This document shows positions 1-64,000 of a DNA stretch of 64,000 nt, in pieces (the first letter of the stretch is position 1; every line of letters begins with the position of its first letter). Both the position numbers and the translations under genes were made by a program. Below the pieces are notes generated by a model. That model searched no databases. It was given only the letters and a program-made list of their open reading frames with translations, and had not been told where the DNA came from. This DNA comes from a virus. The DNA lies in the IMG/VR virus record IMGVR_UViG_3300023104_000005, positions 1 through 64,000 of that record, one strand, 5' to 3'.

Positions 1-379
1 CACTTGCATTGTTGCCGTCATCATCAACGTCTATATTCAAGTTAAGTACAGCGCCTATAGCATAGCGCCTCTGGTATGTGATGTTCGATCCGATTCCTTG
101 TGGATCATTCTTAGATGGTGTCATCTGATATGTCTCCATCATAAACTCTCCTGATTCATGCGCAACCATTGTAGTTAGTCCGTTCACGCCTGACGGCCAT
201 TGAGTGACCACCAAGCCACTATCTATTAACGGCTGATGTACTTTGTCTAAAATATCAGGTAAAGCCGCATAGGCACTTTTAAAGAATGGGTTTTTGCTGT
301 CTTTAGGTATTTTACCAACTAGTTTTTGAAAGTTTAATAAGCCTAGTGTTAAGTTTTTGATTGATTCTGATTTTTCCAT
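1..379 (-). CDS. erf: ERF-family single-strand annealing recombinase (3' part cut by window edge)
   Basis: This is an open frame from an ATG at 379 that runs off the left edge; 126 residues are visible. The sequence has the ERF superfamily pattern: NPFFKSAYAALPDIL at residues 30-44, a HESGEF strand near 74-79, NDPQGIGS at 91-98, ITYQRRYA at 100-107 and an acidic DDDGN at 119-123. ERF proteins anneal complementary single strands during phage recombination and genome circularisation. It is the last visible gene of the minus-strand arm. A NinB-like protein at 17987 may act in the same pathway. The family call is strong; the C-terminal region cannot be judged. Confidence 0.88.
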   Translation of the reverse strand, partial: MEKSESIKNLTLGLLNFQKLVGKIPKDSKNPFFKSAYAALPDILDKVHQPLIDSGLVVTQWPSGVNGLTTMVAHESGEFMMETYQMTPSKNDPQGIGSNITYQRRYAIGAVLNLNIDVDDDGNNAS

Positions 380-381
380 GA

Positions 382-585
382 TTAATCTTGTTTTAAGTCC
401 CATCTTGCCTGTCTGATGATCTCGTCTTTTAATTCAAGTTCTTCTTTGGCTAAGGGAATGTGTTTGTGAATGTTTGCTGAGTGAATTAACTCTCCCGTAA
501 TTGAGTTTTGAAAATAGTTGCTGTTCTTCTTCCTGATGTGTAGAGGAAGGTGTTTAAGGATTGGGTTCTTTTTCTTTGACATCAT
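382..585 (-). CDS. hypothetical basic protein, 67 aa
   Basis: A small Lys-rich protein beginning MMSKKKNP; the start may be either of two adjacent Met codons (585 or 582). It overlaps the end of the YopX gene upstream by about 30 bases and stops just before the ERF start, so it sits in the same operon. No motif is recognised. Confidence 0.6.
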   Translation of the reverse strand: MMSKKKNPILKHLPLHIRKKNSNYFQNSITGELIHSANIHKHIPLAKEELELKDEIIRQARWDLKQD

Positions 586-991
586 GAATTGTGCTAAATA
601 CAGTTAAAGCGGCAGTTATAAATGATGACGTTTGCATGTCTGCTGTTGATTCGTAGAAAGGTGTAGGTTTACCAAAGTCAGATTGATGTGTATTGATGGC
701 AAATCCACCATTAACCTCAAATACGTTGTACTTATTGCCTTTATCATCTATCAGATTGTCTCCAACATATATGTGCCGTCCTGTATCGTCTGTTAATCCT
801 ATCGCTTGCTCAATAATCAAATGCTTTGGTTCTTTACCGTCTTTATTGAATAAGAACTGATCGTAGCAGTTACCCCACTCTCCAAATAATACACACTCTC
901 CGATTAAGCTAAAGCCTAGATTGTTCTCTGGTGAATAATTCATGAGCCAACACTTGTTTAGGTCATCCCATGCTCTGAATGTCTGTGTCAT
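554..991 (-). CDS. YopX-family protein (copy 1)
   Basis: A 145-residue protein with the YopX layout: an N-terminal RAWDDLNKCWL strand, then EQAIGLTDDTGRHIYVGD (residues about 61-78), where the G-L-x-D-x-x-G-x-x-I-Y-x-G-D core is typical. YopX proteins are common in phages and prophages; no function is established. Its start overlaps the end of a second YopX gene by four bases (ATGA), and a third copy lies at 3303-3650, so the arm carries three paralogues. Confidence 0.82.
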   Translation of the reverse strand: MTQTFRAWDDLNKCWLMNYSPENNLGFSLIGECVLFGEWGNCYDQFLFNKDGKEPKHLIIEQAIGLTDDTGRHIYVGDNLIDDKGNKYNVFEVNGGFAINTHQSDFGKPTPFYESTADMQTSSFITAALTVFSTIHDVKEKEPNP

Positions 992-1317
992 GATTGTTTA
1001 ATTAAATGTGGATGTTCATATATGTTTCCTATTACCCTTCTCCATTCTGATAGGTCTCTAAACGACCCACAAAGATTATATTCTCCGATTATTAAGTCCA
1101 TCGTTATAACCTCAGGATCAAATTTTCCACCCCATTCTCTTTCATCAAAGTCAAGTAGGTCACCTTCAAATATTTCTTTGCCATCTGCATCTAATAATCC
1201 TGTGAACTGCATGATGTTTCCGTAAGAGTCGTGTTCTTGCCTATCGTAACCGTCTAAGTCAAAATATCTCATTTGCTTTAAAACAGGTTCGTAGTCTCTA
1301 AACTTAATCTTTCTCAT
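988..1317 (-). CDS. YopX-family protein (copy 2)
   Basis: A 109-residue protein: N-terminal IKFRDYEP and MRYFD, the central motif FTGLLDADGKEIFEGDLL (about residues 38-55) and a C-terminal VIGNIYEHP. This matches the YopX family, whose usual ending is a [IV]xGNIYE(N/H)P motif. Function unknown. It overlaps its YopX neighbour at 554-991. Confidence 0.88.
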   Translation of the reverse strand: MRKIKFRDYEPVLKQMRYFDLDGYDRQEHDSYGNIMQFTGLLDADGKEIFEGDLLDFDEREWGGKFDPEVITMDLIIGEYNLCGSFRDLSEWRRVIGNIYEHPHLIKQS

Positions 1318-1319
1318 AA

Positions 1320-1592
1320 CTACAAGTCTACTTGTTTAACCAGATCAGCATAAACCTGCTCTATTCGCTCTATATATTCCCTAAGAGACAGTATCTCGTC
1401 CGAGTCAGCATGATGTGCCTGAATGATCTTTTTGATCGCCTGAGACATTGTTGTTGGGAAGCATAGTTGAGTGCTGTTTTCCTGTCCTGCGTTCTTACCT
1501 TCTTTGATCGTTCCTAATCTTGAGATAGGGAAGCATCCGGGTTCTACTTTGATGATGTAAGTTGTTTCTTCTAATGTTACTTTGATTTCCAT
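1320..1592 (-). CDS. hypothetical protein, 90 aa
   Basis: A short soluble protein with an N-terminal beta-rich part and a helical C-terminus (SLREYIERIEQVYADLV) that could pair as a coiled coil. It lies two bases upstream of the copy-2 YopX gene in the same operon. No family is recognised. Confidence 0.65.
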   Translation of the reverse strand: MEIKVTLEETTYIIKVEPGCFPISRLGTIKEGKNAGQENSTQLCFPTTMSQAIKKIIQAHHADSDEILSLREYIERIEQVYADLVKQVDL

Positions 1593-1602
1593 GTTGTTTA
1601 TT

Positions 1603-1794
1603 TTAAAGTGTTCTTTTGATATAAGTAATTATTGAGTGTAGCATCTTTTTCTGCCCTTGTAAGTATAAAACTGTGTCTGACATAGCATGAGTGCTAAAAT
1701 CATCGTTAAGCGCTTGTAACTGCTCTAATAAAGCCTCAGCGTATTCCTTTGCTGATGAATCAGGGATGTTAAGGTCTAAGTCTTCTATTCTCAT
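1603..1794 (-). CDS. hypothetical helical protein, 63 aa
   Basis: A small acidic, mostly helical protein. Its ATG overlaps the stop of the ACP-like gene upstream (four-base overlap), so the two are probably translationally coupled. No motif is recognised. Confidence 0.6.
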   Translation of the reverse strand: MRIEDLDLNIPDSSAKEYAEALLEQLQALNDDFSTHAMSDTVLYLQGQKKMLHSIITYIKRTL

Positions 1795-2120
1795 AACCCT
1801 AATTCTATGAAGCGATCTATTAAATCACCTACGGTTAAATATTGTCTCATTTCTTTCTCGCTGAACTCTACATCTAGCTTTCTCTCTAACTCACAGAACA
1901 ACTCTAAGCGCTCTAATGAATCTAAAGTGGTGAGCAGATTGGTATCCTCTGTTATTGGTGCCTTATCCCAAGCCTCACAGCTTTGAATGATCTCTAGGAA
2001 GTCTAGTCTGTCTTTGTCGGGTTCTTCGCTCTCAGGGCTTGTATTGTCTTCATATCCATCTGATAGTTCATATTCCTCTCCGTCTACTCTGCGGGTGAAA
2101 TTAATTGGTTTGCCTTTCAT
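1791..2120 (-). CDS. acyl-carrier-protein-like protein with acidic N-terminal extension
   Basis: A 109-residue acidic protein. Residues about 40-109 read like an acyl carrier protein four-helix domain: a helix 1 region, ITEDTNLL, then LDSLERLELFCELERK at 66-81, FSEKEMRQ, and TVGDLIDRF at 96-104. The D67-S68-L69 triad is the canonical phosphopantetheine attachment site. This fits the family pattern of a DSL motif followed by V-E-L-x-x-x-L-E and a closing TVGDL helix. The first 40 residues are a charged, likely disordered extension not usual for ACPs. No acyltransferase or synthase lies nearby, so the partner is unknown. It might carry an acyl group made by host enzymes or be a non-modified ACP-fold adaptor. 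Confidence 0.65.
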   Translation of the reverse strand: MKGKPINFTRRVDGEEYELSDGYEDNTSPESEEPDKDRLDFLEIIQSCEAWDKAPITEDTNLLTTLDSLERLELFCELERKLDVEFSEKEMRQYLTVGDLIDRFIELGL

Positions 2121-2124
2121 GACG

Positions 2125-2409
2125 TTAAAAATATACAGGGGTAAAACATTGTTGTTTCGGTTTCTGGTTAATATCTAATGTTTCTATGTAATAGACAACC
2201 TTAGATTTGTTTTGTAGATGCGGTTGGAGTAGAGTTTTGATTTGACTGTTATTGTAATCAGAGTATTTTTCTACAGGCACCCTAATGATATGAATCAATG
2301 TGCTTTTAAACTCCTTTTCTACCTTATCGGCATCCAAATCTGTTTTCTCTACATCTTCCTTTGTTAGTGTAATGTCGAGGCTTTGATAATTTTGTGTTTT
2401 TGCTTTCAT
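2125..2409 (-). CDS. hypothetical protein, 94 aa
   Basis: A soluble protein starting MKAKTQNYQSLDITLTKEDV. It overlaps the upstream gene by four bases and ends four bases before the ACP-like gene start. No motif is recognised; its position suggests the same operon and timing as the ACP-like protein. Confidence 0.62.
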   Translation of the reverse strand: MKAKTQNYQSLDITLTKEDVEKTDLDADKVEKEFKSTLIHIIRVPVEKYSDYNNSQIKTLLQPHLQNKSKVVYYIETLDINQKPKQQCFTPVYF

Positions 2410-2771
2410 AATATCTCTCTGATTGTTTTTGTGATTGTCTCTAACACCTCTATTGGAAGTTCCTCAATGTTTAAGTCTACACTCTCCATTCCCATTACTA
2501 CGTCTGAGAAGTGAACCTTGTTGCTTATGCCGGAGATATACATTGGAATGAACTGATCGGGAAGTTCAAAGCTAATTAGCTTAAGTCTGCTGATTAATTC
2601 ATCCAATTGGGCTACGTTCAGCCTCTCTAAGGAACTTTTAACTGTTAGGTGGACTATTGGGTAGGAAATGATCTCTAAGGCTTTAGATGGCTCTGTTCCT
2701 TGTGACACTAAATCAGCATGTGGTTTGAGTGTGTTGTTTACAAAGTCGAGTAGTTGGTTGTGTTTTGTCAT
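2406..2771 (-). CDS. hypothetical helical protein, 121 aa
   Basis: A Leu-rich, mostly helical soluble protein without cysteines. Its end overlaps the next gene start (ATGA). No family is recognised. Confidence 0.62.
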   Translation of the reverse strand: MTKHNQLLDFVNNTLKPHADLVSQGTEPSKALEIISYPIVHLTVKSSLERLNVAQLDELISRLKLISFELPDQFIPMYISGISNKVHFSDVVMGMESVDLNIEELPIEVLETITKTIREIL

Positions 2772-2777
2772 GATTGG

Positions 2778-3197
2778 TTATTTAAATTCTGTTCCTGTTT
2801 TACGTTCTGATTCTTTGTCTGCTAAGTAAACTTTAAGTAGTCCTTTTGCATTGGCGCTGTCTAAGAAGTCACAATATGCTATTGATCTTGGATAAGGTTC
2901 TATTCCGTATTTGCCATGATAAAGAAGTTGTCCATTCTCGTAGGCACCGGAGTCTACTATCATTACCGCGTAATACTTACCGTCTGATACAATCTTATAG
3001 CCTTTAGGGACTTTATAATCCTTGTCTGAGGGGTAGAATACCTTGTTCCAGTATCTAAAGTGAAAGTATTCTTGATTTAGACCTAGAAACATTGCGAACA
3101 AGAATACCAGTACCGCAAAAACTAATATCACTATTAGTGCTGTACCTCCTGAATCTGTTTGTTCTTCTTCCGGTTTGTCTTTTAATTCAATTTCCAT
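2778..3197 (-). CDS. single-pass membrane protein, 139 aa
   Basis: The Met at 3197 (MEIELKDKP) is preferred over one nine codons upstream because a 36-codon gene ends at 3203, just before it. The protein has a short acidic cytoplasmic tail, one strongly hydrophobic helix (ALIVILVFAVLVFLFAMFLGL, about residues 19-39) and a 95-residue soluble domain rich in Tyr and Gly. No family is recognised. It follows a membrane microprotein, so the pair may act together at the inner membrane. Confidence 0.65.
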   Translation of the reverse strand: MEIELKDKPEEEQTDSGGTALIVILVFAVLVFLFAMFLGLNQEYFHFRYWNKVFYPSDKDYKVPKGYKIVSDGKYYAVMIVDSGAYENGQLLYHGKYGIEPYPRSIAYCDFLDSANAKGLLKVYLADKESERKTGTEFK

Positions 3198-3202
3198 GTT
3201 TT

Positions 3203-3313
3203 CTATTGTTTTAAATGCCACCACTTCTGATACTCTCCTAACAGTATGATTAGAATGATAATTAGGATAGTAAAGAAGATGTTGGTTGGGGTTAAGTATT
3301 TGTTAGTTTTCAT
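3203..3313 (-). CDS. membrane microprotein, 36 aa
   Basis: Read on the minus strand, an ATG at 3313 opens 36 codons: MKTNKYLTPTN, then one hydrophobic helix (IFFTILIIILIILLGEY), then QKWWHLKQ and TAG. It overlaps the end of the YopX copy-3 gene and stops six bases before the next ATG. This fits the operon's packing and makes the ORF likely to be real. Function unknown. Confidence 0.55.
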   Translation of the reverse strand: MKTNKYLTPTNIFFTILIIILIILLGEYQKWWHLKQ

Positions 3314-3650
3314 GGATATTACCGCTGATTATACACCAGTCTGATTCGTTTTCAAAAGGCATCAGTTCTAAGTTTGGGTAATCCCAACAGAATGAAGCTG
3401 AATCTTGGTTCCAGACCACGCTTCCCCCGTCTTGATTTGTATCACCTTCGTATATCTCAGAATTGTTTATGTCATTGCATCCGGTATACTGTTCTTCACA
3501 TTTCCTAGAAGTTCCACTACGGTGGGTTGGCGAACTAAAACTATCATCTGAATGGTTGCCGAATCTGTCTATTTGCCCCCAGTAAGTAAATCCACTGAAC
3601 TTGCCTGTATGGTCGTAATGTGCTGATCTATATTTTAATGTTCTTTTCAT
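3303..3650 (-). CDS. YopX-family-like protein (copy 3, divergent)
   Basis: A 115-residue protein. The N-terminal strand KYRSAHYDHTGKFSGF is followed by YTGCNDINNSEIYEGDT (about residues 55-71), equivalent to the YopX core G-x-x-D-x-x-x-x-x-I-Y-E-G-D. The end reads IISGNIHEN, matching the family's closing motif. It is more divergent and Cys-containing compared with the two copies at 554-1317. Confidence 0.7.
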   Translation of the reverse strand: MKRTLKYRSAHYDHTGKFSGFTYWGQIDRFGNHSDDSFSSPTHRSGTSRKCEEQYTGCNDINNSEIYEGDTNQDGGSVVWNQDSASFCWDYPNLELMPFENESDWCIISGNIHEN

Positions 3651-3653
3651 TGT

Positions 3654-3881
3654 TTAGTCCTCCTTGTTTAAAGCGTTTATAAGGGCATCTGCTAGTTTAA
3701 CTGACTTACTTGCTGTGGTTTCAATTAAAGAGTCATCTAGCACGCTAATATTCCAATCTAGAGAAGCTAAAAGACCGATCATTGCTTGTCCGGCAAAGTG
3801 TTGCTTAAATGTAAGTGCATGTATTTGCTGTGAGGTTCGCTCCCCACTGCTGTTCATGATTTGATCTGGATTTATTTTCAT
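3654..3881 (-). CDS. small phage protein with an FAGQAM-type motif, 75 aa
   Basis: Contains LTFKQHFAGQAMIGLLASL (residues 23-41) and ends in a KLADALINAL helix. The (Y/F)FAGQA(L/M)xGLLA ... ADALI pattern recurs in small phage and prophage proteins of unknown function. Overlaps the upstream gene by four bases. Confidence 0.65.
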   Translation of the reverse strand: MKINPDQIMNSSGERTSQQIHALTFKQHFAGQAMIGLLASLDWNISVLDDSLIETTASKSVKLADALINALNKED

Positions 3882-4105
3882 GATAGTTTAGATAAGTAAT
3901 AGGTTTTAGGATAAATTAGATTGCTTGGTTCTTTTGATAGCTTGTAGTGGTCTTTAGCGTAGTCAAACTGAGACTTTGTGATGCTTTGATTTGAGATCGT
4001 ATAACTTACACCTCTTAACAAGCTTTTCTTTCCAAAGGTGATGAAGTCTTGGACTACTATCTTCTCTCCTGCTTTTAACAGGTCATGGATTTCTTCTTTC
4101 TTCAT
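3878..4105 (-). CDS. hypothetical protein, 75 aa
   Basis: A small basic protein (MKKEEIHDLLKAGEKIVVQDFI). Its start lies inside the last codons of the upstream gene (23-base overlap). No motif is recognised. Confidence 0.58.
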   Translation of the reverse strand: MKKEEIHDLLKAGEKIVVQDFITFGKKSLLRGVSYTISNQSITKSQFDYAKDHYKLSKEPSNLIYPKTYYLSKLS

Positions 4106-4424
4106 GGTCTACTAGTTTTAAATTGTCTTCTTGGAACCAAGAGGCGATTTCTAATGAATATTTATGCTTACTTTTTTCATCTGAACCTCCGTACAAATCA
4201 AAGTACGACCCATTAACTTTAGATTTCTTACCTACTAAATCAGGCCTTAGATCATACCAATACGTTGTGTCATTTTCCGTTAATAGATTGTTTGGCTTAG
4301 GAGTATCTACCATGCCTATTTTATATAACTCGTCCCAATCTGATTTCATGTGAAATATTGGATGACCATAATGAGCGATCTCTACAATATCTCCTGCTTT
4401 AAATTTACTTGGTTTGTTTTTCAT
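4083..4424 (-). CDS. KOW/SH3-like small protein, 113 aa
   Basis: Begins FKAGDIVEIAHYG, a short beta-barrel opening of the type seen in KOW- or SH3-like domains. It continues with DLRPDLVGKKSKVNGSY and ends YSLEIASWFQEDNLKLVD. Proteins with this VGK...YSL...WF.E..L pattern occur widely in Bacteroidetes phages. Function unknown. The similar 81-residue protein at 6448-6693 may be a distant relative. Confidence 0.65.
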   Translation of the reverse strand: MKNKPSKFKAGDIVEIAHYGHPIFHMKSDWDELYKIGMVDTPKPNNLLTENDTTYWYDLRPDLVGKKSKVNGSYFDLYGGSDEKSKHKYSLEIASWFQEDNLKLVDHEERRNP

Positions 4425-4623
4425 TTTGCTCTTTGATTAGTCTTACTTCTCTAATGATTAATGCTGTCTGTTCCTGAATGAACTCGTTCTTTTCTTTTAA
4501 CTCTTGATTCTCTCGTTGTAAGCGATTTACTTCTTGGCATTCCTTAATGTAAGCACAAGTGCAGATCGTTAGTCCTCCTAAGGATATAGCGCAAAAAAGG
4601 ACAAATAATAGGTCGTTGTTCAT
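4405..4623 (-). CDS. membrane-anchored coiled-coil protein, 72 aa
   Basis: One N-terminal hydrophobic helix (LLFVLFCAISLGGLTICTCAYI, residues 5-26) followed by a charged heptad-like coiled coil (EVNRLQRENQELKEKNEFIQ...). The topology resembles an inner-membrane spanin, but it lies in the early-type arm far from the lysis genes, so that role is doubtful. Confidence 0.6.
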   Translation of the reverse strand: MNNDLLFVLFCAISLGGLTICTCAYIKECQEVNRLQRENQELKEKNEFIQEQTALIIREVRLIKEQNEKQTK

Positions 4624-4892
4624 GGTGTGTTGATTTCTGTTGATACAATTGTCATTTGAGCCAGTTCATAGTTTCCTATTTCGCTGTATTTCTCACTAGG
4701 AAAGTCTATTCTGTATGAAGCATCATTTAAAGCCTCTTGTGCTACTTGCTCAGCATACTGTTTCATGGCAAAGATTATTCTCTTGTAAGCAGGATCAGCC
4801 TTTAATGCTGAGGTTGTACAATTAAGAGCGTACTCTATTGAAAAGCCATTGGGTTCAAATGTGTTGATTAATATTTCTTCTGCTGTTTTCAT
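4620..4892 (-). CDS. small phage protein with AMxxYA motif, 90 aa
   Basis: Opens MKTAEEILINTF and contains AMKQYAEQVAQEAL (residues 42-55). Two proteins on the other arm, at 16672 and 16880, share the same [RK]TAEE-like or TPQQ-like opening and an AM[KE]xYA motif, so these are paralogues or a common phage family. No function is known. Confidence 0.66.
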   Translation of the reverse strand: MKTAEEILINTFEPNGFSIEYALNCTTSALKADPAYKRIIFAMKQYAEQVAQEALNDASYRIDFPSEKYSEIGNYELAQMTIVSTEINTP

Positions 4893-4894
4893 GA

Positions 4895-5089
4895 TTATAA
4901 TATTTCGTCTCCAATTGATAGTTCAAAATCTTTCTTACATTCAGGGCATTTAAGAATCCCATAAGGTGTGCCGTCACTATATTCTAACTTGCTCCATGCA
5001 CTTCTATGGATATTGCTATATGTTCGTTCTTGACATTCAGGGCATACAGCGCTATAAGTAATATGTTTTATTCCGATTGATTCTTTCAT
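4895..5089 (-). CDS. zinc-ribbon protein, 64 aa
   Basis: Two CPEC knuckles (residues about 16-19 and 48-51) frame a short beta domain, typical of a zinc ribbon. The domain is nearly the whole protein. It could bind nucleic acid or protein; the target is unknown. Confidence 0.72.
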   Translation of the reverse strand: MKESIGIKHITYSAVCPECQERTYSNIHRSAWSKLEYSDGTPYGILKCPECKKDFELSIGDEIL

Positions 5090-5091
5090 GA

Positions 5092-5388
5092 TTAAATGAA
5101 TTTAGGTTTTAACTGCTCCCATAACTCTAGGGCTACTTCTTGAATTTCTTGCTCAGTTGTGTATTCTAGATATAGATAGAAGTTATGACGCTCTCTTGCT
5201 TCAAAATTTAATGCTCTCCATGTGTAATCATCAGAGTTTGTTGTAGGCAACCATTTCTTTTTGCCTTTAGGTCTGTATTCAACGTCAACCCTGTATTTGT
5301 GTTCGTTTCTGTATGATTCTACAACTAAGGTTACAAGTACATTCACTTGTGTTCCGTCTTCACGTTTAAATATCTTTTCGTGTCTCAT
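5092..5388 (-). CDS. hypothetical protein, 98 aa
   Basis: A beta-rich basic protein with many aromatic residues (FKREDGTQVNVLVTLVVESY). It starts two bases after the stop of the winged-helix gene. No family is recognised. Confidence 0.62.
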   Translation of the reverse strand: MRHEKIFKREDGTQVNVLVTLVVESYRNEHKYRVDVEYRPKGKKKWLPTTNSDDYTWRALNFEARERHNFYLYLEYTTEQEIQEVALELWEQLKPKFI

Positions 5389-5389
5389 T

Positions 5390-6250
5390 TTATGCTGTTT
5401 TTAAAGGGTTATTTATAGCAATATTGCTGTCCATTTTATGACTTACTACATTATTCATCTTCTCTGGAATCCGGCTCCCAACAACCTTGATAATATTAGG
5501 GAGGCATTTAAATACGAGTCCGGTTTTTTTTGAATGTTGATATTTGTTACTGATGTATCTTTCTCTAAACTCACGATAAGAAATAGGGAATGGTTCAACT
5601 ATAATCGAGTTGCGTTCAGACCTAATCAGCTTTAGTTTATTCAATTGCTTCTGAAAACGTAGTCCGGTTGCTTGTGATCTGTAGAACATGGCACCTATAT
5701 TCCTATTTGATAAGATAAAATCTTTTGACAGCGAAGTTTCTAACGATGAATTGTTAAGGGTAAGGGTCTTTTCAAGTTTAAGAAGTTTCTTAGTCTTCTT
5801 AGGATCGGATTTCTTACTCTGATGAATTTTAATGATGTCCTTCTTTAGTTTGTAGATTTTCTCTTGCTTGTGTAGATTACTGTTTAGTATTGTGAATTTA
5901 ATGTAAGCTTGTTGTTCTTTTCTTTTTGGCGATACCTGAACTGGAAATTCAGCTGACGGATACCGCTTTAATAGTTTATCTCTACCTGTCAGGCATAAGT
6001 TACCGTTGTTAACGCTTATTAAGCCATTATCAGCGAGTTTCTTTATGTGCTTGGATAATGTAGTAGGTGAGCAATTTAATTGTCTTGAAAGGCTTCTAAT
6101 AGAATAGTTGTAAAAGATGCCTTTGGTGTGTATTGAACGAAGTTGAACAAACGTAGCAAGAGCATTGAGCCAATTGAATTTGTTGGCTGTGTGGATCAAC
6201 TTTAGTGTTAACCATGCTTTGTTCTCGTAATGCTTGTGTTTGTATCTCAA
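5390..6250 (-). CDS. winged-helix DNA-binding protein, 286 aa
   Basis: Residues about 45-95 hold a winged helix-turn-helix: YSIRSLSRQLNCSPTTLSKHIKKL followed by ADNGLISVNNGNLCLTG as the wing. The rest is basic and rich in Lys, with a central coiled-coil-like stretch. The arrangement resembles replication or transcription regulators of Bacteroidetes plasmids and phages. It is the first gene after a 200-base gap containing a terminator and nested inverted repeats, so it probably begins its own transcription unit and may bind those repeats. Confidence 0.72.
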   Translation of the reverse strand: MRYKHKHYENKAWLTLKLIHTANKFNWLNALATFVQLRSIHTKGIFYNYSIRSLSRQLNCSPTTLSKHIKKLADNGLISVNNGNLCLTGRDKLLKRYPSAEFPVQVSPKRKEQQAYIKFTILNSNLHKQEKIYKLKKDIIKIHQSKKSDPKKTKKLLKLEKTLTLNNSSLETSLSKDFILSNRNIGAMFYRSQATGLRFQKQLNKLKLIRSERNSIIVEPFPISYREFRERYISNKYQHSKKTGLVFKCLPNIIKVVGSRIPEKMNNVVSHKMDSNIAINNPLKTA

Positions 6251-6294
6251 CCTCAGCGTATTTAAAGTAACTGCTGATTTTGTCTTTGGAGATT

Positions 6295-6412
6295 GCGAAT
6301 TACCAAATCGGTTCAGCTAATAAACCGATGCAAGTATAAGAAATTATTTGTGAATAAAAAAAAGCCACTCAATCGGGAGACTGAAATGGCTTGGTATTTT
6401 TGGGTAATTCGC
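6295..6412. repeat. nested inverted repeats upstream of the winged-helix gene
   Basis: Outer arms GCGAATTACC (6295-6304) and GGTAATTCGC (6403-6412) are perfect 10-base inverted copies. Inside them, ATCGGTT (6307-6313) and AACCGAT (6323-6329) form a second perfect 7-base inverted pair, next to a weak minus-strand -7-like element (TATACTTG, 6331-6338). The setting between a terminator and the winged-helix gene suggests operators; this is inference. Confidence 0.55.
6356..6392 (-). terminator. Rho-independent terminator (minus strand)
   Basis: Read on the minus strand, AAGCCA (6387-6392) pairs with TGGCTT (6362-6367) across a 19-base loop and runs straight into eight Ts. It would end transcription coming from 6448-6693 and separates that unit from the winged-helix gene. 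Confidence 0.6.
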
Positions 6413-6447
6413 ACCACAAAAGTAGTAATAATTATGCCAAAGTGAAA

Positions 6448-6693
6448 TTAATCTTTCAAAACTACTAGTCTCCCCTTCTTCACTAGTTGAAGTTTATCTC
6501 CTGAGTACCAAAATAGTTTCCCATTTCTTTTAACCCAATATTTAGGGAATGATGTTTCTTGACAGGCACCTATTGGTTCAATCTCCACTAGTTTACCTGT
6601 TACGTGCATCAATTTGTCTGTGATCCTTCCGTCTTCGTCCATTTTGTTAGAAACGAATCGTACTGTATCGCCTAATTCTATTGTTAGTTCCAT
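6448..6693 (-). CDS. SH3/KOW-like small protein, 81 aa
   Basis: A beta-rich protein opening MELTIELGDTVRFVSNKMD and closing FWYSGDKLQLVKKG. The GDTVRF start and short strands suggest a small barrel like the protein at 4083-4424. It is the last gene before a terminator. Confidence 0.65.
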   Translation of the reverse strand: MELTIELGDTVRFVSNKMDEDGRITDKLMHVTGKLVEIEPIGACQETSFPKYWVKRNGKLFWYSGDKLQLVKKGRLVVLKD

Positions 6694-6711
6694 TTGTTTA
6701 AGGTGTTAGTT

Positions 6712-6990
6712 TTAAATAGAGAATTTCCTTAATTCTTCATAGTTATTGATAAACCCGTTTTCTTTGATGTATGATAGAATAAAAGGCAAACTATATACGT
6801 TAGCGTCATTGTCGGCTAAAACAATCCCATCGGATGGTTGGTATTCTATATGAAAGAAATTAGGCTCATTTTCGTTGGGGCTTGAGAATTTAAAATATCG
6901 AAGTAGTTCTTCTAAAACCATATCATATCTTATTTCTAGTGTTGTCCTAGCGTGATCAGCAAGTTCTATGCATTTTATTAATCGTTTCAT
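6712..6990 (-). CDS. hypothetical protein, 92 aa
   Basis: Helical N-terminus (MKRLIKCIELADHARTTLEI) and a central beta part (FFHIEYQPSDGIVLAD). No family is recognised. It is followed within the operon by the SH3-like gene. Confidence 0.6.
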   Translation of the reverse strand: MKRLIKCIELADHARTTLEIRYDMVLEELLRYFKFSSPNENEPNFFHIEYQPSDGIVLADNDANVYSLPFILSYIKENGFINNYEELRKFSI

Positions 6991-6993
6991 AAT

Positions 6994-7107
6994 TTAAAGA
7001 GTTACTTGAATGAATTTAATTACTGCTGATGCTATAGCTATTACCTCACATGCTACAAGAATCTTGAGCAGTGGATGATCTTTTGGGATGTTGGTTTGTG
7101 TTGTCAT
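6994..7107 (-). CDS. membrane microprotein, 37 aa
   Basis: On the minus strand an ATG at 7107 opens 37 codons: MTTQTNIPKDHPLLK, then the hydrophobic segment ILVACEVIAIASAVIKFI, then QVTL. It overlaps the upstream 55-codon gene by four bases (ATGA) and ends three bases before the next start, so it fits operon packing. Confidence 0.5.
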   Translation of the reverse strand: MTTQTNIPKDHPLLKILVACEVIAIASAVIKFIQVTL

Positions 7108-7271
7108 TTCTTTTCTCTTTTAATTTCAATGATAAGGTCGGACAATACACTTGATTGTGCTTGATATATCAGTGCCTGTCCATAGTTGCCAAATTTAGCA
7201 GATGTTCCCTGCTTGTCATTTAGTATCCCAATTTTAATATCTAGGTGTGTGAGTATTTCTTCTGTTGTCAT
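7104..7271 (-). CDS. hypothetical small protein, 55 aa
   Basis: Translates as MTTEEILTHLDIKIGILNDK followed by a helical, Gln-rich middle and a basic end (IEIKREKK). Both ends overlap neighbours by four bases, strong circumstantial support for a real gene. Function unknown. Confidence 0.55.
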   Translation of the reverse strand: MTTEEILTHLDIKIGILNDKQGTSAKFGNYGQALIYQAQSSVLSDLIIEIKREKK

Positions 7272-7432
7272 GGCTTTTGTTTAAATGATGATCTAATAAG
7301 TTCTAATGCAAACCATAAGGTTACTACTGACAAAGGTATTAATACAACGTGGCTCTTAGCTTCTGCGTTGGGAGACCATTTCATGAAAATAACGGTTGCT
7401 ATGATAAACATTGATGCTAGCTGTAGTTTCAT
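7268..7432 (-). CDS. two-helix membrane protein, 54 aa
   Basis: Starts MKLQLASMFIIATVIFMKW (first helix), a short SPNAEAKS turn, a second helix (VVLIPLSVVTLWFALELI) and a basic tail. ATGA overlaps join it to the genes on both sides, including the XRE regulator directly upstream. Confidence 0.55.
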   Translation of the reverse strand: MKLQLASMFIIATVIFMKWSPNAEAKSHVVLIPLSVVTLWFALELIRSSFKQKP

Positions 7433-7785
7433 GGTCTGTAGTTTTTACCTTGTTCCATTTTAAGGAATTGGTTTTGAATATTGTAGATAAATTCTTTAAG
7501 TTCTTTTACTTCGTCCTGTAGCTCAATCACAGCCTCTGTAGGGCTAAGAAAAGCAGGATGGTCAATAAGATCGGTCAACGGCACCTCAAGTACGTCAGCG
7601 ATCAGTAAAACCATCGCCAGATCAAGCTTTCTATTTCCTAATTCTATAGCGCTCATTGTCCGGTAATCAATGTGTAATACCTCAGCAAGTTGCATCTGTG
7701 TGATTTTACCTTCTTTGCGTATGTTCTTGATCTTCTCACCAATAGTCTCTCTGATCTGTTGGTCTGTTTTTATGGGTTGTCTCAT
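7429..7785 (-). CDS. XRE/Cro-CI-type helix-turn-helix regulator, 118 aa
   Basis: A full HTH_3 domain spans residues about 15-72: IGEKIKNIRKEGKITQMQLAEVLHIDYRTMSAIELGNRKL, with the recognition helix at YRTMSAIELG. The domain ends DVLEVPLTDLI. The last 35 residues (ELQDEVKELKEFIYNIQNQFLK) form a likely dimerising coiled coil. It has no peptidase or multimerisation domain like that of lambda CI. It is a plausible regulator of the operator-like repeats at 13-14 kb, but no direct link is visible. Confidence 0.88.
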   Translation of the reverse strand: MRQPIKTDQQIRETIGEKIKNIRKEGKITQMQLAEVLHIDYRTMSAIELGNRKLDLAMVLLIADVLEVPLTDLIDHPAFLSPTEAVIELQDEVKELKEFIYNIQNQFLKMEQGKNYRP

Positions 7786-7796
7786 TTGTTTTGTGT

Positions 7797-8141
7797 TTAT
7801 ATGTGCTTAATGCAAAATGGTTTAGGGTCAACATCTAAATCGGTATTGAGCCACTGTTCTGTTTTTGAATGGCATTTCTGAATCATGCCGTTTCTGAATC
7901 TGTAGATTTCGTGCTTTGCGCTGTCTTTCATTTTCATGCTGTATCCCGCAAGCATTTCTCTTTCTGTGGCATCTTTGTATCCGGGTCTTTCTCCGTATGG
8001 TGTTGACTTCTCCACGCTACGCTTGTAATGTTGATAGCATAGCCCTGCTTTGTATTCTTGTTTCTGGCATTGAACTTTGTTTCTTCTACCTAAGGGGCTA
8101 TAACCTCCGTGATGCGACTGTAATATCATTTTGGTACACAT
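7797..8141 (-). CDS. putative zinc-binding protein, 114 aa
   Basis: Several Cys and His residues are spaced like metal ligands: CQKQEYKAGLCYQHYKR (residues about 25-41), and the C-terminal FCIKH. The C-x8-C-x2-H spacing resembles small zinc-finger modules attached to phage HNH or DNA-binding proteins. No catalytic motif is seen. Confidence 0.6.
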   Translation of the reverse strand: MCTKMILQSHHGGYSPLGRRNKVQCQKQEYKAGLCYQHYKRSVEKSTPYGERPGYKDATEREMLAGYSMKMKDSAKHEIYRFRNGMIQKCHSKTEQWLNTDLDVDPKPFCIKHI

Positions 8142-8152
8142 GGTCGGTTAGA

Positions 8153-8341
8153 TTAAGATATGCTCCACAACAGGCGTTGCAGTTCGTCAGAATGAATACC
8201 TAAGAAGTTAACAGAGATACCAGAGAGAGAAGCAAGTTCTTCAATGGCTTTAGAGTCTTTAACATTGGTAAATAGTATTGCCTGTAGGTCAGGTCTTTTC
8301 TCGAACGCTCTGGTAAGAGATAGTTTTGTGTTTAGTTCCAT
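8153..8341 (-). CDS. hypothetical protein, 62 aa (or 74 aa)
   Basis: The start MELNTKLSLTRAFEKRPDLQ at 8341 is chosen because it lies 19 bases beyond the previous stop and follows an ACAAAT stretch like its neighbours. A Met at 8377 would add 12 residues and overlap the upstream gene. No motif is recognised. Confidence 0.58.
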   Translation of the reverse strand: MELNTKLSLTRAFEKRPDLQAILFTNVKDSKAIEELASLSGISVNFLGIHSDELQRLLWSIS

Positions 8342-8360
8342 TATTTGTGTTTTAGTTTTG

Positions 8361-8603
8361 TTAATCAATGTCTGCATAGGACATCCAAAAATTGTCTTGA
8401 TTTAAATTGCCATTATTGAATATGTTTATAAAATCATATAATCTAATAATGGTTATGTCGTCTGGATGATAATCATCTGGATCAACAAAGGCACACTTGA
8501 CAGTATCTCTGAGTTCGGCTATGCTCTCATAAGTCCCAATAGTTTCCACTAATTGTAGCGGATCAATTTTTCTTAAGTCCACCAATACGATGTAAGTTTC
8601 CAT
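8361..8603 (-). CDS. hypothetical protein, 80 aa
   Basis: An acidic protein (METYIVLVDLRKIDPLQLVETI) with a DPDDYHPDDITIIRLYDF centre. No family is recognised. A 29-codon gene follows its start closely upstream at 8609. Confidence 0.6.
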   Translation of the reverse strand: METYIVLVDLRKIDPLQLVETIGTYESIAELRDTVKCAFVDPDDYHPDDITIIRLYDFINIFNNGNLNQDNFWMSYADID

Positions 8604-8608
8604 TTGTT

Positions 8609-8698
8609 TTAAAAATTAGGGTCGTTAGGATCAATTATCTGGTAATCGCACAGCACGTCTATTAAGACGATATAAGCGCATATAAGGCATATCCACAT
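8609..8698 (-). CDS. membrane microprotein, 29 aa
   Basis: On the minus strand an ATG at 8698 opens 29 codons: a Cys-rich hydrophobic helix (MWICLICAYIVLIDVLC) followed by DYQIIDPNDPNF. It sits three bases downstream of a 37-codon membrane gene and five bases before the next ATG. A short unverified ORF, supported by packing and hydrophobicity. Confidence 0.42.
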   Translation of the reverse strand: MWICLICAYIVLIDVLCDYQIIDPNDPNF

Positions 8699-8700
8699 AG

Positions 8701-8814
8701 TTAGTTAGGTTTAAAGTGATAATAGCTATAAAAGACTAAAACGCAGGTTAAAACGGTAATCAGCCATATGACCCATACCATTGATTTGTCTTCGTCAGGT
8801 TGTTTAAGTTCCAT
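8701..8814 (-). CDS. membrane microprotein, 37 aa
   Basis: ATG at 8814: an acidic start (MELKQPDEDK), one hydrophobic helix (MVWVIWLITVLTCVLVFY) and YYHFKPN. Three bases separate it from the upstream 54-codon gene's stop. Confidence 0.5.
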   Translation of the reverse strand: MELKQPDEDKSMVWVIWLITVLTCVLVFYSYYHFKPN

Positions 8815-8816
8815 AT

Positions 8817-8981
8817 CTATGATTTAAGTGATTCAAGTGTGTAAATAAACCGTTGGTATAATTCCAACTTTGTTGTTTGCCGTTCTAGCATTATCGGATC
8901 ATTATACATGTGTAGATAGTTTTTCATACTGGCAATGTATCTCTGATACTCTTTAATGATTTCGTCTATTTTATCATTCAT
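8817..8981 (-). CDS. small helical protein, 54 aa
   Basis: ATG at 8981: MNDKIDEIIKEYQRYIASMK and a second helix (MLERQTTKLELYQRFIYTLE). The pattern suggests a helical hairpin or coiled coil. It overlaps the upstream gene by eight bases. Confidence 0.5.
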   Translation of the reverse strand: MNDKIDEIIKEYQRYIASMKNYLHMYNDPIMLERQTTKLELYQRFIYTLESLKS

Positions 8982-9144
8982 GATGTTTAGGTTTAGCAGG
9001 GTGTAACAATACCTCCATAGAGTTTCTAAGGGCTAAAGAGCCGGATAATATTTTAAGTTGAGGTGGTTTAGGTTGAGATAGGTAAATAGCATTCCATTTG
9101 TCCGCTATCTCTTTGAATGTTGGTTTCTTTCTTAATGCTGTCAT
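8974..9144 (-). CDS. small basic protein, 56 aa
   Basis: ATG at 9144: MTALRKKPTFKEIADKWNAI, then a Pro-rich linker and a second helix ending in HPAKPKHHE. ATGA overlap with the upstream gene. No family is recognised. Confidence 0.5.
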   Translation of the reverse strand: MTALRKKPTFKEIADKWNAIYLSQPKPPQLKILSGSLALRNSMEVLLHPAKPKHHE

Positions 9145-9455
9145 GATTGAATTTCTAAAAGTCCCTTTTCATGGAACATGGTTACAAATGTTTGATTATC
9201 ATATATACATGCAATGAACTTAAATACTTTCTCTTTCCCGCTTATAGGGCTGATTATTGGTAATTCAAAAGGTTCAGATGTTATAGTTGAAATTACGCCC
9301 TTTGTATTCCATGTTCCTGCTAACATAAGTTTAGGCCGTTCAGGATGTGTAAAATTTACTTCGTAGCTGTTGTCTATTGGAGTGTATAGTCTGCCTATTA
9401 ATGATTCTTCCATAATGGTCACTATCGGCAGTGCGATGTCTATTACTGTGTTCAT
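9141..9455 (-). CDS. hypothetical protein, 104 aa
   Basis: A beta-rich soluble protein without cysteine motifs (MNTVIDIALPIVTIMEESLI). Flanked on both sides by ATGA overlaps. Function unknown. Confidence 0.6.
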   Translation of the reverse strand: MNTVIDIALPIVTIMEESLIGRLYTPIDNSYEVNFTHPERPKLMLAGTWNTKGVISTITSEPFELPIISPISGKEKVFKFIACIYDNQTFVTMFHEKGLLEIQS

Positions 9456-9598
9456 GATCTTGCATTTAATTTATCACTTATCCATTTTGCGAATAAGGCA
9501 AAAAGAAATATAAATACTATAGGAGCAAAGAGCCATATAAATGTCTCTGTATAGTCCTGCTTTAGCTTAATGCGCTCTATTGTTTCTGTGAGTTTCAT
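9452..9598 (-). CDS. membrane microprotein, 48 aa
   Basis: ATG at 9598: a charged helix (MKLTETIERIKLKQDYTETF), a hydrophobic segment (IWLFAPIVFIFLFALFAKW) and a basic end. It overlaps the downstream gene by four bases. Confidence 0.52.
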   Translation of the reverse strand: MKLTETIERIKLKQDYTETFIWLFAPIVFIFLFALFAKWISDKLNARS

Positions 9599-9602
9599 TT
9601 GT

Positions 9603-9893
9603 TTAGGGTTTAAGTGATCTTACTATATCGCTTACTCTTTTGTTAGATATTTCAGGCATCACACATGCTAAAAAACCTCTTAGCTTTAATTCTTTGTGAT
9701 TATTGGAATTTGATGTGCCATTTATGAACCCAACAGTTTGACGAGTTAATGCCATTCTGTATTCAGGATCGTTCAATAGTCTTACTCTATCTTTCAGTTC
9801 CTTGTGACAATGATCACATAAATCAAAGCATTCATTTCTTTGTGTTTGTCCTTTTGCCCCACATTCGTTGCAATTAAAATCATATGTTTCCAT
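9603..9893 (-). CDS. zinc-ribbon protein, 96 aa
   Basis: The N-terminal third holds CNECG (residues 8-12) and CDHCH (26-30), a zinc-ribbon pair. The rest is helical and ends in a basic stretch (NKRVSDIVRSLKP). Possibly nucleic-acid binding; no family is recognised. Confidence 0.68.
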   Translation of the reverse strand: METYDFNCNECGAKGQTQRNECFDLCDHCHKELKDRVRLLNDPEYRMALTRQTVGFINGTSNSNNHKELKLRGFLACVMPEISNKRVSDIVRSLKP

Positions 9894-9906
9894 TTTTATT
9901 TGTTAT

Positions 9907-10140
9907 TTATTTAAATTGACTACTACTGTAAATACCTTCCATTGATCGCACATCACCTTTAGATGAAATGTATCCGCTGAACTCTTTACCTGTTTTGATT
10001 TTAAACCCAAAGATGTTTTTCTTTGTCATTTTGAAAAAACCAGTCATTGCTCCTGTCATTCTAGCACCTGTTGGAGAGTCTAACCATGTTGGAGCGCATT
10101 CACCTAAGAAGCCCGGAACCGTTGATAAATATGTTTTCAT
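9907..10140 (-). CDS. hypothetical protein, 77 aa
   Basis: A small Gly- and Thr-rich protein (MKTYLSTVPGFLGECAPTWL) with a basic beta-rich C-terminal half. No motif is recognised. Confidence 0.58.
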   Translation of the reverse strand: MKTYLSTVPGFLGECAPTWLDSPTGARMTGAMTGFFKMTKKNIFGFKIKTGKEFSGYISSKGDVRSMEGIYSSSQFK

Positions 10141-10350
10141 TTATTTTTCCTCCTCAAAGTATTCTAATTTACCAGTGGACATTTTTAGCTTCACATTAAA
10201 ACTACGTGTTTCGGTCTGTATATAGTCCCAACACGATAAAGGCCATATAGTCTCAAACTCTCCAGGTTCTTCGTTGTATCGTTCTTTAAATGCCTTGATT
10301 ATGGCACTTGTTACTTTATCTTTTTGCTTGGTTAAACGTTCTGTTGTCAT
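10141..10350 (-). CDS. hypothetical protein, 69 aa
   Basis: A basic N-terminal helix (LTKQKDKVTSAIIKAFKERY) and a beta-rich end closing in EEEK. Directly abuts the next gene's start. No family is recognised. Confidence 0.58.
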   Translation of the reverse strand: MTTERLTKQKDKVTSAIIKAFKERYNEEPGEFETIWPLSCWDYIQTETRSFNVKLKMSTGKLEYFEEEK

Positions 10351-10715
10351 TTGTTTTATGATTTAGTGAATGTTCTATTTAAATGTCCTCATACTTTCTA
10401 ATCCCGGCTTGGAACGGGCAACGGCGTATTTACATTTATTTTTACTGTTTCATTATTTCAGGCATGACAGATTGTTTCGCGTTCTCTCCATTTCTCTTAG
10501 AGATACTGTCCATTACAGACGTTTTAACGGCAAACATTTTGATTCGGCTATGTTAATGCATACTTTATGCCTACACAGGAGTTTATAGCCCTCTGTAAGG
10601 CTTTATTATATTGAATTGGTAGTCTACATCAGATTAAGGTTAAAGTCTCTTAAATCGTCTGTATTGATCCCTGAACAGTTGCAAGCTGTTTCTCCTATGC
10701 TAGCAGGGATTAGTA
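10351..10715. other. 365-base gap in the minus-strand arm
   Basis: No convincing gene fills this stretch on either strand. The plus-strand frames here have no start context and oppose the operon. A 31-codon minus-strand frame (10442-10537) is possible. Near 10568-10600 an imperfect hairpin forms between GCCTACA and TGTAAGGC. The gap could hold a leader, small RNA or decayed gene. Confidence 0.4.
10442..10537 (-). CDS. possible microprotein, 31 aa
   Basis: ATG at 10537 opens MFAVKTSVMDSISKRNGENA and ends MPEIMKQ. Support is only the open frame and its strand; it is the sole candidate in an otherwise empty 365 bases. Confidence 0.25.
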   Translation of the reverse strand: MFAVKTSVMDSISKRNGENAKQSVMPEIMKQ

Positions 10716-10982
10716 TTAAAGGCTCTCAATTATTCTTTCTGCTGAACCTTGTCCGTTATCACGATTGTATAACCATGTTTCCAGTTCATCGCCTGATAGA
10801 TCAATTTTCATAACCTTGCCATGTAGATAGTCAAAGTAAGTCTGACCGCTATCTAATAATTTTTGCGCCTCTGCTTCGCTCATTGCTCCCGGCTTTGCTT
10901 GAAAAATACCCATGCCTTGAACTTTTGATCCGTTGTAAAGAGCGGCTAATACTTTTGCTTTTGATAATTTAGAAATGTTCAT
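10716..10982 (-). CDS. conserved phage/plasmid-type protein, 88 aa
   Basis: Opens with KAKVLAALYNGSKVQGMG (residues 8-25) and continues YFDYLHGKVMKIDLSGDELE and YNRDNGQGSAERIIESL. The LYN-x-S-x-x-QGMG ... YFDYL-x-G-x-VMK-x-D ... DNGQG-x-A order is a recurrent phage and plasmid protein pattern. I know no function for it. Length is typical. Confidence 0.68.
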   Translation of the reverse strand: MNISKLSKAKVLAALYNGSKVQGMGIFQAKPGAMSEAEAQKLLDSGQTYFDYLHGKVMKIDLSGDELETWLYNRDNGQGSAERIIESL

Positions 10983-11008
10983 TTGTTTTAATTTTAAAGG
11001 TTTGTTGT

Positions 11009-11188
11009 TTAAATTTTAGTTAGGTTAAAGGGTTGTGCATCTAGATACCAATCAAACGTATATCCTAAAGGCAATATTAGGCTGTGTAAACGTCTCAGTT
11101 CCTCGTATTGGCATCCACATTCATTTCTTGTATGGAGTATGCTTAGAACCTCTGAGGGTATTAGTTCGGGTTTATCAAACAAGTCCAT
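11009..11188 (-). CDS. conserved small phage protein, 59 aa
   Basis: On the minus strand an ATG at 11188 opens MDLFDKPELIPSEVLSILHT, then a Y-E-E-L-x-x-L helix, and closes LGYTFDWYLDAQPFNLTKI. The order IPxEVxxIL ... YEEL ... LGYTFDxxLDAxPxxL recurs in Bacteroidetes phages. The start overlaps the last base of the upstream gene. Confidence 0.65.
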   Translation of the reverse strand: MDLFDKPELIPSEVLSILHTRNECGCQYEELRRLHSLILPLGYTFDWYLDAQPFNLTKI

Positions 11189-11559
11189 TATTCAGCGTCC
11201 TCAGTTTCTTCAAAATCAAAGTCAAGCATATCAAAGTCGCTTTGATTCTCAATAGCATATTCTGCGATCACAGATACAAGTTCACAAATGTCACTACTGT
11301 CTAAACTCGAATAGCTGTCAAGGTTTCCGTAACCATTAAACTGTACGTACTCATGACTAAAATTATAGTCGCCGAAATGTGCTGCTTTTACTGCTTCTAT
11401 AGCCCTACCGTCAAAATAGGTTTCAAAGAACTCTTCATCATTCACATAGATTTCACTGTCTATGTTACAAGACTTGCAATAAGCATTGTTTAAGTCCATT
11501 AGTTCGTCACTTGACATATTTTCAATTTGTTCGATTACGTGTTGTGTTAAAGTTTCCAT
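11188..11559 (-). CDS. acidic conserved phage protein, 123 aa
   Basis: Very acidic, with YVNDEEFFETYFDGRAIEAV (residues 38-57) and HFGDYNFSHEYVQFNGYGNL (61-80). Proteins with this F-x-G-x-A-x-x-A ... DYN-x-x-x-x-Y-x-x-x-(N/D)GYGN pattern are common in Bacteroidetes mobile DNA and have no known function. The negative charge could indicate a DNA-mimic role, but that is speculative. Confidence 0.66.
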   Translation of the reverse strand: METLTQHVIEQIENMSSDELMDLNNAYCKSCNIDSEIYVNDEEFFETYFDGRAIEAVKAAHFGDYNFSHEYVQFNGYGNLDSYSSLDSSDICELVSVIAEYAIENQSDFDMLDFDFEETEDAE

Positions 11560-11616
11560 TTTAAAGGGGTTTTAAAGAGTTATAAGGGGTTATTGGTTAG
11601 TTGTTGATAGTTAGGG

Positions 11617-11925
11617 TTAGATTTCTTTTAATGCTCTCTTAACGGCTGTTTCAATATGTGTGTCGTTGCATCCATCAGGGTATAGTTCAAACGGTTCGTT
11701 TATGTCAACAAGTTTGCGCCAATCTGTAAAGTCTGTTATCTGATGACCACGTTTTAATATTCCGTTAGAGTTAACGTAAAACCAATTATGTGTTTGACCT
11801 TCGCTGAATTGTTGAAAAGCCATATAGTGTAAAGAACTTTCATCTATTAATTTTACTTCAAAATCCTCAGCGAAAATGTTTAATACACGTTTTAAAAGAT
11901 CGAATTGTTTAGCAGGATATTTCAT
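11617..11925 (-). CDS. hypothetical protein, 102 aa
   Basis: A soluble aromatic-rich protein (MKYPAKQFDLLKRVLNIFAE) ending in a helix (THIETAVKRALKEI). No family is recognised. Confidence 0.6.
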   Translation of the reverse strand: MKYPAKQFDLLKRVLNIFAEDFEVKLIDESSLHYMAFQQFSEGQTHNWFYVNSNGILKRGHQITDFTDWRKLVDINEPFELYPDGCNDTHIETAVKRALKEI

Positions 11926-11936
11926 AATATGTTAGT

Positions 11937-12416
11937 TTAAGATTTGAATAAATTACCGTCTGCTGTGAACTCATATTCATTAGCATTGATTGTTTCAATT
12001 ATTGCTTCATCAGTCTGTAGGTAGTCCAACTCACTAAGAAGCATGTTAAGGTATTCAGCTAGGATAGCATCTTTGAATTGTTCCTCAACTTCCCAAAGGT
12101 CTTGATCCTCTAATCCGGCTAGCATCTTACTGTACTTAGTTGCTATTTTAAAGCTATTACAGCCCTCACCATGACTTAACAGGATAGCACCTATACAATC
12201 ATCCACATTGGCAATATTTGCCCTTATATCCCTTGTATCGGTATCAAAAGATAATATCTCTATTCCTGACACCTTAGCGTGTTCGTCGATATGTTGCCAC
12301 CAATCCCAATGATCAACGTTAATACCTGCTAGACTTGCAATAGCATTGTCTTTAGCCTCTTTGCTTAGTTCTTCAAACTTGAATACTTTAGTTCTTACTG
12401 TTCTCATGATATACAC
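11937..12416 (-). CDS. acidic conserved protein, 159 aa
   Basis: Opens VFKFEELSKEAKDNAIASLA (about residues 12-31) after a short lead; Met4 at 12407 is an alternative start. It ends with YEFTADGNLF. The VFKFEELS-x-x-AK-x-x-A ... EYEFTxDGxLF layout is widespread among phages, plasmids and prophages. No function is known. Confidence 0.68.
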   Translation of the reverse strand: MYIMRTVRTKVFKFEELSKEAKDNAIASLAGINVDHWDWWQHIDEHAKVSGIEILSFDTDTRDIRANIANVDDCIGAILLSHGEGCNSFKIATKYSKMLAGLEDQDLWEVEEQFKDAILAEYLNMLLSELDYLQTDEAIIETINANEYEFTADGNLFKS

Positions 12417-12468
12417 GCCTGTTTAAGTCTGCGTCTGACTGTTTTAAGTGAATTGTTTAGTTTAACTC

Positions 12469-12678
12469 TTATCTGTGTGCTATTGCCGTACAGTACACTT
12501 CCTCGTTAGGGTCGTTAACCTTATAAGCCATAACCTTGACTATCTTTCCCGGCAAGTATTGAGTCATGAACCGTAGTTCAGTCTCTTTACATCCAAAGAA
12601 TGTCATTAACTCTTTTTTCCCTGCCTCAATAGCATTTTCTTGTGTTTGTTCGAGTATTGATATTGCTGATACATTCAT
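12469..12678 (-). CDS. hypothetical protein, 69 aa
   Basis: A small mixed protein (MNVSAISILEQTQENAIEAG) closing in a beta stretch (EVYCTAIAHR). No motif is recognised. Confidence 0.58.
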   Translation of the reverse strand: MNVSAISILEQTQENAIEAGKKELMTFFGCKETELRFMTQYLPGKIVKVMAYKVNDPNEEVYCTAIAHR

Positions 12679-12689
12679 AGCTGTATGTT

Positions 12690-12896
12690 TTACTTGTTCG
12701 TGATGTGATTAGATAATTCTACTGTTAAGGTATCAATGCACTGTGTTAATCTCTCTTTAATCACTGTAGCACTTGTAGAGTAGTTTAATACCGGACTTGA
12801 TGCCGTAACCCTTTCCAATAACATTAAAGCTTTCTCCATTGACCTCAAAGCCAATCCTAGATTGTCATGGTCTTTCTTCTTAATTATAGTTGTCAT
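12690..12896 (-). CDS. small helical protein, 68 aa
   Basis: The Met at 12896 (MTTIIKKKDHDNLGLALRSM) is preferred over one 26 codons upstream. The upstream choice would overlap the membrane gene almost fully and begin with an odd hydrophobic stretch. The protein is mainly helical; no family is recognised. Confidence 0.6.
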   Translation of the reverse strand: MTTIIKKKDHDNLGLALRSMEKALMLLERVTASSPVLNYSTSATVIKERLTQCIDTLTVELSNHITNK

Positions 12897-13068
12897 CTGA
12901 TTTAGATTTAAAGATTGACTTACCAAATAAAACACATACAGCCGGAACAAAGAAGATAAACACAAACATTGCAAGCGACCAACTGATAATTAAGTAAATC
13001 ATTAGTCCTAACATCAATGCCAATACTACCAGTAGTACAACGTCCTCATTAATTTTAAATGCTTTCAT
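12880..13068 (-). CDS. two-helix membrane protein, 62 aa (first gene of the left arm)
   Basis: The Met at 13068 (MKAFKINED) is chosen over one at 13149, because the latter would lie before the predicted transcription start from the TATATTTG element at 13136-13143. Two hydrophobic helices follow (VVLLVVLALMLGLMIYLII and LAMFVFIFFVPAVCVLF), then a basic-acidic tail. It would be the first gene of the leftward unit. Confidence 0.6.
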   Translation of the reverse strand: MKAFKINEDVVLLVVLALMLGLMIYLIISWSLAMFVFIFFVPAVCVLFGKSIFKSKSDDNYN

Positions 13069-13135
13069 AACTTTAAGTTTAAAAACAAGTGCTTTAGATA
13101 ACACAAGGTCAAATGCTTCATTGCTTTCGACACCA

Positions 13136-13164
13136 CAAATATAGTACAATATTCATATAAACAA
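13136..13164 (-). promoter_or_regulatory. leftward promoter, Bacteroidetes type
   Basis: On the minus strand TATATTTG (13136-13143) matches the TAnnTTTG -7 element, with TTG (13162-13164) 18 bases upstream as the -33 element. An imperfect palindrome ACAAGAACTTTTGT (plus 13161-13174) overlaps the -33 element and could be an operator. It would drive the whole left arm. Confidence 0.68.
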
Positions 13165-14051
13165 GAACTTTTGTAAATAAATATTCATGTTTTAGAGAAT
13201 AACCCTTCTAATACCGTTTAAACAGTGATTCCATAAGCACATATTTATCACAAACACTAATATCAGACCTTTATAGACCTTAACTAGCCTTACCGATACT
13301 CTGACACCTACTAAGAATAATAACGTCTTATATCGTCTATAACAACTTATATACAGTCCTATCAATCAAATAATAACACTCGGTATTAAATACCAATAAG
13401 TATTTTTTATCTTAAACAACTATCCCTCAATCATATCAATCCGGCAAAAACAGGGATTTTAAGGATATTTTGGGTTTAAAGCGGAGGTATAATCCCTCTA
13501 ATCAATCCGTCTATAAACACCAAATAAGCACATTCGATTTAAGGCTATTTCAAGCCGTTCTAAGAGACTTTGACTATGATATGGCACTAGACCATTAATC
13601 AATAAGAGATCGTTGAAATCATACCTGACTATAGCTTAAACATGGTTTCTTATACAACATGAAAGAGAATCTATTTAGGAGACTAACCAATGTTATCTTA
13701 TGACGGCGATACATAAGGTATGAGAGATTATCAAGCCTGACCAATAGCTTAGCTTCACTTTAACGATACAAGGCAACACAGGGCGCTAACACAAACAGAG
13801 ATTGATTTGGTTAATTAAGCCACCCCGGTAAATAGGATCGGTTCTTCTTTCGGGTAGGTAGGGGCTGAAACATGGGGGATTATAGTGCTCTCGTGGATGC
13901 ACAGAAATTTTTTAGATTTTTTTTGATCCTGACTAACGGGTTGGTATTTATTATACGTCCTATATTATAGGTGAACTTTTAATTCGATAAAAAAGATGTG
14001 ATTTATTTGGTTTACGATATAAATGAGTGTGATTTAAAGCGAAATTGCCAA
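13144..14051. other. 900-base gene-free control region, candidate origin
   Basis: No frame of useful length occurs here. The stretch is AT-rich and lies between divergent promoters. An 8-base word occurs as TTATAGAC (13271-13278) and inverted as GTCTATAA (13335-13342 and 13509-13516). AGGGATT (13452-13458) and AATCCCT (13491-13497) form an inverted pair. A G-rich patch lies at 13831-13875 near CACCCCGG and GGGGGATT. Short repeats between divergent early units, next to a RepL-like gene, suggest a replication origin or switch. This is inference. Confidence 0.5.
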
Positions 14052-14152
14052 ATCAGTGTATTGACATTTTGGGTAGATAAAATAGCCGTTATTGTCAACT
14101 GATTGATTCAGGTAAAAAAGGGTATACAAATAAATAACGTCAATGTATTGAC
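14052..14152. promoter_or_regulatory. three operator-like sites (GTCAAT-N2-ATTGAC)
   Basis: A perfect palindrome GTCAATGTATTGAC lies at 14139-14152. Two diverged copies precede it: GTCAACTGATTGAT at 14094-14107, and ATCAGTGTATTGAC at 14052-14065. Start-to-start distances are 42 and 45 bases, about four helical turns, so proteins bound there would lie roughly on one face of DNA. The last site covers the -33 element of the rightward promoter. The XRE protein at 7429-7785 or the RepL-like protein at 14182 are possible ligands. Confidence 0.6.
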
Positions 14153-14177
14153 AATTTAATATTTATTGATATCTTTG
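14148..14177 (+). promoter_or_regulatory. rightward early promoter
   Basis: TTGACA (14148-14153) lies 16 bases before TATCTTTG (14170-14177), a good TTG/TAnnTTTG pair with 19 bases between TTG and TA. The ATG of the RepL-like gene starts only five bases after the -7 element, so the transcript should have little or no leader. The operator palindrome overlaps the -33 element. Confidence 0.72.
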
Positions 14178-14181
14178 ATGT

Positions 14182-14694
14182 ATGCAAAACAATAGGGGGC
14201 GACCTAAGATAAAACCAGAGATAGACGAGGACAAACTAGGTTTGAACCCGTTGGTAGAAGAAGCAGGGACAGACTTCGTGATACCAGTAAGAAAAACAAT
14301 TAGAGATGTGACCAATAAATTTGGTGATTTAGACCTTAGTGAATTTCAAAGAGAGGCGACACCGTTTACAAAAGTATTTGAGACGGCAGGATTTAGAGCA
14401 AGGATGGTTGGATTACCGATACGTGCTAAAGAAATGATGTTGCATATCATCCATTCACTAGAATCTGGTCAGGAATATATTTGGATCAACAGGCAGTTGT
14501 ACATGAGTGAGAATGGGATTAAGTCTGTGAACACGTATAAGAGCGCTATAGAGGCTTTGTCACTGAGACGGTACGTTTGCCCTCATATTAAGATTAAAGA
14601 CCTCCTATGGATTAATCCTAAGCACTTCTTTAAAGGCGACCGGATAAGTAAGTATCCCAAGAATATTAAAATCATTGAAACAATTAAAAAATAA
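14182..14694 (+). CDS. RepL-like winged-helix protein, 170 aa
   Basis: An N-terminal GRPKIKPE stretch (residues 6-13; GRP is an AT-hook-like core) precedes a linker and a winged helix at about 70-158. Its features are QEYIWINRQLYMSENGIKS, a recognition-helix stretch SVNTYKSAIEALSLRRYV, and LLWINPKHFFKGDR. The W-x-NP-x-x-(F/I)FKGDR end is characteristic of RepL-type plasmid replication proteins. It begins the rightward unit beside the candidate origin, so an initiator or regulator role is likely. No later in-frame Met would leave the N-terminus intact, so the ATG is kept although it nearly abuts the promoter. Confidence 0.7.
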   Translation: MQNNRGRPKIKPEIDEDKLGLNPLVEEAGTDFVIPVRKTIRDVTNKFGDLDLSEFQREATPFTKVFETAGFRARMVGLPIRAKEMMLHIIHSLESGQEYIWINRQLYMSENGIKSVNTYKSAIEALSLRRYVCPHIKIKDLLWINPKHFFKGDRISKYPKNIKIIETIKK

Positions 14695-14695
14695 C

Positions 14696-14962
14696 ATGGA
14701 GACTAAAATTTACTTAATAGCATGCCATATCTGTGATGACGTTAACGGATATGATGAAGACAAAATCATTAGGGCATTTATGAATGAAGCGGATGCTAAG
14801 ATTTACTTAGAAAAGTTGGATGATCTGGTTTACCTGCTTCAAGAGCATAGAGACGGAGTAATGCGGAGACAGCAAGTAAAGCGTCCTATCTACAAAGGGA
14901 TAGGCAATCTGGCTAAAGACATTTCATTAGTGAAAATAGAAACAGTAATACTAACAACCTAA
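14696..14962 (+). CDS. hypothetical protein, 88 aa
   Basis: The start METKIYLIACHICDDVNGYD at 14696 follows the previous stop by one base; an upstream Met would overlap the RepL-like gene. Mixed alpha/beta with an acidic middle. No family is recognised. Confidence 0.62.
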   Translation: METKIYLIACHICDDVNGYDEDKIIRAFMNEADAKIYLEKLDDLVYLLQEHRDGVMRRQQVKRPIYKGIGNLAKDISLVKIETVILTT

Positions 14963-14964
14963 AC

Positions 14965-15297
14965 ATGAAAACAACATTTACAACCAAAATTAAAGGATGC
15001 AGTCTTACTGCTAGACCTGTAAACAACTACCGAAGTACTAAAAGCGGTAAAAGAATCATGACTGGCGACCCTTGCTTTATGATGAACCTACAATTAGATA
15101 TTAAACATGCTGACGGAATGAGCGTTGGGAACATCTACGTGGACTTAGAGGGGACGCAGTTTGCCTATTTGACTTTTGGGACATTAACATCGGTTAAACA
15201 AATTCATACAGCACAGGTAATCATAAAAACCGGAAGTGAGATCACACTTATACTTCTTGGAAGAACATTTAACGAAGCATCTAATAACCCAACCTAA
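14965..15297 (+). CDS. hypothetical beta-rich protein, 110 aa
   Basis: A basic N-terminus (MKTTFTTKIKGCSLTARPVN) and alternating hydrophobic strands afterwards. Second in a closely packed chain after the RepL-like gene. Function unknown. Confidence 0.62.
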   Translation: MKTTFTTKIKGCSLTARPVNNYRSTKSGKRIMTGDPCFMMNLQLDIKHADGMSVGNIYVDLEGTQFAYLTFGTLTSVKQIHTAQVIIKTGSEITLILLGRTFNEASNNPT

Positions 15298-15298
15298 C

Positions 15299-15574
15299 AT
15301 GAACCAAGAAACCTACATTAAAGCAAACAGACTGCAAGAGCGGATTGAATTGCTAAAGAAAGACCTAGAGATCGTTAAATCTTCATACGATGTGCAGATA
15401 TTCACCAGACCTCACTACGAGACAGAGGCTGTAGAAAGCGTGGTGTACACGAAATTCGACTACAGTAATCCATTTGATGACTCTAACAACTTGGAGTTTA
15501 ATTACCTATTATCGGTGGAAAAACGCATCCAAGACAACATAGAAAAGCTTACCCAAGAGTTTAACGAACTGTAA
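15299..15574 (+). CDS. helical protein, 91 aa
   Basis: The start MNQETYIKANRLQERIELLK at 15299 is taken because it follows the prior stop directly. Both ends are helical with heptad-like spacing (ERIELLKKDLEIVK; SVEKRIQDNIEKLTQEF), suggesting an antiparallel coiled coil. Confidence 0.62.
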   Translation: MNQETYIKANRLQERIELLKKDLEIVKSSYDVQIFTRPHYETEAVESVVYTKFDYSNPFDDSNNLEFNYLLSVEKRIQDNIEKLTQEFNEL

Positions 15575-15575
15575 T

Positions 15576-15839
15576 ATGAAAATCATGAACGTATTTATGT
15601 CCTTATTGGACGAAAGAGAATGGGGGTTTGATCTTCATTTTGAACCAAATCAAAAGATTGCCATGACTTTAGCATTTTGGTTTTTAGGCAGTGATTTTTT
15701 ACATCATGGATGTGTTCTGACCTATAATCTTGAATCAATAGATTTTGAAGAAGCAATTTTAAAGGCTGTGAATCTGATCAAAGAGGAATATCCATTGGAG
15801 AAAGTAGCTGAACTGAAAGCAGAACTAGATAAATTTTAG
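15576..15839 (+). CDS. hypothetical protein, 87 aa
   Basis: A soluble protein (MKIMNVFMSLLDEREWGFDL) ending in a charged helix. It stops with TAG, one of several genes here that do, which shows TAG is a normal stop in this phage. Confidence 0.6.
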   Translation: MKIMNVFMSLLDEREWGFDLHFEPNQKIAMTLAFWFLGSDFLHHGCVLTYNLESIDFEEAILKAVNLIKEEYPLEKVAELKAELDKF

Positions 15840-15844
15840 AACCC

Positions 15845-16105
15845 ATGAACCTAACCACACCACTAGAGATCGGCATACTCTGGAATACACCGGAAGCCTC
15901 AGATTTATTAGACCTTGGGATTGAGTCTGAGGATGATTTCTTCAACCCCATGACCTTTTTCACTATCGACAATATAGGACACTATAGATTTAAACGCGGG
16001 AAGCACGCTAACAAGCCCTACAGCGCAATAGTTTCCTCTGGCGAACTGTATGTAACAGAATTAACTTACGATGCCTTAAAAGGGCTAATTTCAAAGCATT
16101 TGTAG
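15845..16105 (+). CDS. hypothetical protein, 86 aa
   Basis: A small soluble protein (MNLTTPLEIGILWNTPEASD) with a basic middle (YRFKRGKHANK). No family is recognised. Confidence 0.6.
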   Translation: MNLTTPLEIGILWNTPEASDLLDLGIESEDDFFNPMTFFTIDNIGHYRFKRGKHANKPYSAIVSSGELYVTELTYDALKGLISKHL

Positions 16106-16106
16106 A

Positions 16107-16319
16107 ATGGCATATCAGAAGCAATACAAATCAGACAGCAGGAGGTGCTACAGAAGTAGGATTGATCCCAAGGACGGAGAAAAGATATACGAGGTCATAA
16201 GCAATAAAATCAAAGACAGACGATTTGCAAGACCAATCATTCTAACGGCAAAGCAAGCAACAGAGGAATTTTTAGCTATGTGGAGAGCAAACGGATGGAC
16301 GGAAGGAGACGAGTGGTAG
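16107..16319 (+). CDS. small basic protein, 70 aa
   Basis: Strongly basic N-terminal half (MAYQKQYKSDSRRCYRSRID). It overlaps the next reading frame by up to 40 bases depending on that gene's start. Possibly nucleic-acid binding; unproven. Confidence 0.6.
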   Translation: MAYQKQYKSDSRRCYRSRIDPKDGEKIYEVISNKIKDRRFARPIILTAKQATEEFLAMWRANGWTEGDEW

Positions 16320-16669
16320 TGAAAGTAATCAAGATAGATATTCCCATTTACTACGGCTACCTGAGAATCATTATATGCAATGACTTTGTTAAAGCGGCTA
16401 AGAAGCTAAATATCTCAGATGAAGGAAGAAACTTATCTCTTTATGGAGCCTTTGTGTGTGTAAGCAGAGATAGAGACAGCATAGCAGAGTTCAACGTATT
16501 CTTTTATTCTGACGTAGAATCAGACCTTATAGCGCACGAAGTAGTTCATTTGGTAAATGCCATCTTCATTGACAAGGGAATCGTTCTATGCCCTAGAAAC
16601 GATGAAGCGCAAGCGTATTTGACCGGATGGGTAACAAAAGAAATTTATAAAGCACTTAAAAAGAAATAA
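16280..16669 (+). CDS. putative HExxH zinc-protease-like protein, up to 129 aa
   Basis: Contains IAHEVVHLVNAIFIDKG (about residues 85-101): the HEVVH is an HExxH zinc-binding motif, and a downstream EAQAYLTGW could supply a third ligand (Glu). This arrangement is seen in small phage metalloprotease-like proteins. Start is uncertain: ATG 16280, ATG 16295, or a GTG at 16319 that overlaps the previous stop. Activity is not established. Confidence 0.58.
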   Translation: MESKRMDGRRRVVVKVIKIDIPIYYGYLRIIICNDFVKAAKKLNISDEGRNLSLYGAFVCVSRDRDSIAEFNVFFYSDVESDLIAHEVVHLVNAIFIDKGIVLCPRNDEAQAYLTGWVTKEIYKALKKK

Positions 16670-16671
16670 AG

Positions 16672-16878
16672 ATGAGAACAGCAGAAGAAACATTATACAT
16701 ACTTGAATACAGCGAGACAAGTAGGCTAGATTGGGAAGATATTACTCACGCAATGAAACGATACGCCAACTACAAGTTAGATGAAGCGGCTAAAAAAGCT
16801 ACAATCAAACAATCTGATGATTTCGGAATCTATTGGGTTGACAAGCAAAGTATACTATCACTTAAAGACAAGATATAA
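16672..16878 (+). CDS. AMxxYA-motif phage protein, 68 aa
   Basis: Opens MRTAEETLYILEYSETSRLD and contains ITHAMKRYANYKLDEAA (about 25-41), paralleling the proteins at 4620-4892 and 16880-17146. Function unknown. Confidence 0.64.
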   Translation: MRTAEETLYILEYSETSRLDWEDITHAMKRYANYKLDEAAKKATIKQSDDFGIYWVDKQSILSLKDKI

Positions 16879-16879
16879 T

Positions 16880-17146
16880 ATGGAGACACCACAACAGATT
16901 TTAGAAAAACACTATGACAAAAATGGGATTTTCTATGAGTTTGAAAATAACTATGGCACTATTTCAGATGGAGTAGCATTGGTGCCTACGATAAAAGCAA
17001 TGGAGGAATACGCTAGACAAGAGCAAACGCTTCTTGTTTTAAAGCTAAAACAGTTCCTATACGAGGAAATAATTAAAAGTAGACACAAGTCAGGATTTCA
17101 ACTAACCCTGCAAAAACTAAACGAGTTATACCCAACACCTGATTAA
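16880..17146 (+). CDS. AMxxYA-motif phage protein, 88 aa
   Basis: The start METPQQILEKHYDKNGIFYE at 16880 overlaps nothing and follows the preceding stop by one base; a Met 33 codons upstream would sit inside that gene. It has IKAMEEYARQEQ at about 36-47. It is the adjacent paralogue of 16672-16878. Confidence 0.65.
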   Translation: METPQQILEKHYDKNGIFYEFENNYGTISDGVALVPTIKAMEEYARQEQTLLVLKLKQFLYEEIIKSRHKSGFQLTLQKLNELYPTPD

Positions 17147-17148
17147 TT

Positions 17149-17448
17149 ATGAGCAAGCATATTTTAAACAAGAAACAAACGAAAGCGTGGCTAAGTCTAC
17201 TTAAAGCGTTTGATAATGCTAAAAAATCAGGGTTGGTTTTGTATGGTAAATGCGGGAGTCTAGTGGCATACACAAAAGATGCAGAAAAATATGTCAACGA
17301 CAATGGCGGCTTTAATAGATGTTTACGTGGTAGACATGGAGAAATACCACACGAATCCTCAGTTGTTCTTAATGACTCTAGCGCTGATGACTTTGTGGCA
17401 TACATATCCGAATCTGACAGAAAAAAATATAATCCAGATAACTTTTAA
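17149..17448 (+). CDS. hypothetical protein, 99 aa
   Basis: A basic helical N-terminus (MSKHILNKKQTKAWLSLLKA) followed by a Gly-rich mixed domain with two Cys. No family is recognised. Confidence 0.6.
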   Translation: MSKHILNKKQTKAWLSLLKAFDNAKKSGLVLYGKCGSLVAYTKDAEKYVNDNGGFNRCLRGRHGEIPHESSVVLNDSSADDFVAYISESDRKKYNPDNF

Positions 17449-17459
17449 ACCTAACCAAT

Positions 17460-17762
17460 ATGAAAGCTAAACTACTCAAGAAGATGCGTAAGCGCTTTAT
17501 CTTTTACTACGACAGGCATGAATCGACTCCTAACCCTTGGAAGGTATATGACAAAGTTAAAAAGAAGCAGGTTTTTGGATGGGAAGGAGATTGGTTGATA
17601 CCAACATACAATGAAAAGGCTCAATATTCAATGCTTTTAGTTCTTGGTTATGAACAAATATGGAGAAATCTACGCTACAGGAAAGAGGTTAGACAAAAAG
17701 AATGGATAAGAAAACAAACTCAACTTAAATTTGAAAAATATGACCAATCTAGACAGAATTGA
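17460..17762 (+). CDS. basic aromatic-rich protein, 100 aa
   Basis: Very Lys/Arg-rich with many Trp and Tyr (MKAKLLKKMRKRFIFYYDRH). It overlaps the next gene by 23 bases. Possibly nucleic-acid binding; unproven. Confidence 0.6.
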   Translation: MKAKLLKKMRKRFIFYYDRHESTPNPWKVYDKVKKKQVFGWEGDWLIPTYNEKAQYSMLLVLGYEQIWRNLRYRKEVRQKEWIRKQTQLKFEKYDQSRQN

Positions 17763-17997
17763 CTACATCTCAAGGGGACTACAGGAGTTTCCGGGAAGCA
17801 AGCTAGTATTCATCTCCATACAGCCGGATGAACTGGTAAACCTCACTAAAGAACTACAGGAAGAATACTGTGACTGTAGCACTGCCTATGTGATTGTAAA
17901 GAACCAATCATGGGAGTATGAACTAAAGATATTCAACATCTGCTTTATCCTGACAATCATTGGATCGGCACCTCAAATTAAACTACATGAAGCGTAA
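17740..17997 (+). CDS. hypothetical protein, 85 aa
   Basis: The ATG at 17740 (MTNLDRIDYISRGLQEFPGS) is chosen; a TTG three codons earlier also exists. Alpha/beta with Cys residues in a CDC motif. It overlaps the NinB-like gene by 11 bases. Confidence 0.6.
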   Translation: MTNLDRIDYISRGLQEFPGSKLVFISIQPDELVNLTKELQEEYCDCSTAYVIVKNQSWEYELKIFNICFILTIIGSAPQIKLHEA

Positions 17998-18454
17998 ATC
18001 ACTAGGAAGGATAGACCTTTCTGATCCAGAGAAACCTAAGGTCAATTTTGTCGATTTGAAGCACATGAGAAGCGTTATAAGCGAGTTCAAGGATCAAAGC
18101 AGAGTTTGGGTCGAGTTTAGCACTTACTACCGTAAAAGGACTGTAGAGCAGAACTCGCTTTTTCATGTATATGCTCAGTGTATAGCGGATGATACAGGTC
18201 AGGAACTAGAATCAGTTAAGGCGACATTAAAGATGTTGTACTGCCGGAAACCACTGCTAGATAAAGAGGGTCATGAACAGTTTAATATTCAAACGGGCGA
18301 ACTTTTAGAGTACGTAGAAGACACCTCTAACCTTTCTACTGTAGAAATGGGCAAATTGATAGACAACACAGTGATGTTTGCTCAGGACTTCTTTGGGATT
18401 ATCTTAACACCTGTAGGGGAAACTTCTGAACTACGATTCAAAAATATTCAATAA
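17987..18454 (+). CDS. NinB-like recombination protein, 155 aa
   Basis: The start is MKRKSLGRIDLSD at 17987; an upstream Met would overlap the previous gene further. Residues 51-72 (RTVEQNSLFHVYAQCIADDTGQ) match the NinB pattern R-x-x-x-QN-x-x-x-H. A TGE stretch, STVEMGKLIDNT and a final FFGIIL follow in the expected order. NinB (lambda Orf) proteins bind single-stranded DNA and help load annealing proteins. It may partner the ERF-type protein at the left edge. Confidence 0.62.
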   Translation: MKRKSLGRIDLSDPEKPKVNFVDLKHMRSVISEFKDQSRVWVEFSTYYRKRTVEQNSLFHVYAQCIADDTGQELESVKATLKMLYCRKPLLDKEGHEQFNIQTGELLEYVEDTSNLSTVEMGKLIDNTVMFAQDFFGIILTPVGETSELRFKNIQ

Positions 18455-18469
18455 CTTAAATTATAAACT

Positions 18470-18661
18470 ATGACAAATACATTTCAACTTTGTCCTAAAT
18501 GCAATGGGACTGGCACAAGTTTTAATTACAACGCACTAAACACATCTGCAATATGTGATGTATGCAAAGGCGCTAAGATAATCTCTATGCTAACAGGACT
18601 TCCACCACAACAAACAACAATTCAAACACAAACTAACACAACAAACAATGACAAAATTTAA
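18470..18661 (+). CDS. DnaJ-type zinc-finger protein, 63 aa
   Basis: CPKCNGTGT (residues 8-16) and CDVCKGAK (29-36) match the CxxCxGxG repeats of the DnaJ cysteine-rich domain, here as a single zinc site. A Gln/Thr/Asn-rich tail follows. It overlaps the GroES-like gene start by 14 bases, a suggestive pairing of chaperone-related genes, although many unrelated phage proteins also use this finger. Confidence 0.68.
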   Translation: MTNTFQLCPKCNGTGTSFNYNALNTSAICDVCKGAKIISMLTGLPPQQTTIQTQTNTTNNDKI

Positions 18662-18941
18662 AAGACTATTAGGCGATAGAATCATCGTAAAACCCGCAGA
18701 GAAGATCACAAAGACAGAAGGAGGGATTTATATGCCTGATTCAGCCGTTGAGAAGCCCATACAGGGAGAAGTAATCCAAGTTGGACAAGGAATACAGGCA
18801 CCACACAACGGAGTGCTTATAACGCCATCAGTGGTTGCAGGAGAACAAGTTCTTTATGGACGTAATGCAGGGACAGAAATCCCTATTGATGGAGAAATCT
18901 ACCTGATTCTAAGAGACAGTGAGATATGGGGGGTATTGTAA
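18648..18941 (+). CDS. groES-like: GroES-like co-chaperonin, 97 aa
   Basis: Nearly full Cpn10 length. LLGDRIIVKP (residues 7-16) is the conserved first strand. The segment KITKTEGGIYMPDSA (about 19-33) occupies the mobile-loop position that contacts GroEL. GEVIQVGQG, VAGEQVLYGRNAGTEI, DGEIYLILRDSEIWGVL complete the fold. Phage GroES proteins, such as T4 gp31, replace host GroES to fold capsid proteins on host GroEL. No GroEL gene is in view, so host GroEL is the expected partner. Confidence 0.85.
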   Translation: MTKFKRLLGDRIIVKPAEKITKTEGGIYMPDSAVEKPIQGEVIQVGQGIQAPHNGVLITPSVVAGEQVLYGRNAGTEIPIDGEIYLILRDSEIWGVL

Positions 18942-19108
18942 TGGAAGAACAAACAGCAGTCCCATCTTTGGATGAACAAAAGAAAAGCGCTATAGACCAC
19001 TATGATGAAATATCAACAAAAGCTCATAACTGGCATAGCATTGTTCCAATAGCAATCAACTTCTATTTTGAGGCTAAAAAGAAAGAACAAGCAGAAGAAA
19101 ATAACTAA
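18941..19108 (+). CDS. hypothetical acidic protein, 55 aa
   Basis: MEEQTAVPSLDEQKKSAIDH begins at 18941 within the GroES stop (TAATG overlap), so it is probably translated by coupling; an in-frame ATG five codons upstream is less likely. Helical, ending in a KKKEQAEENN tail. Function unknown. Confidence 0.58.
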   Translation: MEEQTAVPSLDEQKKSAIDHYDEISTKAHNWHSIVPIAINFYFEAKKKEQAEENN

Positions 19109-19139
19109 ATTTGAAATCACCAATTAAAACAAAATCACA

Positions 19140-19703
19140 ATGCTAAAATTTAAAAAGATTACAATCACAACAAAACGCAAGCGACAGTTTGTAAAAGTCA
19201 TTTTCTTCAAGGACGAGGTAGGCATCGAAGGTCAAGTGTTCTCTGCTAAACTGACCAAAGAAACAAACCAGATGCTTTCTAAATCTCTAGGAACAGCTAT
19301 CAGCGGTTTAATCCCTCATTTGCTCTACAGCACAAACCTTACAGACAGTTCTATCAAGCTAGATGCAAACATGGACTATCCTAAATGGTTCAGAGAAGGT
19401 CATTACGCTGACGACAAGCGCTTCGACAACATGGCGGTAACTTCTATTGAGTTCATTGGTAAAGAGGGCTTAGATGCCGTTAAAATCTTCGGATATAAAG
19501 AAACAGAATGGACAGACAAACCATTCAAAGTGAAATTAGAAACTCCGGTAATAAACTTAGATCGTGTTCCTGAGAATCATTATGCTTTAGTAGCTATTCT
19601 TGACGAGCAGATAGACGACATTATCAAAGGTATCGAGGACTTTTTAGAGAAAGGGGACACGCTCTCCAAGGCTCAACAGGCAGAACTTGAACTAACTTAT
19701 TAA
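19140..19703 (+). CDS. hypothetical protein, 187 aa
   Basis: A basic N-terminus (MLKFKKITITTKRKRQFVKV) followed by a beta-rich middle and an acidic helical end (DDIIKGIEDFLEKG). It is the last gene before a strong terminator. Size and acidic tail would fit a DNA-binding replication accessory, but no family is recognised. Confidence 0.66.
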   Translation: MLKFKKITITTKRKRQFVKVIFFKDEVGIEGQVFSAKLTKETNQMLSKSLGTAISGLIPHLLYSTNLTDSSIKLDANMDYPKWFREGHYADDKRFDNMAVTSIEFIGKEGLDAVKIFGYKETEWTDKPFKVKLETPVINLDRVPENHYALVAILDEQIDDIIKGIEDFLEKGDTLSKAQQAELELTY

Positions 19704-19741
19704 TCAAATCATTTAAAATTTAAACCCATTCTTCTTACATT

Positions 19742-19771
19742 AAAGGCTGTCCAAAGTGATGGCCTTTTTTT
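19742..19771 (+). terminator. Rho-independent terminator
   Basis: AAAGGC (19742-19747) pairs with GCCTTT (19762-19767), and a run of Ts follows. It closes the unit that begins near 14.2 kb. Confidence 0.72.
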
Positions 19772-19788
19772 ATGCTCAAATATTTCTT

Positions 19789-19796
19789 TACATTTG
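19789..19796 (+). promoter_or_regulatory. promoter element TACATTTG
   Basis: A TAnnTTTG -7 element lies directly after a terminator and 45 bases before the chosen ATG at 19841. A new transcription unit is expected to start near 19802. Confidence 0.62.
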
Positions 19797-19840
19797 TTCA
19801 GCCAATGAGCAATGTAGCCATTCGAGCAAAATATAAAAAC

Positions 19841-20353
19841 ATGAAAAGTAAAATCAGAGTCGAGTTTGATTTCGACAACAAACAGCCATTTATTCAAGTG
19901 TCTCTTGCAGAGAACAACGAACCCGGAACAGAAAATGATATGCGGGATCAAATGCTTAAAAACTTTATTGAAACTGTTAAAGAAACAGGTATTGAGGTTA
20001 TGTTCCCTTCCAAAAATAACAACCCTATCATTGAGTTAAGACCAATGTTTGATACTACTGTTTTAAACCTAGCAGGTGAATCAATTAAAACAAAGTTAAC
20101 AACAAGTATGTATGAGGCTTTTTGGGAGTCTATAAGTGGCGCTATGTGGGCTTCTGATGGAACAGAAAGGGAGGCATTAGATGTTATGAAAGGGTATATC
20201 ACTGGTTTGGTAAACTCAGATAGGTTTAAGATTACAGATGAACAGAGAGAATTTATAAATGGATTCTTTGATTGGGTTAAAACACCTACTAAATACCCAT
20301 TAATGAACGCTTTTAGCCAACCTGTTCCAACAGAAGTTACAGATTTTGATTGA
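19841..20353 (+). CDS. hypothetical protein, 170 aa
   Basis: The Met at 19841 (MKSKIRVEFDFDNKQPFIQV) is chosen because earlier Mets at 19772 and 19805 lie before or almost at the expected transcript start. Acidic, with a beta-rich first half and helical second half. It has its own promoter and terminator, so it is a single-gene unit. Confidence 0.63.
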   Translation: MKSKIRVEFDFDNKQPFIQVSLAENNEPGTENDMRDQMLKNFIETVKETGIEVMFPSKNNNPIIELRPMFDTTVLNLAGESIKTKLTTSMYEAFWESISGAMWASDGTEREALDVMKGYITGLVNSDRFKITDEQREFINGFFDWVKTPTKYPLMNAFSQPVPTEVTDFD

Positions 20354-20375
20354 TAAGAATTTCCGTTAATCATTT

Positions 20376-20406
20376 AGCCCCTGCTGTCGAGAGTGGGGGC
20401 TTTTTT
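20376..20406 (+). terminator. Rho-independent terminator
   Basis: AGCCCC (20376-20381) pairs with GGGGCT (20396-20401), followed by a T run. It ends the single-gene unit. Confidence 0.75.
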
Positions 20407-20434
20407 ATATGCTATTTTATTTGAAAAACATTTA

Positions 20435-20442
20435 TATATTTG
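20435..20442 (+). promoter_or_regulatory. promoter element TATATTTG
   Basis: A consensus TAnnTTTG element placed between two terminators, at the head of a roughly 120-base transcript. Confidence 0.62.
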
Positions 20443-20447
20443 TGGCA

Positions 20448-20567
20448 TGGAATTAAGAAACATACAACAGTGGCCGAATCAACCTGACATAATTGTCAAG
20501 CGGTTTGCTGTATAGTTTTAATTCTAAACGCATTTGAGCCTCTTGACAAAATCAAGAGGCTTTTTTT
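20448..20567 (+). ncRNA. candidate small RNA (or mRNA for a 22-residue peptide)
   Basis: A promoter at 20435-20442 and a very strong terminator at 20537-20567 bound a transcript of about 120 bases. It holds only a 22-codon frame (ATG 20447, MELRNIQQWPNQPDIIVKRF) that starts at or one base before the expected transcript start. A small RNA is at least as likely as a peptide gene. The next features downstream are three tRNAs. Confidence 0.5.
20537..20567 (+). terminator. strong Rho-independent terminator
   Basis: AGCCTCTTGA (20537-20546) and TCAAGAGGCT (20552-20561) are perfect 10-base arms around a five-base loop, and a run of seven Ts starts with the last base of the stem. It lies directly before the tRNA genes, so these need read-through or another promoter. 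Confidence 0.85.
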
Positions 20568-20573
20568 ATGTCT

Positions 20574-20644
20574 GCGAACATAGTATAACGGTAGTACATT
20601 GGTCTCCAAAACCAATAGTCAAGGTTCGAATCCTTGTGGTCGTG
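20574..20644 (+). tRNA. tRNA-Trp (CCA)
   Basis: The cloverleaf is clear: anticodon stem TTGGT/ACCAA around loop CTCCAAA gives anticodon CCA. T-arm CAAGG-TTCGAAT-CCTTG. Acceptor GCGAACA pairs with TGGTCGT with one A-G mismatch and one G-T pair. The 3' end is followed by CA rather than a full encoded CCA. Confidence 0.88.
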
Positions 20645-20649
20645 CAAAT

Positions 20650-20722
20650 AGTGCAGTATATCAATTGGCAGATTACCACATTTGGGATGTGGAGGTTCCG
20701 GGTTCGAGTCCCGGTTGCGCTA
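20650..20722 (+). tRNA. tRNA-Pro (TGG)
   Basis: Anticodon stem CCACA/TGTGG around TTTGGGA gives anticodon TGG. T-arm CCGGG-TTCGAGT-CCCGG. Acceptor AGTGCAG pairs with TTGCGCT, using G-T pairs at two positions. Confidence 0.88.
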
Positions 20723-20728
20723 CAACAC

Positions 20729-20800
20729 TTTCCTATAGTGCAATGGTTAGCACGTCGCATTTTGGTTGCGAAGATTGGAGTTCGAGTCTCTGTGGGAAAA
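20729..20800 (+). tRNA. tRNA-Gln (TTG)
   Basis: Anticodon stem TCGCA/TGCGA around TTTTGGT gives anticodon TTG. Acceptor TTTCCTA pairs with TGGGAAA. The T-arm is TGGAG-TTCGAGT-CTCTG. The anticodon reads CAA/CAG, not TAG, so this is not a suppressor. Confidence 0.85.
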
Positions 20801-21040
20801 CAAAGAGTATTATGCCCTCTGCTATGACTTTACATGGCGAAAGTGGCAATGATCTACCACCTATCAGTTGAAACTCCACAGATGTTGAGATGGAGATGGT
20901 TATGGTGGATGTATTTGCTAACTGAGCGATTTTAAGGACTTCTGAGAGACTTTTTGTTATGAGGTGATAGTTTGGTTGGCTTTGAGGTTAATATCGCTTA
21001 AATCGATATAAAAATAAATTAAAATATTTCTTGGTTACTA
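20801..21040. other. 240-base gene-free stretch after the tRNAs
   Basis: No gene is seen. A short hairpin CTCCA...TGGAG lies at about 20874-20895. The GC content is higher at the left than at the AT-rich right end, which leads into the next promoter. Confidence 0.4.
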
Positions 21041-21070
21041 TTGACAATATGTAAAATATCCGTATGTTTG
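21041..21070 (+). promoter_or_regulatory. promoter (TTGACA, 16 bases, TATGTTTG)
   Basis: TTGACA (21041-21046) and TATGTTTG (21063-21070) have exactly the spacing seen in the early promoter at 14148-14177. The next ATG is at 21075, four bases beyond the element, so this transcript should also be leaderless or nearly so. Confidence 0.72.
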
Positions 21071-21074
21071 TCTT

Positions 21075-21236
21075 ATGAAATCAACCAAAGAGATAACAAT
21101 CGTTCCAAGTCAGACTTATACAAAGACTGAGTATGCTAAGGCGTACAGCATGAGCCGACCAACGGTAGATGCTAAAATCAAAAACAAACAAATCAAAGCA
21201 GTTGAAGTGAATGGGGCTACTCTAATCATAGCGTAG
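21075..21236 (+). CDS. small helix-turn-helix (excisionase-like) protein, 53 aa
   Basis: MKSTKEITIVPSQTYTKTEY leads into YTKTEYAKAYSMSRPTVDAKIKNKQ, a helix-turn-helix like those of MerR/excisionase-type small DNA-binding proteins, then a short beta hairpin (AVEVNGATLIIA). First gene of the replication unit, so it may be its regulator. Confidence 0.62.
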   Translation: MKSTKEITIVPSQTYTKTEYAKAYSMSRPTVDAKIKNKQIKAVEVNGATLIIA

Positions 21237-21284
21237 TCTTTTTTGGCTTTAATAAATCGTAAAACGTAAAGAAAAATTAACAAA

Positions 21285-21542
21285 ATGGAAGTAAAATCAC
21301 AATCAAACATCGAATTTTCAATGACCTTCACTGTCTCAGAAAGCGAAGCAAGAGCATTAGATGCCTTAGTGGGTTATGGGTTCAAGCCCTTTATAGAAGT
21401 CTTTTATGAGAGACTAGGAAAGTCATTTATGCAACCTCATGAGAAGGGACTCAAGTCATTATTTGAAACGGTAGAAGCTGAAATACCTAAGCACCTGTCC
21501 AGAATGAGCAACACACGTAAAACATTTAACTCAAACCTGTAA
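21285..21542 (+). CDS. conserved phage protein, 85 aa
   Basis: FTVSESEARALDALVGYGFK (residues 15-34) and YERLGKSFMQPHEKGLKSLF (41-60) match a protein family that is common in Bacteroidetes phages and has no known function. Length is typical. Confidence 0.7.
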   Translation: MEVKSQSNIEFSMTFTVSESEARALDALVGYGFKPFIEVFYERLGKSFMQPHEKGLKSLFETVEAEIPKHLSRMSNTRKTFNSNL

Positions 21543-21543
21543 T

Positions 21544-22176
21544 ATGAACATTTTAGAAAAAGAATTAGAAGATTTAGTATTTGAAACTTTACAGTCAGGT
21601 AAGGTAGATTTATTAGTAAAAAGAGGATTAAGAAATATCGGTAAGTTCTCTGTTATTTCAAGACAATTAGCTTTAGGTGATTACGGCAGATTAGATATGG
21701 TTGGTTTCAATTATGATACTCACAATCAAACTATAGGACGTAAAAGGTTAGAAGTAGGTATTTTTGAACTTAAAAAAGGAGAAATAAATTTTGAAACTTT
21801 AAAACAGGCAATGAGATACTGTAAGGGTATACAACATTATTTAGATGATACTATGCCTATTTTTGACATTGACTTCACAATAACGTTAATAGGAACGTCT
21901 ATATGTAAAAGTGATTTTGTTTACTTAGCTGATTACATGGACATGTTGACTATTTACACTACCAAGCTAGACTTAGAAAAAGGCATAACATTTCAAAAGG
22001 AAAGCCATTACAAAATCATAAAAGCTAAATTACCAACTGAAAACTCTCAGGTAGAGAACTCTATTAAAAGAATGATCTTAAATAAGATAAAAACAAAAGT
22101 TACGGGGGTTAATCAATCTACATCTGCTTTTTCTGATTTTGCTTCTATTTTTGGTGATGATGATCAACCATTTTAA
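21544..22176 (+). CDS. PD-(D/E)XK nuclease-like protein, 210 aa
   Basis: The catalytic core can be read: E7 in the first helix, GRLDMVGF with D51, and GIFELKKG with E75 and K77, i.e. D...ExK. A helix with QAMRYCKGI follows, as in the NucS/RecB-like groups. The tail GDDDQPF is acidic. It sits upstream of replication genes and could process DNA ends or degrade host DNA. Confidence 0.68.
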   Translation: MNILEKELEDLVFETLQSGKVDLLVKRGLRNIGKFSVISRQLALGDYGRLDMVGFNYDTHNQTIGRKRLEVGIFELKKGEINFETLKQAMRYCKGIQHYLDDTMPIFDIDFTITLIGTSICKSDFVYLADYMDMLTIYTTKLDLEKGITFQKESHYKIIKAKLPTENSQVENSIKRMILNKIKTKVTGVNQSTSAFSDFASIFGDDDQPF

Positions 22177-22181
22177 TTAAT

Positions 22182-22880
22182 ATGGCTAAGTCACCTGCAT
22201 TTCAGTTTTACGCCTCGGACTTTCTTACAGACACTCAAAGTTGGGATATTACGGAAGTAGGTATTTACATACGCTTACTTTCTAACCAGTGGGTAAATGG
22301 AAGTCTACCAAAGGACTTAATTAGGCTGTCTAGGATAGCCGGATGCACACATGAAGAAATAAAAAAGGCTTGGGTTATTTTGGGTTTTAAGTTTTTAGAC
22401 AATAGTGAAGGAAACATATACAACCGAAAATTAGAGTCAGTAAGAGAGGATCAAAAGAAGTTTAAAGAGAAACAAGCGTCAAATGGCTCTAAAGGCGGTA
22501 GACCTAAAAAAGAAGAACCCAAAGAAAACCCAGATAAAACCCAAAATAAACCCAAAATAAACCCAGATGATAACCCAAACAAAACCTCTTCTTCTTCTTC
22601 TTCCTTTAGTAATATAAATATTACTTATAGTGATTTTTGGGATGCGTATGAAAAGAAGGTAGGTGATAGAGTAAAGGTTGAAAGAAAATGGAACTCACTA
22701 AAAAATGAAGAAAGAGAACTAATTATGGAATACCTACCTCCGTATAAAGATTCTACACCAAATAGAAAGTTCCGTAAAGACCCACTTACTTTCTTAAACA
22801 ACAAAGGATGGTTAGATGAAATAATAACAGACGATCTGTTCTCACAAAAAAAACAATCACTAGAAACAATTGAAATGTAA
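22182..22880 (+). CDS. DUF1376/YdaU-like replication protein, 232 aa
   Basis: The N-terminal 100 residues show the DUF1376 pattern: AFQFYASDFLTDT (5-17), GIYIRLLSNQWVNGSLPKD and a REDQKKFKEKQASNGSKGGRPK end. A Ser-rich, Asn-rich linker and a second helical domain (DFWDAYEKK...KDPLTFLNNKGW) follow, resembling DnaD-like or replisome-organiser modules. Directly precedes a helicase, so it probably loads it. Confidence 0.75.
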   Translation: MAKSPAFQFYASDFLTDTQSWDITEVGIYIRLLSNQWVNGSLPKDLIRLSRIAGCTHEEIKKAWVILGFKFLDNSEGNIYNRKLESVREDQKKFKEKQASNGSKGGRPKKEEPKENPDKTQNKPKINPDDNPNKTSSSSSSFSNINITYSDFWDAYEKKVGDRVKVERKWNSLKNEERELIMEYLPPYKDSTPNRKFRKDPLTFLNNKGWLDEIITDDLFSQKKQSLETIEM

Positions 22881-22883
22881 ATT

Positions 22884-23906
22884 ATGAAACTAATCGACTA
22901 TACACCCCAAATTATACATCACCACAAGAACGGACAAGCTAGAGGCAAAGAAATTGGATTTAGATGCTTGAAGGACTTAGTGACGTTCAAACCTAAATAC
23001 ACTACTTACTTACTAGGGTTTCCTAGAAGCGGTAAAACAGAGTTTCACTTGGAGATATTATTCAACCTTACTCAGCAGTATGGAGACAAGCACGCATTAA
23101 TGTCACCGGAGATCGGTGGAGTAGAAGATGTAATCGCAGAGTTAGTCAGTAAATACCTAAGAAAAAATTTCTTTAAATCTGATTTTAGTTATTCGGCTAC
23201 TGAGTCTCAGATTTATCAAGCTATGACTTATCTTTCTGAATATTTCTTTGTGCTTGACAATGACAGCAAAGATTACAACATTGATATGTTTTACGAGGAT
23301 TGTGTTAAAATTGAGACAGACAATGGCATTAAGCTAAACACTACATCAATTGATCCTTGGAATGACTTAGATGAAAATCTAGCTGACTACGGTGGCAGAG
23401 AAGATAAATACCTAGCGGCCGCACTAAGAAAAGTTCGTTCTACAGCTAAAAAGAATGACTGGCATAACTTCATTATCACACACGCTAAAGAAATGCCCGT
23501 ATTCGAATTAAAAAGCACTTATGGGGGAAAGGTTGCCTGTACTGCTATTCCTACCTTACAGAGCTTCGCAGGGGGTCAGGTTTGGTCAAGACGAGGCTTC
23601 AATGTGATAGGGATGTGGAAACCTGAGAAAGGGGCAATAAACAAGACGACCGGACATCCTTTTGCTGATAATGAAGCGATGGTAAAGATTTTAAAATCAA
23701 AACCTAAAGGCTCTGGAAATTTAGGGTTCACTTATCTGTTCTATGATTGGAAAAAAAACAGGTACTACGAGATGATCGGGGATAAGATTTATTATGCTTA
23801 TGAGCATTTGAAGATTGAAGACGAACCTGTGATTGAAATAGTCAATCCTGTAGAGCCTAAAGAGAAAATAACTACTGAACAGTATTCTAACGAACTGCCA
23901 TTCTAA
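22884..23906 (+). CDS. DnaB-like replicative helicase / RecA-fold ATPase, 340 aa
   Basis: Walker A GFPRSGKT (45-52); a Walker B-like SIDPWN at 155-160; a sensor IITHAKE at 197-203; and GGQVWSRRGFN at 230-240 with arginines in finger position. These are features of the DnaB C-terminal ATPase and its phage relatives. The primase-binding N-domain of host DnaB is absent. It is coupled to the next gene by a one-base overlap and lies after the YdaU-like protein. Confidence 0.78.
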   Translation: MKLIDYTPQIIHHHKNGQARGKEIGFRCLKDLVTFKPKYTTYLLGFPRSGKTEFHLEILFNLTQQYGDKHALMSPEIGGVEDVIAELVSKYLRKNFFKSDFSYSATESQIYQAMTYLSEYFFVLDNDSKDYNIDMFYEDCVKIETDNGIKLNTTSIDPWNDLDENLADYGGREDKYLAAALRKVRSTAKKNDWHNFIITHAKEMPVFELKSTYGGKVACTAIPTLQSFAGGQVWSRRGFNVIGMWKPEKGAINKTTGHPFADNEAMVKILKSKPKGSGNLGFTYLFYDWKKNRYYEMIGDKIYYAYEHLKIEDEPVIEIVNPVEPKEKITTEQYSNELPF

Positions 23907-24295
23907 TGGCAACAATAGACGATTGGAAAGAGGATCAGATGACTCCAAGGGAGAAAAGGTTCTACGATATGTCAGAGGTGTTTTTAGCGCAGTTGCAGGA
24001 TGTTAAGGAACCTATCTACAAAATTCTAATTGCTAAAGGCATTTTGATTGAAATGGAAAGTGACTTAGTTTTTTTCCTTAAAAAAAAGCCGGAGACAGAA
24101 AAGTCTAAAGCGCAACAGGAGCGATTAAAGATATTGACGGAATTAGTAGATTATTTTTCAGGTATAAGTTCTGTAAATGAACAAATGAAGCTAATGCTTA
24201 GAAAAGCCGCTGTAGATCGACATAAGCTACATCAGGAGAATGCAGAATTAAACTTGAGGATTGATATTTTAGAAAAGACCTTGCAAGATGATTGA
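23906..24295 (+). CDS. coiled-coil protein, 129 aa
   Basis: Helical throughout. The final 40 residues (MKLMLRKAAVDRHKLHQENA, then LNLRIDILEKTLQD) are a heptad coiled coil. It overlaps the helicase stop by one base and the next gene by eight, so it may be a replication accessory. Confidence 0.62.
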   Translation: MATIDDWKEDQMTPREKRFYDMSEVFLAQLQDVKEPIYKILIAKGILIEMESDLVFFLKKKPETEKSKAQQERLKILTELVDYFSGISSVNEQMKLMLRKAAVDRHKLHQENAELNLRIDILEKTLQDD

Positions 24296-24674
24296 TGCTT
24301 CAAAAATAGATATTACATCCTACGACCGTATGATCTTTAAAAAACTAGGCAAATGTGTCTTGAACACTTACTATGAGATTATAAGATTTGATTTTGAAGA
24401 CAAGAACGAGTTCGTAAGTGCTTTAAAAAAACGAAAGTGGCTGTTTAAGGATTTAGAGTTCAATGAAGAAAGGACTCATTTCAAGGTCATAGAGGCGATA
24501 CCAGAGACTTTAAGCGAAGGGTTGGATAAAGACAGGCAAAAGCATAAAAACATGCTATTGGTACATTCACATCACGATAAACACTCGAATACTATATTCG
24601 ATAAAACCCTAGTACAAAAAATAAATAGTTACTCCCAAAAGGATTGGGATAGAAAAACAGGAAGAAACAAATAA
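24288..24674 (+). CDS. hypothetical protein, 128 aa
   Basis: A soluble alpha/beta protein; the second half contains LVHSHHDKHSN, a His/Asp-rich patch that could bind metal. No family is recognised. Confidence 0.6.
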   Translation: MIDASKIDITSYDRMIFKKLGKCVLNTYYEIIRFDFEDKNEFVSALKKRKWLFKDLEFNEERTHFKVIEAIPETLSEGLDKDRQKHKNMLLVHSHHDKHSNTIFDKTLVQKINSYSQKDWDRKTGRNK

Positions 24675-24676
24675 AC

Positions 24677-24916
24677 ATGGACAGAGAAAGATTTATCAGT
24701 TTAAGATTTAAGGCATATATGGAGGTATGGTATATCCCAAGAAGACCAATAGACAGACACGATCATATTGAGTGTATGCTTTTAGCCTGTGATTTCGATA
24801 ATGATGTGATGAAAATTCAACCTATACCGGATAGCTACTTTGAAGAAAAGGAATTTTGGGTATCTATTGATTGGGTTGATCTGCCTAAGAGAAAAATGAA
24901 AATTGTAAACAAATAA
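24677..24916 (+). CDS. hypothetical basic protein, 79 aa
   Basis: A beta-rich protein (MDRERFISLRFKAYMEVWYI) rich in Trp and Arg. No motif is recognised. Confidence 0.58.
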   Translation: MDRERFISLRFKAYMEVWYIPRRPIDRHDHIECMLLACDFDNDVMKIQPIPDSYFEEKEFWVSIDWVDLPKRKMKIVNK

Positions 24917-24925
24917 ACAGAAGAC

Positions 24926-25345
24926 ATGAAAACAATAATCGAAATTTTAGACGAGATAGCCGTCCGCGAAGGATATAGTGGTTGGTCACATGCTACAAAA
25001 AGCGAGGATGATAAAGATATTAATTTAATTGCGGTAGAAGCGGCAGAAATCTATGCTAACCAGAGTAAAGTAATGTATGTTAATAACATGGTTGCTGAGG
25101 GTAATATGGAATATGATAGGGGGCAAGATCGGTCTAAAAAAGGTAAGTGGATTGATGTAGAAATTTTAGAATCAAAATTATTACCTAGATGTTGGGAAGC
25201 TAAAACAATACCTAAGAAAAATGGTGATCCCGGATACTCTGAAATAAAGGAAACAAAACAGGAGGCTATGAAAGCTCTGGTTTCAAAATTAAATTCAGAA
25301 GGTTTTAAAATATGGTGCTGTAATGAAAGTTATAATTTAAGTTAG
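24926..25345 (+). CDS. hypothetical protein, 139 aa
   Basis: Opens with a helical domain (MKTIIEILDEIAVREGYSGW) and ends in a mixed domain with KIWCCNESYNLS. No family is recognised. Confidence 0.6.
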   Translation: MKTIIEILDEIAVREGYSGWSHATKSEDDKDINLIAVEAAEIYANQSKVMYVNNMVAEGNMEYDRGQDRSKKGKWIDVEILESKLLPRCWEAKTIPKKNGDPGYSEIKETKQEAMKALVSKLNSEGFKIWCCNESYNLS

Positions 25346-25347
25346 TT

Positions 25348-25497
25348 ATGTCTCCCGAAAGAGTTAAACAAATGATCTACGAAAGAGAGATGACTCTTGC
25401 TAAGATATACTCGAAAAAGTACATGTTGGCTAGATGGAAAAAGATAAACTACACCCCACCAAAGCCTAAGCAACTCTCAATATTTGATTTGGATTGA
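25348..25497 (+). CDS. microprotein with C-terminal sliding-clamp-binding motif, 49 aa
   Basis: MSPERVKQMIYEREMTLAKI starts two bases after the previous stop. The protein is basic and helical up to residue 35, then a Pro-rich linker leads to QLSIFDLD at the very C-terminus (42-49). This matches the bacterial beta-clamp-binding consensus QL[SD]LF with Ile for Leu. It follows the helicase unit, so it could tether a replication factor to the host clamp or occupy the clamp's pocket. Confidence 0.58.
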   Translation: MSPERVKQMIYEREMTLAKIYSKKYMLARWKKINYTPPKPKQLSIFDLD

Positions 25498-25504
25498 AAT
25501 TTGA

Positions 25505-25512
25505 TATATTTG
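25505..25512 (+). promoter_or_regulatory. promoter element TATATTTG
   Basis: A TAnnTTTG element with TTG at 25484-25486, 18 bases upstream and inside the end of the preceding gene. It precedes the ATG at 25545 by 32 bases. Confidence 0.65.
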
Positions 25513-25544
25513 AACCACAATTGTAAACTTAAAAAGCAAAAGTC

Positions 25545-25916
25545 ATGACTAACAAAGCAAAAGAAACACCAGTAAAAGAAGTACCTGTAAAAGACGAAGG
25601 CGCTCAGGTTCAAGATCCATCAGAAGTACAACCAAAGTCACAGATTGAAGATGTAACATTCGTTGATCCCGCAACTCACGATTCACATGAACCGGCAAAG
25701 ACCGAGATTCAAGAAACAAAAGAGAACAAATCAATTCTTAAAGACGACGAGGAAATGAAAGAGAAAGTTAGAGAGGGAGGTGTAAACCTAGCATCTAGTG
25801 CGGCAGACCTTAGCGAACTTCAACGCAACATGGTTCCACATCCTTTATCTGGTAAACCTGTATACGAGACAGCATCTCAGCAAATCATGGCAGAAGCCCT
25901 GAAAGGCAATTTGTAG
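25545..25916 (+). CDS. low-complexity acidic protein, 123 aa
   Basis: Rich in Lys, Glu, Pro, Val and Thr (MTNKAKETPVKEVPVKDEGA) and likely disordered for the first 90 residues; the end (MVPHPLSGKPVYETASQQIM) is more ordered. It has its own promoter and a terminator, so it is probably well expressed. Role unknown. Confidence 0.62.
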   Translation: MTNKAKETPVKEVPVKDEGAQVQDPSEVQPKSQIEDVTFVDPATHDSHEPAKTEIQETKENKSILKDDEEMKEKVREGGVNLASSAADLSELQRNMVPHPLSGKPVYETASQQIMAEALKGNL

Positions 25917-25930
25917 AATTTACTACCAAC

Positions 25931-25982
25931 AAAAAATCCCCTAATCGTAAATGACTAGGGGATTTCTGTTTTTAAGGACTAA
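25931..25982. terminator. bidirectional terminator
   Basis: AAATCCCCTA (25934-25943) and TAGGGGATTT (25956-25965) form a perfect 10-base stem, with A runs on the left and T-rich sequence on the right. It serves the convergent genes ending at 25916 (plus) and 25986 (minus). Confidence 0.85.
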
Positions 25983-25985
25983 CCG

Positions 25986-26240
25986 TTAGGTAGCCGCATT
26001 AGCCGCAGTGATAATTGCCGCCACCGCCTCAGTAACAATCAAGTTAACCTGATAGTTCATGTTGTTTACTCCCAAGTTATAGAGCACATTAGTGACCCCA
26101 GTCACACTATACGCGACAGGACGTGTTTGTACTGAAATAATCCTTGATGTGTTGATCGTGATTGGCGTTGCCGCTGTGTTCACAAGTTGTTCGTTGTTGG
26201 ACAGCTTGTTCCATGCCGTCAGTTGAATTAATGTTGCCAT
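25986..26240 (-). CDS. lone minus-strand protein, 84 aa
   Basis: The start MATLIQLTAWNKLSNNEQLV at 26240 is chosen; Mets further out would lie at or before the transcript start. The sequence is rich in Thr, Asn, Ile and Val with alternating strands (TPITINTSRIISVQT), as in small beta-sheet capsid or secreted proteins, and ends VAAIITAANAAT. It is the only minus-strand gene right of 14 kb and has its own promoter and terminator. Function unknown. Confidence 0.68.
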   Translation of the reverse strand: MATLIQLTAWNKLSNNEQLVNTAATPITINTSRIISVQTRPVAYSVTGVTNVLYNLGVNNMNYQVNLIVTEAVAAIITAANAAT

Positions 26241-26273
26241 ACTAATGTTGATTAAGTGAATAAATGGACAAAC

Positions 26274-26281
26274 CAAATGTA
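26274..26281 (-). promoter_or_regulatory. minus-strand promoter element TACATTTG
   Basis: CAAATGTA on the plus strand reads TACATTTG on the minus strand, 33 bases before the ATG at 26240. It lies back to back with the plus-strand element at 26296. Confidence 0.66.
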
Positions 26282-26295
26282 TAATTTATTTTTCA

Positions 26296-26303
26296 TACTT
26301 TTG
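26296..26303 (+). promoter_or_regulatory. promoter element TACTTTTG
   Basis: A TAnnTTTG element 14 bases before the ATG of the homing endonuclease gene; it starts 14 bases beyond a divergent minus-strand element. Confidence 0.6.
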
Positions 26304-26317
26304 AAATGCTTATTTAG

Positions 26318-27109
26318 ATGACCATGTTAGACACACACAGAAAAAATTCTCCACCTAAAAATATACCCCGCGATAAGGAATCACTTGGTTTAACTCATTT
26401 GAATAAGCATCCTTTGACCGGGGTTAATTCTCAAATGGAAAGTAAAAAAGTAAAGATTTATGCGCTCATTGATCCTATTACCAAAAGAACGAGGTATATA
26501 GGCAAGACCGAAGTAACCTTGGAAAGGCGATTAATGCAACACATTGGCGAAAAGAAAAGTAATACTCATAGAGTAGCTTGGATTGCCGGACTAGCTAAGA
26601 AAGGAAAGAAACCTATTATTCAATTGATAGACATTATTGACATTTCAGAATGGATAGAAGCAGAGAAATACTGGATTAGGTTTTATAAAGAGTTGCATGG
26701 AGATATGCTTAACTTAACCGGAGGTGGTGAATGTGGATATGGCAAGAAACCCAGAAAACCACATACTCAAGAATGGAAAGACAAAATGTCTGTAATAATG
26801 AAAGGTAATAAACATTGTCTTGGATATAAACATACTGATGAATATAAGAAAACAAGGAGCGAACTTTTAAAAGTAATGTATGCGGACGGAAGAAGAACAC
26901 CTATCAAGAATTACAAGGGTAAGAATGTTCCCGTTGTTCAATTAACACTAAAAGGGGAGTTGATTACAGAACATGAATCTGTAACCGGAGCGGCATTAAA
27001 TACAGGATTGAAAAGAACTAACATAACTGAAAATTTAAGAGGCGTTACTAAATCAGCAGGAGGTTATATTTTTAAAAGAAAAACAGAATATGAAGTTATT
27101 AAGCGGTAA
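26318..27109 (+). CDS. GIY-YIG homing endonuclease (free-standing), 263 aa
   Basis: The catalytic domain covers about residues 46-135: IYAL (47-50), RYIGKT (59-64), ERRLMQHI (69-76) with the catalytic Arg, an EAEKYWI segment with the Glu, and LNLTGGGECG. A helical NUMOD3-type region (SVIMKGNKHCLGYKHT) and a C-terminal NUMOD1-like segment (VVQLTLKGELITEHESVTGA) provide DNA binding. The first 40 residues are unlike the family and may be a linker or a mis-start (alternative Met at residue 40). It overlaps the next gene by 20 bases, typical of an inserted mobile gene. Confidence 0.88.
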   Translation: MTMLDTHRKNSPPKNIPRDKESLGLTHLNKHPLTGVNSQMESKKVKIYALIDPITKRTRYIGKTEVTLERRLMQHIGEKKSNTHRVAWIAGLAKKGKKPIIQLIDIIDISEWIEAEKYWIRFYKELHGDMLNLTGGGECGYGKKPRKPHTQEWKDKMSVIMKGNKHCLGYKHTDEYKKTRSELLKVMYADGRRTPIKNYKGKNVPVVQLTLKGELITEHESVTGAALNTGLKRTNITENLRGVTKSAGGYIFKRKTEYEVIKR

Positions 27110-27689
27110 AATAGGCGTTATCTTTGACGAGTCACATCTTAAGACGTACAACCTAAACGGCATTGAGTTAGTCAGAGCAACAAGTTGGGTAGCAAGAGAA
27201 GATGATGGAGAGACAGGTACCAAAAAAGAAACCAACGTAAATCACCTAGAGATAAACCCTCAGCTTGCACTATTAGCGATAGAGAATGACAACTTTCCTT
27301 ATAAACTTGGGGATATGTTGTTCTTGCATTACTTAGCGTATGAATGGAGTGACGAGAGAGTGCCAATAGGAGGTCAAGACGCTTACTTGGTAGACGGAGC
27401 AATGGTTTTGTTCACTATTGAGAATGGATCGCCTGTAATGCCTGAAAAGGCTTACATTGGAGAGTTGGTAGTGGAAGAAGCACCAAAGACCTCTAGCGGT
27501 ATCTTTTTAACCTCAGCAGAAGATGTTCAATCGGAGTTTAAGATCAAAATAACCCATACCCCAATAAGTTCTATCTGTTCAGTAGGAGAAGTTGTCTGTT
27601 CGGTGGACAAGCATAACTATCCGTTGGTGTTTGAGGGTAAGAAATATATATTCATCAAAGAAGATGACATTTTAGGAGTAATGAACTAG
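27090..27689 (+). CDS. possible GroES-fold protein, 199 aa
   Basis: The first half (LGDMLFLHYLAYEWSDERVP near 71-90) is not assignable. The second half reads like a Cpn10 barrel: AYIGELVVEEAP, GIFLTSAED in mobile-loop position, SVGEVVCSVD, and YIFIKEDDILGVMN as the closing strand, parallel to the GroES-like gene at 18648. If correct, this phage has two co-chaperonin-related proteins. The homing endonuclease gene runs into its start. Confidence 0.5.
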   Translation: MKLLSGKIGVIFDESHLKTYNLNGIELVRATSWVAREDDGETGTKKETNVNHLEINPQLALLAIENDNFPYKLGDMLFLHYLAYEWSDERVPIGGQDAYLVDGAMVLFTIENGSPVMPEKAYIGELVVEEAPKTSSGIFLTSAEDVQSEFKIKITHTPISSICSVGEVVCSVDKHNYPLVFEGKKYIFIKEDDILGVMN

Positions 27690-27692
27690 GCT

Positions 27693-28535
27693 ATGGCAGA
27701 GCAAGAAGACGACGATCTGTTTTACAAAATTGAGAAAAGGGTATATAAGAAACCTGAACGTGGAGCATTTGTGCCTTGGAACAACAAAGCATCAAAGGAG
27801 ATGACTCGCAATAGTTACCTTGGAAAGTCAGGAGTATACCTGCGGGAGGTCATCATACCTTACAAGAACAGGGCGATCAGGGATTTGAAATACCAACTAA
27901 AGAAAACTAAGCGTGAACTTGCTACTAAAGGCAGAGAAGAAAGAAAGAAGGGGACTGTCAGAAAGAACGTTGCGGTAAAGTCAGCGGTTAGAATCGCAGT
28001 TAAAGAAGCTATAGACAGAAGAAGACAACTCAAGAGCCGTAGAAGAAACCTAAAAAACAAGATCACCCTAAGGGACATTAGAAATAAAGCCAAACAGGTA
28101 ACGTATGCTAGAATAAAAATTAACAGGATACAGAACTCTCCTTTGATTGACGGCATCAGCAACTTCCCTTTGATCTTGGATTGGTGTGAGAAGAACAAGT
28201 TTGACTACAAGATATTCTCTATATTCGTTTTAATGAACCATTACAGGTGGTTTAATAAGCATGACGCATTTTATTACGGATATACGGACTCTATGACCAA
28301 GAAACTAATTAGTAAGCTTAGAAGGGCTGAATTAGTGGATAGAACGGAACTGGCGAAAGACAGCTTTGTGGTTACAGTAAAAGGAAAGGAGTTGTTCAAC
28401 AAAATGAGAGTAGAGATATACGAGAAGACAAAAGAATTGTTTAGGAATTGGGACAATAACTTCCCAAGACGAGAACTAACCGGATTAAAATTTGAAAAAG
28501 GAGAATTTGCCGGAAAATGGGAGGGACAAGAATGA
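27693..28535 (+). CDS. basic winged-helix protein, possible small terminase, 280 aa
   Basis: The middle (residues about 65-145) is extremely Arg/Lys-rich. A C-terminal helical region with FSIFVLMNHYRWFNKHDAFY followed by KKLISKLRRAELVDRT and a FVVTVKGKELF wing resembles a MarR-type winged helix. Located just upstream of the terminase, so DNA recognition for packaging is plausible; no direct family match is claimed. Confidence 0.58.
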   Translation: MAEQEDDDLFYKIEKRVYKKPERGAFVPWNNKASKEMTRNSYLGKSGVYLREVIIPYKNRAIRDLKYQLKKTKRELATKGREERKKGTVRKNVAVKSAVRIAVKEAIDRRRQLKSRRRNLKNKITLRDIRNKAKQVTYARIKINRIQNSPLIDGISNFPLILDWCEKNKFDYKIFSIFVLMNHYRWFNKHDAFYYGYTDSMTKKLISKLRRAELVDRTELAKDSFVVTVKGKELFNKMRVEIYEKTKELFRNWDNNFPRRELTGLKFEKGEFAGKWEGQE

Positions 28536-28873
28536 AAGAAGTAAAACAAGAGTTTTCAAACATCAAAAAGCTGTTTGAGGCATGTGATGAAATAGCAGGT
28601 GTGATTGCAGATGACGTTATTCTACTAAAGGAACATGGTAACGATGACGAGATTGACAACAGACTACAGATGCTCGGATCAAAGAAGAACAAAATCTACG
28701 AAAGGTACTTACAGTTAGTGAGTAATCTAAAGCATTTTAAAGCCATAGAAGACCTTTACAGCCAAGACAAAGGAAAAACATCATCAAAAGATAATAAAGA
28801 GCCTGACGAAGCTATAAATACGCCTAAGGCCAAAAAGAATATTCAAGACTTTGTAATCAACAAAAATGTCTAG
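28532..28873 (+). CDS. helical protein, possible terminase-associated, 113 aa
   Basis: The start MKEVKQEFSNIKKLFEACDE at 28532 overlaps the previous stop (ATGA); an ATG at 28517 is also open. The protein is helical and acidic, with a Ser/Lys-rich tail. It overlaps the terminase start by eight bases; size and place fit a small terminase subunit. Confidence 0.55.
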   Translation: MKEVKQEFSNIKKLFEACDEIAGVIADDVILLKEHGNDDEIDNRLQMLGSKKNKIYERYLQLVSNLKHFKAIEDLYSQDKGKTSSKDNKEPDEAINTPKAKKNIQDFVINKNV

Positions 28874-31800
28874 ACAACGGGACTTATTATACGACGCTAT
28901 TAGAAATTTTGTTACCGAAAGGGTGATTGGTGAGATAACAGTTTACTTACCTAGTCCACCTGCGATTAATAAAATAGCCAATTACAAAGTTGACATTCCA
29001 AAACAGAAATTCCAGTATACAGAACAACCTAAAAGAGGTGAGGAACCAACAGATGAATTTCTAGAAGCTGAGTTTGAAAAGATCACAAACGGATATTGGT
29101 TCTTTAACAATGGCAATCTTGAATACATTACGGGCTACCATTACTTTTTTCTTAACTATTGGAAAGATCGTGGAAAGACTTTGGTTTTCATAGATGCACA
29201 GAGAGATGCGTTCCTTTGGTGGAATCAAATTGAGATAAATCACAACCTTGCTTTTGGAAACTTAGTCTCGAATCGCCGTTTCGGTAAGGCGCTTGATGTT
29301 GATACTCCTATTCCGACTCCTAATGGATGGACTACTATGGGAGAATTGAAAGTTGGAGATTTTGTTTTTGATTCAAATGGGAAACCGACTAAAGTGCTAG
29401 AGGTGACACCATACCAATACAATAGAACTTGTTACGATGTTAGATTCTCTGACGGATCAAATGTGATAGCGGATGAAGATCACTTATGGATAGCTCACAA
29501 TAAGAGAAGTAGAAGCAGGATGTTAAGGAATCCTGAGTTGTCCTACACAGAAATAGTTTCTACAAAAACAATCTTAGAAAGTTTAAGGGTTAATAAAAAT
29601 CAGGAAACAAATTGGAGCGTCGTTAATTGTAAACCATTACAGTATCAAAAAAGAGAATTAAAAGTACCGCCATATATACTTGGAACTTGGTTGGGAGATG
29701 GAACTAGCGCTTGTACCGCATTAACATCCGTAGACGAACAGGTTTATAATTCGTGGAAAACATACGCAGAGGAAAATGATATGTTGTTTAACGCTTGTCC
29801 TCAAAATAACAGGTGTACAACATATAGAATATCAGGAAAATTCGGGGCGGGTCAAAATCATACTAACCATTTCTTGCATGGTCTAAGACATTATAATCTG
29901 ATTCAAAATAAACATATCCCAATTGATTACATGCTTTCTGATGAACATGATAGAATGGAATTACTCAAGGGATTAATGGATACTGATGGTTGTGTGTATA
30001 GCGGAGGTAATTGTTTTGAATGGTGTTCTAAATGGGAATCTTTAGCTAGGCAAATGAAAGAATTAGCTGAAAGTTTAGGTTACAAAGTAGTATTCGCATC
30101 CAAGATTAATAAAAAATATGGCACTACATTTTGGTACATTAGATTTGGTAATACATCTGTTGCACCATTTAAGCTTCAACGACACTTAGACAAGATCAAA
30201 ATAAACCAACGATCAGGAGGTATTAGATATGACCACCGTTATATAATTGATGTTGTTCCGGTAGAAACAAGACCAGTTAAATGTATAACTGTGGATAGTC
30301 CTGATAGCAGTTATTTATGTGCTAATCATATTGTAACTCACAATACAGTTTGGGGGACTTGTATAACCTATATCCGCAGTGCAACACGTAAATTTCAGTA
30401 CGCAGGTATACAGTCAAAAACTAATACAGATGGTAAAGGTGTTTTCAATAAATTGATTGGTTCATGGTCTAAATTACCAGAATGGTTAAAGCCTTTGGAT
30501 ACAGGTGAAACACGTCCTGCTAGTGTTCTTGAGTTTTTCGAGGCACGTAAGAGGTCAAGCAAGCTAAAGAAAGTATATGGTGAATCTCTAGACTCCAAGA
30601 TAGATTTTAAACCTTCATCAGTGTTAGCTTACGATGGTGAGGAACTAGATACTTACTTTGGCGATGAAGAGGGCAAGACCCTTGACGCTAACGTTAAAGA
30701 GAGGCATGACGTTGTAACTAAGTGCCTTATGAAAGGCCCGACTATTCGTGGTAAAGGTTTAAAGACCACTACGGTTGAGGAAATGGAGAAGAAAGGTGGG
30801 AAGAATTTCAAAATGATTTGGGATGCCTGTTCCATGAAAAAGGTTAACGAGAAAACAGGCCGGAATCCCGGACTAGGAACCAATCTTTTTATTCCGGCAG
30901 ACTATGGATACTACGGACAGCACCCTGTTACTAATGAATGGTTTGTTGATGAATATGGATATTCTAAACGTGAGTTAGCTAAACAGTACATCTTGGATTC
31001 TTGGGAAGGATTGGAAGGAGACGATTTATCATCTGCTCAACGTAAAGACCCGCTTAACTTAAAGCATGTATGGCAACTTAAAAACTTTGACAGTACTTTC
31101 GATAATGAGTTGTTAGAGCATCAAAAGGATTATTTAGAGCGCACTAATGATAATGAAGAAGATAATGCTCCTAAGAACCTAATACGTGTTGTAACCTTTT
31201 ACAAGGACGAAGACGGTATGGTTAAATGGAAAGATGATCCTAAAGGCTTCTTTAAAATGGTATGGGACTTTCCTAACCCTAAACAAAGCAACAAAATAAA
31301 ACCACACGAGTCAGGGTTAATGCAACCGGGAAACACAGAGTCTTACGCTATTGGTGTCGATCCATTTGCCGCTACAATCACAACAGGTACTCAAAAATCA
31401 ATGGGGGTGGCGTACGTTTACAAGAAAGCAGATATTTCTGACCCTGAGAATAGTGGTTTTTGTGTTGTTAGGTATGCACAGAGGACTAGATACAAGAGAC
31501 AGTTCCATGCTAACGTAATGCTATTATGCCAGTATTTTGGTTGTAAAGCCAATTATGAGTCCAATGTTGATGATTACTACGAGGAATTTATCGCTCAGGG
31601 ATTCAAACACTTTGTAATGTGGAGACCTAAATGCACTATAGACCCTCAGAGAAAGAAATTCAAGGTTAAGTATGGTACACCGTCAAACGATGCTTTCGCG
31701 CTTCAAAAGCAAACTTTAATAGCCGATGAATATATCAAAACAAGGTATCACAAGATTTACTTTATAGAATTGGTGTTACAGCTAATAGAATTTGACCCTG

Positions 31801-31934
31801 ATGACCGTACTAAATCCGATGATGCAATTGCGTTTATGATGGCAATAATTGGGGGTCAGGAATCTACTGGCAAAACCGATGATGTTAAACCTCTAAAAAT
31901 GATGGAACTTCGGAAAAGTAAAAAATATTATTAA
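28866..31934 (+). CDS. terL: terminase large subunit containing an intein
   Basis: 1022 codons, of which 352 are an intein; the spliced protein would be 670 residues. The ATPase Walker A motif is assembled by splicing: SNRRFGK (135-141) joined to TVWGTC. A Walker B-like YFGDEEG comes later. The nuclease domain shows YAIGVDPFAA and a closing KSDDAIAFMMAIIG with the expected acidic residues. It packages DNA into the prohead by ATP hydrolysis and cuts the concatemer. It is followed by a promoter and the portal gene. Confidence 0.9.
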   Translation: MSRQRDLLYDAIRNFVTERVIGEITVYLPSPPAINKIANYKVDIPKQKFQYTEQPKRGEEPTDEFLEAEFEKITNGYWFFNNGNLEYITGYHYFFLNYWKDRGKTLVFIDAQRDAFLWWNQIEINHNLAFGNLVSNRRFGKALDVDTPIPTPNGWTTMGELKVGDFVFDSNGKPTKVLEVTPYQYNRTCYDVRFSDGSNVIADEDHLWIAHNKRSRSRMLRNPELSYTEIVSTKTILESLRVNKNQETNWSVVNCKPLQYQKRELKVPPYILGTWLGDGTSACTALTSVDEQVYNSWKTYAEENDMLFNACPQNNRCTTYRISGKFGAGQNHTNHFLHGLRHYNLIQNKHIPIDYMLSDEHDRMELLKGLMDTDGCVYSGGNCFEWCSKWESLARQMKELAESLGYKVVFASKINKKYGTTFWYIRFGNTSVAPFKLQRHLDKIKINQRSGGIRYDHRYIIDVVPVETRPVKCITVDSPDSSYLCANHIVTHNTVWGTCITYIRSATRKFQYAGIQSKTNTDGKGVFNKLIGSWSKLPEWLKPLDTGETRPASVLEFFEARKRSSKLKKVYGESLDSKIDFKPSSVLAYDGEELDTYFGDEEGKTLDANVKERHDVVTKCLMKGPTIRGKGLKTTTVEEMEKKGGKNFKMIWDACSMKKVNEKTGRNPGLGTNLFIPADYGYYGQHPVTNEWFVDEYGYSKRELAKQYILDSWEGLEGDDLSSAQRKDPLNLKHVWQLKNFDSTFDNELLEHQKDYLERTNDNEEDNAPKNLIRVVTFYKDEDGMVKWKDDPKGFFKMVWDFPNPKQSNKIKPHESGLMQPGNTESYAIGVDPFAATITTGTQKSMGVAYVYKKADISDPENSGFCVVRYAQRTRYKRQFHANVMLLCQYFGCKANYESNVDDYYEEFIAQGFKHFVMWRPKCTIDPQRKKFKVKYGTPSNDAFALQKQTLIADEYIKTRYHKIYFIELVLQLIEFDPDDRTKSDDAIAFMMAIIGGQESTGKTDDVKPLKMMELRKSKKYY
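29289..30344 (+). mobile_element. intein with LAGLIDADG homing endonuclease, inserted in terL Walker A
   Basis: Residues 142-493 of the precursor. Block A starts ALDVDTPIPTPNGWTTMGEL with Ala at position 1, not the usual Cys or Ser. The block B region DEDHLWIAH is present. The two endonuclease helices are GTWLGDG and GLMDTDG. The end is SSYLCANHIVTHN, then Thr as the +1 residue. The upstream extein ends GK and the downstream one begins T, so the insertion splits the GK|T of the P-loop. Unspliced terminase cannot bind ATP. Confidence 0.9.
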
Positions 31935-31940
31935 TTAGCA

Positions 31941-31948
31941 TATCTTTG
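31941..31948 (+). promoter_or_regulatory. promoter element TATCTTTG
   Basis: A consensus -7 element just after the terL stop and 14 bases before the portal ATG. It starts a new late unit. Confidence 0.66.
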
Positions 31949-31962
31949 AACTAAATAATTGC

Positions 31963-34446
31963 ATGACAATGATGGATGACAACACATATCCCAACATACT
32001 AAGTAACGATTCAGACAAGAACTCAGCTGAATTTGGGCTAAGAATAATGAAATCTGCTTTTGATAAATGGAGAAACGGAATAGGTGGAGAGTCATCATCT
32101 CAACGCAAGAACAGATACGACTATAATAGGGCGTTTGCTTCGGGAACACAACCTATGGAGGAATATAAAGACATTTTGGATTTGGATGGGGATATGTCCG
32201 TAATCAACTTGTCTTATGACCCGCTTCCAATAGCAATACCATTCTTGAGCAGACTTACTGACAGGTATATGCAGAGGATAGAAAAAATCCAATGTAATGC
32301 AGTTGATCCCCTGAGCCAAACAAAAAGGGAGAAAGCCAAAGCTGATGCCTTATTCAAGTTAAAAGAGAAGCAAAGAATCCAAGCGCTACAAGCCGAAGCA
32401 GGAGTACAACTACAAGAATTTACAGATGATGATCCTGAGGACGAGAAACAGTTAGAGTTAGAATTTGGGTTCAAATACAAGCAGAGAGAAGAAGTTATTA
32501 TGGAACAAGGCGTTGACCTTGTTTTTTACGATAATGACTGGACAGGCGTTTTAAAGAAGCGAATTTTCAAAGACCTGCTAGAGTGCGGAATTTGCCAGAT
32601 CAAGCCTTATATCAACGCTAATGGTAGAATAAAGATAAGATTCACCAAGCCAGAGAACATCATTTCTTCGTACACAGAATGGGATGACTTTAGAGATGCA
32701 CAGATTCAGGGAGAGGTTTACGATATGACCATCGCTGACGTTCGGATGAAGTACCCTAGAAAGATCGGAGAGGTTAAGTTATTTGAATTGGCACAATCTC
32801 AAAGTGGAAAGAGTGGCAATCCTGCATTTGGATGGAGTTGGGATGTAAACTACAACAATGCCGTTGCAAGACCTTATGATTCATTCAGGGTTACGGTGGT
32901 AGAATTAGACCTTAAGACACTCTATAACCTCAAGTATGAGTCTAACGTTGACCGTTACGGTAAAGAGGTCTTAGATCGCAAGAGAGGCATTAAAACAGAA
33001 GGGAAGAACTACATAGAGTCTGATCCTTACGAGGTAGACTACAAAGGTGTATGGATAGTTGATACAAGCTATGTACTTGAGTGGGGACTAGCAAAGAACA
33101 TGATCAAACCGGAAGACAATCTGCAAGAGGTTAAACTTCCTTGGGTAACATACATGTACAACAATGAGAAGATGTCTAACAAGCCTTTCATTGAGACAAT
33201 GATTCCTTCCATTAAAAAAATGCAGTTGATTGAACTCCAAGAGCAGAAGATCATTGCCAATGCCGCACCGGACGGTTTTAAGGTTGATATATCCACCATG
33301 AGTGACATTACCCTTGGTGACGGAATGGAAAGCTTATCTCCTTTTGACTTATACAAAATCTACAAGCAGACAGGAGTTCAGTATTACAAGGGGATACCCG
33401 ATGAAAACTCTGAGGGACAAATGAGGCAAGAGCCTATCCAACCCATGAACGTTCCCTTCTCTGGCAAACTTGAGCAGTTGATGAATAAGTGGAATCAGGA
33501 GTACGACAAACTCATGAGAATCGTAGGATCAAATAACCTAGACTCAGGAAACATCACTAATCAAGCCACAGGAAAACAAGTTTTAAAAGAAGCAAGACAA
33601 ATCGGAGAGAGTTCTTCAAACTATATTTATTCAGGGTATATCAACGTAATGGAGCGCACAGCACGACTTGTTCAGCTTCAACTATGGGATATACTAGTTT
33701 ACGGAAAGAAGTCTGGTATCGCTTATTATGATGGCTACAGACAAGCATTAGGACAGGATAGGATAGAATACATCAAGATCGAGGGAGATGACAAGTTTGA
33801 GAGGACTAACTTCGATGTTAAGATTCAAGCGGTTATAGATGACCAAGAGGCTCAGTATCTAGAAAACAACATTCAGGTATGCCTAGCTAACGACACGATA
33901 ACCCTACAGGACGCTATTGAAGTGAGACTGCTTGCTAAAACCAACATCAAATACGCCACGTATATGCTTGCTTTCCGCGATAAAAAACGTCGCAGGGACA
34001 GAATGGAAGAAGCGGCTAAGAACAATGAGGCAAACACTCAAGCGGCTGTTGCGGCGGCAAACGCAAAAACGGACGGAGAGATGAAATTGGAAGACATGAA
34101 GTTCAACAACTCTATGGCGCTGATGAAAGAAGAAACTGAGGCGCAAAAGGAAAGGGAAATTAGCAAGTTCGCATCAATACTCAAATCAAACGTGGCAAGT
34201 GCTATCCTAGGAAAAGAAGGAACGACTATCGCTGATGTACCTGCATTTGTCTTTGACGGAATCCAAGAAATTTCCAAGAGCAATAAACAGATCATCATGG
34301 AAGAATTGAGGGATACCCAGATGGAGATAGATCAGCAGATGCAAGCACAGGCTCAGGAAGAAGAAGCAATGATGCAACAACAAATGCAACAAAACCCTGA
34401 AATGGATGCTCAAAATGCAATGCAACAGGAGCCAGTTTTGCAATAA
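31963..34446 (+). CDS. portal protein, 827 aa
   Basis: Large, directly after terL and before the scaffold and capsid genes. Its features fit podovirus-type portals: an SYDPLPIAIPFLSRLTDRYM region near residues 85-104, a long mixed middle domain, and a C-terminal helical tail that is Ala/Gln/Glu/Met-rich (MEIDQQMQAQAQEEEAMMQQ). Alternative starts are Met 3 and Met 4. Size and the N-terminal region resemble crAss-like portals. It forms the DNA channel at one capsid vertex. Confidence 0.8.
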   Translation: MTMMDDNTYPNILSNDSDKNSAEFGLRIMKSAFDKWRNGIGGESSSQRKNRYDYNRAFASGTQPMEEYKDILDLDGDMSVINLSYDPLPIAIPFLSRLTDRYMQRIEKIQCNAVDPLSQTKREKAKADALFKLKEKQRIQALQAEAGVQLQEFTDDDPEDEKQLELEFGFKYKQREEVIMEQGVDLVFYDNDWTGVLKKRIFKDLLECGICQIKPYINANGRIKIRFTKPENIISSYTEWDDFRDAQIQGEVYDMTIADVRMKYPRKIGEVKLFELAQSQSGKSGNPAFGWSWDVNYNNAVARPYDSFRVTVVELDLKTLYNLKYESNVDRYGKEVLDRKRGIKTEGKNYIESDPYEVDYKGVWIVDTSYVLEWGLAKNMIKPEDNLQEVKLPWVTYMYNNEKMSNKPFIETMIPSIKKMQLIELQEQKIIANAAPDGFKVDISTMSDITLGDGMESLSPFDLYKIYKQTGVQYYKGIPDENSEGQMRQEPIQPMNVPFSGKLEQLMNKWNQEYDKLMRIVGSNNLDSGNITNQATGKQVLKEARQIGESSSNYIYSGYINVMERTARLVQLQLWDILVYGKKSGIAYYDGYRQALGQDRIEYIKIEGDDKFERTNFDVKIQAVIDDQEAQYLENNIQVCLANDTITLQDAIEVRLLAKTNIKYATYMLAFRDKKRRRDRMEEAAKNNEANTQAAVAAANAKTDGEMKLEDMKFNNSMALMKEETEAQKEREISKFASILKSNVASAILGKEGTTIADVPAFVFDGIQEISKSNKQIIMEELRDTQMEIDQQMQAQAQEEEAMMQQQMQQNPEMDAQNAMQQEPVLQ

Positions 34447-34459
34447 GAATAACAAATCA

Positions 34460-34467
34460 TACATTTG
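34460..34467 (+). promoter_or_regulatory. promoter element TACATTTG
   Basis: A TAnnTTTG element 15 bases before the ATG at 34483, after the portal stop. It supports that ATG as the start, since an upstream Met at 34465 lies inside the element. Confidence 0.66.
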
Positions 34468-34482
34468 ATTAATAATTTGACA

Positions 34483-35547
34483 ATGGAAACAACAGAAACA
34501 ACCCAACCACAAACACAGGAAACAACAAAATCAGTAGCAGACTTCAATCTTTACGACACTCCCGCAACGAACGTAGGAGAGCCTGTAGAGATTCAAACTC
34601 CTGAGACTGCCGAAACTACCACTGATACAACAACGACCGCTACAACGCCTGAAAAGCCTGTAGAAACGGTAACTGAACCAGTAGTAACAGAGAAAGTAGT
34701 TGAGAAGATTGTAGAGAAGTATCCTGAGTTTAAAGACGAATACTCTAAACAGCTATTTGAGGCTATTCAGAACGGCAAAGAAGATGAACTGTACGCTTAC
34801 CTGTCCAAAAAGAACAAGGACTACGAGGTGATGGCAGACATTGATGTTGTAAAGGAAAACCTTAAACTTCAAAACCCGAAGTGGAGCGATAAAGATGTTG
34901 AGATTGAGGTAAAGTCTAAGTTTGGCAGGATCAGTGAGAAGAAAGACCTAGAGTCAATTGACGAAACCCTATACCCTGAGGAATACCAAAAGGCGTTAGA
35001 GTTCAACGAAAGAATTGAAGAAAAGGAAATGCTTCTTAGCAGAGAGGCAAGAGATGCAAGGATTGCATTAGAAGAATCGAAGAAAAATATTGAGTTCCCA
35101 AAAATAGCACAGGAAGCACCTGAGCAAGTAACCATAACCCAAGAGCAGATTGACGAATCCTATCGTGCGGTTATGGCTGAATTAGAAAGTGAGATGCCAA
35201 AATTAACAGAGTTCAAGTTTAAGGTTGGGGACGAGGATGTTTCCTACAAGATAACTGACGCTGACAGACAGACTCAGACTGACTACATGAAGAAGCTTGT
35301 GAATGGAGAGGCGAATGTTGCACTGGATTTAGGATGGATTGATGCAAACGGTAAAGAGAACTTTTTGAAGATAGCAGAGGATATGCTTAAATTAAAAAAT
35401 CTTGGTCAGATCGTTTCATCAGCCGGATCACAGGTCAAAACGTCCACTACTAAGGAGATTGTAGCCGACATTAAAAACATTGACCTTACACCTAGCAGTT
35501 CAACGCCTGATACTTCTTTAAGTGTTGCGGACTTGATATGGAAATAA
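34483..35547 (+). CDS. capsid scaffolding-like protein, 354 aa
   Basis: Start METTETTQPQTQETTKSVAD. The first 75 residues are Thr/Glu-rich and disordered. The remainder is acidic and helical (EKIVEKYPEFKDEYSKQL; NERIEEKEMLLSREARDARI), a typical scaffold composition. Placement between portal and capsid genes is the classic scaffold position. No protease gene is visible, so scaffold removal is unexplained. Confidence 0.72.
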   Translation: METTETTQPQTQETTKSVADFNLYDTPATNVGEPVEIQTPETAETTTDTTTTATTPEKPVETVTEPVVTEKVVEKIVEKYPEFKDEYSKQLFEAIQNGKEDELYAYLSKKNKDYEVMADIDVVKENLKLQNPKWSDKDVEIEVKSKFGRISEKKDLESIDETLYPEEYQKALEFNERIEEKEMLLSREARDARIALEESKKNIEFPKIAQEAPEQVTITQEQIDESYRAVMAELESEMPKLTEFKFKVGDEDVSYKITDADRQTQTDYMKKLVNGEANVALDLGWIDANGKENFLKIAEDMLKLKNLGQIVSSAGSQVKTSTTKEIVADIKNIDLTPSSSTPDTSLSVADLIWK

Positions 35548-35573
35548 TAATCACACTTTAAACACAAAGAAAA

Positions 35574-36926
35574 ATGGCAATTACAGTTCCAAATAGCACC
35601 CCTGCTAATTACTCTGATCCGTCGATCACCAGAGCAGGACTAATCTCAGGATTAAACATCGTTAACGTTCATGCTCTAGACAAGTTCTATGAGACTTATG
35701 GATGGGCACCTTACAGTTCCCTAGCTGAATTGATGGGTAACGAAGAAAAATCACCAAACAAACAATTCTTATGGTATCAGTCAAGAGGACGTGTCATGGG
35801 CTTTGTAACAGCATCTGCGACAGTTTCAGTAGCGGCTAATGCTCCGGCAACCATTACTGTAGGGGCAGGTTCTTACTCACAAGCGGGAACAAAATCACTT
35901 CCTGCATTAGGATTTATTTTCCGTAACTCACGTACAGGCGTTGATTCACGCGTTTCGGCTGTTCCTAACAAGGCTACACCAAATGCACACACATTTGTTA
36001 TCACTCCACTTGTAACAGGCCAGAATGCTTCGGTATTGGCAGGAGACGAGTTGTTGGGTCGTGGATTTGTTTACTTAGGTGAGCAATCTGACAAAACTGA
36101 TACTATCATCCGTAACATTGACAAGTATAGCAACTACTGTACTGAGATTCGTAAAGACGATACAATCGGTGACTTGGCTGATGCTGAGAAAGTAGAGTTC
36201 CAGATAAACGGAAAATACTCTTACACCTACAAACAACTTCAAGACTCAAACATGCGTTTGATGATGGAGCGTGACTTTCTGATTTTTGAGGGTACTCAAA
36301 CTTCAAACATCGGTTATGCTGAAGAAGGATCGAATGGTGTAATCAAACAAGTTCAAGCGAACGGTATCAACATGGACTACGCTACTTGGAGTATCTCACA
36401 GCTTGCAACATTGGACAGAGCATTAAACTCAGTAGGTGCGCCTAAAGAGTACGATATTCTTTCTGACAGTGCCGCTAACCAAGAGATGCAGAACTCTATC
36501 TTCACTGAGATCAACAACGGTGGTATTATCTACGCTTCTGAGGCAGGTACAAGAAACGGTATTAACTTAAATCGTGATTTCCAGTCGTTGAAAATCTACA
36601 ACAGGAAGTATAACTTCTCTAACTACGGTTTATTTGACGAGCAGACTACTTACGGTTCATCTGGTTTAGGTGCGCGTAACAGGTTCTCTCTGTTGATGCC
36701 TACAGGTAAAACTTCTTCGGAGCGTGAGGACGGAAGTACAGTAACCCTTCCAAGGTTCTCAGTAATGTATCAGACACCATTTAATTCAAACAAATGGCAT
36801 ATGAAAGAGAATGGTTTGTTCTCTGACGGAGGTGGTACAAGAGCAGAAAAAATCTACACTACTATCGGATATTTCGGTGCTAGAGTAATTGGAGCGCAAC
36901 AATACGCAATTCTGAAAGGTAACTAA
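35574..36926 (+). CDS. major capsid protein, 450 aa
   Basis: Follows the scaffold gene and precedes a strong hairpin, as expected for the most expressed structural gene. Codon use is markedly regular (GGT, CGT, AAC, TTC). The sequence shows HK97-like composition: an N-terminal helix (ITRAGLISGLNIVNVHALDK), beta-rich centre, long helix with KQLQDSNMRLMMERDFLIF, and C-terminal YFGARVIGAQQYAILKG. The fold is inferred from context, not from a specific motif. Confidence 0.82.
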   Translation: MAITVPNSTPANYSDPSITRAGLISGLNIVNVHALDKFYETYGWAPYSSLAELMGNEEKSPNKQFLWYQSRGRVMGFVTASATVSVAANAPATITVGAGSYSQAGTKSLPALGFIFRNSRTGVDSRVSAVPNKATPNAHTFVITPLVTGQNASVLAGDELLGRGFVYLGEQSDKTDTIIRNIDKYSNYCTEIRKDDTIGDLADAEKVEFQINGKYSYTYKQLQDSNMRLMMERDFLIFEGTQTSNIGYAEEGSNGVIKQVQANGINMDYATWSISQLATLDRALNSVGAPKEYDILSDSAANQEMQNSIFTEINNGGIIYASEAGTRNGINLNRDFQSLKIYNRKYNFSNYGLFDEQTTYGSSGLGARNRFSLLMPTGKTSSEREDGSTVTLPRFSVMYQTPFNSNKWHMKENGLFSDGGGTRAEKIYTTIGYFGARVIGAQQYAILKGN

Positions 36927-36935
36927 TCAATTTAT

Positions 36936-36968
36936 ATCCCCCTTGTAGAAATATGAGGGGGATTTACT
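36936..36968 (+). terminator. hairpin after the capsid gene (terminator or processing site)
   Basis: ATCCCCC (36936-36942) pairs perfectly with GGGGGAT (36957-36963) around a 14-base loop, followed by TTACTTT. The T tract is weak, so it may attenuate or stabilise rather than fully stop transcription. Confidence 0.68.
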
Positions 36969-36985
36969 TTAAAACAATATAGAAC

Positions 36986-37918
36986 ATGTCAATGACAGCA
37001 GTAGCCCCAACCACAAAAAGAGGAAACCCTAATTTGGGTAAGAAACAAGAAACAGATTCAATAAAGAGTACTAAACTAACGGTTCCTGAGAAGGGATTTT
37101 TTGAGTTTGTATTAGCTATTGATTATGAGAAACAAAAGCCAGTAGATAAACTTACAGGCGCATTATTAGATAATCCATTTCCTGATATTTATATTGTACC
37201 AAATGCAGGAGTTGCTTATAATGAAGCAACGGGAAGTTTTGAGACATGGAGATACCTTTATGGGTATAACTCTATTTGGGAAAAAGACCAACAGTTCCCT
37301 AAACCAGACAAAAGCAGACTAAGCAATGTTGATGGTAAGAACGATATTATGTTCCGTCAGGGTCGTATTAAAGTGATGCCTAATGATGAAGCTAAGTATT
37401 GGGCTTTAATAGTTCAGGATGAATGTGCTGACTGTGAGAATCCAAGAAACGAAGCGGTAGTACCTAAATATAAGTTGGTAGACGAAGATAAGGCGTTAAA
37501 TGCGGCTTATGATGTAGCAGAAGAAACTTACTTAGCTGAGAAATACGCTAGAGAGTGTACGGATGGTGAGATGATCCCGGTAGCACAAGCCTTAGGTTTA
37601 AATACCAACAAGATTGACAATAAAGACCAGTTATTCACTCTAAGGAAGCATTTCGTGCTAAAGGCCAAAGCATTTCCAAAGTTGTTCCTAAGGGCTTATA
37701 ATGAGCCGGGAAACAGAATTAAATACTTGGTAGGTCAGGCTATTGCTACAGGAGTCACAGCGATGGATGGTGGAGCATTAAAATATACAGAGAGTGGAAG
37801 ACAGGTATTGAGCCTTGATCCTGACATGGATATCGCGGAGCAGGTTGCTATTTTAGCGATGAACAATGACGAAGATGCGTTAGCGTTTATTAAGGAATTA
37901 AAAGGGTTGAGCCTCTAG
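36986..37918 (+). CDS. structural/head-associated protein, 310 aa
   Basis: The N-terminal part (TKLTVPEKGFFEFVLAID) and centre (MFRQGRIKVMPNDEAKYWAL) are beta-rich; a CADCENP motif occurs near residue 147; the C-terminal half is helical and ends AFIKELKGLSL. It lies between capsid and adaptor genes and ends at a terminator. Likely a minor head protein; no family is recognised. Confidence 0.65.
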   Translation: MSMTAVAPTTKRGNPNLGKKQETDSIKSTKLTVPEKGFFEFVLAIDYEKQKPVDKLTGALLDNPFPDIYIVPNAGVAYNEATGSFETWRYLYGYNSIWEKDQQFPKPDKSRLSNVDGKNDIMFRQGRIKVMPNDEAKYWALIVQDECADCENPRNEAVVPKYKLVDEDKALNAAYDVAEETYLAEKYARECTDGEMIPVAQALGLNTNKIDNKDQLFTLRKHFVLKAKAFPKLFLRAYNEPGNRIKYLVGQAIATGVTAMDGGALKYTESGRQVLSLDPDMDIAEQVAILAMNNDEDALAFIKELKGLSL

Positions 37919-37942
37919 GTTGGGATTCAATGTTTGGTTCGG

Positions 37943-37985
37943 GGGATGTGGCTAGAGATAGTGCATCCCTTTTTTGTTTTAAAAT
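37943..37985 (+). terminator. Rho-independent terminator
   Basis: GGGATG (37943-37948) pairs with CATCCC (37974-37979), followed by six Ts. It separates the capsid unit from the adaptor unit. Confidence 0.75.
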
Positions 37986-37989
37986 GTCT

Positions 37990-37997
37990 TACATTTG
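37990..37997 (+). promoter_or_regulatory. promoter element TACATTTG
   Basis: A TAnnTTTG element directly after the terminator and 18 bases before the ATG at 38016. Confidence 0.68.
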
Positions 37998-38015
37998 GGT
38001 TAAAATAGTTAGCAA

Positions 38016-38657
38016 ATGGCACTCATAAACGAAGCATATCAATTACTTAAGTACAGGGCGGCAAAGAGCGGCTTTAATGGTAACATATCTCCTAATGACT
38101 TCAATCTGATCTGGAAAAGGGCAGAGATACGGTTCTTCAACGGTAAGTACAAAACTTTTCAGATCAACCAAGACAACACAGACTCAATTTTAGCCTTTAA
38201 GACCGATCCTTTACCGATTACGGTAGATGGTGCCGGAAAGTATATAAAACCTGCTGACGTGCTTCATATTGACGCTCTAACCCATAATTACAACAGCACA
38301 CAGGTAGAGATCAAAAGGGTGGAGAATGATAGACTCGGAAACAAGCTGAGTTCAACGTATGATGCACCAAATGCTGAGTTTCCTATTTACGTGGAATATA
38401 AGACATACTTACAGTTTTATCCTACCAATCTGGCTAATGCAAACTTTGTGTATCTGAAACGTATTACTCCGGCATTTTGGGGATATGACTTGGTTGGTGG
38501 AGTTCCGGTTTATAATGAGAGCAAGTCAACACAACCTGCATACGACGAAACGGAATTGGATGATGTGCTAAACCTTGCTTTACTAGATGGCGCAATAAAC
38601 ATGAAAGATTCACAATTGGAATCAACAGCAGAAAGACAAATTCAAAAAGATCAATAG
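38016..38657 (+). CDS. head-tail adaptor-like structural protein, 213 aa
   Basis: LINEAYQLLKYRAAKSGFNG (3-22), VYLKRITPAFWGYDL (about 144-158) and a closing DDVLNLALLDGAINMKDSQL match a recurring Bacteroidetes phage structural family found just after the capsid gene. The final TAG is followed at once by the next ATG. An adaptor role is inferred from position and size. Confidence 0.68.
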   Translation: MALINEAYQLLKYRAAKSGFNGNISPNDFNLIWKRAEIRFFNGKYKTFQINQDNTDSILAFKTDPLPITVDGAGKYIKPADVLHIDALTHNYNSTQVEIKRVENDRLGNKLSSTYDAPNAEFPIYVEYKTYLQFYPTNLANANFVYLKRITPAFWGYDLVGGVPVYNESKSTQPAYDETELDDVLNLALLDGAINMKDSQLESTAERQIQKDQ

Positions 38658-39290
38658 ATGGAACAGACCACATATAGAAAGCTATCAGAGTTGATAAGCG
38701 ACTCATACTATATACTGAAAGCAAGTGACGATGCGGCAATACCACTTCGTAGAATAGCAGAGATGGTCGCAATGGAGGTTGCAGAGATGGCTACAATGAA
38801 TGCTATAGAGGCAAGTCAACAGGGCGAAAGCACGTACGCCTCAGATCAATTCATCTCAGTATTTAGAAACTTACCCTTGCTAGAAGATACCGATGGGTAT
38901 AAATACAGTGTCCTTCCAAGTACGCCAACAGCAATGCCTAACAACCAAGAAATTTCAGAGGTTAAGATCGTGGGAAGCACGTGTATGGCAGCAATACATA
39001 TGACTAGCAGAAGTTCTTTCTCACAGAGCCTAATAGGGCTTCCTAAGGGCATGTTATTATACAAGATAGAAGACGGAAGGATTGTATTTGAGACTAGCAA
39101 CCCTTTGTTAGATGGAACGGTTAATGTTAAGATGGTAGGGGCTGTAAGTGGAGATGACCTGTTGACCTCAAGACTGAATATTCCTAAGAACTATGAGTCA
39201 AGGATCATGACTAAGATCATGGCTAAGTTACTGCCGACAAAGAACCAACCAATAGATTATGTAAATGACTCAATATCTAACCCTAGTTAA
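38658..39290 (+). CDS. structural adaptor protein, 210 aa
   Basis: Starts immediately after the previous stop (MEQTTYRKLSELISDSYYIL). An N-terminal helical part is followed by beta-rich sequence (LLYKIEDGRIVFETSNPLL) and a C-terminal helix. Position between two adaptor-like genes suggests a connector component. No family motif is recognised. Confidence 0.63.
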   Translation: MEQTTYRKLSELISDSYYILKASDDAAIPLRRIAEMVAMEVAEMATMNAIEASQQGESTYASDQFISVFRNLPLLEDTDGYKYSVLPSTPTAMPNNQEISEVKIVGSTCMAAIHMTSRSSFSQSLIGLPKGMLLYKIEDGRIVFETSNPLLDGTVNVKMVGAVSGDDLLTSRLNIPKNYESRIMTKIMAKLLPTKNQPIDYVNDSISNPS

Positions 39291-39292
39291 AC

Positions 39293-40057
39293 ATGAAGAT
39301 TTCAGTAAAGAGAATAATAGGAGAATTTTTAAGTAGCACCGATGAATCACAGCATCGGTTTTTGCGCTTATGGAACATTGCTAAGTTCGGCATGGAGACA
39401 GAGTTCAACTTAGACCTTACGGGGGTGATAAAGACTGTGCTGTTGGATGTGAATGCTAACAAGACGGTAAATCTTCCATGCGACTATGTTTCATACTCAA
39501 AGATCGGAGAGATTAACGGAAAAGGAGAGGTGGTGACTTACAAAAGAAATAACCAACTAACCACTTTACTTCAATACGGGAACAACAGGGTTAACAAGGC
39601 ACCTATGGTTGGATCAAGGGGAGACTTTAATTTATTTCCTTATGACCTGAACTATTACAACAACTACTTTTCGGACGGAGTTACTTACAACTTATATGGA
39701 GCAAATAGTGGTACTCCAAACAGAGGCGAATACAAGGTCGATGAAGCCAATAGACTAATATTCCTCAGCATTGATATCTCAGTGTCTCAGATCGTATTAG
39801 AATACCTGTCAGATGGATATGACCAGAGTGATGATGACTATTCTGTGGATGTAAGAGCAAGTGCGGCACTACTAGCTTATATCAGGTGGAGAGATGCCTT
39901 AGACAAACCAAAGAAATTCGGTATTGGTCAAGTAGACTTTTTAAAGAAAGACTACTACAGAGAAAAAAGGTTGTGTCAGGTAAGAATGAATCCGTTTGTA
40001 TTGAATGAATTTGAACATGCAGGGCGCGTGGCGACAAAATTGGTTGCCCGGGCGTAG
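39293..40057 (+). CDS. collar/tail-tube-like structural protein, 254 aa
   Basis: An N-terminal helix region (FLRLWNIAKFGMETEFNLDL) is followed by VNLPCDYVSYSKIGEINGKG (about 58-77) and YNLYGANSGTPNRGEYKVDE. The order resembles the collar or ring protein of crAss-like and T7-like tails (gp11-like). A C-terminal helical tail ends RVATKLVARA. Function inferred. Confidence 0.62.
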   Translation: MKISVKRIIGEFLSSTDESQHRFLRLWNIAKFGMETEFNLDLTGVIKTVLLDVNANKTVNLPCDYVSYSKIGEINGKGEVVTYKRNNQLTTLLQYGNNRVNKAPMVGSRGDFNLFPYDLNYYNNYFSDGVTYNLYGANSGTPNRGEYKVDEANRLIFLSIDISVSQIVLEYLSDGYDQSDDDYSVDVRASAALLAYIRWRDALDKPKKFGIGQVDFLKKDYYREKRLCQVRMNPFVLNEFEHAGRVATKLVARA

Positions 40058-40069
40058 TTAAATAAAGAT

Positions 40070-43000
40070 ATGCAGGAATTAAAAAGGTTTTTAAACACAG
40101 GTATGGATACCGACTCTGACTTAACTGCGGTTACTCAGGAGGATGTTATAGAGAGTTGGAATGTCAGATACAGAGGAACAGTAGAATCAGAAGATGGTAT
40201 TGCTACAGACATTGAGTCCAATGAGTTGATATCAGGCGCTAAACCCGCAGGAATAAACAAGACTATAGGAGCAGAAGGATTTGAGGATGTTCGTAAAGCG
40301 TATGCCTTTGTTTACAACTCAGCAGGCAAGAATCAGATTGTAGAGTTTGATTACGATACAGAGACAGAGACAGTGATCTTTGAGAACCTGACCATGACCA
40401 ATGGGGTTAACATTCTTCCTTTAGACCCGCTATACTGTGTGTGCGATATTAAGATGATTCAAGGCAAATACCTGATCTTTAATGCAGGAAACATACAACC
40501 GGGGATAATTAACCTAGACAGGCTTAAAAGCGGTGGTTATAGCGTTATAACTCTAGAGGATATTACTTTGGTAAAAGGACAGCCTATAACCGTTCCTACA
40601 TACGTTTACAACGATGATTCAGGCAGATCAGTAAATACCATTAAGAAAAGATTATTTCAGTTCACAGAGCAGTTTATACGCCTTGACGATGAATACTCAG
40701 CATGGAGTACGTATTCTAAAAGAAATGTGCCGGAGAGTGAGGCTACTCCTTCATTTGGGACGGATGTTACTAAGGCAAACAACCTTATTGTGACTGTAGA
40801 TGCCGGAAATGACAGGGTAAAGACAATAAATGTTGGCGCTAGATATGATAATCTAGATTGGTTCCTTGTTAAGTCTGTAGAACGGAAAGATGTTTTATTA
40901 CTTCCTAATACCTTAGTCGATGTGGAGAACGAAATTTACGAAGCTTATGATCCTGCTACTAATACTTATTCTTTTGCTTTCTATAATGACGGACTGTATA
41001 ATAACCTGCCTGTCTTGGAGACCGACCTTCCCTACGACTACGTTCCAAAGAAATCCGGAGCATTAGAGGTAATCAACGGAAGCATCCTTGTTCTTGCTGA
41101 CCTTACTGAGGGGTATAAGAGACCTGTGGTGGACGTAAACATCAATGTTACTAACTATGACCCTGCGATCACTGTTCAACAGCCTGACAACTCTAATGGC
41201 TTAAGGGTAGTATCTCAGAATCAAAACAGGGTTAGTGGTTCGCATAAAAGAGACGTTCAGGTTAACTTTGGAGGAATAGCACATACAGGGGATGTGTTTG
41301 TGGTTAAGGTAAGAGATATCAGGGACTATGGTAACAATCGGACTTACACCTACACAGTCAAGCTGTCTCAGAATAATAACACAGCATTAGCGGTTCAGGG
41401 GTTAGCAACTGTGGTTCCATTCTCCAATGTAAGTGGTACACAGATTAACTTTAGAACGGAGGACTACTTTGAACTTGAGTCGGCTAGTATTAACTTACAA
41501 AATGCCGGAACAGGAGTTTCCAAGTCTATCCACTCGATTAAATTAAACTCTGCTTATCAGCTTGCATTAGCGCATTATGACCAGAACGGCACTTATTTTC
41601 CTGTGGTAAGCGATAAGAGATTTGTGGTCAAGACTCAATCTTATGCTCAGTCTCATGGTTTAATTCCTCAGATCAACTGGCAGATCAACAGTCTACCTCC
41701 TGTAGGAGCCACAAGCGCGCAATGGCTGATCTCACGTAACAATACCCATGAGACTGATCTTTATATTAACGGTGCTTTAGATACCGACAAATCAGATAAT
41801 GACTATCTCGTCTTTAATATCTCGTCTTTAAAGAAGTTCAACGATACAAACTCAAGTTCAGTTTTAAGCTATGATTACTCAGAAGGAGACAGAGCGACAT
41901 TCATGTTTACTTTCTCAGGTACAGCTACACCGATCAAATGGTTCGATGCTCCGGCGATAGATGTTGAGGTTGTAGGATTCGATATTGAGGTTGACACTGC
42001 TGTAACGCCTAATGTCACTAAATACTTTCTAAAGGTTAGAAAATCATCTGCACTTAATTTAGCTGATATAACAGCAACCGGAGTCTTGATGGAGATTTAC
42101 TCACCTAAGAAAAGAACGTTGACCACAGGAGATGTAACGACACTACAAACGACTTTATTTTATGAGATAGGTGAACAGATCAAAATAACCAACGGAGACT
42201 ATGAACAAAAGCAGGGAATCATCAAAGAGGGAGATGCTTATTTCAAGACCAGAGAGGTTACAGGAGTTTTAAATCCCAATGTTGCTTATACGTTTTTGGT
42301 GGAGGACTTTAACTTTAGTGACTTCTATAAATCCAATTACTATTCTTATGGAAGGGCTAGGCTGTACGATGATGTTCAGGACGAGATCAGAAAGAAAGCC
42401 TCAATCAGATATTCGGACACTTTTATCACAGGAAGCAAGATCAATGGCATCTCTAGATTTTACGGAGAAAGGCTATACGGAGAGAGCAATGGTGAGACTT
42501 CCTCTAAATATGGTGCTATTGTTAAGTTGAGTGAGCGAGATTCTTACTTAGTGTGCTTGCAAGAGTTAAACGATGTGCATATCCCTGTTAACATCTCTAT
42601 CTTGGAAGATCAGGCAGAACAACAGAATGTGGCGATTTCTGATAGACTCTTAAATAAGGTAAGGTATACGAAGTCGGGTGTGTTTGGGATAGGGCTTGCA
42701 AAGGAGAGTTTTGCCAGAAGCCAGAACGGAACGATATATTTTGTTGATCCGAACAATTCATTGCCTGTTAGGGACGGATATAACGGTGTACAGCCGATAT
42801 CTGCTAAAATGACCAAGTTCTTTAGAAGGATACTTCAACAAGCAAAGAAAGACGGTAGAAAGATATTTGGGTTCTATGACAACTTCAATGACGAATACAA
42901 CATCCATATTGAGACTGCCGCAGGAGTTCTGGTTAGCTTTAAATTCAATGCTACAAATTGGGATTACTTAGAGGCTTATACAATCAATCCTGCGACTTTA

Positions 43001-44521
43001 GCCTTGACAGGAGTTAGCAATGGATCAGTCGCGATAAATAACACTACAGGACAAGCGGTATTTACGCCCAATACAGGTTATTCAGGGAATGCAGGGTTCA
43101 GTTTCTCGTATTCAAGTCCTGATGGCACAATCACAAAGAATGTCTGTGGGACAGTAACTCCGGGGATCACTACAATTGATCCATTTTACTTCACAGATTT
43201 AACCAATCAACCTTTAAACACGTTAACAGCCTCAAATACTATTTTGATCGGTGGAAATACAATAGCGGTTCCAATCTCAATCACAGGTGGTGAATATTCG
43301 ATTAACGGTGGCGCTTGGGTTACATCCGCAGGAACAGTAAATGCCGGAGATACAGTTCAGGTTAGACATACTACCTCAGGGGCTTATGCTACAACTGTAA
43401 ACACAACCTTAGTTGTTAGTGGGTACTCCGATACTTTTACAACCACCACGATAGCTGCTCCTGTACCTGTTACGATCAATTACAACCTTTCTAGGGACAC
43501 TTCTCCGTATGTTGATGGTAATGTGTCATTCCTTAAAAATGGAGTCTTCTCAGAGCTTATTACGTTTGTTGGAACAGGGACCTTGTCAGGAGGCTATTTA
43601 GTGGGAGATACTTTGACTGCTAGTGCTTTCCATTACGCTACAGGATACAGATGGCCGGATGATGCTAGCCTAAGAATGGTGATCACTGATGCTGATGGAA
43701 CTGTTGTATTTGACCAGACAGGTGGAACAGTTACGGATGATGTTGTTTTTGCTCCTGAGATTCTATTGGTAGATACGCTGTATACGGTTACAATAACCAC
43801 AAATAGCAATGATACGAGCCTAATCACCCCTAGCTATGATCTTGTAAACAACAATACGCTTATAGACGAGGCAGACTTACGACTAGGTGTTACTGATCTC
43901 ACGACTAACATTGAGATGTTGAGTATAGATATGCCGGGATTCCATGTGCCTAGGAATGGTATTTATAACCTCAAGGATGATGCTAACCTGCAAAGGATAG
44001 TTATACCTGTTCCAGAAGGTAAGGATACTAACATCAGGATTCAGACTCAAAGTGGTTTTGATCAGACATTCAGCATCTACGGAGGGTATTCTTTAGACCA
44101 GAATGTACCTAAGTCAGGTATATTAATCACGCTAGAAGACTTTTCAAACCCTTCGATTGCGTGTGGAGTAAGTACAGGATTTGCAGGAGGTGAATCTTAC
44201 CCTAGTGAGTTTACTGTTACCTTAGGGACAGCATTAGGATCGGTAGTGCTTAACTTTGATGGTCAGTCTATCCCTGATAAGTTCATTGTGATCTTCGATG
44301 GAGTAGAAGTAATAAACACAGGGTATCGAGGGAATACATATTATCAGGCACAGTTGAACACTGCTCTAGCTGATAGGGGTCTTCCACCTGAGACTGTTAC
44401 TGCTCCGGGAACAGGAACGGCATCATTTAACAAAACTACTGCTACTACCACTGCGATAGTAAGGGTTTATGCACCTTTATCAGGCACAGGATGGACTTGT
44501 AAATTAAATTGTCCAGTTTAA
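40070..44521 (+). CDS. large tail/stabilisation-like protein with Ig-like region, 1483 aa
   Basis: The start LKRFLNTGMDTDSDLTAVTQ (residues 4-23) is the sort of opening seen on stabilisation-type tail proteins of crAss-like phages, where an LNTGMDxDxD segment precedes beta-propeller-like repeats. The centre is beta-rich. From about residue 960 to 1140, short Thr/Ser-rich beta repeats (GQAVFTPNTGYSGNAGFSF; INGGAWVTSAGTVNAGD) look like Ig- or BACON-like domains that may bind carbohydrate. Codon 1483 is followed by an untranslated 10-base gap to the next tail gene. Confidence 0.68.
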   Translation: MQELKRFLNTGMDTDSDLTAVTQEDVIESWNVRYRGTVESEDGIATDIESNELISGAKPAGINKTIGAEGFEDVRKAYAFVYNSAGKNQIVEFDYDTETETVIFENLTMTNGVNILPLDPLYCVCDIKMIQGKYLIFNAGNIQPGIINLDRLKSGGYSVITLEDITLVKGQPITVPTYVYNDDSGRSVNTIKKRLFQFTEQFIRLDDEYSAWSTYSKRNVPESEATPSFGTDVTKANNLIVTVDAGNDRVKTINVGARYDNLDWFLVKSVERKDVLLLPNTLVDVENEIYEAYDPATNTYSFAFYNDGLYNNLPVLETDLPYDYVPKKSGALEVINGSILVLADLTEGYKRPVVDVNINVTNYDPAITVQQPDNSNGLRVVSQNQNRVSGSHKRDVQVNFGGIAHTGDVFVVKVRDIRDYGNNRTYTYTVKLSQNNNTALAVQGLATVVPFSNVSGTQINFRTEDYFELESASINLQNAGTGVSKSIHSIKLNSAYQLALAHYDQNGTYFPVVSDKRFVVKTQSYAQSHGLIPQINWQINSLPPVGATSAQWLISRNNTHETDLYINGALDTDKSDNDYLVFNISSLKKFNDTNSSSVLSYDYSEGDRATFMFTFSGTATPIKWFDAPAIDVEVVGFDIEVDTAVTPNVTKYFLKVRKSSALNLADITATGVLMEIYSPKKRTLTTGDVTTLQTTLFYEIGEQIKITNGDYEQKQGIIKEGDAYFKTREVTGVLNPNVAYTFLVEDFNFSDFYKSNYYSYGRARLYDDVQDEIRKKASIRYSDTFITGSKINGISRFYGERLYGESNGETSSKYGAIVKLSERDSYLVCLQELNDVHIPVNISILEDQAEQQNVAISDRLLNKVRYTKSGVFGIGLAKESFARSQNGTIYFVDPNNSLPVRDGYNGVQPISAKMTKFFRRILQQAKKDGRKIFGFYDNFNDEYNIHIETAAGVLVSFKFNATNWDYLEAYTINPATLALTGVSNGSVAINNTTGQAVFTPNTGYSGNAGFSFSYSSPDGTITKNVCGTVTPGITTIDPFYFTDLTNQPLNTLTASNTILIGGNTIAVPISITGGEYSINGGAWVTSAGTVNAGDTVQVRHTTSGAYATTVNTTLVVSGYSDTFTTTTIAAPVPVTINYNLSRDTSPYVDGNVSFLKNGVFSELITFVGTGTLSGGYLVGDTLTASAFHYATGYRWPDDASLRMVITDADGTVVFDQTGGTVTDDVVFAPEILLVDTLYTVTITTNSNDTSLITPSYDLVNNNTLIDEADLRLGVTDLTTNIEMLSIDMPGFHVPRNGIYNLKDDANLQRIVIPVPEGKDTNIRIQTQSGFDQTFSIYGGYSLDQNVPKSGILITLEDFSNPSIACGVSTGFAGGESYPSEFTVTLGTALGSVVLNFDGQSIPDKFIVIFDGVEVINTGYRGNTYYQAQLNTALADRGLPPETVTAPGTGTASFNKTTATTTAIVRVYAPLSGTGWTCKLNCPV

Positions 44522-44531
44522 AATATAGATT

Positions 44532-45449
44532 ATGGGATTCACAACGATTCAAAATACACCCATCACCTTAGATTTACTCACATTGGGTAAGTCTAGGGGT
44601 TGGGAGGTCTTCACAGATTATGCTATACACGAGGTATGTAACGCAGGGAGTATGGTTTTAAAGCAATTTACACTCACCTCAGGGCATTCTTATCAGATCA
44701 GCTACAACCTAGAGTATATCAATACAGGCTTTATTAGAGCGGACTTAGGAACGGCATCAGGTGCAAACAGAACAACTCCGGGGTTTGTAACTCAAACCAT
44801 CACTGCATCGGGAACTAACCCTTTATTCTCGTTTTATTCTAATGCCAACCTTAAAATCACTTCTTTTGATATTCGGGATACCACAGAGGACTTAGGACTT
44901 AAACAAAGAAACACGATCTCTTGGAGTGAGAAATCTAATAAGTGGGTAAGCTATAAGACATATAACCCTGATTGGGGGTTCTCAATGTTCACGAACCTGT
45001 TCTCATACAAGGCAGGACAGTTATGGTCTCACAAGGCTTCTTTGACCCCTCGAAACAACTTCTACGGACAGCAATATAAGAGCATCATCAATATGGTGTT
45101 TAATTCGGGGATAGGACAGCCTAAGACTTTCCATGCTATCAGCTATGAAGGGAATAACCTAATGATCACTACTGATGGTGGGGTTAAGACTTCGTTAGGA
45201 CAAATCTCAGACTTGGTAGAGGCTAACTTTCTAAAGGATGTTTTGGATGATGGGGTTAGTCAGGTTGATATTTACTCTGTAGAGGGCGTGTTTAGCAGTT
45301 CGTTCAGGAGAGCCTTACCGGATGTTATCAATGGATCAGAGTTGAAGGGCAGTTATATTGTTGTTGAGTTGATCAATGTAGAAAACGATCTGTTGAGACT
45401 AGAGAATGTAGCAGTAACAAGTGTTCCAAGCAAGATCGGAGCGAGATAA
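44532..45449 (+). CDS. tail protein with a muzzle/stabilisation-type C-terminal domain, 305 aa
   Basis: Residues about 140-225 (YKTYNPDWGFSMFTNLFSYK, GQLWSHKASLTPRNNFYGQQ, IINMVFNSG, TFHAISYEGNN) match the conserved domain at the end of crAss-like tail proteins, with F-x-x-K-x-G-x-L-(W/Y)-x-H followed by N-x-FYG and VFN. Here it is a separate gene, while the long protein before it may supply the missing N-terminal part. The stop overlaps the next ATG. Confidence 0.68.
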   Translation: MGFTTIQNTPITLDLLTLGKSRGWEVFTDYAIHEVCNAGSMVLKQFTLTSGHSYQISYNLEYINTGFIRADLGTASGANRTTPGFVTQTITASGTNPLFSFYSNANLKITSFDIRDTTEDLGLKQRNTISWSEKSNKWVSYKTYNPDWGFSMFTNLFSYKAGQLWSHKASLTPRNNFYGQQYKSIINMVFNSGIGQPKTFHAISYEGNNLMITTDGGVKTSLGQISDLVEANFLKDVLDDGVSQVDIYSVEGVFSSSFRRALPDVINGSELKGSYIVVELINVENDLLRLENVAVTSVPSKIGAR

Positions 45450-45742
45450 TGTTTAAATGTTCAGGGTGCGGGGTTTGTTGTCATCATGTAGATAGGGCTG
45501 TAGAGTCTTCTAAAGACTTAGGATTGGATTTTCCTTATGGTTGGAATGAAGACGGGAAGTGTGATATGCTAGGTGATGACAACAAATGCACTGTGTACGA
45601 CAAAAGACCTTTATTATGCAATGTAGATAAGCTGATAGAGGTGTTTGATATCAAGGATAAAGAAGGATTTTACGAATTAAATAAACAGGCTTGCAATGCC
45701 ATGATGGGTGATGCCGGGATAGATTTGGCATTCAGGTTGTGA
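45449..45742 (+). CDS. YkgJ-family Cys-rich metal-binding protein, 97 aa
   Basis: MFKCSGCGVCCHH provides C4-x2-C7-x2-C10-C11, followed by CDML and NKCTVYDKRPLLC, the standard YkgJ (zinc/iron-chelating) cysteine set. All conserved cysteines are present. YkgJ proteins are small metal or Fe-S binding proteins of unclear role. It is coupled to a tail gene by a TAATG overlap, an unusual site for this family. Confidence 0.85.
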   Translation: MFKCSGCGVCCHHVDRAVESSKDLGLDFPYGWNEDGKCDMLGDDNKCTVYDKRPLLCNVDKLIEVFDIKDKEGFYELNKQACNAMMGDAGIDLAFRL

Positions 45743-45748
45743 AATACA

Positions 45749-45756
45749 TATCTTTG
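45749..45756 (+). promoter_or_regulatory. promoter element TATCTTTG
   Basis: A consensus TAnnTTTG element 30 bases before the ATG at 45787, starting the internal-protein unit. Confidence 0.68.
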
Positions 45757-45786
45757 ATATATTAATTCACTTAAAAACATATATCT

Positions 45787-46437
45787 ATGCCACTCCCGAT
45801 CGCAGCATTAGCAATAGCTTCTGCACCAAGCATTCTTAAAGGGGTTAGCGGACTTTTTCAGTCCATCAAAGGAAACAAGATGGCTAAGAACAACCCCTTC
45901 CCTACAGCACAAGTAAACCAGAACATAGCCAAGAATGCCGCAATAGCAGAACAAATGGCTCAAACAGGACTCCCACAGCAACAGTACAACCAAGCGTTAC
46001 AGAATATGCAACGTAACCAAAATGGTGTATTGACTTCCTTGGGTAGAAGTGCTAATTCATCTGCCGGACTTGCCTCAGTGCTTAGAGCATCAAATGATGC
46101 TTCTTTAAACTTAGATGTAAACGATGCTCAGGCACGCATGCGTAATCAGGGAATTTCAATGCAACAAAGAGGTCAATTAGCAGGTGAGCAGAACAGGGTT
46201 TGGGACTGGAATAATCGGCAAAAATATTTACAGCAAGCACAGGCGGCATCAGCAATGCAAGGAGCCGGAAAACAAAACATGTTCGGAGCATTGGATGGGT
46301 TATCCCAAGTCGGGCAGTCGTTTTTAGCAGGAGGCGGTTTAGGTTCAGGTTCAGGAGGTGCTAACCAACTTGGTTCTGTACCTCAGCTTGGACAGTTAAC
46401 TCAACCTTATCAAAGTCAATTCACAAAATTATTCTAA
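45787..46437 (+). CDS. internal virion (cargo-like) protein, 216 aa
   Basis: An N-terminal Ala/Leu-rich helix (LPIAALAIASAPSILKGVSG), a central Gln/Asn/Ala-rich helical part (NQALQNMQRNQNGVLTSLGR) and a Gly-rich tail (FLAGGGLGSGSGG). Such composition is typical of internal core or ejection proteins of podoviruses. It is first in a unit with two larger internal proteins. Confidence 0.64.
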   Translation: MPLPIAALAIASAPSILKGVSGLFQSIKGNKMAKNNPFPTAQVNQNIAKNAAIAEQMAQTGLPQQQYNQALQNMQRNQNGVLTSLGRSANSSAGLASVLRASNDASLNLDVNDAQARMRNQGISMQQRGQLAGEQNRVWDWNNRQKYLQQAQAASAMQGAGKQNMFGALDGLSQVGQSFLAGGGLGSGSGGANQLGSVPQLGQLTQPYQSQFTKLF

Positions 46438-46442
46438 GCGTA

Positions 46443-47831
46443 ATGATTGAGGGATTAAATTCAAATAGTGGTATAGGAACTGGGAATGCACAGATTTTTG
46501 ATGCTAGAGGTTCAGTAAACAAGTATACAGCAGAGATACAGCGCCAAGCAAACGCTAGAGCGGCAGAACAAAAGGCTTTACAAGATGAACTAGGCAAAGT
46601 AAAGATGGATGGACTGAGGGAAGCTGATAAGCCAGAGTACTTCAAGGGATTTGAGGATTGGAGAACTACAGCACAAAAAGCATCTGCATCAAGAGACTTT
46701 AGAGAGAAAGCAAATCTTAAAAGTGAGGCTGATAAGAAATACATGGAACTCAATAACCTTGTTGCTAAATCCAAAGAGTACAACAGGCTTCATCAGGATG
46801 TATCAAATAAGTTCTTGGATAACAATTTCAGAGATCAGTTTACAGACGATGCAGTGACTCAATGGCAACAATCAGACAAACTACCTCTATCAGACCCAAG
46901 GCTTGTAAAAGACCCTAGTACCTTATCTAGGCAGTTAGATTTAAGTAAAGTTGATGACAAATTAGCAAAGATTGATGCAGGACTTTTATCTAAACAAATT
47001 GAAGCAAATCCCATTGCAGGAGACAGATTGAGTGTAGGGAATAGAAAAGGAACGAACTTGGTTTATAAGACCTCTGTAGACCCTAAAAGACAGGCATTCG
47101 AGTATGCTATGGCTTATGATACAGATAAAGACCTGAAACATTACATTAAGACGCAATACGCTGACCTGTACGCCTCTAAACCTGAGGATGAAGCCAAAGC
47201 ATTAGCTATTCAGGATATGGTCGGTAAAAGACCTGTACAGAAGCAAAGGAATCAATTTGTGATGGATGAAGCACCTGATCTCTTTTATGCACATAAAGCA
47301 TGGGAAAGGGCACATCCTGACCCTGAGAAATCTACTAAGAGTGAATCAGAGTTATACCGTCAGAGTTGGATTGACAGCATGATCAAAGGAGAACCCGGAA
47401 GTGGAGAGTACCTCAAGTCTATTGTTGCTTCTCAAGGGGAATATACAGAGCCTTTAAAGATTCGTAAAGTAGGTGACGTTATAAAGATTGGCGTTCCACA
47501 GAAGACTGTAATGAGTTTTGATGCTGATGGAAAGGCTAAAGCTAAAGTCATTCCCGGTAGAGTTATTGACGTTAACACGAAAAACGAAGCTGACAGAAGC
47601 AAGCTGAACAATCTACTGAACGAACTTACTAAAGAAAAGGTAAGCGAATCTAAGTTTCAGACAGGGAATGCCGCAGGTAAAGTTCCAAAGACAACCTCAA
47701 CAACTCCTAAGTCCAATAAGACTGTACCTCTTTCTAAAGTAGAAGGACTAGTAGGTAAAAAAGGCTACGAAGGTTATACTAAGAAAGAACTAATTGACTA
47801 TTATAAATCACAAGGATATACTATAAAATAA
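46443..47831 (+). CDS. internal virion (cargo-like) protein, 462 aa
   Basis: Starts MIEGLNSNSGIGTGNAQIFD. It is charged and helical (EIQRQANARAAEQKALQDEL) with no Cys, and ends with a small motif GKKGYEGYTKKELIDYYKSQGYTIK, which may fold as a short C-terminal module. Located between a small core protein and the giant internal protein; the ejection or cargo role is inferred. Confidence 0.62.
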   Translation: MIEGLNSNSGIGTGNAQIFDARGSVNKYTAEIQRQANARAAEQKALQDELGKVKMDGLREADKPEYFKGFEDWRTTAQKASASRDFREKANLKSEADKKYMELNNLVAKSKEYNRLHQDVSNKFLDNNFRDQFTDDAVTQWQQSDKLPLSDPRLVKDPSTLSRQLDLSKVDDKLAKIDAGLLSKQIEANPIAGDRLSVGNRKGTNLVYKTSVDPKRQAFEYAMAYDTDKDLKHYIKTQYADLYASKPEDEAKALAIQDMVGKRPVQKQRNQFVMDEAPDLFYAHKAWERAHPDPEKSTKSESELYRQSWIDSMIKGEPGSGEYLKSIVASQGEYTEPLKIRKVGDVIKIGVPQKTVMSFDADGKAKAKVIPGRVIDVNTKNEADRSKLNNLLNELTKEKVSESKFQTGNAAGKVPKTTSTTPKSNKTVPLSKVEGLVGKKGYEGYTKKELIDYYKSQGYTIK

Positions 47832-47832
47832 C

Positions 47833-50800
47833 ATGGAAGAAGATTTCTTACTGCCTCCACCGCCACCAAAGCGTAAGGCTACTCAACCTGATAATAATGA
47901 AGGCGACCTACTACCAAGGCCGCCCTTAAAAAAATATACCCCTCTCTACTTCTGGCACAGATTCCTCCAAGTCCTCAACATTCGCATTTTCTAAACCATT
48001 TGACACTACCCCTGTTGAGGTTGCCCCAACTGCAAAGGCTACTAAACAGCCAAAAGAATCTATTCGACTTGATTTTAGTAAGGTTGATCCTGAATTAGCA
48101 AAGGAACTTAAACCGTATGGCACTACTGCTTCTGAGATTTCAAGAGTTGATCCAACTAAGTTTACTGCTAACGAGAAAGAGAAAGCAACCAAGATCAATG
48201 ACTTCAATGCCGCTATTATCAAAAAGCAAGAGGACGAGTGGAAAGACAAACATGGGGATGGATTCTTAAGTGGGATAGGTCTTGGAATGTCTTATGCAGG
48301 TTCTAAACTTGCTACAGGAGCGTCTAACATTGTTCCTGCTATCACATATCTAGCTGACAGGGTAAATAAAGGGCTTACAGGGCAGTCTTTACTTGACGAC
48401 GATGAAAAGGCTGATTTGCTTACTGCTACCGAGGAAACGGCTAGAATGGGGCTTAATAAAGAATACCAAGGATCAGATAAAACCATGACCGCTGTTGGAG
48501 GACTTCTTGAGTTTATCCCTGCGGCACTGGCGGCTGAGAGTACTGGTGGAGCATCATTTTATTTGAATGGGATTGGTAATGCCTATAAAGAGGTTCAACA
48601 GCTTAAAAAGGACGGTGCTAAGTTTGAGAATGGTGCTGAGGACTTGTATATCCAAGGGAAGGGGATAGCGGATTATTTCTTAATGACTAAACTAAATGCT
48701 CACTCTTTATTTCCTACACTCCCATCTGCTTTAAGAAACGTTGCCTCTAGGGAAGCGTCTATGACAGCAATCAAAGATTTGGTTAAGGCAGGTAAACCGC
48801 TGACTAGCGAAGGAATCACACAGGCGTTTAAAGACTCTGCGATTAACATGGCAGATCAGATCAAGACTAAAGGCGTTCCGTTCTTAAAAGAACTATCTAA
48901 AGGGTATGCAAAGACTTCTGCGGATTTGATTGGTCTTAGTGCGGCAGATGCAGGACTTAAGAAACTTTCTAACGTTGTAGCAGGAGAAGACAACTTCAAA
49001 CAAGAGAATGGAGAGTTAGGACAGAATATAGCACAGATATTAACAAGTGATGCACCCTTATTTGCGGCTGTAGGAGCAAGAAATAACCTAGGGTTACTGT
49101 TTGATAAGTCTCCGGTGAGAAACGAGGTTGTAGAGGCTCTAAAGAACGATGCTAGTCCTGAGAATATCGAGAGGATCAAACAATCGGTTCAACAGGAAGG
49201 AGCAAATAGGGAATGGAGTGCTGATGACCTTGAGGGAACGTTAAAACATATTGATGTACTAGCAGGTGCGGTGCAGAAGATTCCTAAGACATTGAGTGAA
49301 GGAAAATATAGTGAGGCACTAGACATTGTTTTAGGCAAACAGAACTTAACCGAGCAACTCTCAAAGGTTCAGGAACAGAATAAAACACTAGACCCGGCGC
49401 TTGCTGAGGTTGGTACTCCTGAGGAAAGAGCATTAACAGCTAAACTTGAACAGAGTGATGATAAACTAAGGGAGGTTGTTACAGGCAAGAAGACCAAATA
49501 CTTTGAAGAAACGAAAGAAGGTGGAGAGACGGAGTACTTTAAACAGCTTGGTGGAGATGGAAAACCCGAGAAGATCACCAAGGAAAGGTTTGAACTTGAA
49601 CAGGTAGAGAAAGAAGCAAAGGATATTGGCAAGGAACAAGCAGAAGAAGCCGCACAAGAAGCTGTTACCCCTGAGGTGGTAGAAACACCTTTCCAAGAAA
49701 AAGAAGTCGTTGTAGAGCCTGAAATTAAGCCAGAGGCCATAGAAGAAGTTAAACCTAAAATAGAACCCAATGAAGAAGTTAAACCAATTGTATCTGAGAA
49801 AGAGAATGTGGTTAAGAATCCGGTATCAGCCGAAAGAACTGCGGAAGTCTTAAAGAAAGCTGAGGACGACCTAGAGGGACTTAAACAAACCACTAAGAAG
49901 CAACTTAAGCATGAGGCATCACTAAAACGCCTTACAGAAGCCAAGAACAAGGGAGAGATCAGTGAGAAAGAGTTCAACGACCTAAAGAACAGATTTGACG
50001 ATGTATTAGCGGAGAATAGCGGAAATGCAGAGGTTAAGGATGAAACACCTCCACAAGTCTTAGAAGACCATAAGAAAGATATTCATGAGAAGTTCAGGAA
50101 AGAGTTCAAGAATGAGGGGAACACTGATGAACAGATAAATGCGGCACTTGCTTTAATGGAAGCCAGAGCAAAGAGTTGGGCTAAACAAACAGGTAAGAAT
50201 GCTGATGAATGGTATCAACAGATTGCAGACGTTAAGAGCGGTCAATTTGAATCAGATGATGTATTGTACCAATTTATTCCTAAGAAGCTAAAAACAACTG
50301 CTAAGTTCGCCACGATGATGGCTATGATCTGGAATATAAATGCAAAGATTCCAAATAAAATATTCCAACATAGAGATGACGCTAAGACGGTTAAATTTCT
50401 TAAAGAATTATCAGATAAAGGGTTTATATACATAGATAAAGAAGGTAAGACAGATAAATATAATTCAGAATCTTTCAAAGGCAATGAATCGTTTACTTAT
50501 TTACAGAAACTATGGGCTAAGTCAGGCTACCCTAAGATAAATATTGAGGTCGGCGGCAGGTCAAAATACAATCCTGCACTTAATGAGCTTGATATACGTG
50601 TATCTGCTGTTGAAGATGGTGTGGCTTCGGAGACTGGTAAAGATGGTAAGACTGAGTATATTCTTGATCAAACAATAATATTAGCTGAAATGTCTCATGC
50701 TTTACAGGCATCAAAAGGAGAGTTGTCAGTAGGTAGGTTCCTGAAAGACCTTGTTTCTTCAAAAATGAACTACGAGAAACAGTATGGAGAAAAGGGGACT

Positions 50801-53800
50801 ATAGAGAATGATGCCCATGAAAATATTCAAAAAGAGTTAGAAGAAGGATTCAGCAAGTCTATTAAATACCAAGAAGAATCAGGAGTTAAGAAAGGAGCCT
50901 TAGAAACACTACAAGACGGCAAGGTTGTGATCCATGCCTTAGAGTCACCTGATTTCTCTACTATGGTACATGAGATAGCGCACATCTTTGAGAAAGACTT
51001 AAATAAGATCGAGGCTAAGGTTGTAAAAGACTTTGGAGGTAGCGAAGCATTTGCTAGGGGATTTGAGAGATACCTAAGGGAAGGTAAGGCTCCTACAGAA
51101 CAGCTTAAAGGACTGTTCGATCAGTTTAAAACATGGCTTACTGATATTTACAAGACTTTGAAAGGAAGTCCTATTGAGAAAAAGCTAACACCAGAGATTA
51201 AACAACTATTTGACAAACTATTAACTGAGGAAGGAAATGATACTACATCACGTAAAGAACCAACAACAAGCGCTGAGGCTACTAAGGAAGTTGTACAACA
51301 ACCCCAAGATGACACAAGAGGAAGCGGATCAGAAGATTCAGGAAGTTCAAAAGAGCAAAGCGGAGAACCAAAGTCAAGTGTCAGCGACAAATTCACAGAA
51401 CTAGCACATAGAAGCGTTCAAACAGAGGAAGTAAGAAATACCTTAAACAACATTGAGAGGGAGACCGGAAGGGAACTGAGTTCTCAAGAGAAGGAGTATC
51501 AACGTACAAGTCGTATGGAGGCTGTACAGCATGGCAATAACGTCGTAGAGGAAGCCAAAGCAGAATTTGGGGATGACTATGCCACTAAGCTAATTGAGTA
51601 CCTCCAAGAGGCTAAAACGATGTCTATAGAGAACAAGAGTTTGATCACTATCTCCTTAGAGAATGACCTAGAGAGAAGAATCCTTGCGGAGCCGGAGAAT
51701 GAGGTTCAACTCAACAAGCAACTTAAGCTAGTCCGGGATATCTCCACTAAACAGCAAAGGAGTGCGGCTATTGCAGTTGGGTATGGTGTGTTAAGACAAC
51801 TTGCTAGAGTTGGATATGATATTAACCAAGTAACTGAGAAGTTCTTTAGTTCAGAGCAGAACGAGAGTAAAAGAAAGATCAATAAAGCAGTAGAGGCTAC
51901 AGCGGAGGATATTCAAAAAGAATACGAGGCTAAGGAAGAGACTGTATCTCCTGATCTTGAGGAAGCCATCTCTAAAGGCGTAGAGAAAGCTGTTAATGAC
52001 ATCTACGAGAAGCTACCTAGCAAGAGACGTGAGAGTGCTGACAAGGCTATTGCGGCATTGGACAGGATTCAAAAGAAACTACGCTCAAAGGCTTATTCTG
52101 ACCCTACGATGATCGTTGCTACTATTGATGCGGGTATTACTACGATCAAAGCGGCAATCAAAGCAGGTGTTACTGTCGCAGATGCTATTGAACTTGGGAT
52201 TAAGAAGATCAAAGAACTGCATGGTAAGAAGTGGGCAAAGGAAGACGACTTTAGAAAAGATATGCTCTCAGGGTTTGCTGAGGAAAACATTGATGTAAAA
52301 GAGGGGACACGTACGGCTAAAGTTAAAACTGATGCTGAGAAACTAGCTGATGCTAAGAAAAGAGTAAAGGAGAGGATCGAGGAACTGCAACAACAGATCA
52401 TCGACAAGAAGAAAGAACTCAAAGCAACCAAGAGAGTATCTGATCCTGAACTTACCGCATTACAAGCCCTAGAAGCTAACTTAAAGAAAGAGGCAATGAA
52501 ATACCTGTCCAATGAGGCAAAGTCCCTTGTAGACGAACGTATGAAAGCCACAGCTGTAAAGAAATTACAGAATGAGATAGAGAAGTTAAATCAGCAGATT
52601 GCTAAAGGAGAAAAGGACGAAATGGAAGCAAAGAGAAACCCTATCAATTCTCCTGAGATTGAAGCGCTAAAAGCAGAGAAGAAAGCTAAACTTGAGACCT
52701 TAGAGATTATTGACCCTACACCGAAAGATTTTATCAGGAACGCTTTGATTGAAAAAGGTTTCAGCAGAACGATTAAAGTTAATGGCGTAGAGAGGGAGAC
52801 TTTAGATTGGAAGAAACTTGCCGGAGAGGAAGGAAGCATTGACAAGATGCGTGGGCATGTTGAGGAGGTATTGAAGGAGAAAGGTTATTCGGAGGGTGAG
52901 ATCACTAAGATTCAGGAGTCTTTTGAACAGGAGTACAATGACCTTAGGGCTAGTGTGATTGAGAAGGGGTTAAATGAACTTGCTAACCGGAATAAAGAGA
53001 AACCTAAGGCAGATGTGAAGTCTACAGCAAAGAGACTTGCAGAATTGTACAACTATGGGCTGTTTGAGTCTCAACACGACACTTACGATTACTTAATGAA
53101 CAATGCCTTAGGATTAAGTGGAATTGGTCAGGAGGCTTTCTTTGAGGGTAAGGTTTTAGCTAAGTCTTTAGCGGAGTTGTATGCCTCTAAAGCAGATGGT
53201 AGAACAATCAATGAGTTTGGGTTAAATAGCGCTGTGAATCAAATCAACCACCAGATTGAACAACTGCTTGCTAAGATCGCTTGGAACGAGAGTAACGGAG
53301 CATACAAAGCCGCTAGGGTTGCTCAAGAGTACTTAAGTATGTCTCAACGTGCTATTCTAACCACCTTAAAGCAATTAGGAGATAACAGCCTAAGTGGGTA
53401 CATCGAGAGAACCTTTAACAAACTAACCTTTGCTTTTGAAAAGAACGATGCTAAAGCACTAAAACAACAAAGAAGTGCTTTGGGTAGAACGATGCTTAAG
53501 GATGCCACTTACAATGCAGGTCTTGACTATGGGGATATTTCTAATCCATTCCTGATTAAGAGTGCTACAGAGAACTATATCAACAATGTCTCAACAAGTT
53601 CAACCTACCATGCTTTTGTTTCAGCGGTAATGGGTAGGATTTACTTAGAGGGGATGGACGGTATGCACAAGGCGGTGCTTACAGAGAAATACTTTACACG
53701 CAATCTTGTGAAAGTCCTTACAGACAAGAATAACCCTAAGAGAATGCCTCAGGAAGAAGCTGTTCAGTATGTAGCAGAAAACCTAACCGGACAGAAGTTT

Positions 53801-54913
53801 AGTGATGCTGTTAAAACGGCTCATGAGATCGTAGAGAAAGTGAATAGACTAGCAGGTAAGAAAGTATTACCGGAGAATAAAGAGTTTGAACACAGGCTCG
53901 CCATGGACATTGTAAAGGAGTCTTTGGTTACAGGGGATAAAGTTACCCTTGATCAGATTGAAGCGTCTTACGGAGCAGGATATACAGTTGCAGGTCTAGG
54001 TATGGGTCATGAGGCTAACAACTTTGCTTCTAGGACTGTTGGACTGCTTAACTCTTACAATGAAGGGAAACTTAAGGATGCGATTAAAGAAAAGAGATGG
54101 AATGAGGCGGCTATGCTAACGTTTACTTCTATCTTAAGCAAGAACATCTTGAATCCTTTTGTTGGTGGAGCAAGCAATTGGGTGACACTGACGCTTCAAA
54201 AAGCAGGAGTTGATGCTTGGAGTCCATTAGAGAATTTTGTAAAGCGTAGGAAGCTAGATTTGACCACAGAGAAAGGTATCAAGGATATGGAGTATGCTTT
54301 AATGAGTGAGGCTAAAGCAAAAAGTACAGCAGGAAGGGTATTCATTGGAGCGGCAGTATCGTTATTAACGGCATCCATTGCTATCTCAACAGGAAAAGAT
54401 AAGGACTTGGCAGAATGGAGAGCAAAGAACAAGTGGGCAGAGAAGTATTTTGGTGTGGTCTCACCTCCTTCGTTGTTGTTCTTACTTGCTTTGAAGGATA
54501 AGAAGATGGGTAAGTTCCTGCAAGGGATATTAAACCAAAAGGTTCCTGCATTTGATGATGGTACTAAGGTGGTGAAAGGAATTACTAGCGCTACTGAGGG
54601 AGACCTAAAGAAAGCGGGTGCTTATGCGGGAGATGTACTTGGAAGTAAAACTTCTTTACCTATTGTTCCTTATCGGTTCGGTAGACAGGTTCAGAACGTT
54701 TATAGGGGACTTACAGGTCAAGGGCAGATTACTCCTGACTATTCTCAAAAGAGTTTCTTGAACAGCTTCTATAGGGATGGGTTTGTGAATTACTTAGGAC
54801 TAACACCGGAAGGGGAGCCTGACAAGCCCTTAACTAAGGAGGAACTGAAAGATAAGATAGAGCAAGCTAAGGCTAAGGTCAATGAAACGATCAAAGCGAT
54901 GAAAGAAAAATAG
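47833..54913 (+). CDS. giant internal virion protein with HExxH motif; frame broken near start
   Basis: An ATG at 47833 opens MEEDFLLPPPPPKRKATQPD but meets TAA at 47992. The frame one base further on is open from 47930 through 54913 and continues the protein smoothly (DFSKVDPELAKELKPYGTTA). An ATG at 48287 gives 2208 residues, but 119 plausible codons precede it. One base fewer in the A7 run at 47928-47934 would fuse the parts into about 2360 residues. HEIAH (895-899 counted from the 48287 Met) followed by EAFARGFERYLREGKAP is a gluzincin-like peptidase signature. Long coiled coils follow, and a hydrophobic helix (VFIGAAVSLLTASIAI) lies near the end. It is probably ejected with the DNA. Confidence 0.75.
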
Positions 54914-54916
54914 TGA

Positions 54917-54950
54917 AAAGGGGTGGATTAACGTTCATCCCTTCTTTGTT
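54917..54950 (+). terminator. Rho-independent terminator
   Basis: AAGGG...CCCTT arms flank the hairpin, with a T-rich CTTTGTTT following. It closes the internal-protein unit. Confidence 0.62.
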
Positions 54951-54961
54951 TATAAAATATT

Positions 54962-54969
54962 TACATTTG
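54962..54969 (+). promoter_or_regulatory. promoter element TACATTTG
   Basis: A TAnnTTTG element 18 bases before the ATG at 54988. It supports that ATG over one at 54913 that lies before the terminator. Confidence 0.66.
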
Positions 54970-54987
54970 TTTAAAAAATACACGATC

Positions 54988-55242
54988 ATGATATACACCA
55001 ATTACTTACCGTTTAGTTCGTCCACTAACTACTCAAACGTGCTGATCACAACAAACCAGATGTTTTCAGACCTATTGGAATCTGTAGGTTGCTGTGCAGA
55101 TAAACAATCTGATGCCATACTCATCCAATCAGACCTTTTCTTGACGGGTGCGGAGGTTGATTTTATTAGTGGTGATACGGCTCGCTATCAGGATAACATA
55201 AAAGCGGCATATCTTATACTTTATAATTACGTATCACAATGA
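54988..55242 (+). CDS. hypothetical tail-region protein, 84 aa
   Basis: Start MIYTNYLPFSSSTNYSNVLI. A small acidic protein with a CC pair (VGCCADKQSD). Overlaps the next gene by four bases. First gene of the fibre unit. Confidence 0.62.
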   Translation: MIYTNYLPFSSSTNYSNVLITTNQMFSDLLESVGCCADKQSDAILIQSDLFLTGAEVDFISGDTARYQDNIKAAYLILYNYVSQ

Positions 55243-55826
55243 GTAGCGTAGCAGATGTACAGGCGGCTCTATTACGTGCGTCTGGAATGTATTCTGACCT
55301 CACAGCAGAGTATCTAAGCGACTTAAAGAAAGGATGTGGTGATTGTCTACCTAAGAACTATAAGTGTCTTAAAAGACTCCGTAGAGCCTTAGAATTTGAA
55401 GTAACAAAGGGAATTATAACCCCAACAGCAGAAAGCCTCTATACACAGCTTCTTTTGGTCTTAGGAACCTATCAGGCAAGCGCTCCACCTGTGACTAGTT
55501 ATAACCTTCCATTTGGGTATACTACTATCGCTCCTACTGTGAGTAACATCCTAGATTTTGTATTGCAGTTCACTAAACAGGTGGCTATTGGTTCTACAGA
55601 GGTTAACCTAAACTTCACCACAGGTTCTTATGGAAGGTATCTGATTGCAAGAGTTCCATCAACTGAGCCTATTTGGACTTCATGGTTTAATGATATATTC
55701 TCTAACAGTGGTGATATTCCAGATGAAACATGGACTTCGACGGTTAACGGAGCGTATAGGTATTACTTTACTAGGGTTCCTGTTACTTTAGATATGTCTA
55801 ATCCATCAATTAAATTCAACGCATAA
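55239..55826 (+). CDS. tail-region structural protein, 195 aa
   Basis: A helical N-terminal half with three Cys (KKGCGDCLPKNYKCLKRLRR) and a beta-rich C-terminal half. It overlaps neighbours at both ends. Likely an adaptor between tail and fibre; inferred from place only. Confidence 0.6.
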   Translation: MSSVADVQAALLRASGMYSDLTAEYLSDLKKGCGDCLPKNYKCLKRLRRALEFEVTKGIITPTAESLYTQLLLVLGTYQASAPPVTSYNLPFGYTTIAPTVSNILDFVLQFTKQVAIGSTEVNLNFTTGSYGRYLIARVPSTEPIWTSWFNDIFSNSGDIPDETWTSTVNGAYRYYFTRVPVTLDMSNPSIKFNA

Positions 55827-56536
55827 TGGTTAAAATCTATAAACCAACAGAAACTACGAATGTAGGAAAGCCTTGGGGGTTCTCAGGAGTCCCTAATGAT
55901 GGCAGGAGCATGCCGATAGACACTGATGGGAATTATTACGTCAGAAGGGCTTATAGGAGTATTGCTGAGGCTGTGCAAGTTCTACCTGTATTAAACGAAG
56001 GTGGAACCATTACTAGAAACAGGGAGGGAGGTTATCCGATCATCATTAACTCTACAGGAACTTACAATGCTTCTACAGGAACAATCACCGGAGGGAAGTA
56101 TGAGATCTATAGGTGGACTAAGGGTCTTGAGAGTACTGATACTGATATAGAGCCTTGGACAGACCTTTCAGACTATGTTACCAGTGAACAGTTGACTGAG
56201 GCAATAGACTCACTGTCAGCCTCTATAGTGGACTTATTAGGAGCAGATGGGACTTATACTACAACAGACACCGGACAGACAAGAATAACTATTCCTCATA
56301 CATTAAGTGCTAAACCAAGGAGGTATGATATCAACCCTAATAATCAGAATGCAGGAAATCTATCTATCTCTTGGAAAGATGCTGATGACACTAATCTGTA
56401 TGCTTATTTAGGATTTAGTCAGAATGATTCAGCAAGTCTTAGGTACGTATGGTGGGCATCACAACCGGGAGAGCCACCAACTCCGGGAGAGAATAATTAT
56501 GCAGATGGATATGTTACGTCAGGATATGTAAATTAA
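55826..56536 (+). CDS. tail-fibre-like protein, 236 aa
   Basis: Beta-rich with short repeats of Thr/Gly/Asn (STGTYNASTGTITGGKYEIY), a short coiled-coil (SEQLTEAIDSLSASIVDLLG) that could trimerise, and a Gly/Pro-rich end. This order is typical of fibre proteins. Confidence 0.65.
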   Translation: MVKIYKPTETTNVGKPWGFSGVPNDGRSMPIDTDGNYYVRRAYRSIAEAVQVLPVLNEGGTITRNREGGYPIIINSTGTYNASTGTITGGKYEIYRWTKGLESTDTDIEPWTDLSDYVTSEQLTEAIDSLSASIVDLLGADGTYTTTDTGQTRITIPHTLSAKPRRYDINPNNQNAGNLSISWKDADDTNLYAYLGFSQNDSASLRYVWWASQPGEPPTPGENNYADGYVTSGYVN

Positions 56537-56558
56537 CAATACTTAAATAAATAAAATT

Positions 56559-58679
56559 ATGGCAATTACTTACAGGAGAGTCAAAGGCTCAAATCTAACA
56601 CCAGACGAGGTTGATGACAACTTCTTGGACTTATCCACAAATAAGGTAGACAAAGTTTCAGGGAAACAGCTTTCCACTGAGGACTACACTAGTACGGAGA
56701 AAACAAAGTTATCAGGCGTAGCTACAGGCGCAACAGCTAATAATACTGATGCTTTCTTGGTCGCAAGAGGGAATCATACCGGGACGGAGAGTGCAGATGT
56801 ATTAACAGATGGTACAACCAATAAAGCATATACAGCTACGGAGAGAACTAAACTTTCTGGTGTTGCATCCGGGGCTACGGCTAATCAGACTGACACATAT
56901 TTACTCGATAGAGCAAATCATACAGGTACACAATCTGCCGATACTATTATAAATGGTACAACGAATAAGGTGCTGACAGCATCAGAGAAAACCAATGTAG
57001 GTAATATTCCTACTTTAACGGCACAAGTTGCGGCCATCTCACCTACAATTCAAACAGAAACCGCCGCCTACATACAAAGAATCATAGCCGCAGGTTCATC
57101 TATTGACGCTTTTACCATTAATGCTATAGATGAATTTGTCGTAAGAGGTAAAGCGGAGGGTTGGTATACTTCTATTCTGAACTTTGCACCTATATTAGGT
57201 GGTAGTTTAGCGGGTGCATTAGTTAAATTAGTTACAGAACCGGGGGGAGCATCTTCAATGGTTGCGACAAATTTAGTTGCCGCAGACTATAACCCGCGTT
57301 ATGGATTTAGGATTTTAACCAACTCCTTAGCTATAGGTAAATATGTTAATACTGGTCTTTCTCCTGATGCACTTGGACTTACCACAACTGGTATAGGTTT
57401 AGGATTATTTGTAACCGAGGATTCCACATCAGCAACGGAATCTTTTATCATGGGTAATAACGGTGTACCCGGATCAACTCCGGCACAGTTTGATAAAATA
57501 CAAGCGACTGTGAATTTAGGAAGATTGACTATTTCAAATGTATCTTATAACGTTGCTGTAGGTGGTAACAGAATGCAGTTTATTAATATTAATGGTGCAA
57601 ATAATTTTCAGGGTTATAAAAATGGAATACGAACAAATGATAGCACTGCAACTGCTTTAACTGCAACTGCTTTAACAGAGCCTATTACGCTTTTTAGAGG
57701 CATCGGAGGTAGTGCTTTTGTCTGGGGAGTAGGTTCTATTGGTTCATTTATTCTTACTCAGCCTTTAACTTCTGTTAGAGCATCCCAATTAACAAAGGCG
57801 ATTTATAACCTTTACATTAGGACTGGACGTGTCCAAACTCAAGGTAGCAATATTGAATGGGATGGAGATTCAATTACCGCGGGTCAAGGAGTTACACTAC
57901 CCTCAGATAGATTTAGTAATATAGTAACAGCTTATATTGGTGGTAATATGTTTAATTTAGGTATACCATCTGGTAGAACAAATCTTGCCGGAGGAAATAA
58001 TGCCGCAGCACCTGTACCTTTAACTCTTACCGCATTAGATGTTGACATACCAATTAACACTAGCATTATAACCATGGGTGTTAACGATGAATTAGCTACA
58101 GGTGATGTGACTTCGCAAGGATATCAAGCGTCTTTGGAAAGTATTATCCAATATAAAAAAGATAAAGGCCAAAGAGTTATATTAAATTCTCCTACATACT
58201 TATCAAGTGAGACTAGTGGGACTTTAGTAACTCCTTTAGCAAGACAAAGAACATACTTACTTGCCGCTGCTAATGCCGCCGCAAATAAAAGTGTTCCTTT
58301 CGTTAATCTGTTAGATGCTTTTTTAGATTTAGATAACCCGCTTTCTTATACGACAGATGGAGTTCATTACAACGCAGCCGGACATAAAATTATAGCGGCT
58401 AGGATTATTGCCGTTTTACAAGGGCAGATATTCAGAACTCCAAAATTAGATTTTCCATCTATCGCCGCAGGGGCCTATTCAGATTTGACAGTTGATTATA
58501 TGTATGGTGCCAGAACAAATATGAATGTAATGGTTGGACAGCCTGTAACACCTGTGGTGGGCTTGACTTATCAAGCTTTTGTGTCAGCGAATGATGTCGT
58601 TACAGTAAGGGCTATCAATAATACGGCATCGGCAATAGATGCGGCTTTACAAGTTTTAAAAATTACAGTAATTTTATAA
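56559..58679 (+). CDS. tail fibre with SGNH/GDSL esterase domain, 706 aa
   Basis: The N-terminus MAITYRRVKGSNLTPDEVDD is a common fibre attachment opening. Two diverged repeats of about 50 residues (EKTKLSGVATGATANNTD / ERTKLSGVASGATANQTD, residues about 47-140) follow. From about residue 430 there is an SGNH hydrolase: GDSITAGQG (block I), ITMGVND (block III) and DGVHYNAAGH (block V) carry the Ser, Asn, Asp and His. It likely deacetylates or de-esterifies capsule or surface glycan during adsorption. Confidence 0.84.
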   Translation: MAITYRRVKGSNLTPDEVDDNFLDLSTNKVDKVSGKQLSTEDYTSTEKTKLSGVATGATANNTDAFLVARGNHTGTESADVLTDGTTNKAYTATERTKLSGVASGATANQTDTYLLDRANHTGTQSADTIINGTTNKVLTASEKTNVGNIPTLTAQVAAISPTIQTETAAYIQRIIAAGSSIDAFTINAIDEFVVRGKAEGWYTSILNFAPILGGSLAGALVKLVTEPGGASSMVATNLVAADYNPRYGFRILTNSLAIGKYVNTGLSPDALGLTTTGIGLGLFVTEDSTSATESFIMGNNGVPGSTPAQFDKIQATVNLGRLTISNVSYNVAVGGNRMQFININGANNFQGYKNGIRTNDSTATALTATALTEPITLFRGIGGSAFVWGVGSIGSFILTQPLTSVRASQLTKAIYNLYIRTGRVQTQGSNIEWDGDSITAGQGVTLPSDRFSNIVTAYIGGNMFNLGIPSGRTNLAGGNNAAAPVPLTLTALDVDIPINTSIITMGVNDELATGDVTSQGYQASLESIIQYKKDKGQRVILNSPTYLSSETSGTLVTPLARQRTYLLAAANAAANKSVPFVNLLDAFLDLDNPLSYTTDGVHYNAAGHKIIAARIIAVLQGQIFRTPKLDFPSIAAGAYSDLTVDYMYGARTNMNVMVGQPVTPVVGLTYQAFVSANDVVTVRAINNTASAIDAALQVLKITVIL

Positions 58680-58681
58680 TC

Positions 58682-58960
58682 ATGAAAATAACAAAACGAC
58701 TTTTAGAAAAAAATGGGTTTGAGTTTAAACAGTACCCTGCCTCGGTAGAGTTTTTAAGAAATGATATTGTTGGTTTTTTTCAACAGGAATCAGAACAAAT
58801 AGATTTAGAAAATTTGAAATTAAAATTCACTGTATTGTCTGTTAATGATTCAAGTGGGTGCGAATACGATCTTCATATGTCTTCTGAAATTGAAGATGCA
58901 GATAGGTTGTCATATCTGATTTTTGGGTTGGTAGGGGCATATTTAGATACGGAATCATGA
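58682..58960 (+). CDS. hypothetical protein, 92 aa
   Basis: A soluble acidic protein (MKITKRLLEKNGFEFKQYPA) whose place between a fibre and an exported fibre-like gene suggests a fibre chaperone or assembly factor. Unproven; no family is recognised. It overlaps the next gene by four bases. Confidence 0.58.
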   Translation: MKITKRLLEKNGFEFKQYPASVEFLRNDIVGFFQQESEQIDLENLKLKFTVLSVNDSSGCEYDLHMSSEIEDADRLSYLIFGLVGAYLDTES

Positions 58961-60249
58961 AAAAAATATTAATAGCATTTTTAGTACTGTTCAGTCAGTA
59001 CGCGTATTCTCAGGTAGGAGTTGCTACAGCAGATACGTCTTTAAGAGCAACGGTAAGCGGAACAGTTCAGATATGGAAGTCAAAAACCTACTACGCTTCG
59101 TTGTTCGCCACTATTTACAATAAAGTCCAATCAGACAATTTGCTTGCTACTAAGATTGGTTTAAGTCAGAAAGGTAATGCTTTAGGCGTAGCTACATTAG
59201 ATGGGTCACAGCAGGTTCCAATCGCTCAGATACCGTCAACTATAGCAAGGACTTCTGATTTGTCAGGCTATGTACCTACAACGAGAACTGTCACTATAAA
59301 CGGTGTCTCTCAGGATTTATCGGTAAACAGGTCTTGGACTATCCCATCAGCAGATTCAACCGTATATAGAACAGTAGCTAATAGCCTGTCTCTTTCTCAA
59401 TTACAAACGAAGTTCAACCTTAAAGCTAATACTGGCGGAGGTAACGCTACAGGCACTTGGCCTATAAGTATTACGGGGAATTCAGCTAATGCTACTACGT
59501 GGAACGGGGCTGTATTCGATGGTCAGTCTGTCCTAACAGGAACGTATACTTATATATTAGGGTATAATGGTACTAAGTGGATGCCCTCAAGTGCCGCGCA
59601 AGTTCAAACATTTTTAGGTTTAGGGTCTAATGCCTATACGAGTACCGCGTACACTCCCACAGCACGAACAATAACAATTAATGGTGTTACTCAGGATTTA
59701 AGTGCAAACCGAACTTTTACTGTAACAAGCTCGACCCCTACATTAGATCAGGTTTTAACAGCGGGAGCATCAAGTAATCAAACTGCGGGTTTTGGGAATG
59801 TTAATGTAATAGGTAACGTTACGACCGCTGGATATAATGCCACAAGCGGAACAGTGGCTAATGCGCCTACTGCAAGTACAGATGTAGTTAATAAATCGTA
59901 TGCTGATGCTTTAGGCAAGGAATTTTTAACGGTTAATAGTTGGGGATCAAATCCTACTCTATATATCACAGGAAGTTCGTTTTATGCAGGGGGTAGTGTT
60001 TCGGTTGTTTATATAGATTGTTCTACGGGGAACAAAACATTATACTTGCCTACAATAGCAGATATGTTTGGCAGAAAAGTTGTTGTATATAAAACAGATG
60101 CTTCTGCTAATACAGCGACTATTACTTCCACTGCTGCATTAAATATCAACGGTTCTCCCACTTATACACTTACAACACAATACCAGTCTGTAGAAATAAG
60201 GGCAGGCAATAATGGTTACACAACTCCAAATCAATATTATGCAAGGTAA
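58957..60249 (+). CDS. exported fibre-like protein with signal peptide, 430 aa
   Basis: Residues 1-18 (MKKILIAFLVLFSQYAYS) form a clear Sec signal peptide with AYS before Gln19. The body has two copies of a fibre motif (RTVTINGVSQDLSVNRSW and RTITINGVTQDLSANRTF, about 160 residues apart), and a later VANAPTASTDVVNKSYAD segment common in Bacteroidetes phage fibres. A virion fibre would normally not need export, so this is unusual. It may be a secreted or surface-displayed fibre relative or an acquired host gene. Confidence 0.75.
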   Translation: MKKILIAFLVLFSQYAYSQVGVATADTSLRATVSGTVQIWKSKTYYASLFATIYNKVQSDNLLATKIGLSQKGNALGVATLDGSQQVPIAQIPSTIARTSDLSGYVPTTRTVTINGVSQDLSVNRSWTIPSADSTVYRTVANSLSLSQLQTKFNLKANTGGGNATGTWPISITGNSANATTWNGAVFDGQSVLTGTYTYILGYNGTKWMPSSAAQVQTFLGLGSNAYTSTAYTPTARTITINGVTQDLSANRTFTVTSSTPTLDQVLTAGASSNQTAGFGNVNVIGNVTTAGYNATSGTVANAPTASTDVVNKSYADALGKEFLTVNSWGSNPTLYITGSSFYAGGSVSVVYIDCSTGNKTLYLPTIADMFGRKVVVYKTDASANTATITSTAALNINGSPTYTLTTQYQSVEIRAGNNGYTTPNQYYAR

Positions 60250-60826
60250 AACCCTAACACTCGCGCTACTATTTGTAGCCCTATTCGCAAAAGCACAAAA
60301 TTACTCAGTGGCAGAGCCTCGCATGAGGGTAAATCGAACGGCTTCATTGGTCTTGTCTACTTCATGGCAAACATTAGCCTTTAATGGTGCGTCAACATTG
60401 AACTTCAATACCTACGGCATGAATCCTGCTACAGGTACACAGATGGTGAACTATAACACCACATCAAATCTTTTCCGAGTCTACGGAGAGTACGATAAAA
60501 ATATACTTGTTCAGCTTTTCTTTAATACGACTACTACAGCGGTAGCTATTGGCACAACCATGCAATACAGATTCGTGATACCTAATGGAGGTGGTGCAGG
60601 GGTAGATACATACTTTCCTTTTCCTGAGAATGGTGGATATGGTGAGATTGCTAGCTTAGGACTTGCTACTGTTGGTATGAATAGTATCTCAGCACCTTTG
60701 GCTGTGTACGCTAATAGTGCTGTAAGAACAAATGGATTTTACATTCAGGTCAGATTATCTAACACAATAACTTTAGGCAATAGTACTATTAACTCAGCGG
60801 CTTGTGTGATCACATCTAGGTATTAA
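60239..60826 (+). CDS. exported beta-rich protein with signal peptide, 195 aa
   Basis: The start is the ATG at 60239, inside the preceding gene's last codons; an earlier Met would spoil the signal. Residues 1-19 (MQGKTLTLALLFVALFAKA) are a Sec signal peptide with AKA before Gln20. The rest is beta-rich with Asn/Thr/Gly. It is the second exported protein in a row and may form a pair with the first. Confidence 0.72.
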   Translation: MQGKTLTLALLFVALFAKAQNYSVAEPRMRVNRTASLVLSTSWQTLAFNGASTLNFNTYGMNPATGTQMVNYNTTSNLFRVYGEYDKNILVQLFFNTTTTAVAIGTTMQYRFVIPNGGGAGVDTYFPFPENGGYGEIASLGLATVGMNSISAPLAVYANSAVRTNGFYIQVRLSNTITLGNSTINSAACVITSRY

Positions 60827-60846
60827 CTTAATAAAATCATCCTTAT

Positions 60847-60886
60847 ATGGGCGTAATCTTCACTGGTTATGCCCATTCTTCTTTAT
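60847..60886 (+). terminator. Rho-independent terminator
   Basis: ATGGGCGTAA (60847-60856) pairs with TTATGCCCAT (60867-60876) with one G-T pair, followed by TCTTCTTTAT. It ends the fibre unit. Confidence 0.7.
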
Positions 60887-60933
60887 AGGAAAAAATATTC
60901 TAATTTTATGCCTTAATCAGTAATAAATATCTC

Positions 60934-61374
60934 ATGAAAGAAGAAGTACAAAAAGGCAGAGTAATAAACACCAAATGGTGGATCATCCCATCGTTCTTAT
61001 TGGCGGTAATGGGTTTTATACTCTCTACTACCACCAAAGATGAAAAGTCACTAAGGGTTACTTATGATCCTGCGACTACCAAGCACTATGTTAATGGATT
61101 GCTATGGGACTTACCTGTAAAGGTGTTGCACTTTAAAGTCAATCCTAGTGTCTCTAAGAATGCTGTTGTAGATTTGAAAGGTGCGGACCTAAATGAGATA
61201 TTTGATGTTCAGGTTACTGCGATAAGGGATGTTATAAGTCCATTAGAGGTGCCTTTGGTGAGCGTGAAGACCATATCTACTAATGGCATACTTTATGACT
61301 TAACTGACAAAAATAACGTGCTTATAAAGCGTCCTAGAGAGTGTGTTTTATACTTCATGGTTACTGGCTACTAA
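60934..61374 (+). CDS. single-pass membrane protein, 146 aa
   Basis: MKEEVQKGRVINTK is followed by one hydrophobic helix (WWIIPSFLLAVMGFILSTT, about 15-33) and a soluble beta-rich domain. Located between fibre and lysis genes. No family is recognised. Confidence 0.6.
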   Translation: MKEEVQKGRVINTKWWIIPSFLLAVMGFILSTTTKDEKSLRVTYDPATTKHYVNGLLWDLPVKVLHFKVNPSVSKNAVVDLKGADLNEIFDVQVTAIRDVISPLEVPLVSVKTISTNGILYDLTDKNNVLIKRPRECVLYFMVTGY

Positions 61375-61397
61375 TACTAACAATTTAAATATATATT

Positions 61398-61586
61398 ATG
61401 AAAAAGAAAGAGAACGAAGAAATGAAAAAGGTTGTTCCTATTATGAACAGAGTAGGTGATGATGAAGATACACCTGATGATGGTGGTTGTGAAGGACTTC
61501 CGCCAAGTGAACCGGGAGGTACTGGCGCAGGAGATTGGGCTTGCAGAGGCGGTAAATGGCAGTGGATTCAAGACATAGGAGGCTAG
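61398..61586 (+). CDS. small acidic protein, 62 aa
   Basis: A Lys/Glu start (MKKKENEEMKKVVPIMNRVG) then an acidic Gly/Pro-rich middle with two Cys (GGCEGLPP; DWACRGGKWQW). Two Cys and Trp residues could form a small fold. Function unknown. Confidence 0.55.
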   Translation: MKKKENEEMKKVVPIMNRVGDDEDTPDDGGCEGLPPSEPGGTGAGDWACRGGKWQWIQDIGG

Positions 61587-61588
61587 TT

Positions 61589-61969
61589 ATGAAAAGGTAT
61601 ATTCTCCCTGTCTGTGCGTTATTATTCTGCATTAGCTATAACCTGTTTCTTATAGAGAAGGAAGCTGGTTTATTTGGATTGGATGCGTTGTATATGAAAT
61701 CATGGTTCAACGCTCAGATGCTAGTTCCATCATTAATTTTATTTGTGTATGGGTTTAGAGGTGTGTATAAAAACTTAGACAGGGAGTTTTACATTCTAAA
61801 TGCCAGTCTGATCACGTTTGTTTATTTATGGGTTGTGTTTAATAACATGGGGATGTGTATGTTCGAAATACGACCAAAGATTGTAATATTTAATTCTTTT
61901 GTACTTTTGTTCACAGGGTTAGTCTTGTGGAGTGCTAAGGTTCAAGGACTCTTTAAAGAAAAGAAATGA
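61589..61969 (+). CDS. four-helix membrane protein, 126 aa
   Basis: Start MKRYILPVCALLFCISYNLF at 61589 (an earlier Met lies inside the previous gene). Four hydrophobic segments follow: residues 4-21, 45-60, 72-86 and about 100-116. Small multi-pass proteins next to an endolysin can be holins or their antagonists. The stop overlaps the next ATG. Confidence 0.58.
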   Translation: MKRYILPVCALLFCISYNLFLIEKEAGLFGLDALYMKSWFNAQMLVPSLILFVYGFRGVYKNLDREFYILNASLITFVYLWVVFNNMGMCMFEIRPKIVIFNSFVLLFTGLVLWSAKVQGLFKEKK

Positions 61970-62349
61970 CACACGTACGCAGGATGGAAAACACAAAACT
62001 CGTTGAGTTACTTTTACAAGCACAGTGGTACTTCATGTTTCTTATGGCAACGGGTTTGGGTGTAGTGGCGATGGATAAGTACCGTAAGTTGAGGGATAAG
62101 GAAAAAATGGACAAGTTGGGTATACAAACCTCAATAGTGAGGACTAAGTTCATCGACAAGTTTTGTTTAGCGGTCTTTGTTTGCTATCTAGTCCATGGAT
62201 TTTACGACTACCGGGGCTATCCACCGAAACAAGAACCGTTTTTCATTCTTCTGGCATCGTTTCTGCACTACCCGATCGCAGGGTTTATTGTAAACAGATT
62301 ATGGCCGATCATTCAAAAAGCAATTACAGGAGGAAATACAGATGTATAG
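61966..62349 (+). CDS. multi-pass membrane protein, 127 aa
   Basis: Start MTHVRRMENTKLVELLLQAQ, or Met7. Hydrophobic segments at about 25-37, 66-79 and 98-115 surround a basic loop (KYRKLRDKEKMDKLG). Overlaps genes on both sides. Candidate lysis or membrane protein. Confidence 0.58.
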   Translation: MTHVRRMENTKLVELLLQAQWYFMFLMATGLGVVAMDKYRKLRDKEKMDKLGIQTSIVRTKFIDKFCLAVFVCYLVHGFYDYRGYPPKQEPFFILLASFLHYPIAGFIVNRLWPIIQKAITGGNTDV

Positions 62350-62749
62350 AATACTAGTTGATATAGCGATAATCTTCTCAAGCATTCTAAATGTTGTTGG
62401 GATTGCACTTTGGGGGTTCGTATCCCTGATAATGATGGAAGTTTTGCTTTGTAAGCACGCAAAAGACATGGAGTTCAGTTCAATTGTAAGGAGTGTATTT
62501 AGCAGGAAGATGTGCTTAACGTTAAGAAAGATCAGGAGACGCTACAAGCAAGGATTTATCAATGGCTTACACATATCATCAATATTATTTTTTGTTGCCT
62601 CCTACATCGTTATATACTACCGTTTGACAGAGTTAACGGAGCATGTTAGAGGTCTTTCAGATTACTTAAGGACATTAAGCAGTGTTATTCTCCCTGCGGG
62701 TATTATAGTTTTGTATAGATTTATGGGATATAAAGTTTCAATAGTTTAA
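62342..62749 (+). CDS. multi-pass membrane protein, 135 aa
   Basis: Two N-terminal hydrophobic helices (VDIAIIFSSILNVVGIALWG; FVSLIMMEVLLC), a very basic middle (RKIRRRYKQG) and two more helices (ISSILFFVASYIVIYY and a C-terminal VILPAGIIVLYRF). Third of three membrane genes before the endolysin. Function unknown. Confidence 0.58.
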   Translation: MYRILVDIAIIFSSILNVVGIALWGFVSLIMMEVLLCKHAKDMEFSSIVRSVFSRKMCLTLRKIRRRYKQGFINGLHISSILFFVASYIVIYYRLTELTEHVRGLSDYLRTLSSVILPAGIIVLYRFMGYKVSIV

Positions 62750-62775
62750 TAGAGGTTTAATTTAGGTTTAAGATT

Positions 62776-62810
62776 GGTCGTTTCATGGATGTGGAGCGAC
62801 CTTTGTTGTT
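62776..62810 (+). terminator. Rho-independent terminator
   Basis: GGTCG (62776-62780) pairs with CGACC (62797-62801), followed by TTTGTTGTTTT. It precedes the endolysin promoter. Confidence 0.62.
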
Positions 62811-62826
62811 TTAGGTGCTGATGTTT

Positions 62827-62834
62827 TATCTTTG
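62827..62834 (+). promoter_or_regulatory. promoter element TATCTTTG
   Basis: A consensus TAnnTTTG element 18 bases before the endolysin ATG at 62853. A TTG inside it is not the start. Confidence 0.68.
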
Positions 62835-62852
62835 AATAAAAAACACAACGTT

Positions 62853-63323
62853 ATGGCAACAGACAAAGAATCAATGGACAAGCTAAACGAGTTACATCCG
62901 GCAGTCCGACAATCAGCAATAGACGCTTATACAGAAGCATGTGCTATCACTCCTAAAGGTGTCCATCCGTCAATTACAGAGACCTACAGGACATTTAAAC
63001 GCTCAGATGACCTATATGCTCAAGGGAGGACTAAGCCCGGCTCTATAGTAACAAATGCTCGTGGTGGAGATAGCGTTCATAATTACCGTATGGCTTTGGA
63101 TTTCGTGATTTTAGTTAATGGTAAAATGTCATGGAAGGTTGATGCCAATTGGATGAAAGTGGTAGAATGCTTTAAGAAGCGTGGCTGGAAATGGGGCGGT
63201 GAGTTCAAATCTATCACAGATTATCCGCATTTAGAAAAGACTATGGGGTATACTTTAAAACAGCTAAAAGCTAAGTATGCAAAGAATGACTTTATTCAGG
63301 GAGATAAATACTTAAACTTATAA
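62853..63323 (+). CDS. M15-family peptidase endolysin, 156 aa
   Basis: The start MATDKESMDKLNELHPAVRQ follows the promoter; a seven-codon upstream extension from TTG is rejected. The M15 (D-Ala-D-Ala carboxypeptidase/L-alanyl-D-glutamate peptidase) zinc site is visible: SVH76NYRMALD83, with a third ligand in DYPH126LE. It lacks a signal peptide, so it needs a holin. It is followed by a holin-like gene three bases on. It cleaves cross-link peptides of peptidoglycan. Confidence 0.86.
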   Translation: MATDKESMDKLNELHPAVRQSAIDAYTEACAITPKGVHPSITETYRTFKRSDDLYAQGRTKPGSIVTNARGGDSVHNYRMALDFVILVNGKMSWKVDANWMKVVECFKKRGWKWGGEFKSITDYPHLEKTMGYTLKQLKAKYAKNDFIQGDKYLNL

Positions 63324-63325
63324 TC

Positions 63326-63646
63326 ATGGCAGTAGAAAATCAAGACAATCATTTCGATAAAATCTTTTGGTACATCGCAGGGGCTACATTCCTTGTGCTT
63401 TTGTATGTAATGCTGATTACATTCTTCCCGGTTCCTGAGAAATCTCAGAGGTTCGTTGATATAGCGCTAGCCTTTTTATTGGGATGGGTCAGTTCAAATA
63501 GTCAATACTTAACAGGTGGAAATGCTACAAGCAAGAAAGCTGAACAAAGAACCACAACGGAGATCACACCTGATGGCGGCACTACTGTAACAACCGAACC
63601 TGTTACACCTATTGTTCCAGTAACACCTGTAGAAGATGGAAAGTAA
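63326..63646 (+). CDS. holin-like membrane protein, 106 aa
   Basis: Two hydrophobic segments (IFWYIAGATFLVLLYVMLITFF about 13-34, and FVDIALAFLLGWVSS about 43-57), then a soluble Thr/Pro-rich tail (TTVTTEPVTPIVPVTPVEDG). It lies between the endolysin and a lipoprotein, the usual holin position. The long Thr/Pro tail is unusual. Confidence 0.7.
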   Translation: MAVENQDNHFDKIFWYIAGATFLVLLYVMLITFFPVPEKSQRFVDIALAFLLGWVSSNSQYLTGGNATSKKAEQRTTTEITPDGGTTVTTEPVTPIVPVTPVEDGK

Positions 63647-64000
63647 ACAGATAGTTTCTCCTACATGGGGGACAGTATTAGGATATATAGTTATTTGGAC
63701 TTTAATCTTTATGCTTGCACTATGTGGTTGTGGTGCTAGAAAGACTCAGACTGAGATAGCCAAGAAAGAGACCGTACAAGACGTTAAGTCCTCCGAGTTA
63801 AGCAATGTATCCACTAAAGAGAGTTCGAGTCTTGTAGAGGCTAAAACAGACCAAACAGCTAAAGTCAAAGAGGGTAGTATTACTACAACCACAGAAGAAT
63901 ATGCTAATGGAGGTTTAGTAAAGAAGACGGTGAGTGTGGAGAGTAAAAAGAGTACTGACAATTCTAGTAAGAGTTCTACAAGAACGTTTAATCAGACAAG
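63636..64000 (+). CDS. lipoprotein, candidate spanin (3' end cut by window edge)
   Basis: MESKQIVSPTWGTVLGYIVI begins inside the holin's last codons and stays open to the end (121 residues). A hydrophobic helix (YIVIWTLIFMLALCGC) ends in a lipobox-like L29-C30-G31-C32. A Ser/Thr/Lys/Glu-rich, partly coiled-coil ectodomain follows (EIAKKETVQDVKSSELSNVS). The place directly after the holin fits an outer-membrane or unimolecular spanin. Confidence 0.65.
   Translation, partial: MESKQIVSPTWGTVLGYIVIWTLIFMLALCGCGARKTQTEIAKKETVQDVKSSELSNVSTKESSSLVEAKTDQTAKVKEGSITTTTEEYANGGLVKKTVSVESKKSTDNSSKSSTRTFNQT

Follow-up and report, generated by a model that had tools for sequence, protein, structure and literature searches.

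Two adjacent fibre-region proteins with predicted Sec signal peptides in a Crassvirales-like phage, and comparable fibre genes in other phages

Results and Discussion

General features of the late region

The DNA analysed here (the window) covers 64 kb of a virus record 70,305 bp in length, and its gene content is that of a Crassvirales-like podovirus, with a crAss muzzle C-terminal domain (PF25729, E 9.9e-8) and PHROG portal and terminase matches. Based on these crAss-type genes and on the Q-rule signal peptides described below, its host is probably a member of the Bacteroidetes. The late end is organized in the order adaptor-like gene, 55826-56536, fibre gene with an SGNH hydrolase domain, a gene of 92 aa, P1, P2, small genes and an M15 endolysin gene (Table 1). 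P1 is classified as a tail fibre by its motifs (RTVTINGVSQDLS, RTITINGVTQDLS and ITGNSANATTW) and by its place after the SGNH fibre, and P2 by its place alone; the original prediction that one of the two neighbours carries phage fibre motifs is thereby borne out.

Elsewhere in the window, the terminase (28866-31934, 1022 aa) includes a stretch of ~360 residues (about 120-500) that matches insertions in other terminases and helicases and resembles an intein or a homing element; at the terminase of a relative, G001, there is an open frame of 702 codons. An HNH/homing endonuclease gene (26318-27109) is located shortly before the terminase, with an ORF matching the GroES co-chaperonin beside it (27090-27689), and three phage tRNA genes (Trp, Pro and Gln) are found side by side at 20574-20801.

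Table 1. Features of the P1-P2 region and examples of fibre-locus ORFs with a signal peptide followed by Gln (SP-Q) in other viral contigs.
Sequence	Feature	Coordinates	Strand	Remarks
Window	Adaptor-like protein	55239..55826	+	G001 homologue (32% identity over 84 aa) directly precedes the G001 SP-Q fibre
Window	Fibre with SGNH hydrolase domain	56559..58679	+	No signal peptide; Pfam PF13472, E 1.9e-16
Window	Exchange cassette common to siphovirus L003	58954..60826	+	blastn
Window	P1, Sec-exported fibre protein (predicted)	58957..60249	+	Stop included; 430 aa; ORF
Window	P1 signal peptide, MKKILIAFLVLFSQYAYS	58957..59010	+	Predicted cut before Gln19 (YAYS/Q); scan and shuffles; kept in L003
Window	P1 fibre repeat 1, RTVTINGVSQDLSVNR	59284..59331	+	Same motif in 37 viral loci
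Window	P1 fibre motif ITGNSANATTW	59470..59502	+	
Window	P1 fibre repeat 2, RTITINGVTQDLSANR	59665..59712	+	
Window	P1 C-terminal domain	59917..60246	+	Near-identical in siphovirus; part 39% to a prophage fibre without signal peptide
Window	P2, Sec-exported protein (predicted)	60239..60826	+	195 aa; no recognised fold; translational overlap with P1
Window	P2 signal peptide, MQGKTLTLALLFVALFAKA	60239..60295	+	Predicted cut before Gln20 (AKA/Q); scan and shuffles
L123	SP-Q ORF			1242 aa
L034	Two SP-Q ORFs			424 and 1152 aa
L136	Two SP-Q ORFs			674 aa (S74 chaperone match) and 264 aa
L140	Three SP-Q ORFs in a row			
L149	SP-Q fibre	6204..8357		

Signal peptides and gene calls of P1 and P2

Substrates of the Bacteroidetes signal peptidase I follow a Q rule, with Gln as the first mature residue (PMC5837995). 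Among the 100 gene calls in the 64 kb, P1 and P2, which adjoin, are the only two with Q-rule signal peptides, the latter being directly followed by QVG in P1 and by QNY in P2. The scan used was a rule-based heuristic rather than SignalP and looked for a basic n-region, a hydrophobic h-region, small residues at -3/-1 and Q at +1, all of which both proteins display, as expected for Q-rule signal peptidase I substrates. Its cut-off was reached by shuffled N-termini in 20 of 200,000 trials, and in 0.31% and 0.12% of cases with the compositions of P1 and P2 themselves. No lipobox is present in either protein, Gln occupying position +1 and Cys being absent from both signal peptides, and Pfam and NCBIfam searches found no C-terminal sorting domain of the type IX secretion system (T9SS); a PF13585 (CHU_C) match on P1 was ruled out as a T9SS signal, given its E value of 0.01 and its position in the middle of the protein.

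The start of P2 was placed at the ATG at 60239, which results in an 11-nt overlap with the end of P1; a copy of both genes in the siphovirus contig L003 (see below) is identical in start and overlap. An upstream ATG at 60212 was ruled out since the siphovirus copy begins at the overlap, and an isoform of P1 initiated internally and lacking the signal peptide was ruled out since the next ATG is found only at residue 209. With the P2 start thus moved, the original prediction of signal peptides with Gln as first mature residue on two neighbouring proteins holds: the ORFs are real, each N-terminus is a textbook example, and export of P1 and P2 is well supported. Each protein possesses a single cysteine (P1 residue 355, window 60019-60021; P2 residue 189), both also found in the siphovirus copy, and a P1-P2 intermolecular disulfide formed in the periplasm is conceivable.

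For P2 no domain was recognised, and AlphaFold2 runs on two-row alignments gave poor models for both proteins (pLDDT 37 for P1 and 35 for P2). A tblastn search of INPHARED returned nothing for P1 at 1e-5 and, when relaxed to E<=10, only weak hits, chiefly in phages of Streptomyces and Gordonia; P2 had no match in INPHARED.

A two-gene cassette common to a siphovirus

The sole relative of P1/P2 among the viral contigs searched is located on L003, a 37-kb contig that, because of its tape-measure gene, represents an unrelated phage type, a siphovirus. DNA similarity amounts to 86-87% and extends from 3 nt before the P1 ATG to the P2 stop codon, although the central part of P1 has diverged beyond alignment; outside these limits the match is confined to small patches. 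Both signal peptides are kept in the siphovirus copy, and that of P2 has undergone substitutions and a 1-aa gap, yet has retained its hydrophobic core and the AKA/Q site. Between the two copies, 75 synonymous and 12 nonsynonymous codon differences were counted over the last 245 aa of P1, and 56 and 11, respectively, over mature P2. Such a pattern points to purifying selection on the C-terminal part of P1, and P1-P2 has, by sequence comparison, the properties of a mobile two-gene cassette.

Recurrence in other viral contigs

Of the 37 viral loci with the P1 fibre motif, a signal peptide was found on the motif ORF only in the siphovirus copy, in L034 and probably in L040; because these three loci (one of them probable) are the only ones, the fibre motif alone does not bring a signal peptide. 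In a wider set of fibre loci, 23 distinct SP-Q ORFs, those of the window and its siphovirus copy included, were located on the fibre strand versus four on the other strand. When the scan was made blind to Q and limited to ORFs of at least 150 codons, it recovered 37 signal-peptide-like ORFs on the fibre strand, of which 15 had Q, 8 had a lipobox-like site and 14 belonged to neither group, and none of the six on the other strand had Q. P1/P2 are one case of a recurrent class of fibres and spikes in which a signal peptide is followed by Gln (examples in Table 1).

The records holding L123 and L034 have a terminase family in common with the window. In the L123 record, the SP-Q fibre comes directly after homologues of the tail genes and the adaptor-like protein of the window, and the late stretches examined held no further recognisable fibre gene. 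The relatives G001 and G002 match in terminase family, with synteny shown for G001; in both, all fibre genes recognised across the late-region stretches examined encode SP-Q proteins.

The fibre of L149 is situated not at the end of a tail module but inside a structural cluster, between capsid/neck-like and tail sheath/tube-like genes. Two tandem SP-Q fibres of L140 (7665-9056 and 9217-11142) are almost identical over their N-terminal ~80 residues and then differ; the same N-terminal domain opens fibres without signal peptide in the Bacteroides phages SJC03/DAC16 and in a 642-kb uncultured phage. Flavobacterium prophage relatives of the L136 shaft are also without signal peptide. Adjoining the fibre gene of L020 is an SP-Q metalloprotease-like protein (2067-3680) that possesses a T9SS type A domain (TIGR04183, 36 bits, cut-off 23), which shows that a phage using surface export is able to encode a signal of this kind.

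Exported fibres and spikes in cultured Cellulophaga phages

Five consecutive tail-module genes of Cellulophaga phage phi10:1 encode Q-rule signal peptides, and GenBank lists four of their products (gp091-094) as structural on the basis of MS/MS. In phi19:1, gp101-104 all possess a signal peptide (three with Q, one without) and all bear the MS/MS note. The evidence for a virion location thus consists of a GenBank note ('structural protein ... experimental MS/MS proteomics') on other phages, and co-purified envelope proteins are possible; over the part of phi10:1 examined, only structural genes bear MS notes. Related cassettes were found in Pachyviridae (phi19:3, phi46:3, phi13:2), Assiduviridae (Nekkels) and Duneviridae (Ingeline); among the cultured Cellulophaga phages, three families possess fibres and spikes with signal peptide and Gln.

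In phi10:1, phi46:3, phi13:2, Nekkels and Ingeline, lyase heads are joined to N-terminal modules in varying combinations, each of those found retaining a signal peptide and Q: the phi10:1 head (82-777) recurs with 93% identity in phi46:3 gp081 behind a different signal peptide module, and the phi10:1 module 1-131 precedes a different head in Nekkels. The same lyase domain occurs without signal peptide in the phi17:2 spike and, in phi14:2, as part of a longer tail protein that bears the MS/MS note. Fibre modules thus occur in exported and non-exported form, both kinds being annotated as virion proteins. The trait is not universal, because the stretches examined of phi46:1, phiST, phi38:1 and phi14:2 gave no SP-Q fibre.

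Proposed role of P1 and P2

We consider it somewhat more probable than the contrary that P1 and P2 are virion adhesins that pass via Sec into the periplasm and join the particles at lysis. P1 would be the fibre, and P2 would accompany it, perhaps as a head or capping protein. Both would be made as Sec preproteins. Once they are across the inner membrane, signal peptidase I would expose the N-terminal Gln, a residue that would probably cyclise to pyroglutamate, and in mature form both would fold and stay in the periplasm; particles assembled in the cytoplasm would meet them at cell lysis, where docking would place them on the virions. Sec alone delivers proteins to the periplasm. Since P1 and P2 have neither a T9SS domain nor a lipobox, no route is visible by which they would coat the outer surface before lysis, and for this reason the virion-adhesin reading is preferred over secreted decoys; release at lysis onto finished particles would have a visible route. 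It is also preferred because comparable fibres are annotated as structural from MS/MS and because the same modules exist without signal peptide. Counted against it are the SGNH fibre of the window phage, which has no signal peptide and could be its adhesin, the lack of a recognised fold in P2 and the poor models of both proteins. The original prediction had set export against the assembly of virions in the cytoplasm: export stands, and the MS/MS notes of phi10:1 and phi19:1, together with the gene content of G001 and G002, cast doubt on the assumption that a fibre which is exported has no place in the virion.

Alternatively, the pair could act outside the virion as a secreted decoy or receptor blocker, coating the infected cell, debris or vesicles and preventing superinfection and re-adsorption. 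The export signals, on which this part of the original prediction relied, are real, the phage already owns a fibre without signal peptide, and the L034 fibre shows a weak SGNH-type match, below the Pfam cut-off, which makes an exported glycan-modifying enzyme conceivable; but the comparable phi10:1 and phi19:1 proteins are annotated as virion proteins, the SP-Q proteins of G001 and G002 are the only fibre genes recognised there, and P1/P2 offer no visible route to the outer surface before lysis, so that we regard this explanation as unlikely. A dual use, in which the exported adhesins, before lysis or during it, block receptors or cut glycans in the periplasm or outside and also decorate released particles, would unite the evidence for both roles and would fit the signal peptides on tail-module spikes annotated as pectate lyases; as P1/P2 present no outer-membrane export signal, it is judged less likely still.

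An uncleaved hydrophobic N-terminus, kept on the virion protein as an anchor or assembly aid, would reconcile a virion location with cytoplasmic assembly, but is improbable given that the n, h and c regions are complete and that small residues at -3/-1 precede a Gln at +1, the pattern seen in substrates of the host signal peptidase I (PMC5837995), and given the strand bias of Q in the Q-blind scan. The capture of host surface genes, also put forward in the original prediction, would account for the Q-rule signal peptides as a host trait (PMC5837995), and we give it hardly any credence: the fibre-motif query that hit 37 viral loci found no relative in genome contigs, and in 396 genomes of the phylum the C-terminal part of P1 matched a single prophage fibre without signal peptide. 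P2 had no homologue in these 396 genomes, an empty answer that, lacking a positive control, shows little.

Implications

Virions of tailed phages are taken to be assembled entirely in the cytoplasm. It is possible, though we put the chance at somewhat below even, that many Bacteroidetes tailed phages export their receptor-binding fibres and spikes via the host Sec pathway and do not finish their virions until lysis or later, outside the cytoplasm, with an extracellular last assembly step and fibres perhaps shared between phages in one lysate. If so, the adhesion apparatus of some phages would be completed outside the cytoplasm, periplasmic processing of fibres (disulfides, glycosylation, pyroglutamate) and fibre mixing between co-infecting phages would become possible, and free fibres could have a second life as blockers. 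The idea can be tested at once in the cultured Cellulophaga phages.

Comparison with known systems

The Q rule and signal peptides on some phage genes are already known, while the open full texts searched yielded no account of exported virion fibres as a class. Porphyromonas gingivalis prophages carry five Q-rule genes without assigned function, whose products have been suggested to alter the outer membrane of the host (PMC10367356); they are, like P1/P2, phage genes encoding a signal peptide followed by Gln, but are not described as fibres. For the pectin and chondroitin/alginate lyases of Ingeline and Nekkels, the authors likewise report 'signaling peptides', in one sentence, and the part of the article consulted discusses neither the Q rule nor a model of export or assembly (PMC8776804). 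Pantoea WceF, as described in the part of the source consulted, is a glycan-modifying enzyme with a bacteriophage tailspike-like fold, resembling the spike class, but is a bacterial protein, unlike the phage-encoded P1/P2 (PMC7949094). Superinfection-exclusion lipoproteins of the T5 Llp type have a lipobox Cys at the cleavage site where P1/P2 have Gln, and T9SS-secreted surface proteins have the C-terminal sorting domain that P1/P2 lack. The cassettes of phi10:1, phi19:1, phi19:3, phi46:3, phi13:2, Nekkels and Ingeline (KC821618 and others) differ from P1/P2 in that no sequence similarity was detected and that pectate lyase annotations occur among their products; they resemble P1/P2 as runs of adjacent tail-module genes with Q-rule signal peptides and in being exchanged between unrelated phages, here as N- and C-terminal modules, and in phi10:1 and phi19:1 their products are annotated as virion proteins from MS/MS.
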